DNA from: Brevundimonas vitisensis
Lineage (GTDB): Bacteria; Pseudomonadota; Alphaproteobacteria; Caulobacterales; Caulobacteraceae
Reading direction: 5' to 3'
Length of the DNA: 64,000 nt
NCBI RefSeq assembly: GCF_016656965.1
Contig: NZ_CP067977.1
Coordinates: forward strand, 2,194,501-2,258,500
A program made the position numbers and the translations under genes. Below, one piece after another: positions 1-64,000 of the stretch. The notes below the pieces were generated by a model that ran no database searches, was not told where the DNA came from, and was given only the letters and a program-made list of their open reading frames with translations. Within the stretch, counting starts at the first letter, position 1. Every line of letters starts with the position of its first letter.

Positions 1-264
1 GTCAAATCACTGGCGCGCGAATGGGGTCCGCATGGAGTGGTCGTCAACGCCTTGGCTCCGGCGGCTCTGACCGATGCTGCGCGAACCTATCTGGAAGCCG
101 ATCCGGACCGCACGCGCGAGGCGATGAAGAGTTTCCCTCTCGGGCGGATGGGCGACATGCGCGACGATATCGGACCGGCCGCCGTCGCCCTGTGCAGCGA
201 TCTGTGGCGTTATGTGACCGGTCAGACCGTCAATGTGGACGGCGGCTATTACACCGCGCTTTAG
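1..264 (+). CDS. SDR family oxidoreductase, C-terminal part (5' end outside window)
   Basis: The reading frame is open from base 1 to a TAG at 262-264 and gives 87 residues of a short-chain dehydrogenase C-terminus. The typical run after the active site is present: a VVVNALAP stretch, an LGRMG segment and the end VTGQTVNVDGGYY, which close the Rossmann fold and the subunit interface of classical SDRs. The nucleotide-binding and Ser-Tyr-Lys part lies to the left of the window, so the substrate cannot be judged. It converges with the aldehyde dehydrogenase gene, whose stop codon overlaps its own (261-264). Confidence 0.85.
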   Translation, partial: VKSLAREWGPHGVVVNALAPAALTDAARTYLEADPDRTREAMKSFPLGRMGDMRDDIGPAAVALCSDLWRYVTGQTVNVDGGYYTAL

Positions 265-1694
265 GCCGAAGCCGTCAACTTCACGTCCAGATAGGCCAGC
301 AGACCCTCGGCCCCGCCTTCCGAACCGTGACCGGAATCGCGCACGCCGCCGAAGGGTGTCTCGGGGTTCGACACGGCCAGAGTGTTGATGCCGACCATGC
401 CCGCCTTCAACGCAGCCCCGATATCGGCAACCCGTCGCGCCGAGGAACTGAAGGCATAGGCGGCCAGGCCATAGGGCAGGCTGTTGGCCCGCCCCACGAC
501 CTCGTCGAAGTCGTCGAACGGTACGATAGGGGCCACCGGCCCGAACGGCTCTTCGCACATGACCAGGGCCGCATCGTCCAGGCCCGTGATGACCGTGGGC
601 GCATAGAACCAGCCCTCGTTTCCGTGCCGCTCTCCACCCGTCTCGATCCGACCGCCCCGGTCGCGTGCGTCCTGAACCAGGGCCTCCATCGCCGCGATCC
701 GGCGGGGATTGGCCAGCGGGCCCATCTGGACTCCCGCACCGAGGCCGTCGCCGACCTTCAGGCTGCGGGCCACCTCAGTGAACCGCGCCGCGAAACGATC
801 GTGAACTGCCGCCTGGACGAAGAAGCGTGTGGGGGAGATGCAGACCTGTCCGGCATTGCGGTATTTGGCGATGGCGGCCGTCTCGGCCACCGCCTCGACA
901 TCGACATCGTCGAAAACGATCACCGGGCCATGCCCGCCCAGTTCCATGGTGGTGCGCTTCAGATCATCTGCGCATAGCCGCATCAGCGACTTGCCGATGG
1001 CGGTCGAGCCGGTGAAGGATACTTTGCGAATTTCGGATGCGGCGATCAGCCGGGCCGAGACGGTGGCCGGGTCGCCGAACACAAGGTTCAGCACGCCCGC
1101 CGGCAAGCCCGCGTCAGCAAAGGCCCGTGCGATCTCGACGGCGGTGCCCGGCACCTCCTCCGCCGCCTTCAATACCAGGGTACAGCCCGCGGCCAGCGCC
1201 CCGCCGATCTTGCGACAGGGCGTCAGGGCCGGGAAGTTCCAGGGGGTGAAGGCCGCCGCCGGTCCGACCGGTTCGTGCGTCACCGTCATCACCACGCCGG
1301 GAACCCGGCTGGGCACCACGCGGCCATAGGTGCGGCGACCCTCCTCGGCATACCAGTCGATGACGTCCGCAGCGTAGGCGATCTCGCCCCGGCTCTCGGC
1401 CAAGGGCTTGCCCTGTTCCAGGGTCATGACGACGGCGATGGCTTCAATCCGTTCACGGATCAAAGCGGCTGCGCGGCGCAGGATCGCCGAGCGCTCCACG
1501 GCCGTTGTCGCCGCCCAGGCGGGAAAGGCGCGGGCCGCAGCCGCCACGGCCTCGTCCAGATCGGCATCCGTGGCATGGGGCAGGTCGGCAATCGGACGGG
1601 CCGTGGCGGGATTGAAGACAGGCTCGGTGGTGCGTGTGTCCGCGGACACAAAGCGTCCGTCTATGAACAGGGCCAGGGTCGAATAGTCGGTCAT
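261..1694 (-). CDS. NAD(P)-dependent aldehyde dehydrogenase, succinate-semialdehyde dehydrogenase type
   Basis: 477-residue aldehyde dehydrogenase. Visible hallmarks are the PWNFP segment (151-155), the FTGST cofactor loop (227-231), general base Glu251 in MELGGH and nucleophile Cys285 in GQVCIS, followed by the EEPFGP motif. The family oxidises aldehydes to acids with NAD(P)+; similarity is to GabD/SSADH-like members, but the substrate is not determined. The ATG at 1694 was chosen because it overlaps the stop of the upstream GMC gene as ATGA. It is last in a three-gene operon (FAD oxidoreductase, GMC oxidoreductase, ALDH), which suggests alcohol to aldehyde to acid oxidation. Confidence 0.92.
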   Translation of the reverse strand: MTDYSTLALFIDGRFVSADTRTTEPVFNPATARPIADLPHATDADLDEAVAAAARAFPAWAATTAVERSAILRRAAALIRERIEAIAVVMTLEQGKPLAESRGEIAYAADVIDWYAEEGRRTYGRVVPSRVPGVVMTVTHEPVGPAAAFTPWNFPALTPCRKIGGALAAGCTLVLKAAEEVPGTAVEIARAFADAGLPAGVLNLVFGDPATVSARLIAASEIRKVSFTGSTAIGKSLMRLCADDLKRTTMELGGHGPVIVFDDVDVEAVAETAAIAKYRNAGQVCISPTRFFVQAAVHDRFAARFTEVARSLKVGDGLGAGVQMGPLANPRRIAAMEALVQDARDRGGRIETGGERHGNEGWFYAPTVITGLDDAALVMCEEPFGPVAPIVPFDDFDEVVGRANSLPYGLAAYAFSSSARRVADIGAALKAGMVGINTLAVSNPETPFGGVRDSGHGSEGGAEGLLAYLDVKLTASA

Positions 1695-3289
1695 GCGCGC
1701 GCGTCCTCCAGGATCATGTCGGCGGCCTTTTCGGCGATCATGACGATGCCGGCATGGGTGTTGCCCGACAGGACGAACGGCATGATCGAACCGTCCACAA
1801 CCCGAAGCCCGCCGATGCCGCGCACCCGCAACCGGGCATCCACGACGGCACCCGCATCGTTGCCCATCCGCGCCGTACAGGTGGGGTGGTAGATGGTCGA
1901 ACCCCTGGCACGGCAATAGGCCAGCAGATCTTTGTCCGAGGCGCAGTCCAGGCCGGGCTCGACTTCGTGGTCGATGAAGGGGGCGATGGCGGGCTGGCGC
2001 ATGATGTCGCGCAGCACCTTCAACCCCCCGACCGTCACGCGCCGGTCGGTCTCGGTCGCCAGATAGTTGGGGTCTATGGCAGGAGCGACGAACGGGTCGG
2101 GACTGACGATCTTCAAGGTGCCCCGGCTCTCGGGCCGCAGTTGGCAGGCCGAGGCGGTAAAGCCGGAATAGTCGTGCAGCCGATCGCCCATCTTGGTGGT
2201 CGAGAAGTTGATGAAATGGATCTGGGTGTCCGGCAGGGCGAGCGTCGGATCGGTTTTCAGGAAGGCCCCGGCATAGCCGGCGCTGACGGTCAGGGGGCCT
2301 TTGCGGTTCAGGGCGAAGTTCAACCCCACCCCTGCCATGCGCCAGGCGCTGCGCATATCGTCGTTGAAGGTGATGCTTCGGGTGCATTTCAGGACCATGC
2401 GGACCTGCAGATGGTCCTGCAGGTCGGCCCCGACGCCGGGCAGGTCGTGGACCACAGGGATGGCGTGCTGCGCCAGCAGGGATGCCGGGCCGACGCCGGA
2501 CAGCTGCAGCAACTGGGGCGACCCTATGGCTCCAGCCGAGAGGATGACTTCGTGGCCGGCCTGGGCGGTGCCGGGACGGCCATCACGGCTGAACTCCACA
2601 CCGGTGCAGCGTCGTCCGTCAAAGATCAGCCGGGTCGTATGGGCACGGGTGACGACCGTCAGATTGGGCCGTCGCCGAACAGGCCGCAGATAGGCCACGG
2701 CCGAGGAGACCCGCAGTCCCCGTCGCGACGTGGTCTGATAATAGCCGGCCCCTTCCTGGGTCCGGCCGTTGAAATCGTCGTTGCGCGGATGGCCCGCCTG
2801 CTGAGCGGCCGCGACGAAGGCATCGCACAGGGGGTGGGGCGAGCCCTGGTCGGAGACGGGCAGGGGCCCGCCCTGTCCGTGGAACTCATCTGCGCCGCGG
2901 GCCTGATCCTCAGCTTTGCGGAAATAGGGCAGGACGTCCTCGAAGCCCCAGCCGACATTGCCCAGATCACGCCAGCCGTCGAAATCCTCAGCCTGACCCC
3001 GAACATAGACCAGGCCGTTAATCGAGCTGGATCCGCCCAGAACCTTGCCGCGCGGCTGGTTGATGATGCGGTCGTCCAGGTGCGGCTGCGGCGTCGTCTG
3101 GAACATCCAGTTAACCTTGGGATCGACGAACAGCTTGCCGTAACCCAGGGGGATGTGGATCCAGGGATTGGTGTCCTCGCCGCCGGCTTCCAGCAGCAAA
3201 ACCCGATTTCGGGGATCGGCGCTGAGACGATTGGCCAGGACGCACCCGGCCGAGCCTGCGCCGACGATCACATAGTCAAAGCGTCCCAT
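1691..3289 (-). CDS. GMC family flavin-dependent alcohol oxidoreductase
   Basis: 532 residues. The N-terminal FAD motif VIVGAGSAGCVLANRL, the PRGKVLGGSSSINGLVYVRG signature and the C-terminal HPTCTARMG and SGNTHAG motifs (with the catalytic His and Asn) mark a glucose-methanol-choline oxidoreductase of the choline/alkanol dehydrogenase branch. Such enzymes oxidise primary alcohols to aldehydes, which fits the downstream aldehyde dehydrogenase. The ATG at 3289 lies just past the stop of the upstream gene (TGAGATG arrangement); an in-frame ATG at 3298 is an alternative. No signal peptide is seen, so it is probably cytoplasmic. Substrate unknown. Confidence 0.9.
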   Translation of the reverse strand: MGRFDYVIVGAGSAGCVLANRLSADPRNRVLLLEAGGEDTNPWIHIPLGYGKLFVDPKVNWMFQTTPQPHLDDRIINQPRGKVLGGSSSINGLVYVRGQAEDFDGWRDLGNVGWGFEDVLPYFRKAEDQARGADEFHGQGGPLPVSDQGSPHPLCDAFVAAAQQAGHPRNDDFNGRTQEGAGYYQTTSRRGLRVSSAVAYLRPVRRRPNLTVVTRAHTTRLIFDGRRCTGVEFSRDGRPGTAQAGHEVILSAGAIGSPQLLQLSGVGPASLLAQHAIPVVHDLPGVGADLQDHLQVRMVLKCTRSITFNDDMRSAWRMAGVGLNFALNRKGPLTVSAGYAGAFLKTDPTLALPDTQIHFINFSTTKMGDRLHDYSGFTASACQLRPESRGTLKIVSPDPFVAPAIDPNYLATETDRRVTVGGLKVLRDIMRQPAIAPFIDHEVEPGLDCASDKDLLAYCRARGSTIYHPTCTARMGNDAGAVVDARLRVRGIGGLRVVDGSIMPFVLSGNTHAGIVMIAEKAADMILEDARA

Positions 3290-3290
3290 C

Positions 3291-4403
3291 TCACGCATTG
3301 GCCAGTCCCCTAGCCAAGTCCACCACATGGTCGGCAATGGCCAGAGAGGCCGTCAGGCCGGGGCTTTCGATGCCATACAGATGGATCATGCCTGATCGGG
3401 CGGTGCCGAGCGGATGAATGCGGAAATCCGCGGCGGGCTGGCCGGGTCCCGAAATCTTGGGTCGCACGCCCGCATAGCCGGGCACCAGGGCACCGTCCGG
3501 CAGGTCCGGCCAATACCGACGAACCGCACCGTAAAAGCGCTCGGCCCGGCGCGGATCGACATCATAATCGGGCCGATCGACCCATTCGACATCGGGCCCG
3601 AACTTGGCCTGTCCACCCAGGTCCAGCGTCAGATGCACACCCAACCCGCCCGGCTCCGGCGTGGGATAGATCAGCCGGCTGAACGGCGACCGGCCCGTCA
3701 GGGTGAAATAGCTGCCCTTGGCGAAATGGGGCGTGGCCTGATCCGTCGGCGACAGGCCCTCGGTGGCAGCGGCCAGACCCGGCGCGCTCAGTCCGGCGCA
3801 GTTGACGACCAGCCGGGCCAGCAACGACGGGTCGCCATCCTCGCCCGTGGTGATCGCCACGCCTTCGGGCCGGACTTCCATGGCCGTTACGCGGGTCAGA
3901 AAGGCGATCATGGCCCCGGCGGCCTCGGCCTCGCCTTGCAGCGACAGCATCAGGGCGTGGGAATCGACAATCCCGGTCGACGGAGAGAGCAGGGCCCCCA
4001 CACAGGCGAGAGCCGGTTCCAACGCCTGGGCCTGATCCGCAGTAAGCCAGGCCAGGTCGTCAACGCCATTAGCCATACCGGCCTGTTGCAAACGCTGCAG
4101 CTCAGGCAATTGGGCCGCATCGGTGGCAACGATCAGCTTCCCGCAGCGGGCGTGCGGCAGATGGCGCTCGGTGCAATACGCATAAAGGGCGTCCCGACCC
4201 TGAACGCACAGCCGGGCCTTCAGCGAGCCTTGCGGATAATAGATCCCCGCGTGAATGACCTCGCTGTTGCGCGAACTGACGCCTGAGCCGATATGGTCCT
4301 CCGCCTCCAGGACGACCACTTCGCGGCCCGTCAGGGCCAGGGCGCGGGCCGTCGCGAGGCCGACCACCCCGGCACCGATCACCACACATTCGACCGTGTC
4401 CAT
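3291..4403 (-). CDS. FAD-dependent oxidoreductase, L-2-hydroxyglutarate oxidase (LhgO)-like
   Basis: 370 residues of the DAO/LhgO family. The N-terminus has a dinucleotide fold ([16 protein letters not shown]), an acidic end of the second strand (VLEAED), then [15 protein letters not shown], a segment typical of L-2-hydroxyglutarate oxidases and related 2-hydroxyacid flavoenzymes. It ends with a [17 protein letters not shown] flavin-contact motif. First gene of the operon with GMC oxidoreductase and ALDH; divergent from an IclR gene 80-90 bases away that probably controls it. The ATG at 4403 starts directly at the flavin fold; upstream in-frame codons run into the promoter region. Exact 2-hydroxyacid substrate not resolvable. 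Confidence 0.85.
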
Positions 4404-4485
4404 AGTGTTGCGAAAGCACAGGGCCACGCGCTGCGATAGGGGCCGCGCCCTCGGATCGTGGACGCGATCAGGACCACCCTCTACG
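4404..4485. promoter_or_regulatory. Divergent promoter region between FAD oxidoreductase operon and iclR
   Basis: Short intergenic region expected to hold both promoters and the IclR operator. It contains the 13-mer GCTGCGATAGGGG (4430-4442), which recurs exactly at 18178-18190, where it forms the right half of an inverted repeat in another divergent promoter region of this catabolic cluster. No clear -35/-10 pair could be assigned. Confidence 0.4.
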
Positions 4486-4494
4486 ATGATCGGC

Positions 4495-5289
4495 ATGACG
4501 ACGACCGATCCCGAAACTCAAGACCGCGACAGCGGTGGTCCCCGCGCCATGGGTCGCGTCCTGGCTTTGCTTGAGCTTTTGGCGCGCGCCCCCGGTGGAC
4601 TGCCCCTGGCCGATATTTCGGTGGCGCTGGGCGCGCCCAAAAGCACCCTGCTGAACAGCCTGCGGCCACTGGTAGCGGACGACTTTCTGGTCGTGGAGGG
4701 CGTGCTCTATCGGTTGGGGCCCAAGGCGTTCCGCCTGGCCGCGACCATCGGCTCTGCCTACGATCTGCCGCGCATGGTGCGGGGCTATCTGAGGGCCCTG
4801 GCCGACCAGACGCAGGAGACGATCGGCCTGGCTGTGCTGGATCACGAGATGAAGCGGTTCGTCTATATCGACGTGATCGAGAGCTCTCGCCCGGTTCGCT
4901 ACACCATGCGCCTGGGCATGAGCGGACCACTGTATTCGACGGCTGCGGGGCGGGTGCTGTTGGCCTATCAGCCGGAAGACTATCGCAACGACTATGTCGC
5001 CAAGGCCCGGCTGGTCGCCCTGACCGAGCGTACCAATACCGACCGCGAGATCCTGAGGGCCCAGCTGCAGGAGGTGCGTGAGACCGGCGTGTGGCTGAGC
5101 CTGGGCGAATCGGTCGCCGATTCCGCTGCCGTTGCCGCGCCCATTTTCGGGCCGGACGGGACGGTTCTGGCGGCGGTTTCGCTGGGGGCTCCGACCGATC
5201 GGATGGCGTCGAATCGCGAAGCCTTGATGGAGGCGGTCATGAAAACGGCCGCGCACGCCTCGGGAGGCATGGCGGCCGTCTCCGGTTAG
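4495..5289 (+). CDS. IclR family transcriptional regulator
   Basis: 264 residues. An N-terminal winged helix (about 15-75, with [18 protein letters not shown], then [22 protein letters not shown]) is followed by the IclR effector domain ([24 protein letters not shown], later [12 protein letters not shown] and [10 protein letters not shown]). IclR proteins bind small aromatic or acyl effectors and often repress a divergent catabolic operon, here the FAD/GMC/ALDH genes. ATG codons at 4486 and 4495 are both possible; neither has a strong ribosome site. It converges with the amidohydrolase gene (11-base gap). Confidence 0.9.
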
Positions 5290-5300
5290 GTCGGTCGGGC

Positions 5301-6533
5301 CTAGAGGGGCAGGCCGGCCATCTTCATCCCGTTCTCGTACATGACCTTGGCCGTGTCCTCGTCGGTCAGGTCCTTGCAGGCCTCGTCGGCGAAGATGCGC
5401 GGTTCCTCGACGCCTTCGGAGTGGGGATAGTCCGATCCCATCAGCAGCCAGTCGGCATCGCCCGTCTGAGCCACGATCTGGCCGATGTCGTCCTCCGGAT
5501 AGGCCACGATCTTGACGTGGCGCTTGAAGATCTTGCTGGGGCGTTCCTTCAGCTGGCCGCCGGGCCAGTAGCCGTTCTTGGCCATGCCCCGGACCTTGTC
5601 CATCTTGACCAGCATGGACGGCACCCATTCAGCGCCGTTCTCGGCCGAGATAAGGGTGATGTTCGGAAAGCGCTCGAAGAAGTTCAGCAGAACGAAGCTG
5701 GACAGGGTCTCGATCACCGGGCGCTCGGAATAGCCGTGCATCCACATGAAGGCGGTCTGGCGCAGGCGCGACTTCTGCATCGGCTCGCCCCAGACAGCCA
5801 TGTGATCCTTCAGATAGATGGCCTCCGACACATGGAAGACGACACCGATCCCGGCTTCGTTCAGGATCGCCCAGAACGGGTCATGGTCGGGGTGAGCCGG
5901 AGCCTTGCCGTTGAAGGGGCCCATCGGCATCAGGATGAATTTCGCGCCGTTGGCGACCACCCACTTGGCCTGTTCGATCGCCTGCGGCAGATCGGCCAGG
6001 GTCACGACGGGACAGGTGAAGATCTTGTTCTGGTAGTTGAACTTCCATTGGTCCAGCATCCAGCGGTTATAGGCGTTCAGGATCGCATAGGCGGGATCGG
6101 GCTCGTCCAGATAGCTGATCGCCGAAACGAAGTTGCCGCAATAGAGCATGGATGACCGCACGTCCCAGGCATCCAGCACCTTCACCCGTTCGGCGGGGTC
6201 GGTCATGGTCGGGGTAATCGGCACGCGCATGTCGACTTCGGCCTTGCCCTCCTTCTGCGCACGCAGCCATTCGTGCAGCTTGCCGGGCGGCGGGATCTTG
6301 AAGTCTTCGGTCATATAATCGGCGCTGATCTCGACCTTGCGGTTGCCGACATGAAGCGCGAACTGGCCGTCATCGGCATGCCGGTAGTTCAGACCCCAAT
6401 CGGCCTTGTACTTGGCCGGCACGTAGACGTCGAAAGCTTCGGGTGTCTCATACAGGTGGGTATCGGCGTCGAAGATCGGCCCCTTGTAGCGCCAGCCTGG
6501 GGTCGGGGTGTCGGACAGGGGTTGGGCGGGCAT
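5301..6533 (-). CDS. Amidohydrolase-2 family metal-dependent hydrolase (ACMSD-like TIM barrel)
   Basis: 410 residues of the amidohydrolase_2 family. Metal-site motifs are the early FDADTHLYE (DxDxH type), a central HVSE and GSDYPHSEGVEEP near the C-terminus with the conserved Asp. Members decarboxylate or hydrolyse C-C or C-N bonds, and homologues are common beside acyl-CoA dehydrogenase and DUF35 genes in actinobacterial steroid clusters, but the reaction here is unknown. ATG 6533 was chosen because residues upstream have no family similarity and a good promoter sits at 6580-6608. Transcribed alone, after the folE operon and in the same direction. Confidence 0.82.
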   Translation of the reverse strand: MPAQPLSDTPTPGWRYKGPIFDADTHLYETPEAFDVYVPAKYKADWGLNYRHADDGQFALHVGNRKVEISADYMTEDFKIPPPGKLHEWLRAQKEGKAEVDMRVPITPTMTDPAERVKVLDAWDVRSSMLYCGNFVSAISYLDEPDPAYAILNAYNRWMLDQWKFNYQNKIFTCPVVTLADLPQAIEQAKWVVANGAKFILMPMGPFNGKAPAHPDHDPFWAILNEAGIGVVFHVSEAIYLKDHMAVWGEPMQKSRLRQTAFMWMHGYSERPVIETLSSFVLLNFFERFPNITLISAENGAEWVPSMLVKMDKVRGMAKNGYWPGGQLKERPSKIFKRHVKIVAYPEDDIGQIVAQTGDADWLLMGSDYPHSEGVEEPRIFADEACKDLTDEDTAKVMYENGMKMAGLPL

Positions 6534-6579
6534 CGACGGCTCCTGATCGCTTGGGGCGATAAAATCTGAATGATGTTCG

Positions 6580-6608
6580 ATTTTCTGCGTACGGTCCGAT
6601 CTTGTCAA
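6580..6608 (-). promoter_or_regulatory. Predicted sigma-70-type promoter of the amidohydrolase gene
   Basis: On the minus strand a perfect TTGACA (6608-6603) is followed after 17 bases by GAAAAT (6585-6580, four of six matches to TATAAT), about 45 bases before the amidohydrolase ATG. The bases around it are AT-rich compared with the surroundings. Confidence 0.6.
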
Positions 6609-6655
6609 GGGACGGCCGATGCGATCAGGCCTGCGATAAGGCCTCGGCGAGGGCC

Positions 6656-7102
6656 TCAGCCGACGACCAGGTCGGCGATGGACGCCTTCTGCATATCGGT
6701 CAGCGACACCGGCCGACGGGTCGCGCGGTCGACATAGACGTGGGTGAAATAGCCGGCCGCAACCGGGACCTCGCGCCCCTCCAGGAACAGTCCGATCTCG
6801 AACCTCAGGGACTTGTCGCCCAGGCGTCCGATCCGGACCCCGGCCTGGACGGTCTCGGGAAATTCGACCGGAGCCAGGAAGTTGCAGTGACTTTCGACGC
6901 ACAGGCCAATGGTCGGGCTGTCGGGCAGCCAGATCAGCTTTCGCTCGAACAGCATTCGAGTGACCGCCGTGTCGAACCAGCTGTAGTAGATGACATTGTT
7001 GGCGTGGCCATAGGCGTCGCCGTCAGCCCAGCGCGTGGGGATGTCCAGCCACCAGCGGTAATGATCGCGGCGTTCCTCGCCCGGCTTCATGGGTTCGGTC
7101 AT
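6656..7102 (-). CDS. Hot-dog fold acyl-CoA thioesterase (4-hydroxybenzoyl-CoA thioesterase family)
   Basis: 148 residues, a normal single hot-dog domain. The motif [20 protein letters not shown] holds the Asp and the GHxNN helix start that activate water in 4HBT-type thioesterases. It probably frees a carboxylic acid from a CoA thioester of the pathway or recycles CoA. Its ATG overlaps the stop of folE by four bases (ATGA), so it is the last gene of the crotonase-DUF35-thiolase-folE operon. Confidence 0.88.
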
Positions 7103-7680
7103 GGCTGCGCCCCCCGGCGGGTCAGTCGAAGGAACTCGGCGCGCGTGCGCGGGTCATCGCGGATCACGCCGCGCAGGCTGGAGGTGGTCAGGCGCGACCC
7201 TGGCGTATTGACGCCGCGCAGGGTCATGCAGCTGTGTTCGGCCTCGATCACCACCCCGACGCCCTGCGGGGCCAGGACGTCCTCGATGGCCTGGGCGATC
7301 TCGGCGGTCAGCTTCTCCTGAATCTGCAGTCGCCGGGCAAAGCCGTGGACCACCCGTGCCAGTTTGGAAATCCCCACCACCTTGTCGGTCGGCAGATAGC
7401 CGACATGGGCCACGCCGATCACCGGCAGCATGTGATGTTCGCAAAAGCTGACGACGCGAATGTCGCTAAGCACCACCAACTGGTCGTAGCCGGCCACCTC
7501 CTCGAACGTCCGCTCCAGATAGGCACGGGGGTCCTGCTCATAACCGGCGAACAGTTCGCGGTAGGATTTGGCCACCCGCTTGGGCGTGTCCAGCAGACCC
7601 TCGCGCGCCGGGTCGTCGCCCGCCCATTCCAGCAGGGTCCGTACGGCGGCCTCGGCCTGTTCCTGAGTAGGTCTGGTCAT
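7099..7680 (-). CDS. folE: GTP cyclohydrolase I
   Basis: 193 residues, full length for FolE. It converts GTP to 7,8-dihydroneopterin triphosphate, the entry step to tetrahydropterins and folate. Zinc ligands are in place: Cys80 and His83 in [10 protein letters not shown] and Cys151 in [11 protein letters not shown]; the QIQEKLT and [13 protein letters not shown] segments are also typical. The location is odd: it overlaps the thiolase stop and the thioesterase start by four bases each (ATGA at both ends), so it is translationally coupled inside a fatty-acyl type catabolic operon. A dihydropteridine-reductase-like SDR sits in the neighbouring operon at 12353. Whether the genome has a second folE cannot be seen. 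Confidence 0.96.
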
Positions 7681-8816
7681 GCTTTTTCGAACAGGTGAAC
7701 CGCCGAGGCCGTTCCGAGGCCTACGACATGGGTGAGGCCCACCTTGGCCCCCTCGACCTGTCGCGCGCCCGCCTCGCCGCGCAGATGCAGGGCGATCTCA
7801 TACATATTGGCGATGCCGGTGGCGCCCAGAGGGTGCCCCTTGGACAGTAGCCCGCCCGAGACATTGACCGGCACCCGGCCGCCCAGGGCCGTTACGCCTT
7901 CGTCGATCAGCCGTCCCGCCTGGCCGGGCGCGCACAGTTGAAGGTTCTCGTAGTGCAGCAGCTCGGCCGTGGCGAAACAGTCGTGCAGTTCCACCAGGCT
8001 GACGTCGGACGGGGCGATGCCGGCCATGTCATAGGCGGTCTGGGCCGCCAGCCGGGTCACGCTGTTGACGTCGGGCATGATCGGATTGCGCGGGTTCCAC
8101 GGATCGGAGGCCAGGGCGGACGCCATGACGCGGATCGCGCGGCCCATCCCCATTTCCCGTGCCTTCTTCTCGGAGACCAGCACCGCCGCCGCCGAGCCGT
8201 CGACGTTCACCGAACACATCAGCTTGGTGTTGGGATAGGCGATCATCTCCGAGCCCATCACCTCCTCCAGCGGCGTCTCCTTCTGATAGACGGCCTTGGG
8301 ATTCATGGTGGAGTGATGGTGGTTCTTCACCGAGACCTTGGCGAACTGTTCGAAGGTCGTGCCCCATTTTCCGGCGTGCTCCATCCCGGATTCGGCGAAG
8401 ACGGCAGGCATGGAGGCGGAGCCGAAAAGGCCCTCCAGCGAGATGCCGGTCTCGTGCCCAGCGCCCAGCATGCCGCGCGGCATCTTTTCGACGCCAACGG
8501 CCAGGACCGCGTCGTACAGGCCCGACTTGATGGCGATCCAGGCCTCGCGGAAGGCTGAGGCCCCGGTGGCGCAGGCGTTGGAGATGTTGGTCACCGGAAT
8601 GCCGGTCTGGCCGATCTCGCGCATGACCGCCTGTCCGGTCATGTCGTAGGCCCCGAATACCGAGCCGCAGTACATGGCCTGGACATCGCGCACGGTCAGC
8701 CCGGCGTCGTCCAGCGCCAGAAGGGCTGCCTCGCCTCCCAACTGGGCAAAGGTGCGGTCCGGGTATTTGCCGAACTTCAGCATGTCGATGCCGAGGATAT
8801 AGACACTCTCGCTCAT
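7677..8816 (-). CDS. Thiolase family protein (SCP-x/acetyl-CoA acetyltransferase type) with catalytic Cys
   Basis: 379 residues. SCP-x-like thiolase with nucleophile Cys82 in [10 protein letters not shown], the VELHDCF motif (His and Cys in place of NEAF) and [17 protein letters not shown] near the C-terminus. These features predict true thiolytic cleavage or a related acyl transfer. A DUF35 gene lies immediately upstream (8-base gap), the usual partner arrangement, and folE overlaps its end. Of the three thiolase/DUF35 pairs in the window this is the only one with the standard catalytic residues. Confidence 0.9.
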
Positions 8817-8824
8817 GACCGGCC

Positions 8825-9250
8825 TCAGGCTGCAGGTTCAAAGAAGAAGGCGACATAGGACGCGCCGTCCTTGTCAGTTCGGCCCATGGCGTCGCCGAAC
8901 ACCATCCGCACCGGCATGCCGACAGGCAGGGCGTCCGGCTCGGGCGCGACATTGATCAGATTGCCCTTCAAGGTCAGTCCGTCGTCCAGATCCACGATGG
9001 CCGAGACGAAGGGCACCGGAACGCCGGGATAGGACCGTCTGACGATCGAATAGGCATGCAAACGGCCGGTTGTCGGCGCGCGATAGGACTGGACCGTGTC
9101 CCTGCCTCCGCAGCCCGGACAGGCCAGATGCACCGCAGCCGTGCGGGCACCGCAGGCCGAACACAGACGTCCCTCGACATAGGGCGTGTCGCCATCCAGG
9201 CGGATATAGGGCTGGGCCGGGCGGAGGGGCTGGGGGGCGGTATCGGTCAT
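8825..9250 (-). CDS. DUF35 Zn-ribbon/OB-fold protein (thiolase partner)
   Basis: 141 residues. A rubredoxin-like zinc ribbon with Cys30, Cys33, Cys44 and Cys47 is followed by an OB-fold of about 75 residues (GRLHAYSIVRRSYPG, later MPVRMVFGD). DUF35 proteins bind thiolase-fold partners and help position the acyl-CoA substrate. The start at 9250 lies 8 bases after the crotonase stop; it is followed by the thiolase gene. Confidence 0.88.
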   Translation of the reverse strand: MTDTAPQPLRPAQPYIRLDGDTPYVEGRLCSACGARTAAVHLACPGCGGRDTVQSYRAPTTGRLHAYSIVRRSYPGVPVPFVSAIVDLDDGLTLKGNLINVAPEPDALPVGMPVRMVFGDAMGRTDKDGASYVAFFFEPAA

Positions 9251-9258
9251 CGGTCTGC

Positions 9259-10065
9259 TCAGGCGCCGGTGAACTGCGGCGGGCGTTTGTCGAGAAAGGC
9301 CTCGACGGCCTCCTTGTGGTCGGCGGTCTCGTGGGCCAGGGCCTGGAAGGCGGCGGATAGTTCCAGCACATCGGCCAGGCGCGAATGCTGACCCTCGCGC
9401 AACAGCCGCTTGGCCAACCGCACGGCGCGGGGCGGGTTGACGGCGATGCGCTCGGCCAGGGCCAGGGCCTGGTCCAGCACCTGGTCGGCCGGGACGACCC
9501 GGTTGACCAGACCCATGCCTTTGGCCTCTGCCGCCGAATAGGTGTCGCCGGTGAGGATCATCTCGGCGGCATTGGCATAGCCGATGGCCCGCGGCAGGAT
9601 CCAGGCTCCGCCGTCGCCGGGAACGATGCCCATCTTGACGAAGCTGGCGGCGAACTTGGCCGCGTCCGAGGCCACCCGCAGATCGCACAGGCAGGCGATG
9701 TCGCAGCCCAGGCCGATGGCATGGCCATTCACGGCGGCCACGGTGGCGATCTCCAGTCCGGCAAAAGCCAGGGCGATCTTCTGGACGCCGCGCCGATAGT
9801 TGTCGCGGGTGTCGGCCGGCGTGGCCAGGGGGCCGATGCCGTTTCGGTCGCGCATGCCCTTCAGATTGCCGCCGGCCGAAAAGGCCGAACCGGCACCGGT
9901 CAGAACCAGGACAGAAATTGCCGGGTCTGCGTTCGCGCGCTCGATCGCCGCGACCAGATCGGTGCAGTCGGAGTGTTCGCCGATCGCATTGCGCGTGTCG
10001 GGCCGGTTCAGCGTGACGACCGCGATACGGCCACGGGTCTCGTAAAGGGCGAAGGGTTCGCTCAT
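9259..10065 (-). CDS. Crotonase (enoyl-CoA hydratase/isomerase) family protein
   Basis: 268 residues. First oxyanion-hole segment GSAFSAGGNLKGM and second segment NGHAIGLGCDIACLCDLRVAS identify the crotonase fold. By hand alignment the two hydratase glutamates are not kept: the first position is Asp (GCDI) and the second Phe, while an Asp is present in IVPGDGG, as in some isomerase-type members. First gene of the reverse operon leading to DUF35, thiolase, folE and thioesterase. ATG 10065 was preferred over an in-frame upstream ATG at 10098, since family similarity starts here. Confidence 0.88.
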   Translation of the reverse strand: MSEPFALYETRGRIAVVTLNRPDTRNAIGEHSDCTDLVAAIERANADPAISVLVLTGAGSAFSAGGNLKGMRDRNGIGPLATPADTRDNYRRGVQKIALAFAGLEIATVAAVNGHAIGLGCDIACLCDLRVASDAAKFAASFVKMGIVPGDGGAWILPRAIGYANAAEMILTGDTYSAAEAKGMGLVNRVVPADQVLDQALALAERIAVNPPRAVRLAKRLLREGQHSRLADVLELSAAFQALAHETADHKEAVEAFLDKRPPQFTGA

Positions 10066-10264
10066 GGGATGGCGGCTTTCCTGCTCGTTCCGGGGCAAAG
10101 CATCCGCAAACGCGCTGCATCACAAGCGCCGCCTGAACGGCGGTCAGACATATCACCCACACGATGACCGGCGCGGCCTTCTTGTCTCGAGGGGCGACTT
10201 CACGACGATGCGGGATGAAGACGCGCAACCACTCAGGGTTGGGCGCGGGGAGGCGTTGCTGTTC
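10066..10264. promoter_or_regulatory. Divergent intergenic region between crotonase and CoA-transferase operons
   Basis: 199 bases expected to hold two promoters. It contains a small hairpin CCGCC-tgaac-GGCGG near 10127-10141 and a 6-base inverted repeat CGGTCA (10141-10146) / TGACCG (10165-10170) with an 18-base spacer, a possible operator. A purine-rich ribosome site lies just before the forward ATG at 10265. I could not assign convincing -35/-10 boxes. Confidence 0.35.
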
Positions 10265-11491
10265 ATGTCGTCCAAGGCCCTGGAAGGCGTCAGGATCCTG
10301 GATCTCAGTCGGGTGCTGGCTGCGCCGCTGGCCAGTCAGCTGCTGGCTGATCTGGGCGCCGACGTGATCAAGGTCGAGCGCCCCGGGACCGGCGACGAAA
10401 GCCGGGAATATGGCCCGCCCTTCCTGAACGACAGCGACGGCAATCCGACCTCGGATGCAGCCTTCTTTTTGAGCTGCAACCGCAACAAGCGATCCATCAC
10501 CGTCGATCTGGCCTCGCCCGAAGGGCAGGAGATCGTCCGTCGCCTGGCGGCCCAGAGCGATGTGGTGCTGGAGAACTTCAAGACCGGGGCGCTGAAGAAG
10601 TACGGCCTGGACTACGACAGTCTGAAGGCCATCAATCCGGGGCTGATCTATTGTTCGATCACCGGCTTCGGCCAGACCGGACCTATGGCGCAAAAGCCCG
10701 GATACGACGGCGTCTTTCAGGCCATGGGCGGGATGATGAGCGTCTCGGGTCTGCCCGACGGCGTGCCGGGCGGAGGGCCTATGAAAGTCGGCATCTCCAT
10801 GGTCGACATCCTGACCAGCCTCTACGCCTCCAGCGCCATCCTGGCGGCTCTGCACCACCGCGACGCGGGCGGGGGGACCGGCCAGCACATCGACCTGTCA
10901 CTGCTGGACTGCGGGGTGGCGTCGCTGAGCCACTTCGCCATGAGCTATCTGGTCTCAGGCGAGATTCCGGCCCGTCGGGGCAATGGCGGCTATGGCGGTG
11001 TGCCGTCGCAGACCTTTCGCTGTTCGGACCGGGACATCTTCCTGACGGCGGGCAACAATGTGCAGTTCGCACGTCTGTGCCGGGCGCTGGACCGGCCGGA
11101 GCTGGCCAAGGATCCGCGCTTCGACAATACGGCGGGGCGGATCTGCAATCGCGACGCCCTGCTGGAAATCCTGGATGCGGTGTTCGCGACGCGAACCGCC
11201 GAGGACTGGCTGGCGCGGCTGGACGTGGCCGATGTGCCTTCCAGCCCGGTCAATGACATCGCTGACGCCCTGGCCAATCCACAGATCGTGCATCGCGGCA
11301 TGGTGCGAGAGATCGACCATCCGGTGGCCGGAAAGCTGAAGGCCCTGAGCAATCCCATCCGCCTGTCTGAGACCCCGATCGAGGACTATGCCCCGCCCCC
11401 GCTGGTGGGAGAGCATACAGACGCCATCCTGGCCTCGGTCGGATACGAGCCGGATGCCGTGGCTGCCCTGCGCCGATCGCGCGTCATCTGA
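10265..11491 (+). CDS. CaiB/BaiF family (class III) CoA-transferase
   Basis: 408 residues. N-terminal LEGVRILDLSRVLAAPLASQ and LGADVIKVERPGTGDESR, then NRNKRSITVDL and the GPMAQKPGYDGVFQAMGGMM region, where the Asp of GYD is the conserved acyl-anhydride-forming residue of formyl-CoA transferase-type enzymes. It would move CoA between acyl-CoA and a free acid, activating the substrate without ATP. ATG 10265 has GGGAGG upstream; a longer in-frame reading to 10064 has no similarity. First gene of the forward operon with crotonase, SDR and crotonase. Confidence 0.9.
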   Translation: MSSKALEGVRILDLSRVLAAPLASQLLADLGADVIKVERPGTGDESREYGPPFLNDSDGNPTSDAAFFLSCNRNKRSITVDLASPEGQEIVRRLAAQSDVVLENFKTGALKKYGLDYDSLKAINPGLIYCSITGFGQTGPMAQKPGYDGVFQAMGGMMSVSGLPDGVPGGGPMKVGISMVDILTSLYASSAILAALHHRDAGGGTGQHIDLSLLDCGVASLSHFAMSYLVSGEIPARRGNGGYGGVPSQTFRCSDRDIFLTAGNNVQFARLCRALDRPELAKDPRFDNTAGRICNRDALLEILDAVFATRTAEDWLARLDVADVPSSPVNDIADALANPQIVHRGMVREIDHPVAGKLKALSNPIRLSETPIEDYAPPPLVGEHTDAILASVGYEPDAVAALRRSRVI

Positions 11492-11549
11492 AAAACCCCC
11501 TGCGACGGCTCCCCGCGTCGCTTCACGTCATCCCGAAGGAAAGCCCGCC

Positions 11550-12338
11550 ATGACCGACAAGATTCTGAGCCGCAAGGACGGCCCGATCGGCCACATGATC
11601 TTCAACAACCCCGACAAGCTGAACGCCATCTCGCTGGAGATGTGGGAGGGGATGTCGACCATCATGGCCGACTTCGAGAGCGATCCGGTCATCCGCGTCA
11701 TCGTGATATCGGGCGCGGGGGGCGTATCCTTCATCGCCGGCGCCGACGTCTCGAAATACGAGGAAGAGCGGATGGGCGAGAATGCTCAGGAGCACTATGC
11801 GCAGACCGGCGAGCGCGGCCTGTCGGCCATCTATAATTCGACCAAGGTGACGATCGCGGCCATCGACGGCTGGTGCATCGGCGGGGGCATCTCGGTCGCG
11901 GTGTCCTGCGACCTGCGCTACTGCTCGTCCAAATCGAAGTTCGGCCAGCCGGCCATGCGCTACGGGATCGGCTATCGCTACAAGAGCCTGTCGCGGCTGG
12001 TGGACATCATCGGCGTACCCGCATCCAAGGATATGCTGCTGGGCGGGCTGCAGTTCACCGCCGAGGAGGCCTACGCCAAGGGGCTGGTCGGACGGGTGCT
12101 GGCGGAGGGCGAGGAATTCGATGCCTTCATCAAGAAGACGGCGTCCCAGATCGCTGGCGGCGCGCCGCTGACCGCCGAGCAGATCAAATACACCCTGGCC
12201 ACGATCCTGAAGGATCCGGCCGATCGCGATCTGGCCAAATGCGAGGAGATGTTCCAGACCTGTTATGCGTCCTCGGACTATAAGGAAGGCATCCGCGCCT
12301 TTGCCGAGAAGCGCAAGCCGGTGTTCACCGGCAGCTGA
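11550..12338 (+). CDS. Crotonase family protein
   Basis: 262 residues. Oxyanion-hole motifs GGVSFIAGADVSKY and DGWCIGGGISVAVSCDLRYC show a crotonase fold. At the first hydratase Glu position there is Ser (GGGIS), and FGQPAMRYG has Ala at the second, so a simple enoyl-CoA hydratase activity is not expected; isomerase, hydrolase or another crotonase reaction is possible. ATG 11550 has GAAGGA nine bases upstream. Ends with the common AEKRKPVFTG tail. Confidence 0.88.
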   Translation: MTDKILSRKDGPIGHMIFNNPDKLNAISLEMWEGMSTIMADFESDPVIRVIVISGAGGVSFIAGADVSKYEEERMGENAQEHYAQTGERGLSAIYNSTKVTIAAIDGWCIGGGISVAVSCDLRYCSSKSKFGQPAMRYGIGYRYKSLSRLVDIIGVPASKDMLLGGLQFTAEEAYAKGLVGRVLAEGEEFDAFIKKTASQIAGGAPLTAEQIKYTLATILKDPADRDLAKCEEMFQTCYASSDYKEGIRAFAEKRKPVFTGS

Positions 12339-12352
12339 CCGGAGCAGTGACC

Positions 12353-13036
12353 ATGCAGGACAAGATCGTCGTCATCACCGGAGCCTCCGGCGCGCTGGGG
12401 CGCGTCGTGGCTGCGCGAGCCGCCGCCCTAGGCGCGCGGGTCGTGGCGGTCGATCATGCGAGCGAGGCCCCGCCGGGCCTGGCCGAGGCCCTGGGCGAGC
12501 ACGGCGTAATCCGGGGGGGCGTGGACCTGTCCGACGCCGCCGCCGCCGAGGCGGCCATCACGGCGGCCGGGTCGGTCGATGTCCTGATCAATATCGCGGG
12601 CGGCTTTGCGTGGGAGACCGTGTCGGACGGCGAGGTCGCGACCTGGGACCGGCTGTATCGGCTGAACGTCGTGACGGCGCTGAACGCCTGCCGGGCCGCC
12701 CTGCCGCATCTGGTTGCCAGCGGAGCAGGCCGGATCGTCAACATCGGGGCCAATGCCGCGCACAAGGCCGCGACCGGCATGGGGGCCTATGCCGCGTCCA
12801 AAGCCGGCGTGCATCGCCTGACCGAGGCCTTGGCCGAGGAGTACAAGGGCCGCGTCACGGTCAATGCCGTCCTGCCCTCCATCATCGACACTCCGGCCAA
12901 TCGCAAGGATATGCCGGACGCCGATTTCGGAACCTGGGTCACACCGGATGAGCTGGCCGAGGTGATCCTGTTCCTGGCGTCTGATGCGGCCAGTGCCGTC
13001 ACCGGGGCGCTGATCCCGGTTACTGGGCGGGTCTGA
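12353..13036 (+). CDS. SDR oxidoreductase resembling dihydropteridine reductase (QDPR)
   Basis: 227 residues. Glycine motif GASGALG (10-16) and Tyr146-x3-Lys150 are present, but the catalytic Ser position, 13 before the Tyr, is Ala133. The same absence of Ser is known in dihydropteridine reductase, and the C-terminal segment AVLPSIIDTPANRKDMP followed by DADF (about 173-191) closely follows the QDPR pattern of LDTP, NRK, MP and ADF, as does the IAGGF segment near 81-85. QDPR reduces quinonoid dihydropterin to tetrahydropterin with NADH. ATG 12353 has GGAG upstream; a GTG at 12347 is the alternative. Similar SDRs are frequent in bacteria and not proven DHPRs, so the function is an inference. 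Confidence 0.8.
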   Translation: MQDKIVVITGASGALGRVVAARAAALGARVVAVDHASEAPPGLAEALGEHGVIRGGVDLSDAAAAEAAITAAGSVDVLINIAGGFAWETVSDGEVATWDRLYRLNVVTALNACRAALPHLVASGAGRIVNIGANAAHKAATGMGAYAASKAGVHRLTEALAEEYKGRVTVNAVLPSIIDTPANRKDMPDADFGTWVTPDELAEVILFLASDAASAVTGALIPVTGRV

Positions 13037-13040
13037 CGCC

Positions 13041-13940
13041 ATGACCTATCGCGGCAAGTGGCTGAACGATCCGAAGGAGGTCCTGTTCGAGGTCGCCGAT
13101 CGCGTGGCGCGCATCACCCTGAACAAGCCCGACAAGCGCAACGCCCTGTCGCCCCAGACGCTGCAGGACCTGCACGACGCCCTCTTGGAGGCGGACGACC
13201 GGCTGGACGTCAATGTCATCATCCTTCAGGGCGCGGGCAAGGATTTCTGCGCCGGCTACGACCTGGCCGGGGTCTATGCGGGGCGTCAGGCCGAGAGCGA
13301 GATCGAGGCGTCCGCCTATCGCTCCTCCTCGGGCAGCTATGACGACGACGCCTGGTTCATGGAGCGGCAACAGGCCCTGACCACGGTCATCTTCGACCTG
13401 CACAAGCCGGTGATCGCGCGGGTGCACGGCAACTGTCTGGCGGGCGGCACGGACCTGGCCTTGATGTGCGATTTCGTCATCGTATCGGACGAGGCGAAGA
13501 TCGGCTTTCCGGCCACCCGTGCCAACGGGTCGCCGCCAAACCATATGTGGATCTATCACTGCGGCCCGCAGTGGGCGAAGCGGATGCTGATGACCGGCGA
13601 CAGCATCCTGGGGCGTGATGCAGTGACCATCGGCCTGGCCCTGGAATCGGCCCCGGCCGACCAGTTGGATGCCTGCGTCGACGAACTGGCGCGGCGATTG
13701 TCCTTCGTCGACAACGAGCTGCTGTCCGCCCACAAGCGGATCGTCAACCTGGCCCTGGAGGTCATGGGGGCCAGGACAATCCAGCGCCTTGCAGCCGAGA
13801 ACGATGCCCGTGCCCACCTGTCCAAGGGGCCGCGCCGGACGCAGTTCAAGGCCGATATGGCCGAACATGGTCTGAAGACGGCCCTGACCCACCGCGATGC
13901 GCCGTTCGGCGACGGGATTGTGCGCCTGCGTCGGGATTGA
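13041..13940 (+). CDS. Crotonase family protein
   Basis: 299 residues, longer than the other crotonases here because of an insert of about 25 residues after the first oxyanion segment (GKDFCAGYDLAGVY). The second segment HGNCLAGGTDLALMCDFVI has Asp where hydratases have the first Glu, and the second Glu position is Thr. Starts four bases after the SDR stop and ends the CoA-transferase operon; a small CGCTGC-acc-GCAGCG hairpin follows immediately (13941-13955). Probably an acyl-CoA isomerase or hydratase-like enzyme; reaction not determined. Confidence 0.87.
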   Translation: MTYRGKWLNDPKEVLFEVADRVARITLNKPDKRNALSPQTLQDLHDALLEADDRLDVNVIILQGAGKDFCAGYDLAGVYAGRQAESEIEASAYRSSSGSYDDDAWFMERQQALTTVIFDLHKPVIARVHGNCLAGGTDLALMCDFVIVSDEAKIGFPATRANGSPPNHMWIYHCGPQWAKRMLMTGDSILGRDAVTIGLALESAPADQLDACVDELARRLSFVDNELLSAHKRIVNLALEVMGARTIQRLAAENDARAHLSKGPRRTQFKADMAEHGLKTALTHRDAPFGDGIVRLRRD

Positions 13941-14067
13941 CGCTGCACCGCAGCGATCGGTGTCGCGATCAGGGGCGTCAGCGTGTTTCGACGGTTTTAC
14001 ACGCAAGACGGGACGGCTAGTCTGTCTGCTTCGGCGTCCGGTGTTCGGTCGCGACGACGGACTGCCC

Positions 14068-14814
14068 ATGCTGCTCGAATCCGGCCCGCTTCCGCTTTAC
14101 CACCAGTTGGAACAGGACCTGCGTGCGCGCCTACACGCCGGTCAGTACGCCCCCGGCGACGCCCTGCCTTCCGAAGAGCGGATATGCGAGCAGTATGGCG
14201 TCAGCCGGATCACCGTGCGCAGGGCATTGGACGCGCTGATCGCCCAGGGGCTGATCGTCAAGCGGCGCGGGGTCGGCTCCTTCGTAGCGGAACCCAAGAC
14301 CGGGGCCCGGACCATTTCCTTGCGGGGCTCGCTGGACGAATTCCTGTCGGGCGCCGGCGTGATGGAGCCCGATCGGCTGTCTCTGACGCACGACGCCACC
14401 AACGCCCAGGCCGCCGCGAACCTGAACCTGCCCGAAGATGCTCAGCTGACGCGGATTGAACTGGTCAGCCGGATCGACGGCGAACCGACGGCTCATCTGG
14501 AAATCTATTTCCCGCATGAGGTCGGGCGCCAGCTGGAGCATCACGACTTTCTGAAGGCGGGGGTGCCGATCATCCGGGCAGTCGAGCGGCGACTGAATGT
14601 TCGGGTCAGTCGCGCCCAGCAGAAGATTGAATCCAGCACCGCAGGCGAGGTCGCGGCGGCTCACCTGGGGCTGCAGCCTGGCGATCCGGTCCTGTTCGTC
14701 ACCCGTGTCTACTATCTGGCCAGCGGCCAACCCATCGAAGCTGTATTCGTCCGCTACCATCCCGCGCGATACAGCTATGTCATTGAATTCAATGCGGACG
14801 GCCGCGGGCGATAA
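14068..14814 (+). CDS. GntR/HutC family transcriptional regulator (UTRA domain)
   Basis: 248 residues. N-terminal GntR winged helix (LPLYHQLEQDLRARL, GDALPSEERICEQYGVSRIT, RRALDALIAQGLIVKRRGVG) and a UTRA effector domain from about residue 90 (LRGSLDEFLSG, LVSRIDGEPTAHLEIYFP, GDPVLFVTRVYYLASGQPIE). HutC-type members usually repress nearby catabolic genes and release DNA on binding a pathway acid or CoA ester. ATG 14068 begins at the family N-terminus; it follows the CoA-transferase operon by 127 bases and may share its control. Confidence 0.92.
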   Translation: MLLESGPLPLYHQLEQDLRARLHAGQYAPGDALPSEERICEQYGVSRITVRRALDALIAQGLIVKRRGVGSFVAEPKTGARTISLRGSLDEFLSGAGVMEPDRLSLTHDATNAQAAANLNLPEDAQLTRIELVSRIDGEPTAHLEIYFPHEVGRQLEHHDFLKAGVPIIRAVERRLNVRVSRAQQKIESSTAGEVAAAHLGLQPGDPVLFVTRVYYLASGQPIEAVFVRYHPARYSYVIEFNADGRGR

Positions 14815-14930
14815 GCCTGGGCAAAACCCATAAAGCGAACGTCATTCGAAAAAACACACGCCCTACCTTGCGAGCCTCAACTTGTTATGACAGCATGACG
14901 TCATAAGAAAAGGCATAGGGAAACGTCGTC
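14815..14930. promoter_or_regulatory. iclR upstream region with inverted-repeat operator (14882-14909)
   Basis: Just before the second iclR gene lies TTATGAC (14885-14891), eight bases, then GTCATAA (14900-14906): a perfect 7-base inverted repeat, extended to nine of ten matching bases per arm from 14882 to 14909. The right arm contains the perfect 8-base palindrome TGACGTCA (14897-14904). The region is AT-rich compared with its surroundings. Most likely an autoregulatory operator of the IclR protein encoded directly downstream. Confidence 0.6.
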
Positions 14931-15743
14931 ATGGTCAAGTCGCTGGACCCGAAGAAGATCAAGTCCGCACAGCGTGCGCTTGAGGTGCTGGAGTACTTTT
15001 CCGACAGCCGGCCGACGGCCACCGTCATGGATATCGCCCGGTCCATGGGCTATCCCCAGTCCAGCACGTCGGAACTGCTCAACTGTCTGGTTTCCTTGGG
15101 CTATCTGGAGCGCGACCGTGACGCGCGGACCTATCGCCCCACGGCCCGCGTCGCTGTGATCGGCTCCTCCGTCCAGCCGGAACTGTTCCGCAAAGGGCGC
15201 CTGTTGGCCATTCTGGACCACCTGTCAGAAGAGGCTGGCGTCACGGTGACCCTCGCGCACAAGGTCGGGATGTCGATGCAGCACATCCATGTGGTGCGGG
15301 CGGCCGACAGCGCGATCGAGATTCCCGCCGCCACAGGGCTGGCAACCTCGGCGCCCGGCAAGGCCCTGCTGGCGACCTTCGATCCGAACCTCGTCAGGAA
15401 GCTGGTGCACCGCATCAATGCCGAGGCCCCCGAAGGCACGGCCCGCATCTGTGCCACGGAGCTGGCCGACGAGCTGCGCGCCTGTGCCATTCAGGGCTAT
15501 GCCCTGCACCTCGAGGACGGTCAGGCCAGCCTGTCGATGTTGATCTCCCAGGGCCGCGACGCCCATGCCCTGGTCCTGACCATCCATGGCGATGCCACGA
15601 TGTTCGAGGCCCATCGCGATTGGCTGTTGCAGATGGTGCGCGGTGCGATCGCGCGCCTGACCAATCCGTCCATGAGCCGTCCCCTGATCGAGGCACCCCT
15701 GACCGAGGCGGGCGTCGCCGAACCGATGCGCCGCTCAGCCTGA
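14931..15743 (+). CDS. IclR family transcriptional regulator
   Basis: 270 residues. IclR winged helix at about 8-65 (KIKSAQRALEVLEYFSDSRP, MDIARSMGYPQSSTSELLN, LVSLGYLERD) followed by an effector domain with ATGLATSAPGKALLATF and later GYALHLEDGQASLSMLI. The second domain is more divergent than in the IclR at 4495. It is followed by a strong bidirectional terminator and faces the reverse thiolase-like operon, so it probably controls one or more of the surrounding operons; the inverted repeat at 14882-14909 suggests autoregulation. Confidence 0.9.
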   Translation: MVKSLDPKKIKSAQRALEVLEYFSDSRPTATVMDIARSMGYPQSSTSELLNCLVSLGYLERDRDARTYRPTARVAVIGSSVQPELFRKGRLLAILDHLSEEAGVTVTLAHKVGMSMQHIHVVRAADSAIEIPAATGLATSAPGKALLATFDPNLVRKLVHRINAEAPEGTARICATELADELRACAIQGYALHLEDGQASLSMLISQGRDAHALVLTIHGDATMFEAHRDWLLQMVRGAIARLTNPSMSRPLIEAPLTEAGVAEPMRRSA

Positions 15744-15764
15744 TCTTCCAAACTGTCAAACAAC

Positions 15765-15794
15765 GAACGGCCGCCCCGACCGGGGCGGCCGTTC
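15765..15794. terminator. Bidirectional terminator between iclR and the thiolase-like gene
   Basis: Perfect 13-base stem GAACGGCCGCCCC (15765-15777) / GGGGCGGCCGTTC (15782-15794) with a GACC loop. Forward it is followed by TCGTTTCTC; in reverse by GTTGTTTGAC, both T-rich. It lies between the converging stops at 15743 and 15802 and can serve both genes. Confidence 0.85.
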
Positions 15795-15801
15795 TCGTTT
15801 C

Positions 15802-16941
15802 TCAGAGGCCCAGGATCACCGTGGCCTGGCTGGACAGGACGCCGCCGTTGCCGTGGGCCAGGGCGCGTTCGGCCCCGGTGATCTGACGATCGCCGCACTC
15901 GCCACGCAACTGGCGCACGGCCTCGACGAGTGTGAACAGGCCGTACATGCCGGGATGGCAGCAGGACAGGCCGCCGCCATTGGTGTTCACCGCCAGAGAT
16001 CCGCCCGGTGCGATGGCACCGTCCTGGACGAACCGCCCACCCTCGCCCTTGGGGCAGAAGCCCAGGTCTTCCAGGAACAGGATCGTGTTGATGGTGAAGG
16101 CGTCATAGACCTGGACCACATCGATATCCGATGGGCCGAGCCCCGCCTGGGCATAGGCGCGCGCGCCCGAGGCCTGGGCCGCCGTGACCGTCAGGTCGTC
16201 CAGCCAGCCGATCTCGCGATGGTGGGTCTCGGCGGCCGCGCCCAGGACATGGACCGGCTTGCGCTTCAGGTCGCGGGCCCGGTCGGCGCGGGTCATGACG
16301 ATCGCAGCGGCCCCATCCGTGACCAGGCAGCAATCCAGCACCGTCAGCGGGTCGGAGACCCGTCGCGAGGCCAGATAGTCGTCGAGCGTCAGAGGGTCTC
16401 GCTTGAATGCCTCGGGGTTCAACTGGGCCCACTCGCGCGCGGCCAGGGCGACGGCGCCCAGCTGTTCGCGTGTGGTGCCGTACTGATGCATGTGGCGCGC
16501 GGTCGCCAGGGCATAGGAGCTGACCGGATTCAGCGGGCGATAGGGGGCTTCGTACCGCATCGGCTGAACGGTCGAGACCAGCTTGCCCGTCGCGGTCGCC
16601 TGGTTCGACCCATAGGCGATCAGGGCGCAGTCGATCAGCCCAGCATCCAGCAGGAAGGCGGCATGCTCGACATAGGTCTGAAACGCCGAGCCGCCGGTGC
16701 GGTTGTTGTCGGTGACCTTGGGCCGAATACCCAGATACTGAGCAAACGACAGCCCGCCCATGGTGTCGGTGGGGTGACAGAAGAATAGACCGTCGACGTC
16801 GGTTAGGCTCAGGCCCGCATCTTCCAGTGCCAGGCCGGCGGCGATGGCGGCCAGATCGGAAGCCTCGAAACCGGGCGCGCGTCCCTGGCCGAAGGTGGCG
16901 GCCCCGACGACGGCCGTGCGGCCGGAAGGGAAACCGCTCAT
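15802..16941 (-). CDS. Thiolase-fold lipid-transfer (Ltp-like) protein lacking the catalytic Cys; candidate aldolase
   Basis: 379 residues. The thiolase fold is clear, but the usual Cys segment is replaced by DNNRTGGSAFQ (79-88), with no Cys at the nucleophile position. The HDCF/NEAF motif is VYDAF and the GHP-x-GATG region is CCHPGMYG, so tyrosines occupy active-site positions. This pattern is known from Ltp2-type steroid side-chain aldolases, thiolase relatives that perform a retro-aldol cut together with a DUF35 partner. The DUF35 gene directly upstream overlaps it by four bases (ATGA). Aldolase function is inferred from these changes. Confidence 0.82.
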   Translation of the reverse strand: MSGFPSGRTAVVGAATFGQGRAPGFEASDLAAIAAGLALEDAGLSLTDVDGLFFCHPTDTMGGLSFAQYLGIRPKVTDNNRTGGSAFQTYVEHAAFLLDAGLIDCALIAYGSNQATATGKLVSTVQPMRYEAPYRPLNPVSSYALATARHMHQYGTTREQLGAVALAAREWAQLNPEAFKRDPLTLDDYLASRRVSDPLTVLDCCLVTDGAAAIVMTRADRARDLKRKPVHVLGAAAETHHREIGWLDDLTVTAAQASGARAYAQAGLGPSDIDVVQVYDAFTINTILFLEDLGFCPKGEGGRFVQDGAIAPGGSLAVNTNGGGLSCCHPGMYGLFTLVEAVRQLRGECGDRQITGAERALAHGNGGVLSSQATVILGL

Positions 16942-17315
16942 TGGCCATCCTCCACGGGATCGAAGACAACGACCGGCTCACCGTCTTGATCGATAATCCG
17001 TGCACAGACGATCATACCGATGGTCACGGCTTCGGGGTCCAGTCCCTCGACCCGGCTCATCATACGGACGCCCTCGTCCAGGTCGATCAGGGCGACGTTA
17101 TAGCTGGGCTCCGGCGGCCTTTTGCGCACCACGGTGGTGGAATAGACGATCCCCCGGCCCGAGGCCTCGACCCATTCCAGGTCGCGCGCACCGGTGCCCG
17201 GCGCGACGGCCCTTGGATAGAAGACGAAGGCCCCCGTCCCCCTCGAGCGCTGGATCATGAACCGCCCCTCGGCCAGGAAGGCGCGGAACTCGGAATCGGG
17301 GTGGGTGACGTCCAT
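16938..17315 (-). CDS. DUF35 OB-fold protein with zinc-ribbon cysteines lost
   Basis: 125 residues. The OB-fold part is normal (GRGIVYSTTVVRKRPPEPSY, NVALIDLDEGVRMMSRVEG, IGMIVCARII). The N-terminal ribbon keeps its layout (MIQRSRGTGAFVFYPRAVAP) but the four cysteine positions seen in the other two DUF35 proteins here are Ser24, Thr27, Ala38 and Thr41 by spacing, so no zinc can be bound there. Overlaps the Ltp-like thiolase by four bases and lies three bases after the crotonase gene, giving a fixed order crotonase-DUF35-Ltp. Most likely the structural partner of the Ltp protein. Confidence 0.85.
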   Translation of the reverse strand: MDVTHPDSEFRAFLAEGRFMIQRSRGTGAFVFYPRAVAPGTGARDLEWVEASGRGIVYSTTVVRKRPPEPSYNVALIDLDEGVRMMSRVEGLDPEAVTIGMIVCARIIDQDGEPVVVFDPVEDGQ

Positions 17316-17318
17316 GGA

Positions 17319-18089
17319 TCAGTTGCCGACGAAGGCGGATTTCCGCTTTTCCTTGAAGGCGGTTGTGCCCTCGCGGAAGTCCTCGGTCTGGACCATCAGG
17401 GGCTGGATATTGGCCTCAAAATCCAGGGCCTGGTCGAAGTTCTGGGCCGGGGCGGCCTCGAACTGGCGCTTGGCCATGCCGATGGCGATGGTCGGGGCAT
17501 CGACGAAGGAGGCGGCCAGTTCCCTGGCCTTGGCCAGCGCCTCGCCGGGCGGCGTGGAATAGAGCGCCAGGCCCAGCTGATGTGCCTCGGTGCCGCTGAC
17601 GAAGCGGCCGGAATACATGATCTCCTTGGCCCGCTGGATCGGGACATGGCGGCTGAGCAGATAGGCCGCGCCGCCGTCCGGAGCCAGGCCGATGTGGCGG
17701 AAGGCGAATTGGAAGCGGGCGTTCTCGGCGGCCACGATGATGTCCGTGGACAGGGCCATGGCCCAGCACATGCCGATGCAGACGCCTTCGACCGCGCTGA
17801 TGACCGGCTTGTTCGTATTGGCGATGGCGCGTGACATCCGGTGCATGTGCCGCATCCGGTAAAGCGATCCGCGGATCCCGCCGCCGCCCATCTCGCTGAC
17901 GTCGGCACCGGCACTGAAGTCCGAACCCGCCCCGGTCAGTATGATGACCCGCACCTGGTCGTCGTCCTGGCACTTTTGGAACGCCGCCTCGATCTCCAGG
18001 CGCATGGCCAACAGGATGGCGTTCTTGCGCTCCGGCCGGTTGATGGTGACGGTCGCGATGCCGCCCTCGATGGTCAGGTCGATGGCCAT
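17319..18089 (-). CDS. Crotonase family protein
   Basis: 256 residues. GSDFSAGADVSEM and EGVCIGMCWAMALSTDIIVAA are the two oxyanion-hole segments. Both hydratase Glu positions are changed (Ala and Phe by hand alignment) and the APDGGAAYLL segment has Asp, as in several isomerase or dehydratase-type crotonases. The ATG at 18089 has a strong AAAGGAGA ribosome site (18094-18101, minus strand). First gene of the reverse crotonase-DUF35-Ltp operon, divergent from the large acyl-CoA dehydrogenase operon. Confidence 0.9.
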   Translation of the reverse strand: MAIDLTIEGGIATVTINRPERKNAILLAMRLEIEAAFQKCQDDDQVRVIILTGAGSDFSAGADVSEMGGGGIRGSLYRMRHMHRMSRAIANTNKPVISAVEGVCIGMCWAMALSTDIIVAAENARFQFAFRHIGLAPDGGAAYLLSRHVPIQRAKEIMYSGRFVSGTEAHQLGLALYSTPPGEALAKARELAASFVDAPTIAIGMAKRQFEAAPAQNFDQALDFEANIQPLMVQTEDFREGTTAFKEKRKSAFVGN

Positions 18090-18235
18090 GCCGGTCTCCT
18101 TTGATGTGTGACCGGCATAGCACCGGGTCTTGGCTGGTGACGACCCAAGTGCGACCTTCGTGCCCGGCCATATCGCGGCTGCGATAGGGGTTGGCCCTCG
18201 CTTGTGGCACCGCACGCGGCGGTCAAATTGGCGGG
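18090..18235. promoter_or_regulatory. Divergent promoter region with inverted repeat (18168-18189)
   Basis: Intergenic region between two divergent catabolic operons. It contains TATCGC-ggct-GCGATA (18171-18186), a perfect 6-base inverted repeat that extends to CCaTATCGC / GCGATAgGG with one mismatch. Its right half, in the 13-mer GCTGCGATAGGGG, is repeated exactly at 4430-4442 in another divergent promoter of the cluster. A likely shared regulator site; which of the three local regulators binds it is not known. Confidence 0.5.
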
Positions 18236-19381
18236 GTGCAGACCTTCGACGCCCATCCTTTCAATCCGCCTGCTGGCGTCGCCGCCCTCCGCGACGAGGT
18301 GCGCGCCTTCATCGCCCGCGAAGCTCCGGTCACGGATGCGGCGGGCCGGGCCAACAGCTGGGCCGTCTGCAATGCGGACTTCTCCCGCGCCATGGCGAGG
18401 GCCGGCTATGTCGGCATGACCTGGCCCAGGCAATATGGGGGGCACGAGCGGCACCCCCTGCATCGCTATGTGGTTCTGGAGGAACTGCTGGCGGCGGGGG
18501 CCCCTGTCGGAATGCACTGGATAGCCGACCGCCAGAGCGGCCCCCTGCTGCTGCGATACGGCACCGAGGAACAGCGCCAGCAGTGGCTGCCGTCGATTGC
18601 GGCAGGCGAAACCTATGTCTGCATCGGCATGAGCGAACCGGGCGCGGGTTCGGACCTGGCCTCGATCCGGACCCAGGGCGTGCGCGACGGCGAGGGCTGG
18701 CGCATCACGGGCCAGAAGCTGTGGACCACAAACGCCCACAATGCCCATCTGATGATCGCCCTGGTCCGCACGGTCGAGGGATCGCAGCGGAACGAGGGCC
18801 TGACCCAGTTCCTGATTCCCATGGATGCGCCGGGCGTGACGGTGCGACCGATCATCGACCTGGTCGGCGGGCACGATTTCAACGAGGTTTTCCTGGACAA
18901 TGTCCATGTGCCGGATACGGCGCGGGTGGGCCCCGAAGGCAATGGCTGGACCCAGTGCACAGCCGAGCTGGCTCTGGAGCGGTCGGGGCCCGAGCGATAT
19001 CTGTCCAGCTATTCGGCCTTGACCGAGCTCATCCGCTTCGCCGGTCCCGATCCCGATCCGGTGCTGGCCGGGGTGATCGGACGGCTGACGGCTGACCTCT
19101 GGACCCTGCGGCACATGAGCCAGTCGACGGCCGCCAAACTGGCCGCCGGACAGGACCCGGCCCTGGAGGCTGCGATCGTCAAGGACCTGGGCAACAGTTT
19201 CGAACAGGATCTGCCGCGAGCCATCCAGGCCGCCTTGGACGGGGTGGACGATCTGTCGGACGCCGGCGACCTGGCGCGGGTCCTGGCTCTGCTGCTGCAG
19301 GTGTCGCCGTCATTCTCGCTGCGGGGCGGTACGCGCGAAATCCTGAGGGGCATCATCGCTCGGGGGCTGGGATTGCGATGA
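18236..19381 (+). CDS. Acyl-CoA dehydrogenase, larger subunit type (pair 1)
   Basis: 381 residues. Typical acyl-CoA dehydrogenase motifs: MSEPGAGSDLASIRT (flavin and substrate contacts), GQKLWTTNAHNA, NEVFLDNVHVP and RGGTREILRGIIARGLGL at the end. The Glu of the common YEGT motif is Gly here. It overlaps the next, shorter acyl-CoA dehydrogenase by four bases, as in the heterotetrameric (alpha2beta2) dehydrogenases of steroid side-chain degradation. The GTG at 18236 was chosen as start; a TTG at 18191 would add 15 residues overlapping the operator. First gene of the 16-gene operon. Confidence 0.87.
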   Translation: MQTFDAHPFNPPAGVAALRDEVRAFIAREAPVTDAAGRANSWAVCNADFSRAMARAGYVGMTWPRQYGGHERHPLHRYVVLEELLAAGAPVGMHWIADRQSGPLLLRYGTEEQRQQWLPSIAAGETYVCIGMSEPGAGSDLASIRTQGVRDGEGWRITGQKLWTTNAHNAHLMIALVRTVEGSQRNEGLTQFLIPMDAPGVTVRPIIDLVGGHDFNEVFLDNVHVPDTARVGPEGNGWTQCTAELALERSGPERYLSSYSALTELIRFAGPDPDPVLAGVIGRLTADLWTLRHMSQSTAAKLAAGQDPALEAAIVKDLGNSFEQDLPRAIQAALDGVDDLSDAGDLARVLALLLQVSPSFSLRGGTREILRGIIARGLGLR

Positions 19382-20376
19382 GTGAGGCCCGGTCCATGCT
19401 GGTTGAAACTGCAGATCGTCTGTTTACGGATATTTCTGCCGCGCCCGACGCCGTCTTTGCCGATGTGTGGTCCGGCCTGGCCGACACGGGGTTCGCCGCC
19501 CTGCTGCTGTCCGAGGACGAGGGCGGATTCGGTGGCGACTGGGGCGACTTGTTCGCCGTGGTTCGGCTCGCGGGTTTTCACGCCCTGGCCGCTCCGGTCG
19601 GAGAGGCTGCTCTTGCCGCCTGGGCGTTGGCGAAGGCCGGTCTGGATCCGGTCGAAGGGCTGGCCACCATAGCTCCCGTGGTCGAGGGTACGATCGAGGC
19701 AGGCCGTTTCACCGGCAGCCTGCGCGGCGTGCCCTGGGGAGGCGAGGCCCAGGTCGTGGTCGCGATGCTGGAGGGGTGCCTGCTGCGGCTCTCGGTCGCC
19801 GATGCGGTGGTGACACCGGGATCAAGCCCGGCAGGCGAACCGCGCGACCGTCTGACCTTCGCCAGTGCGCCGATCCAGGCAGCGGGCTGCGGCATCGATC
19901 TGCTGGCCTGCGGTGCCTTTCTGCGGTCCGCGCAGATCGCCGGAGCCCTGGATGCGGCCCTGGCAGCCTCGATCGCCTATGCCAACGACCGGGTCCAGTT
20001 CGGCAAGCCGATCGCCAAGTTTCAGACGGTGCAGCAGAACCTGGCCATCTTCGCGGTCGAAGCGGCAGCGGTGAACACAGCGGGACAGGCGGCAGCGCGC
20101 GCTGCGGATGCTGGGGATGCCAGTCTGGAGTTCGCGGCGGCCAAGCTGCGGGCCAACGCCGCCGCCGGACAGGGGGCCGCGCTGGCGCATCAGGTCCATG
20201 GGGCGATCGGCTTCACGCTGGAGTATCCGCTGCATCGCCTGACACGACGTCTGACCGGCTGGCGGTCCGAGTTCGGCGGAGATCGTTTCTGGGCCACGCG
20301 CCTGGGCCGCCAGGTCGCCGCTCTGGGACCGCAGGGCCTGTGGCACGAACTCGCCCGCCGCACCGACGCGGCCTGA
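19378..20376 (+). CDS. Acyl-CoA dehydrogenase, smaller subunit type (pair 1)
   Basis: 332 residues, shorter than ordinary acyl-CoA dehydrogenases (about 380). The middle beta domain is reduced and poorly conserved, while the C-terminal helical domain is clear: ANDRVQFGKPIAKFQTVQQN and HQVHGAIGFTLEYPLHRLT. The Glu in TLEYP is shared by the matching subunits of the other two pairs (TWEHP, TEEY). Start overlaps the partner as ATGA. Expected to form one active site with the 18236 protein; substrate unknown. Confidence 0.87.
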   Translation: MSEARSMLVETADRLFTDISAAPDAVFADVWSGLADTGFAALLLSEDEGGFGGDWGDLFAVVRLAGFHALAAPVGEAALAAWALAKAGLDPVEGLATIAPVVEGTIEAGRFTGSLRGVPWGGEAQVVVAMLEGCLLRLSVADAVVTPGSSPAGEPRDRLTFASAPIQAAGCGIDLLACGAFLRSAQIAGALDAALAASIAYANDRVQFGKPIAKFQTVQQNLAIFAVEAAAVNTAGQAAARAADAGDASLEFAAAKLRANAAAGQGAALAHQVHGAIGFTLEYPLHRLTRRLTGWRSEFGGDRFWATRLGRQVAALGPQGLWHELARRTDAA

Positions 20377-20394
20377 CGCCAAGGACCGACCCTC

Positions 20395-21579
20395 ATGCCC
20401 CACGCCGTCATCGTCTCGACCGCCAGAACCCCGATCGGCCGGGCTTTCCGTGGTGCGTTCAACAACACCCACGGCGCGGACCTGGGGGGGCATGTCGTGG
20501 CAGCGGCCCTGGCGCGCGCCGGTGTCGGGCCGGACGAGGTCGAAGACGTCATCCTGGGCTGCGCGACGCCCGAGGGGCCGACCGGAAACAATATTGCCCG
20601 CCAGTCGGCGATCCGGGCCGGATGTCCGGTCGGTGTGCCGGGCTTCACCCTGGACCGGAAATGCTCGTCGGGCCTTCAGGCCGTGGTCCTGGCCGCCCAG
20701 CGGGTGCTGGCGGGTGAAGCGGATGTGTTTGTGGCGGGCGGGGTGGAGAGCGTCTCCCTGACGCATCATCACATCAACCGGCACCGCAATCGCTCGAACT
20801 GGTTGCTCGAGCACAAGGCTGACATCTATGCGCCCATGATCGCCACGGCCGACACGGTAGCGCGGCGATACGGCATCAGCCGCGAGGCCCAGGACGCCTA
20901 TGCGCTGGAGAGCCAGCGGCGGGTCGCGGCGGCCCAGGCGGCGGGCCGGTTCGATGCCGAGATCGTGGCGCTGGAAAGCGTCAAACAGCTGACCGACAAG
21001 GCGGGATCGGTCACGGGGGAGGAGACGGTCACCCTGACGAAGGACGAGGGCAATCGGCCGGACACGACGCTGGAGGGTCTGTCGGCGCTGAAACCCATCA
21101 TGGGCGAAGGTGCCTTCATCACGGCCGGAAACTCATCCCAGCTTTCAGACGGGGCCAGCGTCTGCGTGGTCATGTCGGACGCAGAAGCGGATCGGCGCGG
21201 CCTGACGCCCCTGGGGCGTTTCACCGGTTTCGCCGTGGCCGGCTGCGAGCCGGACGAGATGGGTATCGGTCCCGTTCTGGCGGTGCCGAAACTTCTGGCG
21301 CGACATGGCCTAGACATCCACGACATCGACCTGTGGGAGCTGAACGAGGCCTTTGCCTCACAGGTTCTTTACTGCCGCGACACCCTGGGCATCGACCCGG
21401 AGCGGTTCAACGTCGACGGCGGCGCGATCGCGGTCGGCCACCCCTATGGCATGAGTGGCTCGCGTCTGGTCGGTCATGCGCTTATCGAAGGGGCACGGCG
21501 GGGCGCCCGGCGCGTCGTCGTGACCATGTGCATCGGCGGAGGCATGGGCGCCGCCGGTCTGTTCGAGATCGACCGATGA
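20395..21579 (+). CDS. Acetyl-CoA C-acetyltransferase (classical thiolase)
   Basis: 394 residues with the complete thiolase active site: nucleophile Cys90 in [32 protein letters not shown] and the second Cys in [11 protein letters not shown]. It would cleave 3-ketoacyl-CoA with CoA, releasing acetyl-CoA or propionyl-CoA; FadA5-like thiolases have this role in sterol side-chain breakdown. Starts 18 bases after the acyl-CoA dehydrogenase and overlaps the next crotonase by four bases. Confidence 0.95.
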
Positions 21580-22391
21580 CCGACCACTACGCCGCCTTCG
21601 ACCGTCTGAAGTTCGACCGGCCCGCGCCCTGGGTGCTGCGGATCACGATCAGCAATCCGGGCAAGTCCAATGCCGTGACCCCGGCCATGCACCGCCAGCT
21701 CGAAGACGTCTGGGCCGCCATCGACGCCGACCCGCAGACGCGCGTGACCATCATCACCGGCGAGGGCCGAGCCTTCTGTGCGGGGGGAGCTTTGGACGAC
21801 ATGCCGAGCGGTGGCGTGCTGGATCCGAACCAGCAGGTGTCCAAGGATTTCAACAATGCGGTCCGGCTGGTGCGGGGCATCATCGATGCGCGAAAACCGA
21901 TCGTCTCGGCCATCAACGGCGCGGCGGTCGGAGCCGGGCTGGCCATCGGCCTGCTGGCCGACGTCTCGATCGCGTCCAAGACCGCAAAGCTGCTGGATGG
22001 CCATGTGCGGATCGGGGTGACCGCCGGGGACCATGCTGCGATCGTCTGGCCCCTGCTGTGCGGCATGGCCAAGGCCAAATACTATCTGCTGACCAACCGG
22101 CCGATGACGGGCGAGGAGGCGGAGCGCAACAATCTGGTCTCCCTGGCCGTCGATGCCGAGGTGCTGGAGGCGACGTCGATCGAGGTGGCCAGCGAACTGG
22201 CCGCGTCCGCTCCCACTGCGGTGCGAATGACCAAATACGTCCTGAACCACTGGCTGCGGCAGCAATCGGCGATCTTCGACCTGTCGGCGGCTTTCGAGAT
22301 GGTCAATTTTTCAGGAGCCGAGGCGACCGAGGCCATGGCCGCGATGGCGGAAAAACGCGCGCCCGACTTCAAGTCCGACGTGACGTTCTGA
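21576..22391 (+). CDS. Crotonase family protein
   Basis: 271 residues. [13 protein letters not shown] and [21 protein letters not shown] are the oxyanion-hole segments. Ala and His stand at the two hydratase Glu positions ([15 protein letters not shown]). Ends in the usual [10 protein letters not shown] tail. ATG 21576 overlaps the thiolase stop (ATGA). Likely acts on an unsaturated acyl-CoA made by one of the dehydrogenases; hydratase versus isomerase or hydrolase is open. Confidence 0.88.
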
Positions 22392-22401
22392 GGGGCTGGC
22401 G

Positions 22402-23514
22402 ATGACCGACACCGAAACCGGCATGGACCTGATTGCCCTGCGCGACGGGGTCCGCGGCGTCCTTGCCGAACAGGCGTCGCATGAGCGGGTGAAGGCCTTC
22501 GCCGACGCGGAACAGATCCTGGACAAGGCGTTGTGGGATCAGGCCGCCGGCTTGGGCTGGACGGCCCTGTCGGCACCCGAGTGTTTCGGCGGGCTTGGCC
22601 TGGGTGCGCTGGAACTGGGTGTGGTGCAACAGGAACTGGGCCGCGCGGTGGCCCCTCTGCCGTGGCTGGGGACCATGCTGGCCGTTGAAATCCTGTCCCA
22701 TGCCGGAGAGGGGCCACAGGTCGCCGCCTGGACCGAAGGATTGGCCACGGGCACCCGCATCGGTGCCGTTTCCATGGTGACCCCCGAGGCCCTGTCGACG
22801 GATCTGATCCTGTCGTCAGGCGCGGGCGGCCTGGTCCTGAACGGCTTTGCGGGCGATCTGATGGACGGATCGGCAGCCGATCTGCTGATCCTGCTGGCCC
22901 GTCGGGAGGACGGCAAACTCGCCTGGGTGGTGGTGGAACCGTCGATCGATGGCGTCACGCCGGAAAAGATCGGCACCGTCGACCGGACCCGGCATCTGGC
23001 CCAGGTCCGCTTCACCGATGTCTGGCTGCCGTCCGAGCGTCTGCTGGCGGTGGATGCCGAGCGGGTGGGACAGGCCTTGCTGGCGACGGCTTCGCTGGCG
23101 ATCGCCGCCGACTGCGACGGTGGGGCCAACGCCATCCTGGAACTGACACTCGACTATCTGAAGACCCGACAGCAGTTCGGAAAGCCGATCGGGTCGTTTC
23201 AGGCGCTGAAGCACCGATGTGCCGAGCACAAGATTGCCCTGGTCGCTTCGGGTGGCTTGCTGGCCGAGGCGACCGACCGGCTGGCGCGCGGCGATGACGA
23301 GGCGCTGCGCTTAGCCCTTGCGGCCAAGGCCCTGTGCGCCTCGGTCTATTTCCGTATCGCCGAGGATGCGGTCCAGCTGCATGGGGGCATCGGCTATACC
23401 TGGGAGCACCCCTGCCATCTATATCTGAAGCGCGCGCGGCTGAACCAGCAGCTGTTTGGCGGCGAGACTGCTCACCTGGATCGGGTCGCGCAGCTGTTGC
23501 TGGCGGCGGCGTGA
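22402..23514 (+). CDS. Acyl-CoA dehydrogenase, smaller subunit type (pair 2)
   Basis: 370 residues. The N-terminal helical domain (LRDGVRGVLAEQ, LGWTALSAPECFGGLGLG) and C-terminal domain (YLKTRQQFGKPIGSFQALKHR, VQLHGGIGYTWEHPCHLYLKR) are well conserved, but the flavin-contacting SEPGAGSD-type motif of the middle domain is missing. The TWEHP Glu matches TLEYP of pair 1. Followed at once by the larger partner (one base between TGA and ATG). Predicted half of a two-gene dehydrogenase. Confidence 0.89.
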   Translation: MTDTETGMDLIALRDGVRGVLAEQASHERVKAFADAEQILDKALWDQAAGLGWTALSAPECFGGLGLGALELGVVQQELGRAVAPLPWLGTMLAVEILSHAGEGPQVAAWTEGLATGTRIGAVSMVTPEALSTDLILSSGAGGLVLNGFAGDLMDGSAADLLILLARREDGKLAWVVVEPSIDGVTPEKIGTVDRTRHLAQVRFTDVWLPSERLLAVDAERVGQALLATASLAIAADCDGGANAILELTLDYLKTRQQFGKPIGSFQALKHRCAEHKIALVASGGLLAEATDRLARGDDEALRLALAAKALCASVYFRIAEDAVQLHGGIGYTWEHPCHLYLKRARLNQQLFGGETAHLDRVAQLLLAAA

Positions 23515-23515
23515 G

Positions 23516-24757
23516 ATGACGATGACCCTGTCCACACCGACCGTTTCTCCGGCTCGCGTCTTCGACCCCCTGGCGCACAAGGATGACCTGACCGCCTTTC
23601 GTGCCGAGGTCCGGGCTTGGCTGGAGGCGGTGGTCCCAGCTGACTGGCAGACACGGATGACCGGGGCGGATGAGGCCGACTATGTCGCCTTCCAGCGCTG
23701 GTGGTTCGCAGAAATGCAGAAGGTGGGTTTGGCCACGCCGCACTGGCCTCGCGACTGGGGCGGTGCCGACATCGGCATCCGGCACCAGACGATCATCTTC
23801 GAAGAGGTGGCACGCGCCGGGGCCCCGGGGCCCGAGCTGTTCGTTATCTCGCTGTATCACCTGCCCGCCACCCTGTTCGGTCATGGATCCCAGGCGCAGC
23901 GCGACCGCTATCTGACCGGGGTGAAGGAACGCGGCGAGGTCTGGTGCCAGGGCTTTTCGGAGCCCAACGCCGGATCGGACCTGGCCTCGCTGCGCACGCG
24001 GGCCGAGCGGCGCGGTGACGTCTATGTGGTCAATGGTCAGAAGGTCTGGTCGTCGTACGGGGCCTTTGCCGACTATTGCCTGCTGCTGGCCCGCACGGAC
24101 TTCGAGGCCCCCAAGAAGCAGGCCGGCATCACCTATTTCATCCTGGACATGAAGGCTCCGGGCGTGACCGTGCGCCCGATCCGTCAGGCGACCGGCCAGT
24201 CCGAGTTCTGTGAAATCTTCCTGGACAATGTCGAGATTCCGGTAGCCGACCGGATCGGCGAAGAGAACGCGGGCTGGATGATCGCCCAGTCGACCCTGTC
24301 GGCCGAGCGGGGCCTGATCGTCTTCGAACTATCAGAGCGGATGGCCCGGGCCTTCGACGCCGACCTGGCCGAGGCCAAACGCACCGACGCCGCCTGGCTG
24401 AAGGACGACCAGCTGCGGCGCGAATTCACCGCCGCCTATTCGGACATGGTCACCCTGCGCCTGATGATCCGGGCCATGATGCAGGAGGTCGAGGCCGATC
24501 CGCACATGGGTTCGGCTACCCTGCCGACCTATATCAAGATCCACTTCTCGAACATTCTGCGGCGCTACACTGATTTCCGCGTGCGGATCGGCGGATTGGC
24601 GGCCCAGGCCCAGCAGCCGGCGGTGATGGGCGGCGGTCATCAGACCGGCAATGCCATGCACGATTTCATTCTCAGCTACGCCTGGAGCATATCGGGCGGC
24701 ACGGTCGAGATCCTCAAGACCGTGATCGCCGAGCGCGTGCTCGGCCTGCCGCGCTAG
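23516..24757 (+). CDS. Acyl-CoA dehydrogenase, larger subunit type (pair 2)
   Basis: 413 residues. GFSEPNAGSDLASLRTRAER, GQKVWSSYGAFADYC, CEIFLDNVEIP and the end ISGGTVEILKTVIAERVLGL define the subunit that carries the flavin/substrate loop; the YEGT Glu is Gly. The sequence around GFSEPNAGSDLASL is almost identical to the pair-3 larger subunit, pointing to duplication. ATG 23516 sits at TGAGATG after the partner stop. Gene order (small then large) is reversed relative to pairs 1 and 3. Confidence 0.9.
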   Translation: MTMTLSTPTVSPARVFDPLAHKDDLTAFRAEVRAWLEAVVPADWQTRMTGADEADYVAFQRWWFAEMQKVGLATPHWPRDWGGADIGIRHQTIIFEEVARAGAPGPELFVISLYHLPATLFGHGSQAQRDRYLTGVKERGEVWCQGFSEPNAGSDLASLRTRAERRGDVYVVNGQKVWSSYGAFADYCLLLARTDFEAPKKQAGITYFILDMKAPGVTVRPIRQATGQSEFCEIFLDNVEIPVADRIGEENAGWMIAQSTLSAERGLIVFELSERMARAFDADLAEAKRTDAAWLKDDQLRREFTAAYSDMVTLRLMIRAMMQEVEADPHMGSATLPTYIKIHFSNILRRYTDFRVRIGGLAAQAQQPAVMGGGHQTGNAMHDFILSYAWSISGGTVEILKTVIAERVLGLPR

Positions 24758-24767
24758 GGGCCTGCGC

Positions 24768-25583
24768 ATGTCCGATACCGAAGCCGCCGTCCTGGTCGAT
24801 CGTCCTGCCGAGGGCGTGGCCCGGATCACCCTGAACCGGCCCGAGGCGCTGAACAGCTTCACCTTTGACATGTACGAGGCGCTGATCGCGGCCTTCGAGG
24901 GGCTGCGTGACGATCCCGACGCTCGCGTCATCGTCCTGACCGGGGCGGGTCGGGCTTTCTGTGCCGGGCATGATGTGCGGGCAGGATCAAAGCCGGGTTG
25001 GGTCCGGCCCGGCCTGGGGCGAATCCAGGCGGGCAAATACACCATGCGGGTGCTGGGCCAGATCCCGGTCCTGATGCGATCCATGCCCCAGCCGATCATC
25101 TGTGCGGTCAATGGCACGGCGGCGGGGATCGGCTATTCGCTGGCCCTCGCTTCGGATCTGACGATTGCCGCCCGTTCGTCGAAATTCGTCAATGTGATCC
25201 ACAATGCCGCGACGGGAGCGGAACTGGGGATGAGCTATCTGTTGCCGCGCGCCGTCGGCACCCAGAGGGCGGCCGAACTTCTGCTGACCGCCCGCCCCGT
25301 CCTGTCGGACGAAGCCGAACGGATCGGCCTGGTCCTGCGTACTGTCGAGGACGAGGCGCTGATGGATGAGGCGCTGAAACTGGCTGACGCCATCGCCGTG
25401 AACAGCCCGGTCGGTATCTGGCTGACCAAGCAGTCGCTCTGGTTCAACCAGTCGGCGGGCAGTCTGGAAGCGGCGATCGAGCTGGAAAACCGCGCCGTCC
25501 TGGCCAGCCAGGCCACCGAGGACGCCGTCGAGAAGCGCACCTCGGCGATGGAAAAGCGCCGCCCGAATTTCAAGCACACCTGA
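24768..25583 (+). CDS. Crotonase family protein
   Basis: 271 residues. First oxyanion segment GRAFCAGHDVRAG, second NGTAAGIGYSLALASDLTIAA. Ser replaces the first hydratase Glu; the second region carries NAATGAELGMSYLLPRAVG, so a Glu lies nearby but is not in the canonical PE position. Ends in EKRRPNFKHT. Ten bases after the dehydrogenase stop. Probably works on the product of the pair-2 dehydrogenase. Confidence 0.88.
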   Translation: MSDTEAAVLVDRPAEGVARITLNRPEALNSFTFDMYEALIAAFEGLRDDPDARVIVLTGAGRAFCAGHDVRAGSKPGWVRPGLGRIQAGKYTMRVLGQIPVLMRSMPQPIICAVNGTAAGIGYSLALASDLTIAARSSKFVNVIHNAATGAELGMSYLLPRAVGTQRAAELLLTARPVLSDEAERIGLVLRTVEDEALMDEALKLADAIAVNSPVGIWLTKQSLWFNQSAGSLEAAIELENRAVLASQATEDAVEKRTSAMEKRRPNFKHT

Positions 25584-25624
25584 CGGGCCCAAAGGGCTGC
25601 GTCACCCAGGATGAGGATGGATCG

Positions 25625-26557
25625 ATGACAGATGCGATGCGCTTTGACGGCAAGGTCGTAGTGGTTACGGGGGCCGGGAACGGCCTGGGCCGGACCTATG
25701 CCCTGCAACTGGCCGAGCGGGGCGCGCGCGTCGTCGTCAATGATCTGGGCGGATCTACCGACGGTCGCGGCGACGACCAGGCGGCAGCCTCCAGAGTCGT
25801 CGAGGAAATCCGCGCGGCGGGTGGAGAGGCTGTGGCCAACTTCGACAGCGTCGCGACCCAGGCTGGTGGTGCGGCCATCGTTCAGACCGCCCTGGATACC
25901 TGGGGCAGGGTCGATGCGGTCATCGCCAATGCCGGCATCCTGCGGGACCGCAGCTTCTCCAAGCTGAGCGTCGAGGAACTGGACATCATCCTGGATGTCC
26001 ATCTGCGCGGGACCTATTTCACGGTCCAGCCCGCCTTCAACTGGATGAAGGACAACGGCGGCGGCAACATCGTGGTGACGGCCTCGCCGTCGGGCCTGTT
26101 CGGGGCCTTCGGCCAGGCCAACTATGCGGCGGCCAAACTGGGCATCGTCGGCATGATGCGCGTCATGGCCATTGAGGGCGCGCGGGCCGGAATCAAGATC
26201 AATGCCCTGGCTCCCACCGCGGCCACCCGGCTGACCGCCACGGCCGGGATGTCGGGCGAGGCGACCGAGCCCAGGACGCCGCAGGAGGATCCGATGTCCA
26301 CCGAGCGCGTCTCGCCCCTGGTGCTGGCCCTGGCGCACGAGACCTGTCCGGCGTCGGGCGAAATCTTCAACGCGGGCTGTGGCTGGATCAACCGGGTGGT
26401 CGTTGCGGTGACCGAAGGCGTGGTCCTGGATGACTTCAGCCCTGAGGCCGTCGCCGGTCAGTGGGAGGCCATCCGCGACACTTCGGCCTTGACCGTGCCC
26501 GCCGATGCGACGACCTATTGGCACATGATCCAGGAAAAGACCGGCGCTCAGGGCTGA
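25625..26557 (+). CDS. SDR, (3R)-hydroxyacyl-CoA dehydrogenase-like (MFE-2/HSD17B4 N-terminal domain type)
   Basis: 310 residues. VTGAGNGLGRTYALQLAERG and VVNDLGGSTDGRG, with the later VVEEIRAAGGEAVANFDSV, are characteristic of the dehydrogenase domain of peroxisomal multifunctional enzyme type 2. The catalytic set is complete: Asn in NAGILRDRSFSK, Ser in TASPSG, and YAAAK. It should oxidise a 3-hydroxyacyl-CoA to 3-ketoacyl-CoA with NAD+. No hydratase-2 (MaoC) or SCP2 domain is fused. The window contains no FadB-type dehydrogenase, so this is the only candidate for that step. The thioesterase start overlaps its stop (TGATG). Confidence 0.9.
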   Translation: MTDAMRFDGKVVVVTGAGNGLGRTYALQLAERGARVVVNDLGGSTDGRGDDQAAASRVVEEIRAAGGEAVANFDSVATQAGGAAIVQTALDTWGRVDAVIANAGILRDRSFSKLSVEELDIILDVHLRGTYFTVQPAFNWMKDNGGGNIVVTASPSGLFGAFGQANYAAAKLGIVGMMRVMAIEGARAGIKINALAPTAATRLTATAGMSGEATEPRTPQEDPMSTERVSPLVLALAHETCPASGEIFNAGCGWINRVVVAVTEGVVLDDFSPEAVAGQWEAIRDTSALTVPADATTYWHMIQEKTGAQG

Positions 26558-27450
26558 TGGGCAACAAGGGCGCGCCGACACCCTCGCTGCTGGACCTGCT
26601 GGATCTGCAGGACGTCGGATCCGACTATTTCCGCTCGCGCCATACCGAGCCGAACCTTTCGGGTGCCCTGTTCGGGGGGCAGGTGCTGGCCCAGGCGCTG
26701 CGGGCCTGTCTGTTCACTGTCGCGGACCGGCCGGTGCATTCGCTGCACGGCTATTTCATCCGGCCGGGGGCGGAGGCCGAGCCCGTCGTCTATCAGGTCG
26801 AGCGGACGCGGGACGGCCGCAACTTCACCACCCGCCGGGTGATCGCCCTGCAGAACCGCAAGGCCATCTTCCATATGGAAGCGTCCTTTCACGACGGCGG
26901 CGAGGGCATCAGCCATTCGCGTGCCGCACCGGTGGTGCCCGGCCCGGACGAGGTCTCGGCCGAGGATCCGTTCGAGCGGGCCATGCATGATGCCTTTGAA
27001 CCGAACGGCGAGGTGCTGAAGCTGCTGCCCCTGGTCGAGCGACGGATGATCCCGCTCGACGTCGGGCGTCGCGAGGCCGAGGGAGAGGCGCGGCGGCTGC
27101 TTTGGATGCGGGCGCGCGAACAGGGTCTGTCGGATGACGCCCTGCGGGCGTGCGGCCTGGCCTATCTGTCCGACTTCTGGCTGGGCGGTGTGGCCAAGAT
27201 CCTGCACCCCGATGCGGTGCGGCAGAAGCTGACCAGCGTTGATCACGCCATGTGGTTTCACCAGCCCACAGACCCCTCGCAGTGGCTTCTGTACGACATG
27301 GAAAGCGACTGGGCCGGCTCGGCGCGCAGCCTGGCACGGGGGCGGATCTTCGACCGGGCTGGACAACTGATCGCTTCGGTGGCGCAGGAGGTCTATCTGT
27401 TTCCCGGTCAGATGCACGAGGCCCCCCGGCGCGGCGATCTGATCGCCTGA
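26557..27450 (+). CDS. tesB: Acyl-CoA thioesterase II (TesB-like)
   Basis: 297 residues, normal for TesB with two hot-dog domains. N-terminal GALFGGQVLAQALRA and LHGYFIRPG, and the C-terminal DHAMWFHQP and SDWAGSARSLARGRIFD motif, are typical. It hydrolyses medium to long acyl-CoA and could relieve CoA trapping. Begins inside the stop of the SDR gene (TGATG), so it is coupled to it. Confidence 0.92.
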   Translation: MGNKGAPTPSLLDLLDLQDVGSDYFRSRHTEPNLSGALFGGQVLAQALRACLFTVADRPVHSLHGYFIRPGAEAEPVVYQVERTRDGRNFTTRRVIALQNRKAIFHMEASFHDGGEGISHSRAAPVVPGPDEVSAEDPFERAMHDAFEPNGEVLKLLPLVERRMIPLDVGRREAEGEARRLLWMRAREQGLSDDALRACGLAYLSDFWLGGVAKILHPDAVRQKLTSVDHAMWFHQPTDPSQWLLYDMESDWAGSARSLARGRIFDRAGQLIASVAQEVYLFPGQMHEAPRRGDLIA

Positions 27451-27529
27451 CCGGATCGCCCATGCGATTGCAGCCGGTGACTGTGCCCATTGGGGATTTC
27501 GCTGGCGCGTCCTGCGCTAAGGTCCGGCC

Positions 27530-28738
27530 ATGAATTTTACCCTGGACCCCGAAGACGCGGCCTTTCAGGCCGAGATGCGGACCCTGATCCGCGATCTTCT
27601 GCCCGAAGGTATCGCCCGGCGCGGGCGCCGGGGTTTTCACGCGACGCACGACGATATTCGCGACTGGATGCGGATACTGAACGCCCGTGGCCTGGCCGCG
27701 ACCCACTGGCCGGTCGAGCATGGCGGCACCGACTGGTCGCCGCTGCGGAAACATCTGTTCCAGGTCGAACTGCGGGCGGCGGGAGCTCCGGTGCCTGACC
27801 AGGCGGCGCTGGAGCTGGTCGGGCCGGTGATCTATACCTTCGGCGATGCGGGCCAGAAGGCGCGGTATCTGCCCGAAATCCTGAATGGCGACACCTTCTG
27901 GTGCCAGGGCTTTTCGGAGCCCAATGCCGGGTCGGATCTGGCCTCGCTGAAGACATCGGCTGTTCGTGACGGCGACCACTATGTCGTCAATGGACAGAAG
28001 ACCTGGACGTCCGAGGCGCACAAGGCGGACATGATGTTCGCCCTGGTTCGCACCGATGCCGACGCGCGCCCCCAGGCGGGCATTTCGTTCCTGCTGATCG
28101 ACATGAAGAGCCCCGGCGTTTCGGTGCGGCCGATCTATACGATCAACGAGGGTCTGAGCGTCAACGAGGTCTTCTTCGACAATGTGCGCGTGCCGGTCGA
28201 GAACCTGGTAGGCGAGGAGAACCGCGGCTGGGGCTATGCCAAATTCCTTCTGACCAACGAACGCACGATGAGTGCGGAGACGCCGCACACCGCCTTTGAC
28301 TTGGCCATGGTCAAGGATATCGCCCGGCGCGAGCTGCGGGATGGTCGGCCCTTGATCGAGGACCCCCTGTTCGCCGCGCGACTGGCCCGGTTCGAGATCG
28401 AGCTGATGGCCTTGCAAGCGGCCGTATATCGGGTCCTGCACATGGCCGAGGATGATCCCGCCTTGAATGCGACCGCCTCCGTCCTGAAGCTGCGAGGGTC
28501 GGAACTTCGCCAGCGCATCGCCGATCTGGCGGTCGAGGCTCTGGGCGATCATGGGCTGGCCGTGTTCCCCGATGTCGAGGGGCAGGACAATATGGATGTT
28601 CTGGCCCCCGTGCCACCCGCGCCGGATCATGCGGCCGGCTGGCTGTCGCGGGCGATGTTCCGCCGGGCCACGACCATCTATGGCGGCGCCAACGAGATTC
28701 AGCGGACCATCGTCGCCAAATCCGTTCTGGGTCTGTGA
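27530..28738 (+). CDS. Acyl-CoA dehydrogenase, larger subunit type (pair 3)
   Basis: 402 residues. GFSEPNAGSDLASLKTSAVR, GQKTWTSEAHKADMM, NEVFFDNVRVP and the end YGGANEIQRTIVAKSVLGL are standard acyl-CoA dehydrogenase motifs, with Gly at the usual catalytic Glu of YEGT. Followed after 12 bases by the smaller partner. A 79-base gap upstream may hold an internal promoter. Similar in layout to FadE26-type subunits of mycobacterial sterol degradation, by family knowledge. Confidence 0.9.
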   Translation: MNFTLDPEDAAFQAEMRTLIRDLLPEGIARRGRRGFHATHDDIRDWMRILNARGLAATHWPVEHGGTDWSPLRKHLFQVELRAAGAPVPDQAALELVGPVIYTFGDAGQKARYLPEILNGDTFWCQGFSEPNAGSDLASLKTSAVRDGDHYVVNGQKTWTSEAHKADMMFALVRTDADARPQAGISFLLIDMKSPGVSVRPIYTINEGLSVNEVFFDNVRVPVENLVGEENRGWGYAKFLLTNERTMSAETPHTAFDLAMVKDIARRELRDGRPLIEDPLFAARLARFEIELMALQAAVYRVLHMAEDDPALNATASVLKLRGSELRQRIADLAVEALGDHGLAVFPDVEGQDNMDVLAPVPPAPDHAAGWLSRAMFRRATTIYGGANEIQRTIVAKSVLGL

Positions 28739-28750
28739 GGGGGTAGGTTG

Positions 28751-29881
28751 ATGGAACTGTCTCTGACCTCCGAACAGGTTGCACTCAAGGACAGCGTGCG
28801 GCGCCTGTGCGAGCGCGACTATGGTTTCGAGCATCGGCGGGGCCTGCTGCGTTCAGCCGAGGGATTCAGCCGCGATCTTTGGTCTACCTTTGCCGAACTG
28901 GGCTGGACTGGCGCCGGCCTGTCGGAGGCCGATTACGGCTATGGCGGCGGCCCGGTCGAAATGGCCATCGTCCAGGAGGAAATGGGCCGCGCCCTGGTGG
29001 TCGAGCCCTATCTGTCCTGCGTGGTCGTCGCCGCCACGGCGATTGCAGCCCTGGGCGACGCCGATCAGAGAGAACGGATGCTCTCAGGCATTGTGGGGGG
29101 CGAGACGCTGGTTGCCCTGGCCCACAACGAAGTCGCCATGCGGGGCGACGATGCCGAAGTTGCCACGACGGCGGCGCAGGGGCCCGATGGCTGGCACCTG
29201 AACGGGCGCAAGGGGTTCGTCCTGGGTGGGCCCACCGCTGACATCCTGCTGGTCTCGGCGCGGACGCCCGGCGGTATCAGCCTGTTCGAGGTGCCTGCAA
29301 AGGCCGCCGGACTGGGCCTTACCGCCTATCACGCCGTTGACGGCCGGCGTGTCGCCGATATCGCGCTGGCCGATGTCCAGCTGGGTCCAGAAGCGCTGAT
29401 CGGTCCGGAAGGCGGGGCCTTGACCGCGATCGAAAAGGCCGTGGATTTTGGTGTCATCGGTCTGATGGCGGAATGCGTGGGGGCCATGGACGCCGCGCTT
29501 TGGCTGACGCGGGACTATCTGAAGACCCGCAAGCAATTCGGCACCACCCTGAACAGCTTCCAGGCGCTTCAGCACCGCATGGCCGACATGCTGGTGGAGA
29601 CGGAACTGGCGCGGTCCATGCTGATGGCCGGGGTCGCCGCTCTGTCCCATCCCGACCCGGCCGCGCGCCGGGCCGGCGTCTCGGCGGCCAAGGTCCAGAT
29701 CAGCGAGGCTGCGATCAAGGTCACCGCCGAGGCCATCCAGCTGCACGGCGGTATTGGGGTGACAGAGGAATATGTCGTCGGTCATTTCTACAAGCGGGCA
29801 GTGCTGGCGCGCGGGCTGTTCGGAGGGATCGACCGGCATCTGCAAAGGTTCGCCGCCCAAGCCCTGAAGGAGGTCGCATGA
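28751..29881 (+). CDS. Acyl-CoA dehydrogenase, smaller subunit type (pair 3)
   Basis: 376 residues. Helical domains are conserved (GWTGAGLSEADYGYGGG; YLKTRKQFGTTLNSFQALQHR; IQLHGGIGVTEEYVVGHFYKR) while the flavin loop SEPGAGSD is absent, as in the small subunits of pairs 1 and 2. The Glu pair in TEEY aligns with TWEHP and TLEYP. ATG 28751 was preferred to the preceding TTG because GGGGGTAGG lies upstream. The ligase gene start overlaps its stop (ATGA). Confidence 0.9.
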   Translation: MELSLTSEQVALKDSVRRLCERDYGFEHRRGLLRSAEGFSRDLWSTFAELGWTGAGLSEADYGYGGGPVEMAIVQEEMGRALVVEPYLSCVVVAATAIAALGDADQRERMLSGIVGGETLVALAHNEVAMRGDDAEVATTAAQGPDGWHLNGRKGFVLGGPTADILLVSARTPGGISLFEVPAKAAGLGLTAYHAVDGRRVADIALADVQLGPEALIGPEGGALTAIEKAVDFGVIGLMAECVGAMDAALWLTRDYLKTRKQFGTTLNSFQALQHRMADMLVETELARSMLMAGVAALSHPDPAARRAGVSAAKVQISEAAIKVTAEAIQLHGGIGVTEEYVVGHFYKRAVLARGLFGGIDRHLQRFAAQALKEVA

Positions 29882-31413
29882 AGACCCTGGGCGATCTCAT
29901 CACGCGGGCGGCCCGCTTCTCTCCCGACGATACGGCGTTGGTGTGTGGCGATGTGCGCTTTACCCATCGCCAGCATCTGGACCGGGCACGTCGGCTGGCC
30001 TCGGCCCTTCACCGGGCCGGATGCGGTCATCAGGATCGCGTGGCGGTCCTGGCCATGAACGGCACCGAATATGCCGAAGCCTTCAGCGCGGCCTGGCTGA
30101 CCGGCTATATTCTGGCCACCGTCAACTTCCGCTTGGCGGCACCGGAAGTGGCCTGGGTCCTGGGTGACACCGCGCCGCGGGTCCTGATCTTCGAAGACCA
30201 GTATGCCGCGCTGGTGGACGGTCTCCGTGCCGAACTGCCGTCTATCCAGACATGGGTCTGCATCGGCCAGGCCCCGGACTGGGCGACTGAATACGAGGCC
30301 TTTCTGGACGGGGGCGATCCTGCGGGTGCGCCCCTCACGGCCCGGCCCGAGGACATTGCCCACATCATCTATACCTCGGGTACCACGGGTCGGCCCAAAG
30401 GGGTGATGCGCAGCCATCGCAACGAACTGGCCATGGGCGAATGCGTCGCCTTCATCATGGACGTGCGACCCCGCGGCCGGATGCTGGAAGTCATGCCGAT
30501 GTTCCATGCCGGCGCCCAGTCCAGCATGCTGGCGCAGATGTGGCGGGGCGGCGAGATCCACATCCATCGCGGTTTCGATCCCGGCGCGGTGCTGGCTGCG
30601 GTGCGGGACGAGCGGATCACCCATCTGCATCTGGTGCCGCTGATGGTGCAGGCCCTGGTCGATCATCCCGATTTCGAGACCTGCGACCTGTCGAGCGTCG
30701 AGACGATCCTGTACGCCGCTGCCCCGATGCCTGTGCCCGTTCTGCGACGGGCGCTGGAGCGACTAGGGCCGGTCTTCGTCAACGCCTGGGGACAGACCGA
30801 GGGCACGGGCTCGGCCCTGCCCAAGCACCTGCATGCGGTCGAGGGGCCGATGACCGAGCTGCTGGGCTCGATCGGCCATCCCTATCCGCTGGCGGAAATC
30901 CGCATCGTCGACGACCAGGGGCAGGACTGCGCACCCGGCCAAGTGGGGGAGCTGTGGATTCGGGGCGACGCGGTCATGGTCGGCTATTGGAACAATACCG
31001 CCGCCACGATCGAGGCCTTTCATGACGGCTGGCTGAAGACCGGCGACATGGGGCGGTTCGACGACTGCGAGCGCATCTTCCTGGTCGATCGCAAGAAGGA
31101 CATGATCATCTCGGGCGGCGAGAACATCTATTCCCAGGAGGTGGAGCGGGCCATCGCCGAACATCCCGCTGTGTCCCAGGTCGCCGTCATCGGGGCCCCC
31201 GATCCGAAATGGGGGGAAAAGGTTGTGGCCTGCGTGATCCTGAACCCCGGTGCCGAGGCCGATGCCGAAAGCCTTATCGCCCACACGGCGGGACGGATCG
31301 CAAGCTACAAGAAGCCCAAACAGGTGCTGTTCCTGGAGGCCTTTCCCGCCCTGCCCAGCGGCAAGGTCAACAAGGTGGCGCTGCGCGCCCTGCATGCGGC
31401 ATCGCATGGATGA
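29878..31413 (+). CDS. AMP-dependent acyl-CoA synthetase/ligase
   Basis: 511 residues with all adenylate-forming motifs: P-loop IIYTSGTTGRPKGVM, NAWGQTEGTG (A5), TGDMGRFDDCERIFLVDRKK (A7-A8), SGGENIYSQEVE and the C-terminal catalytic Lys in PALPSGKVNK. It activates a carboxylic acid with ATP and CoA and is the best candidate for loading the pathway substrate or a pathway intermediate. ATG 29878 overlaps the dehydrogenase stop by four bases. Acid specificity cannot be read from sequence. Confidence 0.93.
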   Translation: MKTLGDLITRAARFSPDDTALVCGDVRFTHRQHLDRARRLASALHRAGCGHQDRVAVLAMNGTEYAEAFSAAWLTGYILATVNFRLAAPEVAWVLGDTAPRVLIFEDQYAALVDGLRAELPSIQTWVCIGQAPDWATEYEAFLDGGDPAGAPLTARPEDIAHIIYTSGTTGRPKGVMRSHRNELAMGECVAFIMDVRPRGRMLEVMPMFHAGAQSSMLAQMWRGGEIHIHRGFDPGAVLAAVRDERITHLHLVPLMVQALVDHPDFETCDLSSVETILYAAAPMPVPVLRRALERLGPVFVNAWGQTEGTGSALPKHLHAVEGPMTELLGSIGHPYPLAEIRIVDDQGQDCAPGQVGELWIRGDAVMVGYWNNTAATIEAFHDGWLKTGDMGRFDDCERIFLVDRKKDMIISGGENIYSQEVERAIAEHPAVSQVAVIGAPDPKWGEKVVACVILNPGAEADAESLIAHTAGRIASYKKPKQVLFLEAFPALPSGKVNKVALRALHAASHG

Positions 31414-31503
31414 TCGTGTCGCGCGCGCATTGACCGGGCAGGGCGCGGGCGGACAAACCTGTAGGACGGCGCAGGGGTTGCGCCAGTTGGGTCAGGACTG
31501 ACG

Positions 31504-32667
31504 ATGGCTTCGGCGCGCGATCCGGTGGTGGTGGGGGTCTATGCGACCCAGCAGGCGCGCAGCCTGCCGGGCCGGTCCTCGCACGAGCTGCTGATCGAGG
31601 CGGTCAAGGGCGCAATCGCCGATGCCGGGATCGATCGCCGAACCATCGACGGCGTGGCCCTGGACTGGCCGGGACCGGGCGGTGCGCCGGGCGATTCCGC
31701 CAGCTGGGCCCCCTATTTCAACGGTCGTCTGGGCTGGGTCGACAGCCACTTCATGGACACCACCGGCGTGCGCGGCGTGCTGAAGGCCGGGGCCGCCATC
31801 CGGGCGGGCCTGTGCGACACGGTGGTGATCGGCAGTGCACGGGCAGGACCGTTCAATACCACCGGCGCAGCGGTCGGCTCGGGCATGGGTCTGGAGTGGA
31901 TCGACCCCTATGGCGCCTCGACCATGGCCTATTTCGCCCTTGTGGCGCGGCGACACATGCATCAGTTCGGCACGACGCCCGAACAGATGGCGCATGTCGC
32001 GGCTGTGATCCGCAATCATGGGCGGCTGAACCCCGAGGCGACCCTGCACGGCGGGCCAGAGGTGACAGTCGCCGACATCCTGGCCTCGCCGATGATTGCC
32101 GATCCCCTGCACCGGCTGGACTGCTGCCTGATGAACGAGGGCGGCCATGCCCTGATCCTGACCACGGCCGAGCGCGCGCGCGACCTGTCGGTCAGGGGGG
32201 TGACCGTGGCCGGCGGGGCGATGGAGTTCGCCCAGGGCAACTATATCAATCCGCCCCTGTATCGCGACGTGCGGACCCTGGGGGCAGAGGCTGTGGCGCG
32301 TGCCTTTGCCATGGCGGGCCTGACCGTTTCGGACGTCGATGTCTTCTGCATGTATGATCCGTGCTCGTTTGAGGTCCTGCGTCAGTTCGAAATGCTGGGC
32401 CTGTGCGCCGAGGGCGAGGGCGGGGATTTCGTCGCGGGCGACAGGCTGACCCTGACAGGCGACTGCCCGACCAATCTGGATGGCGGCATGCTGGCGGGCA
32501 GCTGGACGGGCACCAGCCAACTGACGGGCAAGGTGATCGAGGGGGTGCGCCAACTGCGCGGCGGCCTGGGAGCCCGCCAGGTCGAGGGGGCTGAGGTCGC
32601 CATCGTCACCAATGCCGGATCGGGGGCCCAGCATCTGGAAACCCTGATCCTGACCGGAGGGCGCTGA
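31504..32667 (+). CDS. Thiolase-fold Ltp-like protein lacking catalytic Cys and GHP motif
   Basis: 387 residues. Overall thiolase fold, but the nucleophile region reads DTTGVRGVLKAG with no Cys, the NEAF/HDCF motif is MYDPCSFEV, and the GHPxGATG region is SWTGTSQLTG, so the His is gone too. This is even further from a thiolase than the 15802 protein. A Tyr at the YDP motif is kept in common with it. Paired with the next DUF35 gene (two-base gap). Likely a non-thiolytic lyase or aldolase; inference from residue changes only. A 90-base gap precedes it. Confidence 0.82.
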   Translation: MASARDPVVVGVYATQQARSLPGRSSHELLIEAVKGAIADAGIDRRTIDGVALDWPGPGGAPGDSASWAPYFNGRLGWVDSHFMDTTGVRGVLKAGAAIRAGLCDTVVIGSARAGPFNTTGAAVGSGMGLEWIDPYGASTMAYFALVARRHMHQFGTTPEQMAHVAAVIRNHGRLNPEATLHGGPEVTVADILASPMIADPLHRLDCCLMNEGGHALILTTAERARDLSVRGVTVAGGAMEFAQGNYINPPLYRDVRTLGAEAVARAFAMAGLTVSDVDVFCMYDPCSFEVLRQFEMLGLCAEGEGGDFVAGDRLTLTGDCPTNLDGGMLAGSWTGTSQLTGKVIEGVRQLRGGLGARQVEGAEVAIVTNAGSGAQHLETLILTGGR

Positions 32668-32669
32668 TC

Positions 32670-33068
32670 GTGAGCCAGACCGCGTTCGACTTTCCCGTCA
32701 CCGACCTGTCGCGACCCTATTGGGAGGCGGCGTCCCAAGGGCGTCTGACTGCGCCGAAATGCGACGACTGCGGGCGGTTCTTCTTCGCCCCCGAGATCGC
32801 CTGCACCCACTGTTTCTCGCTGAACTGGACCTGGAGCCCCGTCGCAGGTCAGGGCGAAGTCTACAGCTACACCACCATCCACCGTGCGCCCCAGCCGGGC
32901 ATGGCCGCCCCCTATGTGCTGGCGGCGATCGACCTGCCCGAGGGCTTTGCCATGTTCGCCCACCTCGTGGATTGCCCGCCCGAGGCCCTGGCCTGCGGCC
33001 TGCCGGTCCAGGTCGACTTCCGCCCGCTTCACGACGGCCGGATCGCCCCCGTCTTCAAGCCCCGCTGA
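32670..33068 (+). CDS. DUF35 Zn-ribbon/OB-fold protein (Ltp partner)
   Basis: 132 residues from a GTG at 32670, two bases after the Ltp-like stop. Zinc ribbon Cys31, Cys34, Cys45 and Cys48 (KCDDCGRFFF, IACTHC), then OB-fold with GEVYSYTTIHRAPQPG and YVLAAIDLPEG. Expected to bind the 31504 protein and complete its acyl-CoA site. The cysteine spacing is identical to the DUF35 at 8825. Confidence 0.88.
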   Translation: MSQTAFDFPVTDLSRPYWEAASQGRLTAPKCDDCGRFFFAPEIACTHCFSLNWTWSPVAGQGEVYSYTTIHRAPQPGMAAPYVLAAIDLPEGFAMFAHLVDCPPEALACGLPVQVDFRPLHDGRIAPVFKPR

Positions 33069-33094
33069 GTTCGCGCCCTATTGAGTTCACGCCC

Positions 33095-34609
33095 ATGTCC
33101 GACGCCCTTCACACCCTGACGCTGCTGGACGTTGTTCAGGAGCATCGCCGGTCCTATCCGAACCGAACGGCCCTGGTTCAGGAGGGACGGCGCTATACCT
33201 ATGCCGACCTGGAGGACCGGGTGAACCGGCTGGCCAATCTGTGGGAAGGGCTGGGCGTCGGGCCGGGTGAACGGGTTCTTTGGCTGGGCCAGAACTCCCT
33301 GGCTGTCCTGGAGGGGATCCTGGCCTGCGCCAGCCTGGGGGCCATGTTCTGTCCGCTGAACTGGCGCCAGTCGGCCGAGGAGATCGCCTTTGTCATCGAC
33401 GACCTGAAGCCTCAGGTCCTGCTGTGGCACGAGGGTGAGATCGGCGAGGCCGTGCGCGGCGCGCGTGAGCTGGCCCAGTGGAAAGGGGGCACCTGGATCC
33501 ATTTCGACGATGCCGGTCCCGACGGCTATGAGGCCCTGCTGGAAGGGGCCGATCCGGCGCGCAAGGATCGTCCCATCGACGTCCATGCCGGGACCCTGAT
33601 CATCTATACCGCTGCCTTCGGAGGGCGGCCGAACGGGGCGATCACGACGCAGTCGGGCATCATGGCCCAGAACGTCAACATCATGCTGGTTCAGGGGCTG
33701 ACCGCAGACACCATCTTCCTGAATTCAGGGCCGCATTTCCACATCGGGACCCTGATGGTCACCCTGGGCGTATTCCACGCCGGCGGGGCCAATGTGATGA
33801 TCCGACGCACCGAGGTGGCGGTGATCGCCGAGGCTCTCCATGCCGAGAAATGCAGTCTGGCCTTCCTCGTGCCCAAGACGATCGAGGAACTGACCGCCTT
33901 CAACGCCGACGGGCGCTATGACCTGACGCACTTCCGCTCCGCCGCCATGCCCAGCGACCAGTATTCGATGATGGGCTATGGCCAGACCGAGGTTGGCGGG
34001 CTGTCGACCTGGGCTCACTACGACCGCAAGGCGATCAGCATCTTCGGCCGGTCCAGCCCCGTTGCCGTCAACCGTATCTTCGACGAGGACGGCCAGGAAG
34101 TGCCTGACGGCGAGGTCGGCGAGATCGGCGTGCGCGGCCCCATCGTCGGCCTGGGCTACTGGAACCGGCCCGAGTTGAACGCCCACCGCACCCGCTTCGG
34201 GTGGTGGATGACCAACGACCTCGGCCGGCGCGAGGCGGACGGTTCAATCAATTTCGTCGGGCCCAAGGTCCAGATGATCAAGTCGGGGGTCGAGAACATC
34301 TATCCGGCCGAGGTGGAAGGCTGTCTGAAGAGTCATCCGGCAGTGGCCGATGCCGCCGTCATCGGCGTGCCCGATCCCCGATGGATTCAGAGTGTGAAGG
34401 CCATCGTCGTCACCCGGCCGGGCCAAACGGTGGACGAGGCCGAACTGATCGAACACTGCCGGGCGCGCATCGCCTCCTACAAGAAGCCGCGGTGGGTGGT
34501 GTTTGTGGACGCGTTGCCGCGCACTCCGGCCGGTCCCATCGACTATGCCGCGCTTGACCTCGCCCACGGCGGCGGCGGCTATCCGGGCGGCAAGGATTAC
34601 AAACACTGA
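33095..34609 (+). CDS. AMP-binding ligase-like protein with degenerate P-loop and no A10 Lys
   Basis: 504 residues of the adenylate-forming superfamily (LDVVQEHRRSYPNRTALVQE, MMGYGQTEVGG, GIGV-type RGPIVGLGYWNRPE, KSGVENIYPAEVE). The phosphate loop reads YTAAFGGRPNGAITT instead of YTSGTTGRPKG, losing the Ser-Gly-Thr-Thr run and the Lys, and the C-terminal catalytic Lys position is Pro (RTPAGPIDY). Adenylation in the normal way is doubtful; a binding, thioester-transfer or alternative role is possible. Related sequences with a TAAF-type loop exist, so this may be a subfamily and not decay. ATG 33095 follows the DUF35 stop by 26 bases. Confidence 0.82.
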   Translation: MSDALHTLTLLDVVQEHRRSYPNRTALVQEGRRYTYADLEDRVNRLANLWEGLGVGPGERVLWLGQNSLAVLEGILACASLGAMFCPLNWRQSAEEIAFVIDDLKPQVLLWHEGEIGEAVRGARELAQWKGGTWIHFDDAGPDGYEALLEGADPARKDRPIDVHAGTLIIYTAAFGGRPNGAITTQSGIMAQNVNIMLVQGLTADTIFLNSGPHFHIGTLMVTLGVFHAGGANVMIRRTEVAVIAEALHAEKCSLAFLVPKTIEELTAFNADGRYDLTHFRSAAMPSDQYSMMGYGQTEVGGLSTWAHYDRKAISIFGRSSPVAVNRIFDEDGQEVPDGEVGEIGVRGPIVGLGYWNRPELNAHRTRFGWWMTNDLGRREADGSINFVGPKVQMIKSGVENIYPAEVEGCLKSHPAVADAAVIGVPDPRWIQSVKAIVVTRPGQTVDEAELIEHCRARIASYKKPRWVVFVDALPRTPAGPIDYAALDLAHGGGGYPGGKDYKH

Positions 34610-34622
34610 GCGGAGACGGTCG

Positions 34623-35045
34623 ATGGCGATGAGACTGCTGCATGTCGGCTTCGCCGTCCGCGACCTTGAGATGACGACCGCAGTCTGGCGCACGCTGTTC
34701 GGCATCCACTGGGAGCCGCCTGTCCGGCACGATCTGCCGGACCCCGACAGCGGCCCGGACCATGTCAGTCTGGTCACTCATGGGCGGACGGGTGATGGCG
34801 TCGAGCTGGAGATGGTCCAGACGGTGTCAGGCCCGACGATTGACGCCCAGGTGTTCGGCGATCGCGAGGGGATGTCGCACCTCGCGTTTCAGGTCGACGA
34901 CCTGGATGCAGAACGCGCCCGCATGATCGCCGCGGGCGTGGAGGTCCTGGGCGAGGGATCGGCACCGCGCGCCGACTGGGTCTTTCTGCGTGATGCGCGC
35001 CTTGGCGGCCTTCTGGTCCAGCTGGTTCAGCTGCACAGAGATTGA
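34623..35045 (+). CDS. VOC (glyoxalase/methylmalonyl-CoA epimerase-like) protein
   Basis: 140 residues with two beta-alpha-beta-beta-beta units. Metal-ligand candidates are His in LLHVGFAVRDL, Glu in VELEMVQ and His in MSHLAFQVDDL; the fourth site near the end has Gln (LVQLVQL), where most members have Glu. By architecture it could be an acyl-CoA epimerase serving stereochemistry in the degradation pathway. A GCGGAGACGG ribosome site precedes ATG 34623. Last gene of the long operon. Confidence 0.8.
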   Translation: MAMRLLHVGFAVRDLEMTTAVWRTLFGIHWEPPVRHDLPDPDSGPDHVSLVTHGRTGDGVELEMVQTVSGPTIDAQVFGDREGMSHLAFQVDDLDAERARMIAAGVEVLGEGSAPRADWVFLRDARLGGLLVQLVQLHRD

Positions 35046-35106
35046 GGAACCGCCGAGGCCCAAGCCCATTCCGGATAGGAGACACACCCCATCAGGAGAT
35101 GCCCCC

Positions 35107-35613
35107 ATGGCCGACAAGGTCCTGTCCCCCGCCGATGCCGAAGCCGAGTTCTGGAAGCATCTGAAGTCGTCCAACACCGGCATGCTCGGCCTGGACCAGC
35201 CCGGCTATCACAGCCAGCCGATGACCGCCTATCGTGAGGAAGAAACCGGCACGATCTGGTTCTTCACCCGCGACGACACCGACCTGGCCAAAGACGCCGC
35301 CGTTCCGGATCAGTCGGCCATGTTCACCTATGGCTCCAAGGACCAGGAGGTCTGGGCCTGCATCCACGGCACCCTGTCCGTCCATGGCCCGGACCGTCAG
35401 ATCATCGACAAATTCTGGAACCCCGTCGTGGCGGCCTGGTACCCCGAGGGCAAGGACGATCCGCACCTGACCATCCTGCGCTTCGACGCCGACGACGGCC
35501 GAATCTGGGTGTCCAAACAGGGCCCGGTCAAGTTCCTGTATGAGGTCGCCAAGGCCAACCTGACCAAGACCGTCCCCGACGTAGGCGGCGTGGCGGACGT
35601 AAATCTGCAGTAG
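35107..35613 (+). CDS. Pyridoxamine 5'-phosphate oxidase-fold (general stress protein 26-like) protein
   Basis: 168 residues. A split-barrel flavin-binding fold is indicated by TGMLGLDQPGYHSQPMTAYR, IWFFTRDDTDLAKD and the typical WNPVVAAWYPEGKDDPHLTILRF stretch divided over about 110-135. Members bind FMN or F420-like cofactors and are often stress induced; the reaction is unknown. Short 5' gap with AGGAGA upstream of ATG 35107. Stands apart from the catabolic operon, and a hairpin terminator follows. Confidence 0.85.
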   Translation: MADKVLSPADAEAEFWKHLKSSNTGMLGLDQPGYHSQPMTAYREEETGTIWFFTRDDTDLAKDAAVPDQSAMFTYGSKDQEVWACIHGTLSVHGPDRQIIDKFWNPVVAAWYPEGKDDPHLTILRFDADDGRIWVSKQGPVKFLYEVAKANLTKTVPDVGGVADVNLQ

Positions 35614-35621
35614 TCGGATCC

Positions 35622-35649
35622 GGGACTGCCCGCTCCGGTGGGCAGTCCC
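35622..35649. terminator. Bidirectional stem-loop terminator between PPOX-fold gene and argF
   Basis: Perfect 10-base stem GGGACTGCCC / GGGCAGTCCC with an 8-base loop, followed by TCTCTGATC on the plus strand. Lies between the converging stops at 35613 and 35657. The U-tract is weak on both sides. Confidence 0.65.
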
Positions 35650-35656
35650 TCTCTGA

Positions 35657-36577
35657 TCAGCCTGCGAAGCACCAGGCCAGGACGGCCTTCTGGGCGTGGA
35701 TCCGGTTCTCGGCCTCGTCCCAGACGAGGGAGGCGGGGCCGTCGATGACGCCGTCGGTGACTTCCTCGCCGCGATGGGCGGGCAGACAGTGCAGGAAGGC
35801 GGCACCGGGGGCGGCCAGATCCATCAGGGCCTGATCGACCGTATAGCCATCGAAGGCCTCAAGCCGGGCCTCATAGTCGCCGTCACCCATGGAGACCCAG
35901 GTGTCGGTCACGACCACATCCGCCCCCGCCACGGCCTCGCGCGGGTCGGCCGTCAAGGACACGGCGCTTCCGCCGCGTTGCAGATCCACCAGGTCCGGAT
36001 GGTATTCGGCGGGGCAGGCGACATTCAGGTGAAAGCCGAACTTCGGCGCCGCGTGCATGAAGCTGGCGCAGACGTTGTTGCCGTCGCCGACCCAGGCGAT
36101 CGTCTTTCCGGCGATCGGTCCGCGATGCTCCTCGATCGTCATCAGGTCGGCCAGAATCTGGCACGGATGGCTGCGATCGGTCAGGCCGTTGATGACCGGC
36201 ACGGTCGAGACCCGCGCGAAATGCTCGACGTCCTCATGGACATTGGCGCGGATCATCACCGCGTCCACCATGCGTGACAGCACCCGGGCGGTATCCTCGA
36301 CCGGCTCGCCCCGGCCCAGCTGCATGTCGCCGGCATTGGCGATGATGCCGGACCCGCCCAGCTGGCGGATAGCGGCATCGAAGCTGAAGCGGGTGCGGGT
36401 CGAGTTCTTCTCGAAGATCATGGCCAGGACGCGGTCTCTGGCCGGGGCGTCGGCATCGACCCAGCCCATGGGGCGGCCCTTGCGGGCGGCCTTGCGGGCA
36501 TGGCCGTCGTCGAGAATGGCACGCAGATCGGCCGCTTCCAGCCGATGAATGTCGAGGAAGTGGCGGACCATCGTCAC
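35657..36577 (-). CDS. argF: Ornithine carbamoyltransferase
   Basis: 306 residues. Carbamoyl-phosphate site [12 protein letters not shown] with the ornithine/carbamoyl contact, and [11 protein letters not shown] near the C-terminus are all present. Converts ornithine and carbamoyl phosphate to citrulline in arginine synthesis. The GTG at 36577 overlaps the argD stop (GTGA); an ATG at 36571 would be two codons shorter. Second gene of the argD-argF operon. Confidence 0.97.
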
Positions 36578-37767
36578 GCTACCAGTTTGCCGCGCGCGAA
36601 CTCGCAGGCCTTTTCGAACCGTTCCACGACCTCGCGGGCCTCGTCCAGGGTCAGGTTCAGCGGCGGCAGGATGCGGACCAGATTGTCGCCGCCCCCGGCC
36701 ACCAGCAGCTGCGCTTCATCGCGGGCCCAGCCCATGAACTCGCGGTTGTTCGGGATCAGCTTGACCCCCATCAACAGCCCTTTGCCGCGCACCTCGACGA
36801 TGACGTCGGGATAGCGGTCCTTCAGCCCGCTGAGCTGCTGCTTCAGATAGCCGGCGACCTCGTTGACATTGTTCAGGGTCGCTGCGCTGGCGATCTCGTT
36901 GAAGGCGGCCAGGCCGACGGCCATGGCCAGGGGGTTGCCCCCGAAGGTCGAGCCGTGGACGCCCACGACCATGCCGCTGGCCGCCTCGGTGGTGGCCAGG
37001 CAGGCCCCGATGGGGAAGCCGCCGCCCAGGGCCTTGGCGATGGCCATGATGTCCGGGGTCATGCCGCCCCACTCGTGGGCCCACAGCTTGCCGGTACGGC
37101 CCATGCCGCACTGGACCTCGTCGAAGATGATCAGGACGCCGTGCTCGTCGCACAACTGGCGCAGGCCGCGCAGGCAGACCTCGGGAATGGCGCGGCATCC
37201 GCCCTCGCCCTGAACCGGCTCGACGATGATGGCGGCGGTGGTCGGGCTGGCGATCGCGGCCTTCAGAGCCTCGTGATCGCCGAAGGTCAGCTGGTGGAAG
37301 CCCTCCATCGGGGGGCCAAAGCCGTTGGTATAGCTGGGGTTGGCCGCGGCGTTGATGGCCCCGTAGGTCCGGCCGTGGAAGCTGCCGTCAAAGCCATAGA
37401 TGTCGATGCGTTCGGGCTGGCCCTTGGCCGAGAAATGCTTGCGTGCGGTCTTGATCGCGCATTCGACCGCCTCGGTGCCCGAGTTGGTGAAGAAGACGAC
37501 ATCGGCAAAGCTGGTCTCGCACAGCCGGTCGGCCAGGGCCTCCTGGCCAGGGATGCGGAAGATGTTGGAGACGTGCCACAGCTTTTCAGCCTGATCCTTG
37601 ACCGCCTGAACCAGGGCCGGATGGGCATGGCCCAGGGCATTGGTCGAAATGCCCATGACGCAGTCCAGGTACTCGGTCCCGTCCGCCGCCCACAGACGCG
37701 CACCCTGACCGCGCTCGACCTCCAGCGGTGCACGGTTGTAGACGCCCATCAGGTGTTCGGTGGACAC
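36574..37767 (-). CDS. argD: Acetylornithine aminotransferase
   Basis: 397 residues, class III PLP aminotransferase. [17 protein letters not shown] binds the cofactor phosphate, [15 protein letters not shown] holds the ring Asp and [14 protein letters not shown] the Schiff-base Lys. Acts in arginine synthesis (and often as succinyl-diaminopimelate aminotransferase). Adjacent argF and nearby gcrA are in line with Caulobacteraceae gene order as I know it. The 115-base upstream region has no promoter I can assign with confidence. Confidence 0.96.
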
Positions 37768-37882
37768 GGTCGGTCTCCGTAAAAGTCAGACGGCCCCGCC
37801 GCTGGACTGCGCCGGGACCGCCAAGGGAAAGGGTACTTGCCTTGTCAGGCGAGGGGCAGGGTGAGTCAACACTCTGCGGGCA

Positions 37883-38704
37883 TCAGCTCTTCAGGCGCCA
37901 GCCCGACCGGAAGACCAGCCAGCAGGCGGTGGCCATGGCCAGGGTCAGGACGCCGCTGAGGACGACGCCGATCAGCAGCGACCCCTCGGCCTGGCCGATG
38001 AAGCCGGCGCGGAAGCCGTCGATCAGATAGAAGATCGGGTTCCAGTGGCTGATGGTGGCGAAGGGCTCGGGCAGGTTGTCGACCAGATAGAAGGTCCCGG
38101 ACAGGAAGGTCATCGGCATGATGACGAAGTTCTGGACCGCCGCCAGCTGATCGAATTTCTGCGCCCACAGCCCGGCCAGAACCCCCAACATCCCCATCAG
38201 CAGCGAGGCGATCAGGCCGAACCACACGATCAGGGCCAGATTGGCCAGGCCCAGCCGCGCGAAGGGCGCGACACACAAGGCCGTCACCAGCCCGACCACG
38301 AGGCCCCGGGTCGCAGCCCCCAGCGAAAAGCCGACCGTCAGTTCCAGCGGGCTGAGCGGTGGGGTCAGGAAGTCGGTGGCCGTGCCCATGACCTTGGCCT
38401 GGATCAGGCTGGACGAGGCATTGGCGAAGGCATTGTTCAGAATGGCCATCATGATCAGGCCCGGCGCGACGAACTCTCCGAACGGCGTGCCGTGCAGCGG
38501 CGGCCGCGCGCCCTGAAGGGCGACCACGAACACCAGCATGTAGAGCAGGGTCGTCACCACCGGACCGGCTATGGTCTGGGCCCCGACCTTCCAGAAGCGC
38601 CGCACCTCGCGCATGTAGAGGGTTCGCACGCCGATCCAGTTGACGCCGTCGTAGCGACGCGGCTGGGGCAGGGCTTCGGGGCTTTGAGAGGCGAGATCGG
38701 TCAT
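37883..38704 (-). CDS. ABC-2 type transporter permease (NodJ/YadH-like)
   Basis: 273 residues with six hydrophobic segments (starting near IAGPVVTTLLYMLVFVVAL, then LTVGFSLGAATRGLVVGLVT, ALIVWFGLIASLLMGMLGVL, FVIMPMTFLSGTFYL and the C-terminal VVLSGVLTLAMATACWLV). The family exports polysaccharide, drugs or lipids. The ATPase partner gene is not adjacent: argD lies downstream and gcrA is divergent. ATG 38704 was chosen since the longer in-frame version to 38752 adds a non-conserved Arg/Pro-rich stretch. Confidence 0.88.
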   Translation of the reverse strand: MTDLASQSPEALPQPRRYDGVNWIGVRTLYMREVRRFWKVGAQTIAGPVVTTLLYMLVFVVALQGARPPLHGTPFGEFVAPGLIMMAILNNAFANASSSLIQAKVMGTATDFLTPPLSPLELTVGFSLGAATRGLVVGLVTALCVAPFARLGLANLALIVWFGLIASLLMGMLGVLAGLWAQKFDQLAAVQNFVIMPMTFLSGTFYLVDNLPEPFATISHWNPIFYLIDGFRAGFIGQAEGSLLIGVVLSGVLTLAMATACWLVFRSGWRLKS

Positions 38705-38919
38705 CCCGCGCAAATGCGCGGTCGCGGGCCTGCGCGCAAGGGTCGGGGGCACCCTATCGGCTCACCGAGCGAACGCTGATTCAAGATGTGGTTTCTGTGG
38801 ACGATCTGATTCGCACATATTGCGTCCGTTAAGGAGTGCTTTACGATTAGTTGTGGGTTCGAGGCCGCTAACCAGTCGCCCGGCCCCAAATGTTGAATCA
38901 ATCGCTGACGGAGGGTGTC
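38705..38919. promoter_or_regulatory. gcrA upstream region with CtrA box, DnaA-like box and GANTC sites
   Basis: A CtrA-type site TTAA-N7-TTTAC is at 38829-38844 (one mismatch to TTAA-N7-TTAAC). TGTGGACGA at 38796-38804 matches the DnaA box TGTGGATAA at seven of nine bases. GATTC at 38778-38782 and 38808-38812 and GAATC at 38895-38899 are GANTC methylation targets of CcrM. In Caulobacter, gcrA is repressed by CtrA and activated by DnaA, so these elements agree with known control; binding itself is not shown. The permease promoter must also lie here. Confidence 0.65.
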
Positions 38920-39447
38920 GTGAACCTGGGCTGGACCGAAGACCGCGTCGGCGCGCTGAAGAAGCTTTGGCTGGAAGGCCAGTCGGCCAGCCAGATCGCC
39001 AAGCAGCTGGGCGGCGGCGTGACCCGCAATGCCGTGATCGGCAAGGTGCACCGCCTGGGTCTGTCGGGCCGGGCCGCTCCGTCGCAGCCGGCACGCACGA
39101 ACTTCCGCCCGGCGCGCCCGCGTCCCGCCCAGGCTCCGGTGATGGCCCAGCCTTCGGCTCCGCGCCGGATCGAGGCGGCCCAGCCGCGCCCGGCCGTCCC
39201 CGTGGTGCACGAACCGGCCCCCGCGCCTGATCTGCCGGGCACCGCCACGGTGCTGACGCTAGGGGCACACATGTGCAAATGGCCGATCGGTGACCCGTCC
39301 TCGACCGAGTTCAGCTTCTGCGGTCGGCGCGCCTCCGAAGGCGTCTATTGCGTCGAACACGCCCGCGTCGCCTATCAGCCCCAGGTCCGTCGCGGCGCCA
39401 AGGACGGTGCTTCCGAACTGGCCCGTTCGCTGCGGCGCTACATCTAG
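38920..39447 (+). CDS. gcrA: Cell-cycle regulator GcrA
   Basis: 175 residues. The N-terminal helix-turn-helix (LGWTEDRVGALKKLWLEG, SASQIAKQLGG, VTRNAVIGKVHRLGLSG) is diagnostic, followed by an Ala/Pro/Arg-rich linker and a Cys-containing C-terminal domain (HMCKWPIGDP, FCGRRASEGVYCVEH) that in Caulobacter contacts sigma-70. GcrA activates promoters carrying methylated GANTC sites. The GTG at 38920 is preferred: GAGGG lies just upstream and the family begins within two residues; an ATG at 38890 would add 10 residues. The HTH has an extra Gly (QLGGGVTRN) compared with most relatives. Confidence 0.96.
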   Translation: MNLGWTEDRVGALKKLWLEGQSASQIAKQLGGGVTRNAVIGKVHRLGLSGRAAPSQPARTNFRPARPRPAQAPVMAQPSAPRRIEAAQPRPAVPVVHEPAPAPDLPGTATVLTLGAHMCKWPIGDPSSTEFSFCGRRASEGVYCVEHARVAYQPQVRRGAKDGASELARSLRRYI

Positions 39448-39499
39448 GGCGCCAAGCGCGGTAGCCCACGATCACCAATGGATGCCCGCAAAGGACTTA

Positions 39500-39536
39500 G
39501 CGCCTCCCCGCCGGGCTCACCCCTTGCGGGGAGCGC
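39500..39536 (+). terminator. Stem-loop downstream of gcrA
   Basis: GCGCcTCCCCGC (39500-39511) pairs with GCGGGGAGCGC (39526-39536) with one bulged base; loop of 14. No T-run follows, so termination is possible but unproven. It lies between the converging gcrA and apaG genes. Confidence 0.4.
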
Positions 39537-39584
39537 GGCGGGGCTGAGGTCATTCGGGGTGGTGCAGCCCCGTTCGCCGGGACC

Positions 39585-39992
39585 CTAGTTCAGGACCCGC
39601 CGCGCTCCCGGCACATCCAGGCTAAAGGCCGGGATTTCGGCCTCGAAGGTGTGCCCCGCTTCATCCGTCATCGTATAGCCGCCGACCATGGAGCCTGAGG
39701 GCGTCGTCAGCGGACAGCCAGAAGCATAGGCATAGCGATCACCCGGCTGGATCACCGGCTGCTCGCCGACCACGCCGGGGCCGCGCACTTCTTCAACCCG
39801 GCCCAGGGCATCGGTGATCAGCCAGCGACGGGCGATCAGCTGGACCGGGCGGTCGCCGCGGTTTTCGATCTCGATCTGATAGGCCCAGACCCAGCGGCCG
39901 TCCTCCGGCGCCGACTGGCCAGCCAGGAAGCTGGGCCGGACGCGGACGACGATGCCTGAGGTTTCGGCGACATAGGCGGGGGTGTCATGCAT
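39585..39992 (-). CDS. apaG: ApaG family protein
   Basis: 135 residues, single fibronectin-III-like ApaG domain. Typical features: [34 protein letters not shown], then [19 protein letters not shown] and the end with SMVGGYTM. The family is linked to cobalt/magnesium efflux phenotypes and to FBxo3-like domains; molecular role is unclear. Converges with gcrA. Confidence 0.93.
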
Positions 39993-40102
39993 GGGCGTAC
40001 CCTCGTCCCAATGGCGGGTCGGTTCAAGCGGCGTCGCGCGTCGCGAGAGGTTGAGGCCTTCAGACAGGGGAGACGGCGTTCAAAACCGTGTATGTCGGGG
40101 TC

Positions 40103-41134
40103 ATGCAAGCCTTCGAATCCTCCGTTTCGGGCATCCTGCCCTGCCAGTCCATCGAGACCCTGATCGCCACGGGCGCGATCGCGTCCGACACCCCGTTCGA
40201 CACCGATCAGGTGCAGCCCGCCAGCCTGGACCTGCGCCTGTCCGACCGGGCCTGGCGGGTGCGGGCCAGCTTCCTGCCCGGTCAGCGCAAGGTCGAGGAC
40301 CGGATCGCCGACGTCTCCATGCACCCGATCGATCTGTCGGGCGGCTATGTGCTGGAAAAGGGCTGCGTCTATATCGCCCGGCTTCAGGAGCGGCTCAGCC
40401 TGCCGCCCGGCCTGATCGCGCGCGCCAATCCCAAGAGCTCGACCGGGCGGGTGGACGTCTTCGTGCGTTTGCTGACCGACCGGGGCGCGGCGTTCGACGA
40501 TGTGGACGCGGGCTATGAGGGGCCGCTGTATCTGGAGATCGCGCCCCAGACCTTTTCCATCCTGGTCCGGCCGGGAACGCGGCTGAATCAGCTGCGGCTG
40601 AAGGCGGGCGAACCGCCGCGCCTGGAGACCCGCAGCGTCGGGGTCGACCTGGATAGCGGCGAAGGGGGCATCGTCGGCTTCCGGGGGCGGCGTCATGCAG
40701 GCGTGGTCGATCTGGACAGGATCGACGGCCACGATCCGCGCGACTTCTGGGAACCGCTGTCGGCCCCGAAGGGCGAGCTGCTGCTGGATCCGGGCGAATT
40801 CTACATCCTGGCCTCACGCGAGGCGGTTGAGATTCCGGTCATGCAGGCGGCCGAGATGACGCCGATCGACCCGTCGGTGGGCGAGTTCCGGGTGCATTAC
40901 GCCGGCTTCTTCGACCCCGGCTTCGGCACGGACGAGGCTCATGGAGCAGGATCAAAGGGGGTGCTGGAGGTGCGGACGCACGACACGCCCTTTTTGCTGG
41001 AACACGGCCAGATCGTCGCGCGTCTGGTCTATGAGCCCCTGACGATGCGGCCCGACCGCCTGTATGGTGAGGGCGGCAGCCACTATCAGCGACAGGGGCT
41101 GAAGCTGAGCAAGCATTTTAGGGCTTGGAGGTAG
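40103..41134 (+). CDS. dcd: 2'-deoxycytidine 5'-triphosphate deaminase (long alphaproteobacterial form)
   Basis: 343 residues, about twice the length of enterobacterial Dcd. The N-terminal half holds the deaminase motifs (QPASLDLRLSD, ARANPKSSTGRVDVFVRL, GYEGPLYLEIAPQTFSI, GTRLNQLRL); the second half repeats the fold more loosely (GVLEVRTHDTPFLLEHGQIVARL). It makes dUTP for thymidylate synthesis. ATG 40103 was chosen; an upstream GTG at 40088 is in frame. The stop at 41132-41134 is immediately beside the ribosome site of the small gene at 41137. Confidence 0.92.
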   Translation: MQAFESSVSGILPCQSIETLIATGAIASDTPFDTDQVQPASLDLRLSDRAWRVRASFLPGQRKVEDRIADVSMHPIDLSGGYVLEKGCVYIARLQERLSLPPGLIARANPKSSTGRVDVFVRLLTDRGAAFDDVDAGYEGPLYLEIAPQTFSILVRPGTRLNQLRLKAGEPPRLETRSVGVDLDSGEGGIVGFRGRRHAGVVDLDRIDGHDPRDFWEPLSAPKGELLLDPGEFYILASREAVEIPVMQAAEMTPIDPSVGEFRVHYAGFFDPGFGTDEAHGAGSKGVLEVRTHDTPFLLEHGQIVARLVYEPLTMRPDRLYGEGGSHYQRQGLKLSKHFRAWR

Positions 41135-41136
41135 CG

Positions 41137-41253
41137 ATGGACGAACCAGGCAAACGTCGGCATCCGCGCGACCTGAAGCCGCGCGAGTATCTGTTCTTCA
41201 TCATCTTTTTTGTCGGCTGTACGGCTTGGATGTTGGCGAACCAGCCTCACTGA
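41137..41253 (+). CDS. Small single-span membrane protein (38 aa)
   Basis: Reading frame of 38 codons after a strong GGAGG ribosome site (41127-41131) five bases before ATG 41137. The protein begins MDEPGKRRHPRDLKPREY, a basic N-terminus, then one hydrophobic segment LFFIIFFVGCTAWMLA and a short tail NQPH. This predicts an N-in single-span inner-membrane protein. The ribosome site lies inside the end of dcd, so translation may be coupled. The 3' end overlaps the converging SDR gene by seven bases. No known family recognised. Confidence 0.65.
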   Translation: MDEPGKRRHPRDLKPREYLFFIIFFVGCTAWMLANQPH

Positions 41254-42041
41254 GCCAGCATGCCGCCGTCGATCTTGAACTCGGAGCCGGTGACGAATTT
41301 GCTTTCGTCCGAGGCCAGGTAGAGGACGCAATAGGCGACGTCGTCCGGTTCGCCGATCCGCTTCAGGGGGATGCCGCGTGCCAGCCGCTCGTGCGCCCTG
41401 TCCTCGTCGCCGCCGGCCATGGCGATGAAGGGGTCCAGGATCGGGGTCTTGATGAAGACCGGATGGACCGAGTTGGCACGCACGTTCCACTCGGCCTTGG
41501 CGCATTCCAGGGCGACGGTCTTGGTGTACATCCAGACGGCCGCCTTGGTGGCGTTATAGGCCCCCATGCCGGGCGCCGCCGCCAGCCCCGCCACCGACGA
41601 GATGTTGACGATCGAGCCTGCGCCCGACGCGCGCAGGTGCGGCAGGGCGTATTTGCAGCCCAGCATGATGCTCTCGATATTGACCGCCTGGACCGTGCGC
41701 CAGTTCTCGAGCGAGTCCTGTTCGGCCCAGACGAACTGGCCGCCGATGCCGGCATTGTTGATCAGGATGGACAGGCCGCCCATGGCCTGGACCGCCGCCT
41801 CGACCACACTTGCCCACTGACCTTCGTCCGTCACGTCCTGGGCAAAGGCGAAGGCGCTGCCGGCAATTTCGGCATTGATGGCGGCGGCCAAGGCCTCTGC
41901 ACCGGCCAAATCCATATCGGTGACGGCGACCTTTGCGCCTTCGCGGGCCAGCATCCAGGCCATGGCCTGACCCAGGCCCCCGGCGGCCCCGGTGATCAAG
42001 GCCGTCTTGCCCTCGACCCGTCCCTTACGTGCGATGCTCAT
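41247..42041 (-). CDS. SDR family oxidoreductase (classical, with full catalytic set)
   Basis: 264 residues. [20 protein letters not shown] (NAD(P) binding), NNAGIGG, Ser in NISSVAG and Tyr-x3-Lys in YNATK are all present; the end [15 protein letters not shown] is typical. Asp at the end of the second strand (VTDMDL) suggests NAD preference. ATG 42041 overlaps the stop of the pterin dehydratase gene (ATGA), so both are made together; whether this SDR acts on pterins is unknown. Substrate not predictable. Confidence 0.9.
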
Positions 42042-42343
42042 GATTGGGTTCCCTGGCTGGAGGCGATGTCGTCGATGAAGCGGGCCATCCGCACGTCCCG
42101 CTCGGTCAGACCGCCCGCGTCATGGGTGGTCAGCAGGATGTCGACGCGATTGTAGACATTGGACCATTCGGGATGGTGATCAATGGTCTCGGCCAGCAGG
42201 GCCACGCGCGTCATGAAGCCGAAGGCGGCGTTGAAATCGGCAAAGCGCAATGACCGTTCGATCGCCGTGCGGTCTCCGGCATGAGCGCGCCATTGCGGCA
42301 GATCGGCCAGAACCTGGTCCAGGTCGAGCGGCGTTTGTGCCAT
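42038..42343 (-). CDS. 4a-hydroxytetrahydrobiopterin (pterin-4a-carbinolamine) dehydratase
   Basis: 101 residues, one complete PCD domain. The signature [20 protein letters not shown] and [12 protein letters not shown], with the catalytic His pair and the later Asp, is clear. The enzyme dehydrates the 4a-hydroxypterin formed by pterin-dependent hydroxylases, giving quinonoid dihydropterin. No aromatic amino acid hydroxylase gene is in the window. First gene of a two-gene operon with the SDR at 41247. Confidence 0.94.
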
Positions 42344-42485
42344 GGCGTTTTCCTCTTGTCCCTGACCCTGCCTATCGCGGTGTCGGCACCCCTACAAGGT
42401 CACGCAGCGGCAACTGCGACCGGGCCTGGAACACGGCACAAGCTCTGGCGTTACCAAGCGTCGCCGTTCGCAAAAGAGCCTCGTC

Positions 42486-43190
42486 ATGGACAATCTGTGG
42501 ATTTCCCAACTGGAGCCTGCCGATCGTAAACGGATCGAGCCGCACCTCAGCGAGAAGGCCTTTGCTGCGGGCCAGATGCTTTACGACGCCGGCGAGGCGG
42601 TCGACGAGGTCTGGTTTCCGATGCGCGGCGTGGTCTCGCTGATGACGGTGCTGCCCGATGACCGCATGGTCGAGACGGCGGCCATCGGGCGCGAGGGTCT
42701 GGTGGGCGTGACCTGTGGGCCGTTGAACGCGCGGGCGGCCAGCCGTGCGGTGTCCCAGCTGGAGGGTGTCGCGGCCTGCTGCCCGGCCGATATCTTCTCG
42801 GCCGCCCTGGAAAAGAGCGAGCCCATGCGGATGGCTCTCGCCAAATTCACCGAAAGCCTGTTCGCCCAGGTTCAGCAGACAGCCGCCTGCAATGCGCAGC
42901 ACAAGCTGGACGAGCGTCTGGCCCGGTGGTTGCTGACCTTGCACGACCGGGCCGATGAAGATCGCTTCAACCTGACTCAGCAGGATATCGCGGGCATGCT
43001 CGGTGTGCGGCGCGCCACGGTGTCGGAGGTCGGGGCCGAACTGGAAGGGCGACGCCTGATCAAGCGCGGGCGCGGCTGGGTGGAGGTCCTCGACCGCAAG
43101 GCTTTGGAGGGGGCGGCCTGCGGTTGCTATGCCATGATGCGGGGCGTGATGAAGGATCTGGGCGTGCCTCGTCCCCGTCACGGCCGATAG
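42486..43190 (+). CDS. Crp/Fnr family transcriptional regulator
   Basis: 234 residues. N-terminal cyclic-nucleotide-binding-like barrel (LSEKAFAAGQMLYDAGEAVD, VWFPMRGVVSLMTVLPDDRM), dimer helix and a C-terminal winged helix (LTQQDIAGMLGVRRATVSEVGAEL). FNR iron-sulfur cysteines are absent at the N-terminus; Cys residues occur elsewhere (CGPLN, CC, CGCY). The AGMLGVRRATVSE recognition region is like the small Crp-like regulators common in alphaproteobacteria that respond to stress. Ligand and targets unknown. Confidence 0.9.
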   Translation: MDNLWISQLEPADRKRIEPHLSEKAFAAGQMLYDAGEAVDEVWFPMRGVVSLMTVLPDDRMVETAAIGREGLVGVTCGPLNARAASRAVSQLEGVAACCPADIFSAALEKSEPMRMALAKFTESLFAQVQQTAACNAQHKLDERLARWLLTLHDRADEDRFNLTQQDIAGMLGVRRATVSEVGAELEGRRLIKRGRGWVEVLDRKALEGAACGCYAMMRGVMKDLGVPRPRHGR

Positions 43191-43262
43191 CCGCAAGTGT
43201 CGCAAAGAGCCGCGACGACGCAGCCCGGTGACGCCAGCCTCGCGACCCGCTAAAGCGCAAAG

Positions 43263-44051
43263 ATGACCGACGCTGCGCCGCCTTCCGATTTGCCCGCGGG
43301 CAAGACCTCGACCTTTGGCTTCCGCGACGTGGAGGCGGGCGAAAAGGTGCGCCTGGTGCGCGGCGTGTTCGACAGCGTGGCCTCCAGCTACGACCTGATG
43401 AACGACCTGATGAGCGGTGGCGTGCACCGTCTGTGGAAGGATGCGGCGGCGGCTCGCCTCAATCCCCGGCCCGGCGAGGTGATCCTGGACGTCGCGGGCG
43501 GCACCGGCGACATGGCACGCCGCTATTCGAAGATGGCGCGCGCGGCCCAGCAGCGCCGCGGCGGTGAGGACGCCCGGGTCATCGTGCTGGACTACAACGC
43601 CGAGATGATCCTGGCGGGCGTGGCCAAAGGGGGCGAGCCGGAGATGACCTGGACGGTCGGCGACGCCATGGCCCTGCCTCTGCCCGACGCCTCGGTCGAT
43701 GCCTATTCGATCAGCTTCGGCATCCGCAATGTGGCCGACATTTCCCAGGCCCTGGCCGAGGCGCGCCGGGTGCTGAAGCCGGGCGGCCGGTTCCTGTGCC
43801 TGGAGTTCTCGCGCCCCACGACGGGCGCTTTGAGGAAGGCTTATGACGCCTGGTCCTTCAACGCCATCCCGCGCATCGGCGGCTGGGTGGCGGGTGATCG
43901 CGACAGCTATCAATACCTGGTCGAAAGCATCCGCCGCTTTCCCGAACAGGCGACGTTCAAGGCCATGATCGAAACCGCCGGATTCAGCCGTGTCAGTGTG
44001 ACCAACCTGTCCGGCGGGATCGCGGCCATCCATCACGGGTGGGCGATCTGA
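43263..44051 (+). CDS. ubiE: Ubiquinone/menaquinone biosynthesis C-methyltransferase UbiE
   Basis: 262 residues. [20 protein letters not shown] and [16 protein letters not shown] are UbiE signatures; SAM motif I is [14 protein letters not shown], and [20 protein letters not shown] follows the family closely. Catalyses C-methylation in ubiquinone synthesis. An insert in the region after the glycine motif ([12 protein letters not shown]) is somewhat longer than in E. coli. Its end overlaps the ubiB start by 13 bases. Confidence 0.95.
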
Positions 44052-45640
44052 CCGGCCGCCTGCATCCCCTGGTCCCGCCGCAGGCACCGGCAGCCCAGCC
44101 TGTTCGCGATCCGCTCGGCGCGGCGGCAAGGCTGATCGGCTGGCTGGTCGTGCTCGCCCGGCACGATGCCCTGGCCCCGCGCGAGATCACGCCGATCCTG
44201 CCCGCCTGGGCCCGGCCGATCGCCCATCTGCTGCACGCCTTTGCCGGACCCGAGGGGCGCGCCGGTCGGCCCGGCCAGCGCTTGGGCAAGGCGTTCGAAC
44301 ACCTGGGCCCCGTGGCGGTAAAGCTGGGTCAGGTCCTGGCAACGCGGGCGGATATCTTCGGCATCGAGTTTGCGCGCGACCTGGGTCGTCTGAAGGATGC
44401 CCTGCCGCCGTTCTCCACCGAGCTGGCCCGCGCTGAGGTCGAGCGCTCACTCGGGCGGCCGGTCGATAGCCTGTTCACCGATTTCGGCGACCCTGTGGCT
44501 GCGGCCTCCCTGGCTCAGGCGCACCCGGCCTGGCTGGCGGATGGACGCAAGGTGGCGGTCAAGATCCTGCGGCCCGGTGTCGAACGGCGCGTGGCCAGCG
44601 GGCTGGATGCGATGCGGCTGGGGGCGCGGCTGGCGCACCGGCTGGTGCCGGTGGTGCGGCGGTTGGAGCCGATGGCCTTCGTCGAGACCATTGCCCAGTC
44701 GATGATGCTGGAACTGGACATGCGGCTGGAGGCGGCTGCAGCTTCGGAAATGAAGGATGTGCTGTCCCGCCCAGTCAGCGGCGGCGGCGGACATATGTCG
44801 GCGCCGGCAGTGGTCTGGGATGGTGTCGGCAAGCGTGTCCTGACGCTGGAATGGGCGACGGGGATCGCCATGACCGACCCGGCGTCCGCCGAACAGCCGG
44901 GATTGGACAAGAATGCCCTGGCCGACAATGTCGTGCGGTCCTTCCTGAGCCAGGCTCTGGATCACGGGGTGTTCCACGCCGACCTGCACGAGGGCAATCT
45001 GTTCGCCAGCGCCCCGGCCGAGGTGATGGCGGTCGATTTCGGCATCGTCGGGCGGCTGGGCAAGGCCGAGCGGAGGTATCTGGCCGAGATCCTCTGGGGC
45101 TTCCTGAGCCGCGACTACGACCGGATCGCGCGGGTGCATTTCGAAGCCGGCTATGTGCCGCCGCGCCATTCGGTGCAGGTCTTTTCCCAGGCCCTGCGGG
45201 CGGTGGGCGAGCCCGTGATCGGCAAGGCCGCCTCGCAGGTCTCCATGGGACGCCTGCTGGGTCAGCTGTTCGAGATCACCGCACTGTTCGACATGCATCT
45301 GCGTCCCGAACTGATCCTGCTGCAGAAGACGATGGTCTCGGTCGAGGGCGTGGCGCGGCGGCTGAACCCGGATCACGACCTGTGGTCCGCCGCCCAGCCG
45401 GTGGTCGAACAGTGGATCCGGCGCGAACTGGGCCCCGCCGCCCAGGTGCGGGATGTGCTGGCCGATGTCCTGACCACCGCTCGGGCCGCGTCGCATCTGG
45501 TGCAGAACCCGCCGGTCGTGGAAACGGTCATTGTGCGAGAGACGGTGACCCCGGTCTGGTTGGTCGCGGCTGCGACCCTGGGAGCCGTGATGTCTGCTGC
45601 TGCCCTTGTTCTGTCGCTTTGGCCCGGCATTCTCTCCTGA
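44039..45640 (+). CDS. ubiB: Ubiquinone biosynthesis atypical kinase UbiB
   Basis: 533 residues from a GTG at 44039, overlapping the end of ubiE. The KxGQ motif ([12 protein letters not shown]), nucleotide loop AAASLAQAH, kinase-type [20 protein letters not shown] and [10 protein letters not shown] identify UbiB/ADCK ATPase-like proteins, and two C-terminal hydrophobic segments ([26 protein letters not shown]) anchor it in the membrane. It supports ubiquinone assembly as an ATPase. AQAH replaces the usual AQVH, a mild variant. Confidence 0.95.
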
Positions 45641-45660
45641 CTGTTCCGGAGAGTCCCGCC

Positions 45661-46143
45661 ATGTCTGCTCGCATTCCCGCCGGTTTGATCGCCGCAAGCC
45701 TGTTCGTCGCGCTCGCCGGCTCGGCCGTCGCCCAGGACGGCGTGGCGGCCGCACGCCTGCCCAACAGCTTCGATCAACCCGCGCGTGCCGTCTCGGCGGC
45801 TCAACCCGCGCCTGCTGCGCCTGTGCCGACCGAGGTGGCGGATCCCCGGACGGAGCCGGCGCTGCGCGGCGTGATCGCTGCGGCGCAGGCGGACGGCATC
45901 GACTATTCGGTCTTCACCCCCGGTGTTGGCGAGACGATGCGCCAGGGACAGGGCGCGGCTTTGTCCGAGATGGTCGAAAACATGGGGGCCCTGACAGCGG
46001 TCACCTTCGTCGGCGCCCAGAACGGTGCCGACCTTTACCGCGCCCGTTTCGAGGCGGGCGACACCCAGTGGATCATCGGTCTGGACGCCGCTGGAAAGAT
46101 TGGCGTCTTCCTGTTCCGCGAAACGCCGGTGAGCCCGGAATAG
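45661..46143 (+). CDS. Exported protein of unknown function
   Basis: 160 residues. A signal peptide (RIPAGLIAASLFVALAGSAVA, cut likely after AVA-Q) is followed by an Ala/Pro-rich linker to about residue 60 and a compact domain with VFTPGVGETMRQGQG, TAVTFVGAQNGADLYRARF and WIIGLDAAGKIGVFLFRE. The last part looks like a DUF3887/SnoaL-type cone fold, but I do not recognise the family with confidence. Starts 20 bases after ubiB with a GGAGAG site, so it may be co-transcribed. Confidence 0.75.
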   Translation: MSARIPAGLIAASLFVALAGSAVAQDGVAAARLPNSFDQPARAVSAAQPAPAAPVPTEVADPRTEPALRGVIAAAQADGIDYSVFTPGVGETMRQGQGAALSEMVENMGALTAVTFVGAQNGADLYRARFEAGDTQWIIGLDAAGKIGVFLFRETPVSPE

Positions 46144-46146
46144 TCG

Positions 46147-46548
46147 CTATTCCGGGGGTGGCCGGCCCCGTCCGCTCTTGATGCTGGACCGGTGCGACTT
46201 GGCAACCAGTCTTCGTTCCTTCGACGCCCTGGTGGGGCGGGTGGCCACGCGCCGGATCGGCGCAATCGCGGCCTGATCGACCAGGGCTTGAAGGCGTTCG
46301 ATGGCGTCCTGGCGGTTCCTTTCCTGAGTGCGATAGCGGACGGCCGTGATCAGGATGACCCCGTCCTGCGTCAGGCGCGAACCCGCCGCCTTCATCAGCC
46401 GCTGGCGCGTGCCTTCGTTCAGCGAGGGAGAGTTCAGAGCGTCGAACCGCATCTGGACCGCGGTCGAGACCTTGTTGACGTTCTGGCCGCCAGGCCCGCC
46501 CGCGCGGAAGTAGCGAAACTCCAGCTCCGTTTCGGGAATCACCGTCAT
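46147..46548 (-). CDS. arfB: Alternative ribosome-rescue factor ArfB (peptidyl-tRNA hydrolase)
   Basis: 133 residues. The GGQ motif is in RAGGPGGQNVNKVSTAVQM, and a basic C-terminal tail (RPTRASKERRLVAKSHRSS, IKSGRGR) inserts in the mRNA channel of stalled ribosomes. It frees peptidyl-tRNA on non-stop ribosomes. ATG 46548 overlaps the stop of the DUF188 gene (ATGA). Confidence 0.94.
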   Translation of the reverse strand: MTVIPETELEFRYFRAGGPGGQNVNKVSTAVQMRFDALNSPSLNEGTRQRLMKAAGSRLTQDGVILITAVRYRTQERNRQDAIERLQALVDQAAIAPIRRVATRPTRASKERRLVAKSHRSSIKSGRGRPPPE

Positions 46549-47003
46549 GGCGCGGTCCTGCGCGCCTTGACCACGGCCTGGTCCAGCGCCTGAAGGAAGT
46601 TGGATCGGTCGCGCGGGCCGAACGGAGGCGGGCCCGAGGTGGCGACCCCCATGGATCGCAGATGTTCGCCGACCATCCGCCCGGCCAGGGCCGAGCCGAT
46701 GGAATCGGGGGTAAAGAACCGGCCGTTCGATTTCAGCGCCAGGGCCCCGGCTTTCAGGCAGCGGTCAGCCAGGGGGATGTCGGCTGTGATGACCACATCG
46801 CCAAGCCCGGCCCGCTCCGCGATCCAGTCGTCGGCAATGTCCGGGCCCGCATCGACGACCACCTGTTCGATCCAGGATTGGCGGGGTGTGTTGATCCAGC
46901 TGTTGGACACCACAAAGACGTGCAGGCCGTATCGCGCGGCGACGCGATAGACCTCGTCCTTTACCGGGCAGGCGTCGGCGTCGATGAACAGGCGGGTGGG
47001 CAT
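46545..47003 (-). CDS. YaiI/YqxD family protein (DUF188)
   Basis: 152 residues. FIDADACPVKDEVYRVA and VVDAGPDIADDWIAER, followed by VVITADIPLADRCLKAG, are typical of DUF188 PIN-like proteins with a conserved Asp cluster. Its biochemical role is not established; a nuclease-like fold is suggested by the acidic residues. Operon with arfB. Confidence 0.92.
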   Translation of the reverse strand: MPTRLFIDADACPVKDEVYRVAARYGLHVFVVSNSWINTPRQSWIEQVVVDAGPDIADDWIAERAGLGDVVITADIPLADRCLKAGALALKSNGRFFTPDSIGSALAGRMVGEHLRSMGVATSGPPPFGPRDRSNFLQALDQAVVKARRTAP

Positions 47004-47056
47004 GGGGCGGCTTATACCTCTCCCTCCCCCGCAGGAGGAGGGAGAAGCCCAAGCCC

Positions 47057-48430
47057 CTACCTCGAATAGGCCGGAGGCATCGCCCCCTCGCCACCATCGC
47101 GGTAGCGGTCGCGCAGCAGCAGGGGCCGGCTGGTCAGGGGCTGTTCGCGGCCCTGGATGAAGATGGCGACGGGCTGGGACAGTGGCTCCAGCGGATCGCC
47201 GGACCAGACCACGACGTCGGCCTCCGCGCCGGCCACCAGGCCGCCGAACCGGCCTTCCATGCCGAAAATGCGCGCCGGGTTCACCGTGATGGCCGCGATC
47301 GCCGCCGGATAGGACAGGCCGTGCGAGACGGCATTTCCGGCGTTGTAGCGGGTCTCGCGCGCACGGTGGACCGAACCCTCATTGCCCTTGATGGCGATCA
47401 GGACGCCCGCCGTCTCCAGCGCCGCGGCATTCTGCATGCGGGCGGCACGGCGTTCGAAATTGCCGGGCAGGTTGGTGATCGGGTTCAGCAGGACCGGCAC
47501 ATTGGCGGCGGCGATCTGGTCCGCGACCAGCCATCCCTCTTCAGCCCCATCCAGAATGACCTTGATGCCTTCCTCGCGGGCCAGGCGCAGCACCTGAAGA
47601 ATGTCCGACGCCCGGTGAACCGTGACGATCAGCGGCATCCGGCCCTCGGCGACGGGGACCAGGGCCTCCAGATCGGCCCGCGACAGCGACAGATCGCGCA
47701 GACCGGCACGGTCATAGGCCGACCGATTGCGGGCATAGAGGCGGACCTCGGCCATGGTCTCGCGGAACAGGACGAACTCGGCTCCGCGCGCACCGCCCGC
47801 GACATTGGCCCCGGCCTCGCCAAACGGGGCGACCATGGCGACCCGCGACTGGACCACGATCTCGGTGCCGCCGTTGCGGGTGTCGGGACCCAGGTGGATG
47901 ATGGAGGCCTGGCCCGCGAACAGGCCGGGTGTGTGATAGCCGCCGTCACCTGCCCCGGCCATGTCTTCCTGCTCATGGGCATGGCCGCCCGACGAACCGG
48001 GATGGTTCGGCACGACGATGGCGCGGGTCACGCCGCCCAGGCGTGCAACCGGCAGGGTCATGGACCACGGGTCCAGTCCCCATGACACGTCAAAGGCGGC
48101 GCTGAGGGTGTTGGAGGCGTTTGACAGGTCGTCCGAACCCCGAACGGAAGAGACCTCCGACCCGCCAAGACCGGAGTCCACGGCGACAAAGCCGGGGGCC
48201 ACGACCCTGCCGGTGGCATCGATGACGCGGGCACCAGCCGGCGCGGCACCGGTGCCGACCGAGACGATGCGGCCCCCCCGGATGACGACGGTGCCGTTCT
48301 CGATGACCGAGGTGCCGGTCAGCACGCGGCCGCCGGTGATTGCGGTCGTTTCCTGAGAGACGGCGGGTGTCGCCAGCGCAAGGGCGGCGACGGCCAGAAG
48401 GCCCTTGATCGACAGGGATGCGGTTTTCAT
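47057..48430 (-). CDS. Exported amidohydrolase-like protein lacking the HxH metal motif
   Basis: 457 residues with a signal peptide (LLAVAALALATPAVSQ). It has the composite beta domain (TAITGGRVLTGTSVIENGTV) and a barrel region, but where the paired gene has DVHSHL it reads APGFVAVDSGLGGSEV, so the first two metal His are missing. Later metal residues are also poor (ILDGAEEGW). It is therefore probably inactive as a hydrolase or has a changed role; it may form a complex with the 48430 protein. Start overlaps the upstream stop by one base (TGATG). Confidence 0.85.
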   Translation of the reverse strand: MKTASLSIKGLLAVAALALATPAVSQETTAITGGRVLTGTSVIENGTVVIRGGRIVSVGTGAAPAGARVIDATGRVVAPGFVAVDSGLGGSEVSSVRGSDDLSNASNTLSAAFDVSWGLDPWSMTLPVARLGGVTRAIVVPNHPGSSGGHAHEQEDMAGAGDGGYHTPGLFAGQASIIHLGPDTRNGGTEIVVQSRVAMVAPFGEAGANVAGGARGAEFVLFRETMAEVRLYARNRSAYDRAGLRDLSLSRADLEALVPVAEGRMPLIVTVHRASDILQVLRLAREEGIKVILDGAEEGWLVADQIAAANVPVLLNPITNLPGNFERRAARMQNAAALETAGVLIAIKGNEGSVHRARETRYNAGNAVSHGLSYPAAIAAITVNPARIFGMEGRFGGLVAGAEADVVVWSGDPLEPLSQPVAIFIQGREQPLTSRPLLLRDRYRDGGEGAMPPAYSR

Positions 48431-49914
48431 CAGCGGGCTCCCTGGCGGGTGGCGGCGGCGTCCTGGCCATAGCCGGGTTGGCCCAGTTCAAAGTCGGAAA
48501 GCGGCTGATAGGCCGGATCGAAGCGGTCGAAGGCCAGTCCGCCGTCGATGAAGACCTGATCGGCGCGGGCATAGACGCTGAAGGGATTGGCGCTCCAGAT
48601 CACCACGTCGGCGCGCTTGCCGACTTCCAGCGAGCCGGTCTGATCTTCGATGCCGATGGCCTTTGCGGCGTTCAGGGTGATCCAGCTGATCGCGTGCTCT
48701 TCGGAGATGTCCAGACCGGCGCGGCGGCCCGCCGACAGGGCGGCGGCAGCTTCCTGGTTCAGGCGCTGGATCAGTTCGGCGTCATCCGAGTGGACCACGG
48801 CGCAGGATCCCTGGGCCGCATCGACCAGGGCGACGTTCTCTTCGATCCCGTCCAGCGATTCCATCTTGAAGCCCCACCAGCCGGTCCACATGGCCGCGCA
48901 GATGCCTTCGCGCGCCAGGGTGGGAGCCAGTTTGTAGGCCTCGGTCGCATGGTGGAAGGTGGTGATCCGGTATCCGAACTCACGCGACATATCGATCATC
49001 AGCGCCATCTCGTCGGCGCGGTAGCAGTGGTTCTGCACCAGGATCGAACCGTCCAGCACGCCGGCCAGGGTGTCGTTCTGCAGATTGCGCGTCGGGGGCG
49101 TGCCCTCTCCGGTCTCGCGCCAGCGGTCCCATTTGTCCTTGTAGTCGCGCGCCGCGATGAAGCCGGCGCGATAGCCTGCCATATTGCCCATGCCGGTCGC
49201 CGGCGAGCTGTTGCGGCCGCCATACACCCGCGACGGGTTCTCGCCGCAGGCCATCTTGATCGTATAGGGGGCACCCGGGAACTTCATGCCCTGCATGGTC
49301 ACGGACGGCACGTTGCGCAGTGTCACGCCGCGCCCGCCGAACAGATTGGCCGAGCCGGGCAGGATGTGAAGCGTCGTCACCCCGCCCGCCCGTGCGGCGT
49401 TGAAGCCGGGGTCCTGGGGCCAGACGGAATGTTCGACCCAGACCTGGGCCGTGTTCGGATTGGTGGGCTCGTTGACGTCGCTGTTCCCCTGGACGCCCGG
49501 TGACGGGCCGGCCCCGAGGTGGGAGTGGACATCGATGATGCCGGGGGTGACGAAGCGGCCCTGGGCATTCACGACGCGATACCCAGACGGGATGGGGGTG
49601 GAGGCGTCGCCGACCGCCGCGACCTTGCCGTCCGTCACCACGACGGTGCCGTTCTCGATCCGCTGGCCTGCGCCTGTGAAGACGGTGCCTCCGACGATCG
49701 CCATGTTCTCGCGCGGCAGGCCGCGATACGTCGAAGGATAGGGGTCCAGATTGGTCGCGGCGTCCATGCCGGTGGGCAGGGCGCGGGCCTGACGGGCAGG
49801 GGCGGTCTCGCTGCCTTCGCTGTCGGCCGCGCCGGTCGCGCAGGCGGAAACAGCCAGGGCCATGGCGCAGGCGAGTATCCTGAGGCCGGAGCCTGGAGAA
49901 AGATCGGTCGTCAT
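48430..49914 (-). CDS. Exported amidohydrolase (imidazolonepropionase-like), lipoprotein
   Basis: 494 residues. Signal peptide with lipobox AVSAC (lipidation predicted at the Cys), then a linker and a complete amidohydrolase: GGTVFTGAGQRIENGTVVV, PGIIDVHSHLGAG (HxH), HCYRADE, TTFHHATEAY and VHSDDAE with metal His/Asp, ending in SLEVGKRADVVIWS. It would cleave peptides or cyclic amides in the periplasm. The following gene is a degenerate paralogue. Promoter region of 205 bases upstream shows nothing clear. Confidence 0.9.
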   Translation of the reverse strand: MTTDLSPGSGLRILACAMALAVSACATGAADSEGSETAPARQARALPTGMDAATNLDPYPSTYRGLPRENMAIVGGTVFTGAGQRIENGTVVVTDGKVAAVGDASTPIPSGYRVVNAQGRFVTPGIIDVHSHLGAGPSPGVQGNSDVNEPTNPNTAQVWVEHSVWPQDPGFNAARAGGVTTLHILPGSANLFGGRGVTLRNVPSVTMQGMKFPGAPYTIKMACGENPSRVYGGRNSSPATGMGNMAGYRAGFIAARDYKDKWDRWRETGEGTPPTRNLQNDTLAGVLDGSILVQNHCYRADEMALMIDMSREFGYRITTFHHATEAYKLAPTLAREGICAAMWTGWWGFKMESLDGIEENVALVDAAQGSCAVVHSDDAELIQRLNQEAAAALSAGRRAGLDISEEHAISWITLNAAKAIGIEDQTGSLEVGKRADVVIWSANPFSVYARADQVFIDGGLAFDRFDPAYQPLSDFELGQPGYGQDAAATRQGAR

Positions 49915-50119
49915 TGAAGAACCCCCTTGTCGCCCACGGGCCAGAGCATGGCGCGAGCGTTCGAACAGGGCGGCATAGAAACGGGTGGACCCTGACGCGT
50001 AAAGCCCCTTTCGTCCGGTGACGAAGCATCGGGGCGGTCCATCCGCACGCCTGGGGACAAGCCGCCGCCCTCACGGGAAAATGAACAGCGCCGAGCGATG
50101 GGGCCGTTAAGGTTTGCCC

Positions 50120-50869
50120 ATGATGCCGAGGGCCATGATCTTACCGCTGGCAGCCCTGATCGCGGGCCTGCTGGCTGCCGCATCGGCGGCCCAGACGAAC
50201 GGGATCCAGCCTGGTCGGCGCGCTGGGCCGCCTGCTGAACCCGTCGTGGTGGAGTTGTTCACCGCTCAGGGCTGCAGCGGGTGTCCCGATGCCAATCGGG
50301 TATTCGAGACCCTGTCCGCCCGGCCGGGCGTGATCGCCCTGACGTATCCGGTCGACTATTGGGACTATCTGGGTTGGGCAGACACCTTTGCCCGGCCCGA
50401 GTTTACCCGCCGCCAGCAGTCCTATGGGCAGGCCCTGCGTCTGCGGGCCGTGTCGACGCCCCAGGTCATCATCGACGGACGCCGGGTCGCCTCGGCCGCG
50501 CGCGAGGCCGAGCTGACGCTGGCGGTCGATGAGGAGGCCGCCCGCCGCGACTATCCCCCCGAGATCGAGTTTCGGCAGGACGGAAAGCGGGTCGGGGTCG
50601 GGTCCGGGACCGTCCCGGCCGGTGGAGCCGATGTGGTCGCAGTCACCTATGTCGCCGGGTCCCAGGTCGTTCAGGTGGGCGGGGGTGACAATCGGGGCAA
50701 GGCGGTTCGACAGGTCAATGTCGTGCGCCGCATCATCCGCCTGGGCGACTGGACCGGCCGCCCGGCCTTGTTCGATCTCCCTGCGACCACCGCGGACACC
50801 GAATCCGTGGTGATCCTGGTTCAAAGCCGGACCGATCGCCGCATCCTGGCGGCTGCGGTCCCCGACTGA
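50120..50869 (+). CDS. DUF1223 family exported thioredoxin-like protein
   Basis: 249 residues with a signal peptide (ILPLAALIAGLLAAASAAQ). VVVELFTAQGCSGCPDANRVFE contains a CxxC-type motif (CSGC) on a thioredoxin-like fold, then YPVDYWDYLGWADTFA and STPQVIIDGRR, all family features. The role is unknown; a periplasmic redox or secretion function is possible. ATG 50120 was preferred to the upstream TTG at 50114. Divergent from the amidohydrolase pair. Confidence 0.9.
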   Translation: MMPRAMILPLAALIAGLLAAASAAQTNGIQPGRRAGPPAEPVVVELFTAQGCSGCPDANRVFETLSARPGVIALTYPVDYWDYLGWADTFARPEFTRRQQSYGQALRLRAVSTPQVIIDGRRVASAAREAELTLAVDEEAARRDYPPEIEFRQDGKRVGVGSGTVPAGGADVVAVTYVAGSQVVQVGGGDNRGKAVRQVNVVRRIIRLGDWTGRPALFDLPATTADTESVVILVQSRTDRRILAAAVPD

Positions 50870-50982
50870 CGGCGTTCTGCGATGCGCTGGCGGTCCCCGT
50901 CAGCTTCGGTCAGTATCCCCATTGCGCCGGATGATCTGAAACGGCTGCAGGGGGCCCGTATGCGTCGGGCCGTGACGGGACG

Positions 50983-51666
50983 ATGATGATGGCTGGATTC
51001 AAGCTGGGCAGGAGCGCGCGACGACTGGGGCTGGGGCTGGGGCTGATCGCGGCCCTTGCAGGCGCCTCCCCGGTTGAGGTCTCTGCCCCTGTCCAGGACC
51101 CGTCGGCCCTGTCGCCCGAGGCAGTAGGGATCGGCCAGGTCGTCACCGCGGCGGAGCTGGCCGCCTGGGGGCGTCGACGCGGCGATCCCGGAGCCCTGAT
51201 CCTGGCGGCGCGGATGTTGGGCGAGGTGCCGGTGCGGGTCGGCGAGGGCGAGGCTCCCATTCTGACGCCTGACCGGCTGCTGGACGAGGCCGCGTCCCTG
51301 TCCCTGGGTCAGCCGGCGTGGCTGGACGCGATTGATCGTGTGCGTGAGCACGGCAGCCGGGGGGTCGATTCCTCCTCGTTCGGAGAGGGGCCGATCTTCA
51401 CCGTCAAGGAGGTGCGCGCGCGCGCTGTCTATGGCTTCAATGTTCAGGCTCGCGGAGGCGAGGTCCTGCGGATCGCGGCCATCGGCGATGGCGACACCAA
51501 TATCGATCTGTCGATGCGCGACGCCAGCGGGGCTGTGATCTGCCGCGACGGATCGGGTGATCATTACCCGGTCTGCACCGTCGTCCCGCCCCGTGCCGGT
51601 ACCGTGCGGATCGACATCATCAACCGCGGCGACGTCTGGACCAAGGTCCAGATCCTGAGCAACTGA
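50983..51666 (+). CDS. Exported protein with C-terminal PPC-like beta domain, partner of CHAT protease
   Basis: 227 residues. An N-terminal hydrophobic signal (LGLGLGLIAALAGASP) is followed by a helical region of about 60 residues and a C-terminal beta domain: YGFNVQARGGEVLRIAAIGD, DTNIDLSMRDASGAVICRD and CTVVPPRAGTVRIDIINRG. This pattern is like pre-peptidase C-terminal (PPC) domains. ATG codons at 50983, 50986 and 50989 are all possible. Followed after 25 bases by the CHAT gene, so the two are likely one unit. No certain family. Confidence 0.75.
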   Translation: MMMAGFKLGRSARRLGLGLGLIAALAGASPVEVSAPVQDPSALSPEAVGIGQVVTAAELAAWGRRRGDPGALILAARMLGEVPVRVGEGEAPILTPDRLLDEAASLSLGQPAWLDAIDRVREHGSRGVDSSSFGEGPIFTVKEVRARAVYGFNVQARGGEVLRIAAIGDGDTNIDLSMRDASGAVICRDGSGDHYPVCTVVPPRAGTVRIDIINRGDVWTKVQILSN

Positions 51667-51691
51667 ACGGCCGGATGACGGGGGGCTGAGT

Positions 51692-53449
51692 ATGGGCAGG
51701 GGGCGAGTTCTGGCAGGCGTGCTGGCGGCGGCTATGGCCGCAGTCACGCTCGGCCTGACGCTGCGGAGCGACGCCGTGGCCACGGTGCGCGACGATACGC
51801 CCGCCTCCCTCAGGGCCGAGGCATTCGAAGCCGCGCAATGGGCCATCGCCTCCGACGCCGCCGACGCCCTGGCCAAGGTCTCTGCGCGCTTTGCTGCGGG
51901 GGACGATGCGCTTGGCCAACTGGCCGAGGATCGCGAGAGACTGGTCGGCCGCCGCGATCGACTGGAGCGCGAACTGGAGGGTCTTTATGGCCTGGCCGGC
52001 GAGGAAGGCGTGCGTCGTCGCGCCGAAAGCCGGGCCGAATACGACAGTGTCCTGGAACGCCTGCGCGCCCTGGACGCCCAGATCGCGGTCCAGTTTCCAG
52101 CCTATGCCGAGTTGACGCGCCCCCGCGCCCTGACGGTCGAGGAAACGCAGGCGTTGCTGGGACCGGACGAGGCCCTGCTGCTGGTTCTGGTCAACCCGGA
52201 AGCCACCTATGTCTGGGGGGTGTCGAGGGACCGGATCGAGTGGGCTCGGGCGGCAGGCCTCGGCGAAAAGGCGATGTCGGAGGCGGTTGGGCGCCTGCGG
52301 GCCTCGCTGACCCAGGCGGCCGCGGCGCGTGGTGACGAGCCCGAGTTCGACCCCATGATCTTCGAGGGGCGCCCGGTGCCTGCCTATGATCGCGCCACCG
52401 CCCACCGTCTCTACGCCGAGCTGATCCAGCCGGTGGAGGGTGTGTTCGAGGGCAAGTCGACGCTGATCACCGTGGTCACGGGCGCGCTGACGACCCTGCC
52501 CCTGGCGGTGCTGATGACCGAGCCGTCCACTGGCCTGGATACCGACCGGGACGCGCTGGACGGGGCGTCCTGGCTGATCGACCGCTATGCCCTGGCCAGC
52601 CTGCCGTCGGTGTCGAGCCTGAAGGCCCTGCGCTGCCATCTGGTCGTCGCCTCCGCCGACCGTCACCCCGGCTGCCCACCGGGCAAGATCGAACCGACCA
52701 GAGCCGACGCCGCAGTGCCCGAGCGGATCCAGCTGGCCGCATTCGGCGCGCCGGTGCTGTCAGGTCAGGCCGTGCGCGGCTCGCGCGGGACCGAGCCTGC
52801 TGACAGGGTCATGGGCGAGGGACGGCTGGCCAATGTGGCCGTGCTGCGCGCCCTGCCGGACCTGCCGGGATCGCGGGCCGAGCTGGCGGCTCTTGGCAGG
52901 CGCTATCCGAACAGCCTGGTTCGTACCGGGGCCGAGGCGACCGAGGATGCCGTTCGGCGGACGGATACCGCCGCCCTGTCGAATGCGCGCTTCGTGGTCT
53001 TCTCCACCCATGGACTGATGGCCGGAGCCTCTGTGGCGGAGCCGGGCCTGGTCCTGACGCCTCCGACCACGGCGTCTGAGGCGGACGACGGCTATCTGAC
53101 GGCGTCCGAGGCGGCGCAACTGCGGCTGAGGGCCGAGTTTGTGGTGCTGTCGGCCTGTAATACGGCAGCGTCAGACGGGCGGCCGGGCGGCGAGGGGCTG
53201 TCGGGTCTGGCCCGCGCCTTTTTCTATGCCGGGGCCCGTTCGGTGCTGGTCTCGCACTGGGAGGTCTCCGACCTGGCCACCACGGCGCTGATCACCGGCA
53301 CCTTTGCGGGACTGGACACGGCGGCACCCGATGATTCGGCAGCACGGGCCAAGAGCCTCCAAGCGGCCATGCTGGCCGTTCGCTCAGAAAGGCGTTGGGG
53401 GCACCCGGCCTATTGGGCGGCCTTCACCCTGGTCGGGACCCCGGGCTGA
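51692..53449 (+). CDS. Exported CHAT domain caspase-like protease
   Basis: 585 residues. An N-terminal signal or anchor (VLAGVLAAAMAAVTLGLTL) leads to a helical coiled region (DDALGQLAEDRERLVGRRDR) and a C-terminal CHAT domain. The catalytic dyad is His440 in VVFSTHGLMAG and Cys489 in VVLSACNTAASDG, with EGLSGLARAFFYAGARSVL after it. CHAT proteins usually have N-terminal TPR repeats; here no clear repeats are seen and the leader is short. CHAT proteases cut partner proteins in stress or defence systems. Immediate neighbour: the PPC-like exported protein. Confidence 0.88.
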   Translation: MGRGRVLAGVLAAAMAAVTLGLTLRSDAVATVRDDTPASLRAEAFEAAQWAIASDAADALAKVSARFAAGDDALGQLAEDRERLVGRRDRLERELEGLYGLAGEEGVRRRAESRAEYDSVLERLRALDAQIAVQFPAYAELTRPRALTVEETQALLGPDEALLLVLVNPEATYVWGVSRDRIEWARAAGLGEKAMSEAVGRLRASLTQAAAARGDEPEFDPMIFEGRPVPAYDRATAHRLYAELIQPVEGVFEGKSTLITVVTGALTTLPLAVLMTEPSTGLDTDRDALDGASWLIDRYALASLPSVSSLKALRCHLVVASADRHPGCPPGKIEPTRADAAVPERIQLAAFGAPVLSGQAVRGSRGTEPADRVMGEGRLANVAVLRALPDLPGSRAELAALGRRYPNSLVRTGAEATEDAVRRTDTAALSNARFVVFSTHGLMAGASVAEPGLVLTPPTTASEADDGYLTASEAAQLRLRAEFVVLSACNTAASDGRPGGEGLSGLARAFFYAGARSVLVSHWEVSDLATTALITGTFAGLDTAAPDDSAARAKSLQAAMLAVRSERRWGHPAYWAAFTLVGTPG

Positions 53450-53465
53450 GGTCTGCGGGCCGGCA

Positions 53466-53753
53466 TCAGGCCAGCACGTCGTTATAGGCCGTGTTTCGGC
53501 GGTGCCAGGCGACGGCATAACTGCATCGCGGGACCAGTTTCAGGCCTTCGGCTCGCGCGTGGTCAGCCAGGGCCTGCATGAAGCGGCCCGCCGCGCCGGT
53601 GCCGCGCAGGGCCTCGTCCGCCTCGACATGCAAGATGATGCGCGTGCCGCCCTGAACCGCATAGTCAGCCCAGACGGGGCGTTCGGTGCCCTGTGAATCC
53701 GGCTCGGTCTGGTGAAAGCGCTGTGCCCCGGTGTCGTCGGTGAAGGCCGTCAT
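53466..53753 (-). CDS. Small GNAT-type N-acetyltransferase (YjdJ-like)
   Basis: 95 residues, the short GNAT form. IILHVEADEALRGTGAAGRFMQ contains the acetyl-CoA loop (R-G-T-G-A-A), and LKLVPRCSYAVAWHRRN is the typical end. Enzymes of this size acetylate unknown targets. ATG 53753 begins at the family start; in-frame residues upstream lack similarity. Converges with the CHAT gene. Confidence 0.88.
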   Translation of the reverse strand: MTAFTDDTGAQRFHQTEPDSQGTERPVWADYAVQGGTRIILHVEADEALRGTGAAGRFMQALADHARAEGLKLVPRCSYAVAWHRRNTAYNDVLA

Positions 53754-53808
53754 GACTGCGTCTCCGCTTCTGTCCTGATCCAAGCCTGCGGCGGGCGAAC
53801 GGTTCCCG

Positions 53809-54204
53809 TCAGGCCGGGCGATCCTGCAGCAGGTTCAGCAGCCCCAGCACACTCTTGACCGTGAACCACACCGTCACGAGGAACCACAGGATGACGAACA
53901 GGATCAGGAACGGGATCCCGATCGCAACGAACGAGAAGACCAAGCTGACTGCGATCAGGATCCAAAGGGCCACCGTCCACCAGAAGGTCTGCCAGAACAG
54001 GGCGATCTGGGCATCCAGGTGCTGACGCGCCACGCCCGTCGCCGATCCGCGCGTGGCATAGGCCACGACCAGTCCGACCAGCACCAGGGTGTTGGCGCTG
54101 GGCAGGGACAGCAGATACAGGCCCCAGGCGATCAGGGCGGCGGGCTTGCCTTCGGAATCGTTCGACTGGAAGGACGGTCGGCTGGACGGAGGCAGGTCGG
54201 TCAT
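53809..54204 (-). CDS. DUF4870-like membrane protein
   Basis: 131 residues. Three hydrophobic segments: ALIAWGLYLLSLPSANTLVLV, WWTVALWILIAVSLVFSF and IPFLILFVILWFLVTVWF, with ARQHLDAQIALFWQ between the first and second, as in DUF4870-type proteins. Function unknown. Starts three bases after the related gene at 54208; the two form an operon. Confidence 0.82.
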   Translation of the reverse strand: MTDLPPSSRPSFQSNDSEGKPAALIAWGLYLLSLPSANTLVLVGLVVAYATRGSATGVARQHLDAQIALFWQTFWWTVALWILIAVSLVFSFVAIGIPFLILFVILWFLVTVWFTVKSVLGLLNLLQDRPA

Positions 54205-54207
54205 GGG

Positions 54208-55017
54208 TCAGAACAGCCAGTGTCTGGGGTTGTCGATGGGCCGGTCGGCCTTCAGCCGCCAGACGCCCCAGGCACCGCGGGCCAGGGTCCAGACGGCCAG
54301 AACGAAAAGAACGAAGACCCCCAGGCCGATCACGATCAGGATCACGCCCAACAGGGCCGTGATGGCGGCGGCATAAAGGGTGCGCTGCTGATAGATGAAA
54401 TGGCTTCGGGCCACCGGGTCGCTGGGGCCCTCGCGTCCGAACACGGCCAGCAGGCCGATCGCCGCCGAGACGCCCAGCGTCGGGACGGAGAACAGGATCA
54501 GCGCGTAGACGGAATAGAGACCCATGATGCCCTCGATCGACGCGGTCTTGCGACGCGCCATGGTCTGGACCGGCGCAATGGTGGATTCGGCCTGGCGCAG
54601 CTGTTCACGCCAGCCCGGTTTCAAGTCGGCATCCACCACCGGCAGTACGGCGGCAGTCGGCACCGTCGGGGCCGGGCGCAAATCCAATTCGGGTTCAGGC
54701 TCGCGCGGCGACACGACAGGCTTTGTGGCCACTGTGTCCGGCTCTGCCTCAAGCTTCGGCGCAGGCGGCGGGGACAGGGTGAAGTCGGCCCGGTCGTGAT
54801 CCTCTTGTGCCGCGGCCAGCGGCTCGTGCTCGAGGGGATCGGCCTGCGTCTCCGGGGGATAGTCGATCTCTACGGGCTCGGCCGCCACGCGCACCGGCGC
54901 ACCAGCCAGCGATCCGGGTGTGCTGAAGCCGACCAGATCGTCCAGATCGTGATCCACGCCGGGGGTGGCGTCCTGGGGTTCGGGTTTGGCCATCGACATC
55001 GTGCGGCGCGGCTCCAT
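54208..55017 (-). CDS. DUF4870-like membrane protein with long acidic/proline-rich N-terminus
   Basis: About 269 residues. The first 150 are low-complexity and rich in Glu, Asp and Pro (an unfolded cytoplasmic arm), followed by three hydrophobic segments (LYSVYALILFSVPTLGVSAA, LYAAAITALLGVILIVIG and VFVLFVLAVWTLARG). SDPVARSHFIYQQRTLY matches the middle motif of the following gene, so both are paralogues. The start is uncertain: ATGs at 55017, 54999 and 54993 are possible. Confidence 0.75.
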   Translation of the reverse strand: MEPRRTMSMAKPEPQDATPGVDHDLDDLVGFSTPGSLAGAPVRVAAEPVEIDYPPETQADPLEHEPLAAAQEDHDRADFTLSPPPAPKLEAEPDTVATKPVVSPREPEPELDLRPAPTVPTAAVLPVVDADLKPGWREQLRQAESTIAPVQTMARRKTASIEGIMGLYSVYALILFSVPTLGVSAAIGLLAVFGREGPSDPVARSHFIYQQRTLYAAAITALLGVILIVIGLGVFVLFVLAVWTLARGAWGVWRLKADRPIDNPRHWLF

Positions 55018-55081
55018 CCTGCCCTGACGGGGCAGCCTGCTCAGGGGCGACAATGACGGCCCGGCCTTTCCGGCGCAACCG

Positions 55082-55480
55082 TCAGCGCACGTAACGCAGT
55101 TCGCATCCGGGGGCGACGGCCCCGTCCAGGGCGCCCGGTTTCTCGATCCGGACCGTCACGGCGCGCACCCGCACATCGTCAAGGCAAGCCAGGGCCAGGC
55201 GCTCGGCAAAGGTCTCGACCAGACCGACATGGCCGGAGCGCGCGATGTCGCGGGCCGCCTCCGCAATCGTCTCATAGTTCACGGTATCGGACAGACGATC
55301 GACCGGGGCCGGGCCCAGGTCCAGGGTGACATCGATCACCAGGGTCTGGAACCGCCCCTGTTCATGGTCATGAATGCCGATTCCGGCCTGGATCGACAAT
55401 CCGCGCACGAAGACGATCAGCCCCTCGCGGCGCGGCAGGTCGGCATTCGGAAAAGCGGTCACGGTCGGAAACGGAGCCAT
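55082..55480 (-). CDS. folB: Dihydroneopterin aldolase
   Basis: 132 residues. VRGLSIQAGIGIHDHEQGRFQ, DTVNYETIAEA and LVETFAERLALACL with the conserved Tyr and Glu are FolB features; it cleaves 7,8-dihydroneopterin in folate synthesis or epimerises it. ATG 55480 was chosen over an in-frame upstream start because similarity begins after residue 15 of the shorter form. Ten bases after the SDR gene, so the two are co-transcribed. Confidence 0.93.
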   Translation of the reverse strand: MAPFPTVTAFPNADLPRREGLIVFVRGLSIQAGIGIHDHEQGRFQTLVIDVTLDLGPAPVDRLSDTVNYETIAEAARDIARSGHVGLVETFAERLALACLDDVRVRAVTVRIEKPGALDGAVAPGCELRYVR

Positions 55481-55490
55481 GGGGCGGGGG

Positions 55491-56279
55491 TTACTCCACA
55501 ATGTCGGGTGTGTGCCAGGCCAGGTGCTGGCCGCCATCGACGGCGATCATCTGGCCGGTGACCATGTCGGCATCGACAAGCCACCGTACCGCGCTCGCCA
55601 CGGCCTCGGGACTTCCGGGCTTTTGCAGGAGGGTGCCTGCGGCCTCGGCATCGAAGTCGGCCTGGGTCTGGTGAATCGACGGCAGGGTCGGGCCGGGTGC
55701 CACACCATTGACCCGGATGTGCGGGGCCAGAGCCTGGGCCAGGGTCCGCGTCGCCCACCACAGGCCGGCCCGCGACAGGCTGTAGGAAAAGAATCGGGGA
55801 TCGGGCTTGGCGACCTTCTGGTCCAGAAGGTTGACGATAGAGGACCCGGCGGGGGCCTGGGCGGCAAAGGCCTCCGCCAGCACGATCGGTGCCCGCAGGT
55901 TGGTCTCCATATGCTGGTCCCACAGGCCGCGCTCCAGCCCGCCAACGCGGTCGTCCTGAAACACCGACGCATTGTTGACCAGCAGGGTCAGGGGGCCCAG
56001 GGCCTGGACCGCCGCCGGGACGACGGTCCGCACGGCGGCCTCATCCGACAGGTCGGCCGTGACGGCGGCGGCGCGCCGCCCCAGGGCCTGTATGTCGGCG
56101 ATCAGCGCCTGGGCGTCGGCGGCCCCGCCGCCCTGCGGCTCGCGATGGTGCACGGCGATGTCGAAACCGACCCGCGCCAGTTCCAACGCGATGGCGCGAC
56201 CGATCCGGCGACCCGCTCCGGTGACGAGGGCGACGCCCCGGTCAGAGGCCTCAGTCAACCCGGCCGAACTCGAACGCAT
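55491..56279 (-). CDS. SDR, pteridine reductase (PTR1/FolM)-like, with Arg in place of catalytic Lys
   Basis: 262 residues. The cofactor motif VTGAGRRIGRAIALELARVG fits the TGxxxRxG pattern of pteridine reductases, and NNASVFQDD and IRVNGVAPGPTLPS are also as in PTR1/FolM. The active-site Tyr is in SYSLSRAG, where YxxxK would be expected: the Lys is Arg. It may reduce dihydropterin or dihydrofolate, which fits its operon with folB. The ATG at 56279 overlaps the small gene at 56251 by 29 bases; a TTG at 56258 is the alternative. Confidence 0.85.
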   Translation of the reverse strand: MRSSSAGLTEASDRGVALVTGAGRRIGRAIALELARVGFDIAVHHREPQGGGAADAQALIADIQALGRRAAAVTADLSDEAAVRTVVPAAVQALGPLTLLVNNASVFQDDRVGGLERGLWDQHMETNLRAPIVLAEAFAAQAPAGSSIVNLLDQKVAKPDPRFFSYSLSRAGLWWATRTLAQALAPHIRVNGVAPGPTLPSIHQTQADFDAEAAGTLLQKPGSPEAVASAVRWLVDADMVTGQMIAVDGGQHLAWHTPDIVE

Positions 56280-56331
56280 TGATCGCGGCCAGAACGGCGA
56301 CGAAGCCGAGGATGATGGCGAGAGCCAGCAT
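56251..56331 (-). CDS. Small hydrophobic membrane protein (26 aa)
   Basis: A 26-codon frame MLALAIILGFVAVLAAIN then AFEFGRVD with an AGGAG ribosome site 11 bases before ATG 56331. Nearly all of it is one hydrophobic helix with a short polar C-terminus. Its end overlaps the start of the pteridine-reductase-like SDR, so it may be coupled to it. Similar tiny hydrophobic proteins ending in EFGR-type tails occur in Caulobacterales as far as I know, but no function is assigned. Confidence 0.5.
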   Translation of the reverse strand: MLALAIILGFVAVLAAINAFEFGRVD

Positions 56332-56415
56332 GAGGAGCACTCCTGTTTCAGGGCCGGGCAATAAAGGCCCGGAGCCCGCTGTTCAAGTCGTCGCCTGACA
56401 CCCTATCGTCATCGC

Positions 56416-56889
56416 ATGACCGACTGGCGTGCCCGCATCGAGCCCTTCACCCGTCCGCTCTTCTTCGCCCTGTCACGGGCCACGCGCGGCATGACCCTGG
56501 GCGTCAGGATCGCCGCCGTCGATGAAGGCGGCAGGGTTCTGTTGGTGCGCCACACCTATCTGCCCGGATGGTGGCTGCCCGGCGGCGGCGTGGATCGGGG
56601 CGAAACGACCGATGCAGCGGCGGTGCGTGAACTGCGCGAGGAGACGGGGCTGATCGCCACCGCGCCGCCGCGCCTGATCTCAATCCACTCCAACGAGCGG
56701 TTCTTTCGCGGCGATCATGTCCTGGTCTATCGGGTAGACGCCTTTGAAGCCGGGCCCTCGGACAGCCGGGGTGAAATAGATGCCGTGGAGTGGTTCGATC
56801 CCCTCAACCTGCCCTCGGACGTCAATCGCGGCAGCCGCGATCGCCTGGCCGAGATATTCCAGGGCATCCCGCTCAGCCCCCACTGGTGA
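56416..56889 (+). CDS. NUDIX hydrolase
   Basis: 157 residues. The Nudix box [23 protein letters not shown] has all conserved positions (G-x5-E-x7-REL-x-EE-x-G). An N-terminal 25-residue extension precedes the domain. It would hydrolyse nucleoside diphosphates linked to X; the substrate is unknown. ATG 56416, divergent from the small membrane protein. Confidence 0.92.
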
Positions 56890-57009
56890 GGCCACACAAG
56901 GGCGTGATGGCCTGCGCATCGCAGGCAGTGGACGGCTGGTGGTCTTCGGGAGTAGCTACAGAATAACAGCCGGCGCCAATCCAATGCGCGGCCACAGGGA
57001 GTTTCATCG

Positions 57010-59076
57010 ATGTCGCTTCGTCGTCTGGGCCTGACCGCCTCCTTTGCCGCCATGGGCGGTGTTGCCTTTGTTCTGGCCGCCGCGCCCGCCATGGCTCGTG
57101 AAGAAGGGATGTGGACCTTCAACAACTTCCCCATCGCCCTGGTGAACCAGAAATACGGCACCAACATCGACCAGGCCTGGCTGGACAATCTGCGTTCGGC
57201 CTCGGTGCGCCTGAACGGCTGTTCGGCCTCGTTCGTGTCGGGCGAAGGCCTGATCCTGACGAACCACCACTGCGTCCTCAGCTGCGTGCAGGAGCTGTCG
57301 ACGGCTGAGAACGACTATGTCCAGAACGGCTGGATGCCCGCCACGCGCGAGGAAGAAAAGACCTGCCTGGGCCAGACGGCCGAGGTCCTGACCGACATCA
57401 TCGACGTTACCGACCGCGTCCTGGCCGCCGGCCAGGGCCTGACGGGGGCGGAGTTCACCCAGGCCCGCAACGCCGAAACCGCCAAGATCCAGCAGGAAAA
57501 CTGCAATGGCGATCCCAAGCTGACGTGCCAGGTCATCAGCTTCTATCGCGGTGGTCAGTACGCCCTGTACAAGTTCCGCAAATATGACGACGTCCGGTTG
57601 GTCTTCGCGCCCGAGCTTCAGGCGGCCTTCTTCGGCGGCGACCCCGACAACTTCAACTTCCCGCGCTATGCCCTCGATGCCGCCTTCCTGCGCGCCTATG
57701 AGGACGGCAAGCCGGTCGAGACACCGAACCACCTGGTCTGGAACTCGTCGGCTCCGGCCGAGGGCGACGTGACCTTCGTGGTCGGCAACCCCGGCTCGAC
57801 CTCGCGCCTGCTGACCATGAGCCAGCTGGAATGGACCCGCGACCAGCAGCTGCCGATCACCCTGATCCAGGGCTCGGAACTGCGCGGACGCATGCTGGCC
57901 TATGCCGCCACCAGCGCCGAGGCCAAGCGGGTCGCGACCGACCCGATCTTCGGTCTCGAGAACAGCTTCAAGGTCTGGTACGGCCAGAACCAGGCGCTGC
58001 TGGACCCCGCCTTCATGGCCAAGAAGCGTGAAGAAGAGGCCGCCCTGCGCGCCGCCGTCGATGCCGACCCGGCCCTGAAGCAGCGCATCGGCGATCCGTG
58101 GAGCGAGCTGGCCCAGATCCAGTCCGTGGCCCGCGAGCTTTACCTGCCCTACCGCCAGCTGGAGCAGGGGGCGGGCAGCCGCTCGACCCTGTATTCCATC
58201 GGCCGGGCGATCGTCCGCACCGGCAAGGCCCGCGAGGCCGGCCGTGTCAGCGACGCGCAGATGGCTCAGTTCGGCCAGCGCGTCAGTGCCGATCTGCCGA
58301 TCGATGCCGGGCTGGAAGAAGTCTATCTGGGCTTCTGGCTGTCCAAGACCCGCGAATATCTGACGGTCGACAATCCGCAGGTGAAGGCTCTGCTGGGCAA
58401 TGAAAGCCCCGAGGCCCTGGCCGACCGTCTGGTCTCGACGACCCGGCTGGCCGATCCCGCCTTCCGCGCCCAGGTCGCCACCATGACCCCGGCGGAAATG
58501 GCCGCCGCCGATCCTCTGCTGGCCTTCATCCTGGCCAATGACGATGCTGCTGCTGCCATCGGCGCGCGCTGGAACAACGAGGTCACCGCGCCGACCGCTC
58601 AGGCTGCCGAGCGCGTGGCCCAGGCCCGCTTTGCCGTTTACGGGACCAACCAGTATCCGGACGCCACCTTCAGCCTGCGCATCTCCTACGGCCAGGTGCA
58701 GGGCTGGACCTATCGCGGCGTCGAGGTCCCGGCCTTCACCTACATCGGCGGACTCTATGAGCGCGCCACGGGATCGGAGCCGTTCAACCTGGCACCGTCC
58801 TTCGCTGCGGCGGAGGATCGGGTGAACAAGCAGGCGGTCTATAACTTCGTTTCGACCAACGACATCATCGGCGGCAACTCCGGCTCGCCGGTGGTCAATG
58901 CCAAGGGCGAGGTGATCGGTGCCGCCTTCGACGGCAACATCCACTCCCTGGGCGGCAGCTATGGCTATGACGCCGCGCTGAACCGCACGGTAACGGTCTC
59001 GACGGCGGCCATCACCGAGGCGCTGCGGACGGTCTATCGCCAGCCCCATCTGCTGGCCGAACTGGGCGTCGAATAG
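57010..59076 (+). CDS. S46 family dipeptidyl-peptidase (DPP7/DPP11-like)
   Basis: 688 residues with a signal peptide (LTASFAAMGGVAFVLAAAPAMA). Serine-protease catalytic motifs: TNHHC (His86/87), Ser624 in IIGGNSGSPVVN, and a conserved Asp between. The residue 18 after the catalytic Ser is Gly642, matching the Gly of DPP7 (hydrophobic P1) and not the Arg of DPP11 (acidic P1), so broad or hydrophobic dipeptide release is expected. S46 enzymes release N-terminal dipeptides in the periplasm. Followed by a strong hairpin terminator. Specificity is inferred from one position. Confidence 0.94.
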   Translation: MSLRRLGLTASFAAMGGVAFVLAAAPAMAREEGMWTFNNFPIALVNQKYGTNIDQAWLDNLRSASVRLNGCSASFVSGEGLILTNHHCVLSCVQELSTAENDYVQNGWMPATREEEKTCLGQTAEVLTDIIDVTDRVLAAGQGLTGAEFTQARNAETAKIQQENCNGDPKLTCQVISFYRGGQYALYKFRKYDDVRLVFAPELQAAFFGGDPDNFNFPRYALDAAFLRAYEDGKPVETPNHLVWNSSAPAEGDVTFVVGNPGSTSRLLTMSQLEWTRDQQLPITLIQGSELRGRMLAYAATSAEAKRVATDPIFGLENSFKVWYGQNQALLDPAFMAKKREEEAALRAAVDADPALKQRIGDPWSELAQIQSVARELYLPYRQLEQGAGSRSTLYSIGRAIVRTGKAREAGRVSDAQMAQFGQRVSADLPIDAGLEEVYLGFWLSKTREYLTVDNPQVKALLGNESPEALADRLVSTTRLADPAFRAQVATMTPAEMAAADPLLAFILANDDAAAAIGARWNNEVTAPTAQAAERVAQARFAVYGTNQYPDATFSLRISYGQVQGWTYRGVEVPAFTYIGGLYERATGSEPFNLAPSFAAAEDRVNKQAVYNFVSTNDIIGGNSGSPVVNAKGEVIGAAFDGNIHSLGGSYGYDAALNRTVTVSTAAITEALRTVYRQPHLLAELGVE

Positions 59077-59095
59077 GCGTCTGACGACGGGGTCG

Positions 59096-59124
59096 ACCGG
59101 CATCAACCTTTGGTTGATGCCGGT
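59096..59124 (+). terminator. Terminator hairpin after the S46 peptidase gene
   Basis: A perfect 13-base stem ACCGGCATCAACC / GGTTGATGCCGGT with a TTT loop, 20 bases after the stop. Followed by GCCCTTAG and not a long T-run, so it may slow rather than fully stop transcription. Confidence 0.65.
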
Positions 59125-59173
59125 GCCCTTAGTGTTGGCCAGCCGCCCCTGGGCGCTCCGGAGCTTGGCCAGC

Positions 59174-60280
59174 ATGCCCGCGCGAGACTTCGCACCTGCG
59201 GACATTCCTGCGGTCGACGCGCTGCATCGCAGTGTCGGCTGGCCCGTGCGGTCCGCTGCCGGTTGGACATGGTTGCGGCAAAACCCGGCCCAACGCGCCA
59301 CCGGTTCGCCCCTTGGCTATGTGCTGGCCGACGATCAGGACAGACCTGCGGCCTTTCTGGGCAATCTGGTGCAGGGCTTTCGCCAGGGCGAGCGGACCGT
59401 CTATGGCGCGACAGGCTTTTCGCTGATTGTTCCGCCCGAGAAGGCCGGTCGCAGCCGGGGTCTGGTCAAGGCCCTGATGACCCAGCCGGGCATGTTTGCC
59501 CACTATACGTTCAACGCCAATCCGGCGGCGGCGCGCATCTATGACCGGATCGGGCTGGAGCCGTGGCCGGTCGGAACCCATGCCCTGAAGCTGTCCTGGA
59601 TCATTGATCCGCTGGTCTGTGCGGCCGGGCGGGGTCTGAGGCAGATCGACGACCGCTGGCCCGGTCTGACCCCACGTCTGGGCGAGCGGCTGATGAACCG
59701 GCGCCTGGGGCAGGGGCGATCATTGCGCTTGCCCGCCGGGGTCACGGTCCTGACCGATTTGACCGACAGCTCGCCCTATGCCGCCTTCTGGCAGGCTCTG
59801 GTGGCCGAGGGACGGCTGGTCGCCGACCGCAACCCGGCGATGCTGCGCTGGCGTCTGGCGAACCCGGACGTCACGACCGCCCCGCTTGCCCTGATTGGCA
59901 GCCATGGGGGCAGGGTTGTCGGCCATGCCCTGGCTGTCCTGGCCAAGGACAACGCGATTTCCCCGCCTGTGCTGGAGGTCATCGATCTGATCGCTCTGGA
60001 AGGCCACCCGGAGGCGGTGGCGTCCCTGATGCAGGCCATGATTGAGGCTGCGCCGAGCTTGGGTGCCGCCAAGGTCCGATTGCAGGTGGTTTCGCCCCGG
60101 CTGTTGTCACAGCTGGGTGGCTGGGAACGGCGGGCTCGGCGTGAGGGCGGCTGGGGCCATGGGCACGCCACCTTTGCCGCCGATGGCCCGGATCCCGCCG
60201 GCTGGTCGCCGACGCCGCTGGACGGGGATTACCTGATCTGCCTCAGGCCCGTGCCGGTCAGCGGGGCTCGGGTCCTCTGA
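59174..60280 (+). CDS. GNAT-like N-acetyltransferase family protein
   Basis: 368 residues with two GNAT-like halves. N-terminal FAPADIPAVDALHRSVGW and GYVLADDQDRPAAFLGN, then RSRGLVKALMTQPG and FNANPAAARIYDRIGL; the second half repeats this more loosely (VVGHALAVLAKDN). Proteins of this kind are often near cell-envelope or polysaccharide loci (FemAB-like), but no such context is seen. ATG 59174 was preferred because upstream residues lack similarity. Substrate unknown. Confidence 0.78.
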   Translation: MPARDFAPADIPAVDALHRSVGWPVRSAAGWTWLRQNPAQRATGSPLGYVLADDQDRPAAFLGNLVQGFRQGERTVYGATGFSLIVPPEKAGRSRGLVKALMTQPGMFAHYTFNANPAAARIYDRIGLEPWPVGTHALKLSWIIDPLVCAAGRGLRQIDDRWPGLTPRLGERLMNRRLGQGRSLRLPAGVTVLTDLTDSSPYAAFWQALVAEGRLVADRNPAMLRWRLANPDVTTAPLALIGSHGGRVVGHALAVLAKDNAISPPVLEVIDLIALEGHPEAVASLMQAMIEAAPSLGAAKVRLQVVSPRLLSQLGGWERRARREGGWGHGHATFAADGPDPAGWSPTPLDGDYLICLRPVPVSGARVL

Positions 60281-60695
60281 CGGCTCCGGCACGAAGCTCA
60301 TCGCGGATCTCGGCCAGAAGGGCCTCGGTGGGCGTGGGGGCCGGCGGAGCGGCCTGAGGTTCCGCCGCCTGCTGGCGCCGCAGCTTGTTGATCGCCTTGA
60401 CCATCAGAAACACCACGAAGGCGACGATCAGGAACTGAATGACGGTATTGATGAAGGCCCCATACTGGATGGCGACCTCCTCGATTTCGGTGGTGGCGGG
60501 GTTCTCGGGGGCCAGGACCAGCTTCAGCTCCGAGAAATCGACGCGTCCCAGGATCAGGCCGATCGGCGGCATGACCACCTGTTCGACCAGGCTGGTGACG
60601 ATCTTGCCGAAGGCTGCGCCGATGATGACCCCGACGGCCAGATCGACCACATTTCCGCGAGCCGCGAATTCCTTGAACTCGGACAGAAGGCTCAA
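60258..60695 (-). CDS. mscL: Large-conductance mechanosensitive channel MscL
   Basis: 145 residues, two membrane spans: VVDLAVGVIIGAAFGKIVTS and INTVIQFLIVAFVVFLMVKAIN, joined by a periplasmic loop. The N-terminal FKEFAARGN amphipathic helix and the C-terminal bundle are typical. It opens under membrane tension and saves the cell from osmotic shock. Converges with the GNAT-like gene, overlapping it by 23 bases. Confidence 0.96.
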   Translation of the reverse strand: MSLLSEFKEFAARGNVVDLAVGVIIGAAFGKIVTSLVEQVVMPPIGLILGRVDFSELKLVLAPENPATTEIEEVAIQYGAFINTVIQFLIVAFVVFLMVKAINKLRRQQAAEPQAAPPAPTPTEALLAEIRDELRAGAVRGPEPR

Positions 60696-60711
60696 ATCGT
60701 TACTCCAAAAA

Positions 60712-61002
60712 TCAAGCGTCGCCGGACGCGTTTAGGCGCTCGCGCAGTTCCTTGCCGCTCTTGAAGAAGGGGACGGACTTGGCGGGGACGTCAACGGTTT
60801 CGCCGGTGCGCGGGTTGCGTCCAGCGCGCGCCGGACGGCTGCGGACGGAGAAGGCCCCGAAACCGCGCAGCTCGACGCGGCCACCATCGGACAAGGTGTC
60901 CACCATCCGGCCCAGAACGATGTTGACCACCCGTTCGACCTCGGCATGGGTCAGATGGGTGTTCTCGGCCGCCAATTTCTCGATCAGTTCCGATTTGATC
61001 AT
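60712..61002 (-). CDS. ihfB: Integration host factor subunit beta
   Basis: 96 residues, HU/IHF fold. [37 protein letters not shown] and [20 protein letters not shown], with the Pro of the DNA-bending arm, fit IHF-beta. It bends DNA as a heterodimer with IhfA. In many proteobacteria ihfB directly follows rpsA; here a serine-hydrolase gene lies between them. Start ATG 61002; 195-base upstream region. Confidence 0.95.
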
Positions 61003-61194
61003 GTCATGGGCCCCCGCCCTCTATGCCTGTCTCACCAAGCTCGCGGTGCGGCTCCTGACGCGGCCGCGGCACTACCCTAGCCTTCGCCTGCCGGGCGAGA
61101 AAGGGTCCAAAGGTCTATTGACCGGTCAAATCATCCTTAAGTGTCCGATCCCGTACAGTTAAGCTTGGCGCGGGTTCATGCGCAAAGGGAATTT
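61003..61194. promoter_or_regulatory. ihfB upstream region with 12-base palindrome
   Basis: 192 bases between the ihfB start and the serine-hydrolase stop. It holds the perfect palindrome TTGACCGGTCAA (61118-61129), in which TTGACC could be a -35 on the minus strand (no good -10 seen 17 bases later). Function uncertain. Confidence 0.35.
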
Positions 61195-62331
61195 TCAGGA
61201 CAGCAGTCCGTCGCGGATCGCGACCCTCATGGCCTGGACGCGCGCTCCGGCCGGTCCCCCATCGACATTGACGATGGTGGCTACGGTCAGGCCGTTGTCC
61301 GGATAGCTGCCGAGATACGCAGAGAAGCCCTGGATGCCGCCTGAATGGCTGATCAGGGAACGGCCCGCTGCCTCGCCGATCGAGAGGCCCAGCCCATAGC
61401 GTATGGGCGATCCGCCCTGCATCGGCAGGCTGCCGTCCGCCAGGGTGGCCGGTGTAAGCATGCGTGCCAGGGCCGCCGCCGACAGCACCTTCCCGCCCAG
61501 CAGGGCCTGATGCCAGCGGCACAGGTCCGTCGTGGTCGATCGCATCGATCCGGCCGCGCCCGGGTAGGACATGGAGATGAAGGAGGCGTTCTGGAACACA
61601 CCGGGGGCCAGGGTGGGCGTGTAGCCAGAGCCGCGCTGCGCCACGATCTGGGACGCGTCGTCGACAGCGGTGTCGTTCAGACCCAGGGGGGTGAACAGGC
61701 GCTCCTTCATCGCCACGTCATAGCGACGTTCCGACGCCTTCTCGATCACGGCCCCCAACAGGACATAGGCGGTGTTGCTGTAGGCCCAGCCGGTGCCGGG
61801 CTCGAAGGCCTGCAAACCGGGAGATGCCTTCATGATCTCGACCATCTCGGCCATTGATCGGTCCGGCCGGCCAGCCTGGAGAAAGGTGTTCAGGCTGGCG
61901 GCATCGGTATAGTTGCCGAGGCCGGAGGTGTGGTCCAGCATCCGCTCCAGCGTCAGATCGGCCGCTCGCGGGAAATCGGGCAGGAACCGCGACAGCGGAT
62001 CGGTCAGCGACAGCCGGCCTTCAGCCTCCAGCAGCAGAAGCGTCGCTGCGGTGAACTGTTTGGTCAGGGAGCCGATCCGCAGGACGCTGCTCGCCGTCAT
62101 CGGGGTGGCGGTCTCGACATTGGCCTGACCGAAGCCCTGCTGGAACACCACTTCTGCGCCCTGCCTGACGCTGATCTGGAGACCGGGCGTCAGGCCCTCG
62201 GCGATGATTGCCTCACCCATGGCCCGGATGCGGGCCCACAGGTCGCCGGTGTCCTGGACCTGGCGCGCACCCCCGATCAGGGGAGCCGCGGCCAGACCTG
62301 CCAGTCCGAACAATGCCTGCCTGCGATTCAT
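61195..62331 (-). CDS. Exported serine hydrolase (class C beta-lactamase/esterase family)
   Basis: 378 residues. A signal peptide with twin Arg (MNRRQALFGLAGLAAAPL) suggests export by Tat. Catalytic set: Ser-x-x-Lys in SLTK, Tyr-x-Asn in YSN, and the HSGG loop. Such proteins are beta-lactamases, D-aminopeptidases or esterases; the SxxK and YxN order is certain, the substrate is not. It sits between rpsA and ihfB, which is unusual. Confidence 0.9.
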   Translation of the reverse strand: MNRRQALFGLAGLAAAPLIGGARQVQDTGDLWARIRAMGEAIIAEGLTPGLQISVRQGAEVVFQQGFGQANVETATPMTASSVLRIGSLTKQFTAATLLLLEAEGRLSLTDPLSRFLPDFPRAADLTLERMLDHTSGLGNYTDAASLNTFLQAGRPDRSMAEMVEIMKASPGLQAFEPGTGWAYSNTAYVLLGAVIEKASERRYDVAMKERLFTPLGLNDTAVDDASQIVAQRGSGYTPTLAPGVFQNASFISMSYPGAAGSMRSTTTDLCRWHQALLGGKVLSAAALARMLTPATLADGSLPMQGGSPIRYGLGLSIGEAAGRSLISHSGGIQGFSAYLGSYPDNGLTVATIVNVDGGPAGARVQAMRVAIRDGLLS

Positions 62332-62372
62332 GATGTGCCTCCCCGACCAGGTGGCGACCTTAGCCAGCCACA

Positions 62373-62411
62373 GAACAAACAGAAAGGGCGGCCGGATCGC
62401 TCCGGCCGCCC
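62373..62411 (-). terminator. Rho-independent terminator of rpsA
   Basis: On the minus strand the 11-base stem GGGCGGCCGGA / TCCGGCCGCCC with a GCGA loop (62386-62411) is followed by TTTCTGTTTGTT. It lies 53 bases past the rpsA stop and about 42 bases before the serine-hydrolase start. Confidence 0.85.
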
Positions 62412-62464
62412 TCTCCTTCAGGTCATCCGATCAGCGCAAGCCGATCTGGAAGCTTTCCCTCGGA

Positions 62465-64000
62465 CTATTCCTTGGGAGCGGTCTTCTCGCGAAGCGCCGC
62501 GCCCAGGATGTCGCCCAGCGACGCGCCGGAGTCCGACGAACCGAACTGTTCGATGGCCTCGGCCTCGTCCTTCATTTCCAGGGCCTTGACCGAGACGGAG
62601 ACGCGGCGCGTGGCCTTGTCGATGCTCGTGATCATGGCATCCAGACGATCCCCGACCGAGAAGCGCTCGGGGCGCTGCTCGCCGCGATCGCGCGACAGGT
62701 CCGACTTGCGGACGAAGCTCGACACCGGAGCGTCGTCTTCACCGAACTTGACCTCGATGCCGCCGGACTCGATCGCCGTGACGGTGACGGTGACGATCTG
62801 ACCCTTCTTGTAGGTGTCGCCTTCCATCGGATCGCCGCCCAGCTGCTTGATGCCCAGCGAGACGCGTTCCTTCTCGACGTCGACGTCCAGGACCTTGGCC
62901 TTGACCATCTCGCCCTTGCGATAGCGCTGGATGGCCTCTTCGCCCGAGACGTTCCAGTCCAGGTCGGACAGGTGCACCATGCCGTCGATGTCGTTGTCCA
63001 GGCCGATGAACAGGCCGAACTCGGTGGCGTTCTTGACTTCGCCCTCGACGGTGGAGCCGACCGGGTTGGCGGCAACAAAGGCATCCCACGGATTGTCCTG
63101 CGCCTGCTTCAGGCCCAGCGAGATCCGGCGCTTGGAGCTGTCGACGTCCAGGACGACCACGTCCACTTCCTGAGAGGTGGAGACGATCTTGCCCGGATGG
63201 ACGTTCTTCTTGGTCCAGGACATTTCCGAAACGTGGACCAGGCCTTCGACACCGGCTTCCAGTTCCACGAAGGCGCCGTAGTCGGTGATGTTGGTGACGC
63301 GGCCCGAGTACTTGGCCCCGACCGGGTATTTGGCTTCGACGCCGTCCCACGGGTCCGACTGCAGCTGCTTCATGCCCAGGCTGATGCGCTGGGTGTCCGG
63401 GTTGATCTTGACGATCTGAACCTTGACCGTGTCGCCGACCGCCAGCACCTGCGACGGGTGCGAGACGCGCTTCCAGCTCATGTCGGTGACGTGCAGCAGG
63501 CCGTCGATGCCGCCCAGGTCCACGAACGCGCCGTAGTCGGTGATGTTCTTGACGACGCCGTCGCGGACTTCACCCTCTTGCAGCTGGCCGACCAGCTCCG
63601 TGCGCTGTTCGGCGCGGGCTTCTTCCAGGATGGCGCGGCGCGAGACGACGATGTTGCCGCGCGGACGGTCCATCTTCAGGATCGCGAAGGGCTGTTCCTT
63701 GCCCATCAGCGGGCCGACGTCGCGCACGGGGCGGATGTCGACCTGCGAACCCGGCAGGAAGGCGGAGGCACCGCCCAGATCGACGGTGAAGCCACCCTTC
63801 ACGCGGCCCACGATGGCGCCCATGACCGGCTGCTGCTCGGCGAAGACCACTTCCAGACGGGTCCAGGCTTCTTCGCGGCGGGCCTTGTCGCGGCTGATGA
63901 CGGCTTCACCCAGAGCGTTCTCGACGCGCTCCAGATAGACTTCGACATTGTCGCCGACCTTGGGGATGACAGCACCTTCGCCGATGCCGAACTCGCGGGC
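62465..64000 (-). CDS. rpsA: 30S ribosomal protein S1 (N-terminus outside window)
   Basis: 511 residues of S1 visible, frame open to the right edge. At least five S1 RNA-binding repeats can be counted, for example [58 protein letters not shown] and the last one with [13 protein letters not shown]. Binds mRNA on the 30S subunit and helps initiation. The N-terminal repeat and start lie beyond base 64000. Ends in a low-complexity tail followed by a clear terminator. Confidence 0.97.

Follow-up and report, generated by a model that had tools for sequence, protein, structure and literature searches.

Among the closest described relatives of the gene pair analysed here are thiolase-fold enzymes that act with a DUF35 partner, TcLtp2-ChsH2(DUF35) (6ok1) and CtSal-Shy(DUF35) (9myr). 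The members described in PMC12329534 that are without the nucleophilic Cys and have Tyr in the active-site motif comprise two aldolases, Ltp2 and Sal, and a proposed one, TbSLP. The residue roles used below for Ltp2 and Sal, with Tyr294 of Ltp2 as the catalytic base, are those given there. The same paper has four Cys as the zinc ligands throughout the DUF35 homologues it compares, save for a Cys3His1 site in Shy. Another pair, IpfD/IpfE of Rhizorhabdus wittichii MPO218, has been proposed to yield 4-isobutylcatechol and propionyl-CoA from the ibuprofen-CoA diol, and an ipfD insertion mutant did not grow on ibuprofen, although a downstream effect on ipfE is possible (PMC9195938, PMC10004696). 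By our own chemistry, the ibuprofen-CoA diol is itself a tertiary β-hydroxyacyl-CoA. On plasmid pIBU218 we named ipfD from adjacency and gene order, and the published q-ipfE primers mapped to the DUF35 gene adjoining the thiolase-like gene.

The window, a stretch of 64,000 nucleotides from Brevundimonas vitisensis, contained three thiolase-fold/DUF35 pairs (A, B and C, Table 1), and their DUF35 genes were the only PF01796 matches in the genome. Pair A combined a nucleophilic Cys with a Cys4 partner, pair B had neither, and pair C had a Cys4 partner but no nucleophilic Cys in the enzyme. The pair C enzyme matched 17 NCBIfam models, none over its cut-off, and shows a second non-canonical active-site set. 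In pair B, the DUF35 gene and the enzyme gene overlapped by 4 bases (ATGA). The enzyme scored 635.4 bits with NCBIfam NF004811 (PRK06158; curated cut-off 421) and 224.5 bits with Pfam Thiolase_C_1. Its partner scored 65.8 bits with PF01796 (OB_ChsH2_C; gathering cut-off 27.1), while the zinc-ribbon model PF12172 (zf-ChsH2) reached 20.4 bits, below its cut-off of 23.2. Unlike ChsH2, this partner is a stand-alone DUF35 protein, unfused to any hydratase subunit. Single-chain AF2 models were obtained for the enzyme (mean pLDDT 94.2, pTM 0.94) and for the partner (mean pLDDT 93.0, pTM 0.83).

Table 1. Positions in the window of the three thiolase-fold/DUF35 pairs and of genes around them
Feature	Position	Strand	Basis or remark
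GTP cyclohydrolase I gene	7099-7680		PF01227
Pair A thiolase, canonical Cys (NACATG)	7677-8816	minus	[12 protein letters not shown]; contrast within the window
Pair A DUF35, Cys4 motif (CSAC...CPGC)	8825-9250	minus	
Six aligned crotonases	9259-10065, 11550-12338, 13041-13940, 17319-18089, 21576-22391, 24768-25583		
CaiB-type CoA-transferase, same catabolic cluster	10265-11491	plus	syntenic in Caulobacter sp. BK020
Regulator gene of IclR type, oriented towards the end of pair B	14931-15743	plus	
Pair B thiolase-fold protein, 379 aa	15802-16941	minus	PRK06158 profile, alignments, AF2 model
Pair B partner (DUF35, OB fold), 125 aa, devoid of zinc ligands	16938-17315	minus	Pfam, alignments, AF2 model
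Crotonase-family gene, without both hydratase Glu, PaaG-like PDGG	17319-18089	minus	alignment
Adjacent acyl-CoA dehydrogenase gene pair, divergent from pair B	18236-20376	plus	
Acetyl-CoA C-acyltransferase, conventional (NEAF, GHP)	20395-21579	plus	PRK07108, 639 bits (cut-off 615)
Second adjacent acyl-CoA dehydrogenase gene pair	22402-24757		
Third adjacent acyl-CoA dehydrogenase gene pair	27530-29881		
Pair C thiolase-fold protein, with YDPC, lacking the nucleophilic Cys and the His at 329	31504-32667	plus	
Pair C DUF35, Cys4 motif (CDDC...CTHC)	32670-33068	plus	PF12172, 51.8 bits

The first-pass annotation had placed DNNRTGGSAF where the nucleophilic Cys is expected and YDAF in place of NEAF, and both readings held. 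The former spans residues 78-87 and brings Gly84 to the nucleophile position, opposite the Cys of the SCP2-type thiolase of pair A; the latter occupies residues 279-282. The replacement of GHPxGATG by HPGMYG was also read correctly: the motif is shortened (SCCHPGMYG, residues 326-334), and its His is not lost but retained as His329. With the motifs aligned by eye, His363 (HGNGG) lies at the place of the CxGG Cys of conventional thiolases, which we take to be an acid/base residue, as we take the GHP His to have its usual thiolase role. NF004811 was named 'acetyl-CoA acetyltransferase' by NCBI, and the subfamily is defined on sequence alone. The thiolase activity implied by this name is doubtful because the nucleophilic Cys is missing.

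To sample relatives, GTDB genomes were scanned with six query peptide patterns. At least 594 matches were obtained, with 588 relatives among the matches listed; the best 80 of these 588 were kept, and 81 enzyme ORFs from the 80 loci were aligned. Adding the query itself and three relatives from plasmids brought the set to 85 rows. IpfD, window pairs A and C, and seven more distant thiolase-fold ORFs of the sampled loci (from L028, L033, L034, L037, L038 and L047, plus the enzyme of the second L094 pair) were left out. Among the 81 ORFs, GG, YDAF and His329 were present in all, Tyr333 in 80 and His363 in 78. In the 85 rows, query included, Gly84 (GG), YDAF and His329 were found in 85/85 and His363 in 82/85; Gly83-Gly84, Tyr279, Ala281 and His329 were thus strictly conserved among the rows examined, and His363 nearly so. 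Such invariance argues for conservation of Gly84, YDAF and His329 beyond chance. As two of the six patterns contain Tyr279 or HPGMYG, conservation in the scanned rows was partly built in. A control set was therefore found by profile, comprising 14 places over the NF004811 cut-off in 12 genomes besides the window's own. All 14 carried Gly84 (GG), YDAF and HPGMYG, with His363 in 11 and Gln in the other 3. Because this control gave the same residues, the result stands despite the pattern bias.

In structural comparison, pair B resembled the aldolase complexes. The best Foldseek and sequence match of the enzyme was 4u4e, the solved structure of a putative, uncharacterised thiolase from Sphaerobacter thermophilus (47% identity). 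It shares with pair B the GG for Cys, the Tyr base, HPGMYG and HG.GG, and differs in having YDSF instead of YDAF. Next came 9myr_A (Sal) and 6ok1_A (Ltp2; TMq 0.90), and the partner matched 6ok1_D/B (ChsH2; TMq 0.85 for 6ok1_B) and 9myr_B (Shy). The Ltp2-ChsH2 DUF35 complex (6ok1), with which comparison had been proposed at the outset, and 9myr were the best matches of known activity. Ltp2 Tyr294, His296 and Tyr344 aligned with Tyr279, Ala281 and His329 of pair B. The assignment to a lyase of the Ltp2 type consequently stands for the fold, the missing thiolase nucleophile, the Tyr base and the DUF35 partner. It does not extend to the acid, where Tyr344 is replaced by His329, to the oxyanion residue, where His296 (YDHF) is replaced by Ala281, or to the partner's Cys4 zinc site. 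CtSal-Shy likewise shares the fold, the Tyr base and the DUF35 partner, as well as a Gly in place of the nucleophile, and differs in its catalytic Cys304 (YDCY) against Ala281, in Gln352 against His329 and in the Cys3His1 zinc site. By its aligned residues, then, the pair B enzyme has the set of neither Ltp2, Sal nor the thiolases. IpfD and IpfE were 39% and 40% identical to their counterparts in the query pair. Like the pair B enzyme, IpfD carries YDAF and lacks the nucleophilic Cys, and IpfE is without a Cys4 motif like the pair B partner, but IpfD has Tyr at position 329 and Thr at 363 where pair B has His. A second lipid-transfer/DUF35 pair on pIBU218 (L094:938-2502), with YDHF, Tyr at 329 and a Cys4 partner, looks Ltp2-ChsH2-like at the positions compared.

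These features are real and widespread, and a working retro-aldolase is their most likely meaning, the activity being predicted from sequence. That pair B is a thiolase-fold CoA retro-aldolase with a variant Tyr/His active site has, in our estimate, a probability of about 0.5. Consistent with this reading are the Foldseek matches to 9myr and 6ok1 after the uncharacterised 4u4e, the correspondence of Tyr279 to the Ltp2 base, and the parallel with IpfDE. Pair B also sits in a CoA-dependent catabolic cluster, although gene context is description and not proof. In one relative (L126:2001-3671), the enzyme is naturally fused to a DUF35 domain without the Cys4 motif, both lying in a single open reading frame of 557 codons, as expected if the subunits form a complex. 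Against the reading, the acid and oxyanion residues of Ltp2 and the Cys of Sal are absent from the aligned pair B sequence.

In the mechanism we propose, pair B would be a C-C lyase of the thiolase fold acting on a CoA thioester. It would carry out retro-aldol cleavage of a β-hydroxyacyl-CoA with a β carbon not oxidisable to a ketone, such as a tertiary alcohol (cf. the Ltp2 substrate). Tyr279 would take the proton from the β-hydroxyl, and His329, in the place of Ltp2 Tyr344 and perhaps together with His363, would give a proton to the CoA enolate, with the oxyanion held by glycine backbone amides. The DUF35 protein would bind the enzyme dimer and shape the pocket, its ribbon folding metal-free. 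The catalytic sets of Ltp2 (Tyr/Tyr, His) and Sal (Tyr/Cys) would then be joined by a third.

The neighbouring crotonase gene gave the strongest result against a simple hydratase-aldolase pathway. It ends 3 bases upstream of the start codon of the pair B DUF35 gene and probably forms one operon with pair B. A tightly coupled hydratase-aldolase operon was nevertheless weakened as a candidate, since this upstream crotonase has no hydratase glutamates. Neither glutamate was found at the aligned positions in any of the six window crotonases aligned; the positions are those we take to be catalytic in hydratases, and they agree with motifs (ELAL and LPE) that other rows show. Because the adjacent and other aligned crotonases are without these residues, the source enzyme of the β-hydroxyl is not evident. 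The cluster may carry out unusual isomerase or ring-opening chemistry.

That neighbour, non-hydratase and PaaG-like, would also fit isomerisation or ring opening, and the same Tyr/His set might serve other non-covalent CoA chemistry on a β-keto- or β-hydroxyacyl-CoA, either decarboxylation or the opening of a ring or chain by hydrolysis. Pair B moreover retains both His329 and His363, whereas position 329 is Tyr in Ltp2, Gln in Sal and Tyr in IpfD. There is a precedent in TbSLP, a relative without thiolase cysteines for which very slow malonyl-CoA decarboxylation is described in PMC12329534; in the same paper, Sal has no malonyl-CoA decarboxylase activity. Since the Cys-less members with the Tyr motif described there are aldolases or, for TbSLP, a proposed one, we consider such chemistry less likely than retro-aldol cleavage, yet it is the alternative that survives best.

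A working thiolase or acyltransferase using another Cys, either Cys327 or Cys328 beside His329 or else Cys204/Cys205, is improbable. The NCBI subfamily name would favour it, as would the presence of Cys204 and Cys205 in 85/85 rows and of Cys327 in 80/85. The Cys204-Cys205 pair is not specific, however, as it also occurs in Ltp2 and the aligned SCP2 thiolase, and Cys327 is replaced by Tyr or Phe in 5/85 rows and by Trp or Phe in 3/14 profile-found members. The normal nucleophile position is Gly throughout the 85 rows, and the cluster already has two ordinary-looking Cys thiolases, that of pair A and the conventional acyltransferase in Table 1. Judged by the sequence of the latter, the cluster also has normal thiolysis. 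Finally, loss of the nucleophile and of the partner's metal could both be decay, leaving a non-catalytic acyl-CoA-binding or scaffolding protein, but this is very improbable, as decay would not leave active-site residues invariant in 85 rows across several bacterial groups and in 14 profile-found members.

Turning to the partner, Ser24, Thr27, Ala38 and Thr41 had been read at the four zinc-Cys positions, and alignment with the four Cys of the ChsH2 DUF35 domain (6ok1_B) agreed. The whole protein has one Cys (104) and one His (5), leaving the former zinc site without a Cys or His ligand. The CtShy Cys3His1 site described in PMC12329534 indicates that ligand sets can shift, but binding of metal by other residues of the pair B partner is most improbable, for both His5 and Cys104 lie outside the ribbon and AF2 modelled the ribbon confidently without metal (block means 92-96, residues 21-50). 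Among the titles and abstracts listed by our searches of open-licence PMC, none reported a zinc-free DUF35 protein, a negative of limited reach.

The zinc-free state suggested by the first-pass annotation proved to be sound for the sequence of this partner but not particular to this window, as most of the subfamily rows that we examined share it. The 80 loci held 69 DUF35 ORFs, with Cys at all four positions in 21, at one in 4 and at none in 44. For the 85 rows, linked partners were without the Cys4 motif in 49 and with it in 20, and 16 rows had no same-strand neighbour. Three of these 16 had a Cys4-less DUF35 gene nearby on the opposite strand and 13 had one elsewhere in the genome, giving a DUF35 protein without the motif for 65/85 rows in total. 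The motif was scored as C-x2-C-x7-14-C-x2-C, so that a Cys3His1 site would also count as absent, which is immaterial for the query. Complete partner loss in the clade formed by those 13 rows was ruled out, as all 13 genomes hold a Cys4-less DUF35 gene elsewhere; in this clade (L018, L020, L023, L028, L029, L037, L038, L039, L045, L048, L051, L055 and L056) the gene lies beyond the flanking sequence retrieved on either side of the enzyme. Among the profile-found PRK06158 members, 11/14 had a Cys4-less partner. In 14 relatives below the NF004811 cut-off (L116-L123, L138-L143), by comparison, YDAF was found in 2, His at 329 in 8 and a Cys4 partner in 13, indicating that zinc loss is concentrated in PRK06158 and the Tyr/His set somewhat wider.

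In a careful phylogeny of the 85 rows, the Cys4 state required 4 changes, each of them forced by supported branches; the number was 4-5 in 200 bootstrap trees and 5 in a quick 95-row tree that included outgroups. We infer that the direction was loss, because Cys4 is the rule in other DUF35 proteins. As read from these alignments, zinc loss is common among the relatives of the pair B partner and has more than one origin. Several enzyme columns differed with zinc state, and residues 54-59 and 65 ranked high among them. With only 3 supported independent contrasts on the tree, however, enzyme-partner co-adaptation at residues 79, 80, 81 and 328 cannot reach significance. A broader proposal remains tentative: that PRK06158 is a third, undescribed retro-aldolase class with a Tyr base and the thiolase His as acid, and that the DUF35 zinc site is dispensable, with about four state changes in the subfamily and a further loss in IpfE.

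Further genes of the cluster encode CoA ligases, paired acyl-CoA dehydrogenases, crotonases, SDRs and a TesB-like thioesterase. Three adjacent acyl-CoA dehydrogenase gene pairs were seen, some members missing one of the domains in Pfam; paired acyl-CoA dehydrogenases resemble heteromeric dehydrogenases of cyclic substrates. In Caulobacter sp. BK020, the genes from 10265 to 22402 occur in the same order, with 76-94% identity where complete. Within 6 kb of the enzyme, the 80 relatives had SDR (59), CoA-transferase (49), crotonase (41), MaoC (38) and acyl-CoA dehydrogenase (34) genes, and a crotonase- or MaoC-family gene was directly adjacent in only 28/80, which counts against the retro-aldolase reading. 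All of these gene kinds are common in any catabolic cluster.

An ibuprofen-type or steroid-nucleus substrate is unlikely. IpfDE acts behind an aromatic ring dioxygenase of the PF00848 family (ring-hydroxylating dioxygenase alpha family), whereas the window's genome had no PF00848 match. It also had no match to KshA_C (PF19298), which argues against aerobic steroid-nucleus degradation. Three Rieske matches were seen elsewhere in the genome.

The 85 rows span alpha-, beta- and gammaproteobacteria and two Saccharopolyspora. PRK06158 scored over its cut-off in 13/299 genomes drawn from the phylum, the window's own included, and in 2/61 near genomes; among the 37 listed of the window's genus, this was the case for its own genome only. 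Such a patchy distribution may reflect acquisition. In a plasmid collection, 571 records matched at some level, and for 63 of these the identity was 60-80%.

If the retro-aldolase reading is right, widespread genes named acetyl-CoA acetyltransferase or thiolase would encode C-C lyases, and degradation predictions for these bacteria would change. It would become testable which residue protonates the enolate in thiolase-fold aldolases. The role of the DUF35 zinc can likewise be tested, since natural sister pairs exist with and without the zinc site and three kinds of pair occur in one window. There would also be a lead on IpfE, the function of which is called unknown in a 2023 review (PMC10004696).

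Two further observations concern gene arrangement. In Novosphingobium cyanobacteriorum (L011:3087-7146), two tandem copies of the pair flank a crotonase gene. A GTP cyclohydrolase I gene lies inside the catabolic cluster of the window, and on a Sphingobium plasmid a related pair likewise has genes for a GTP cyclohydrolase, for a pterin dehydratase and for an amidohydrolase beside it, hinting at a pterin-dependent step.
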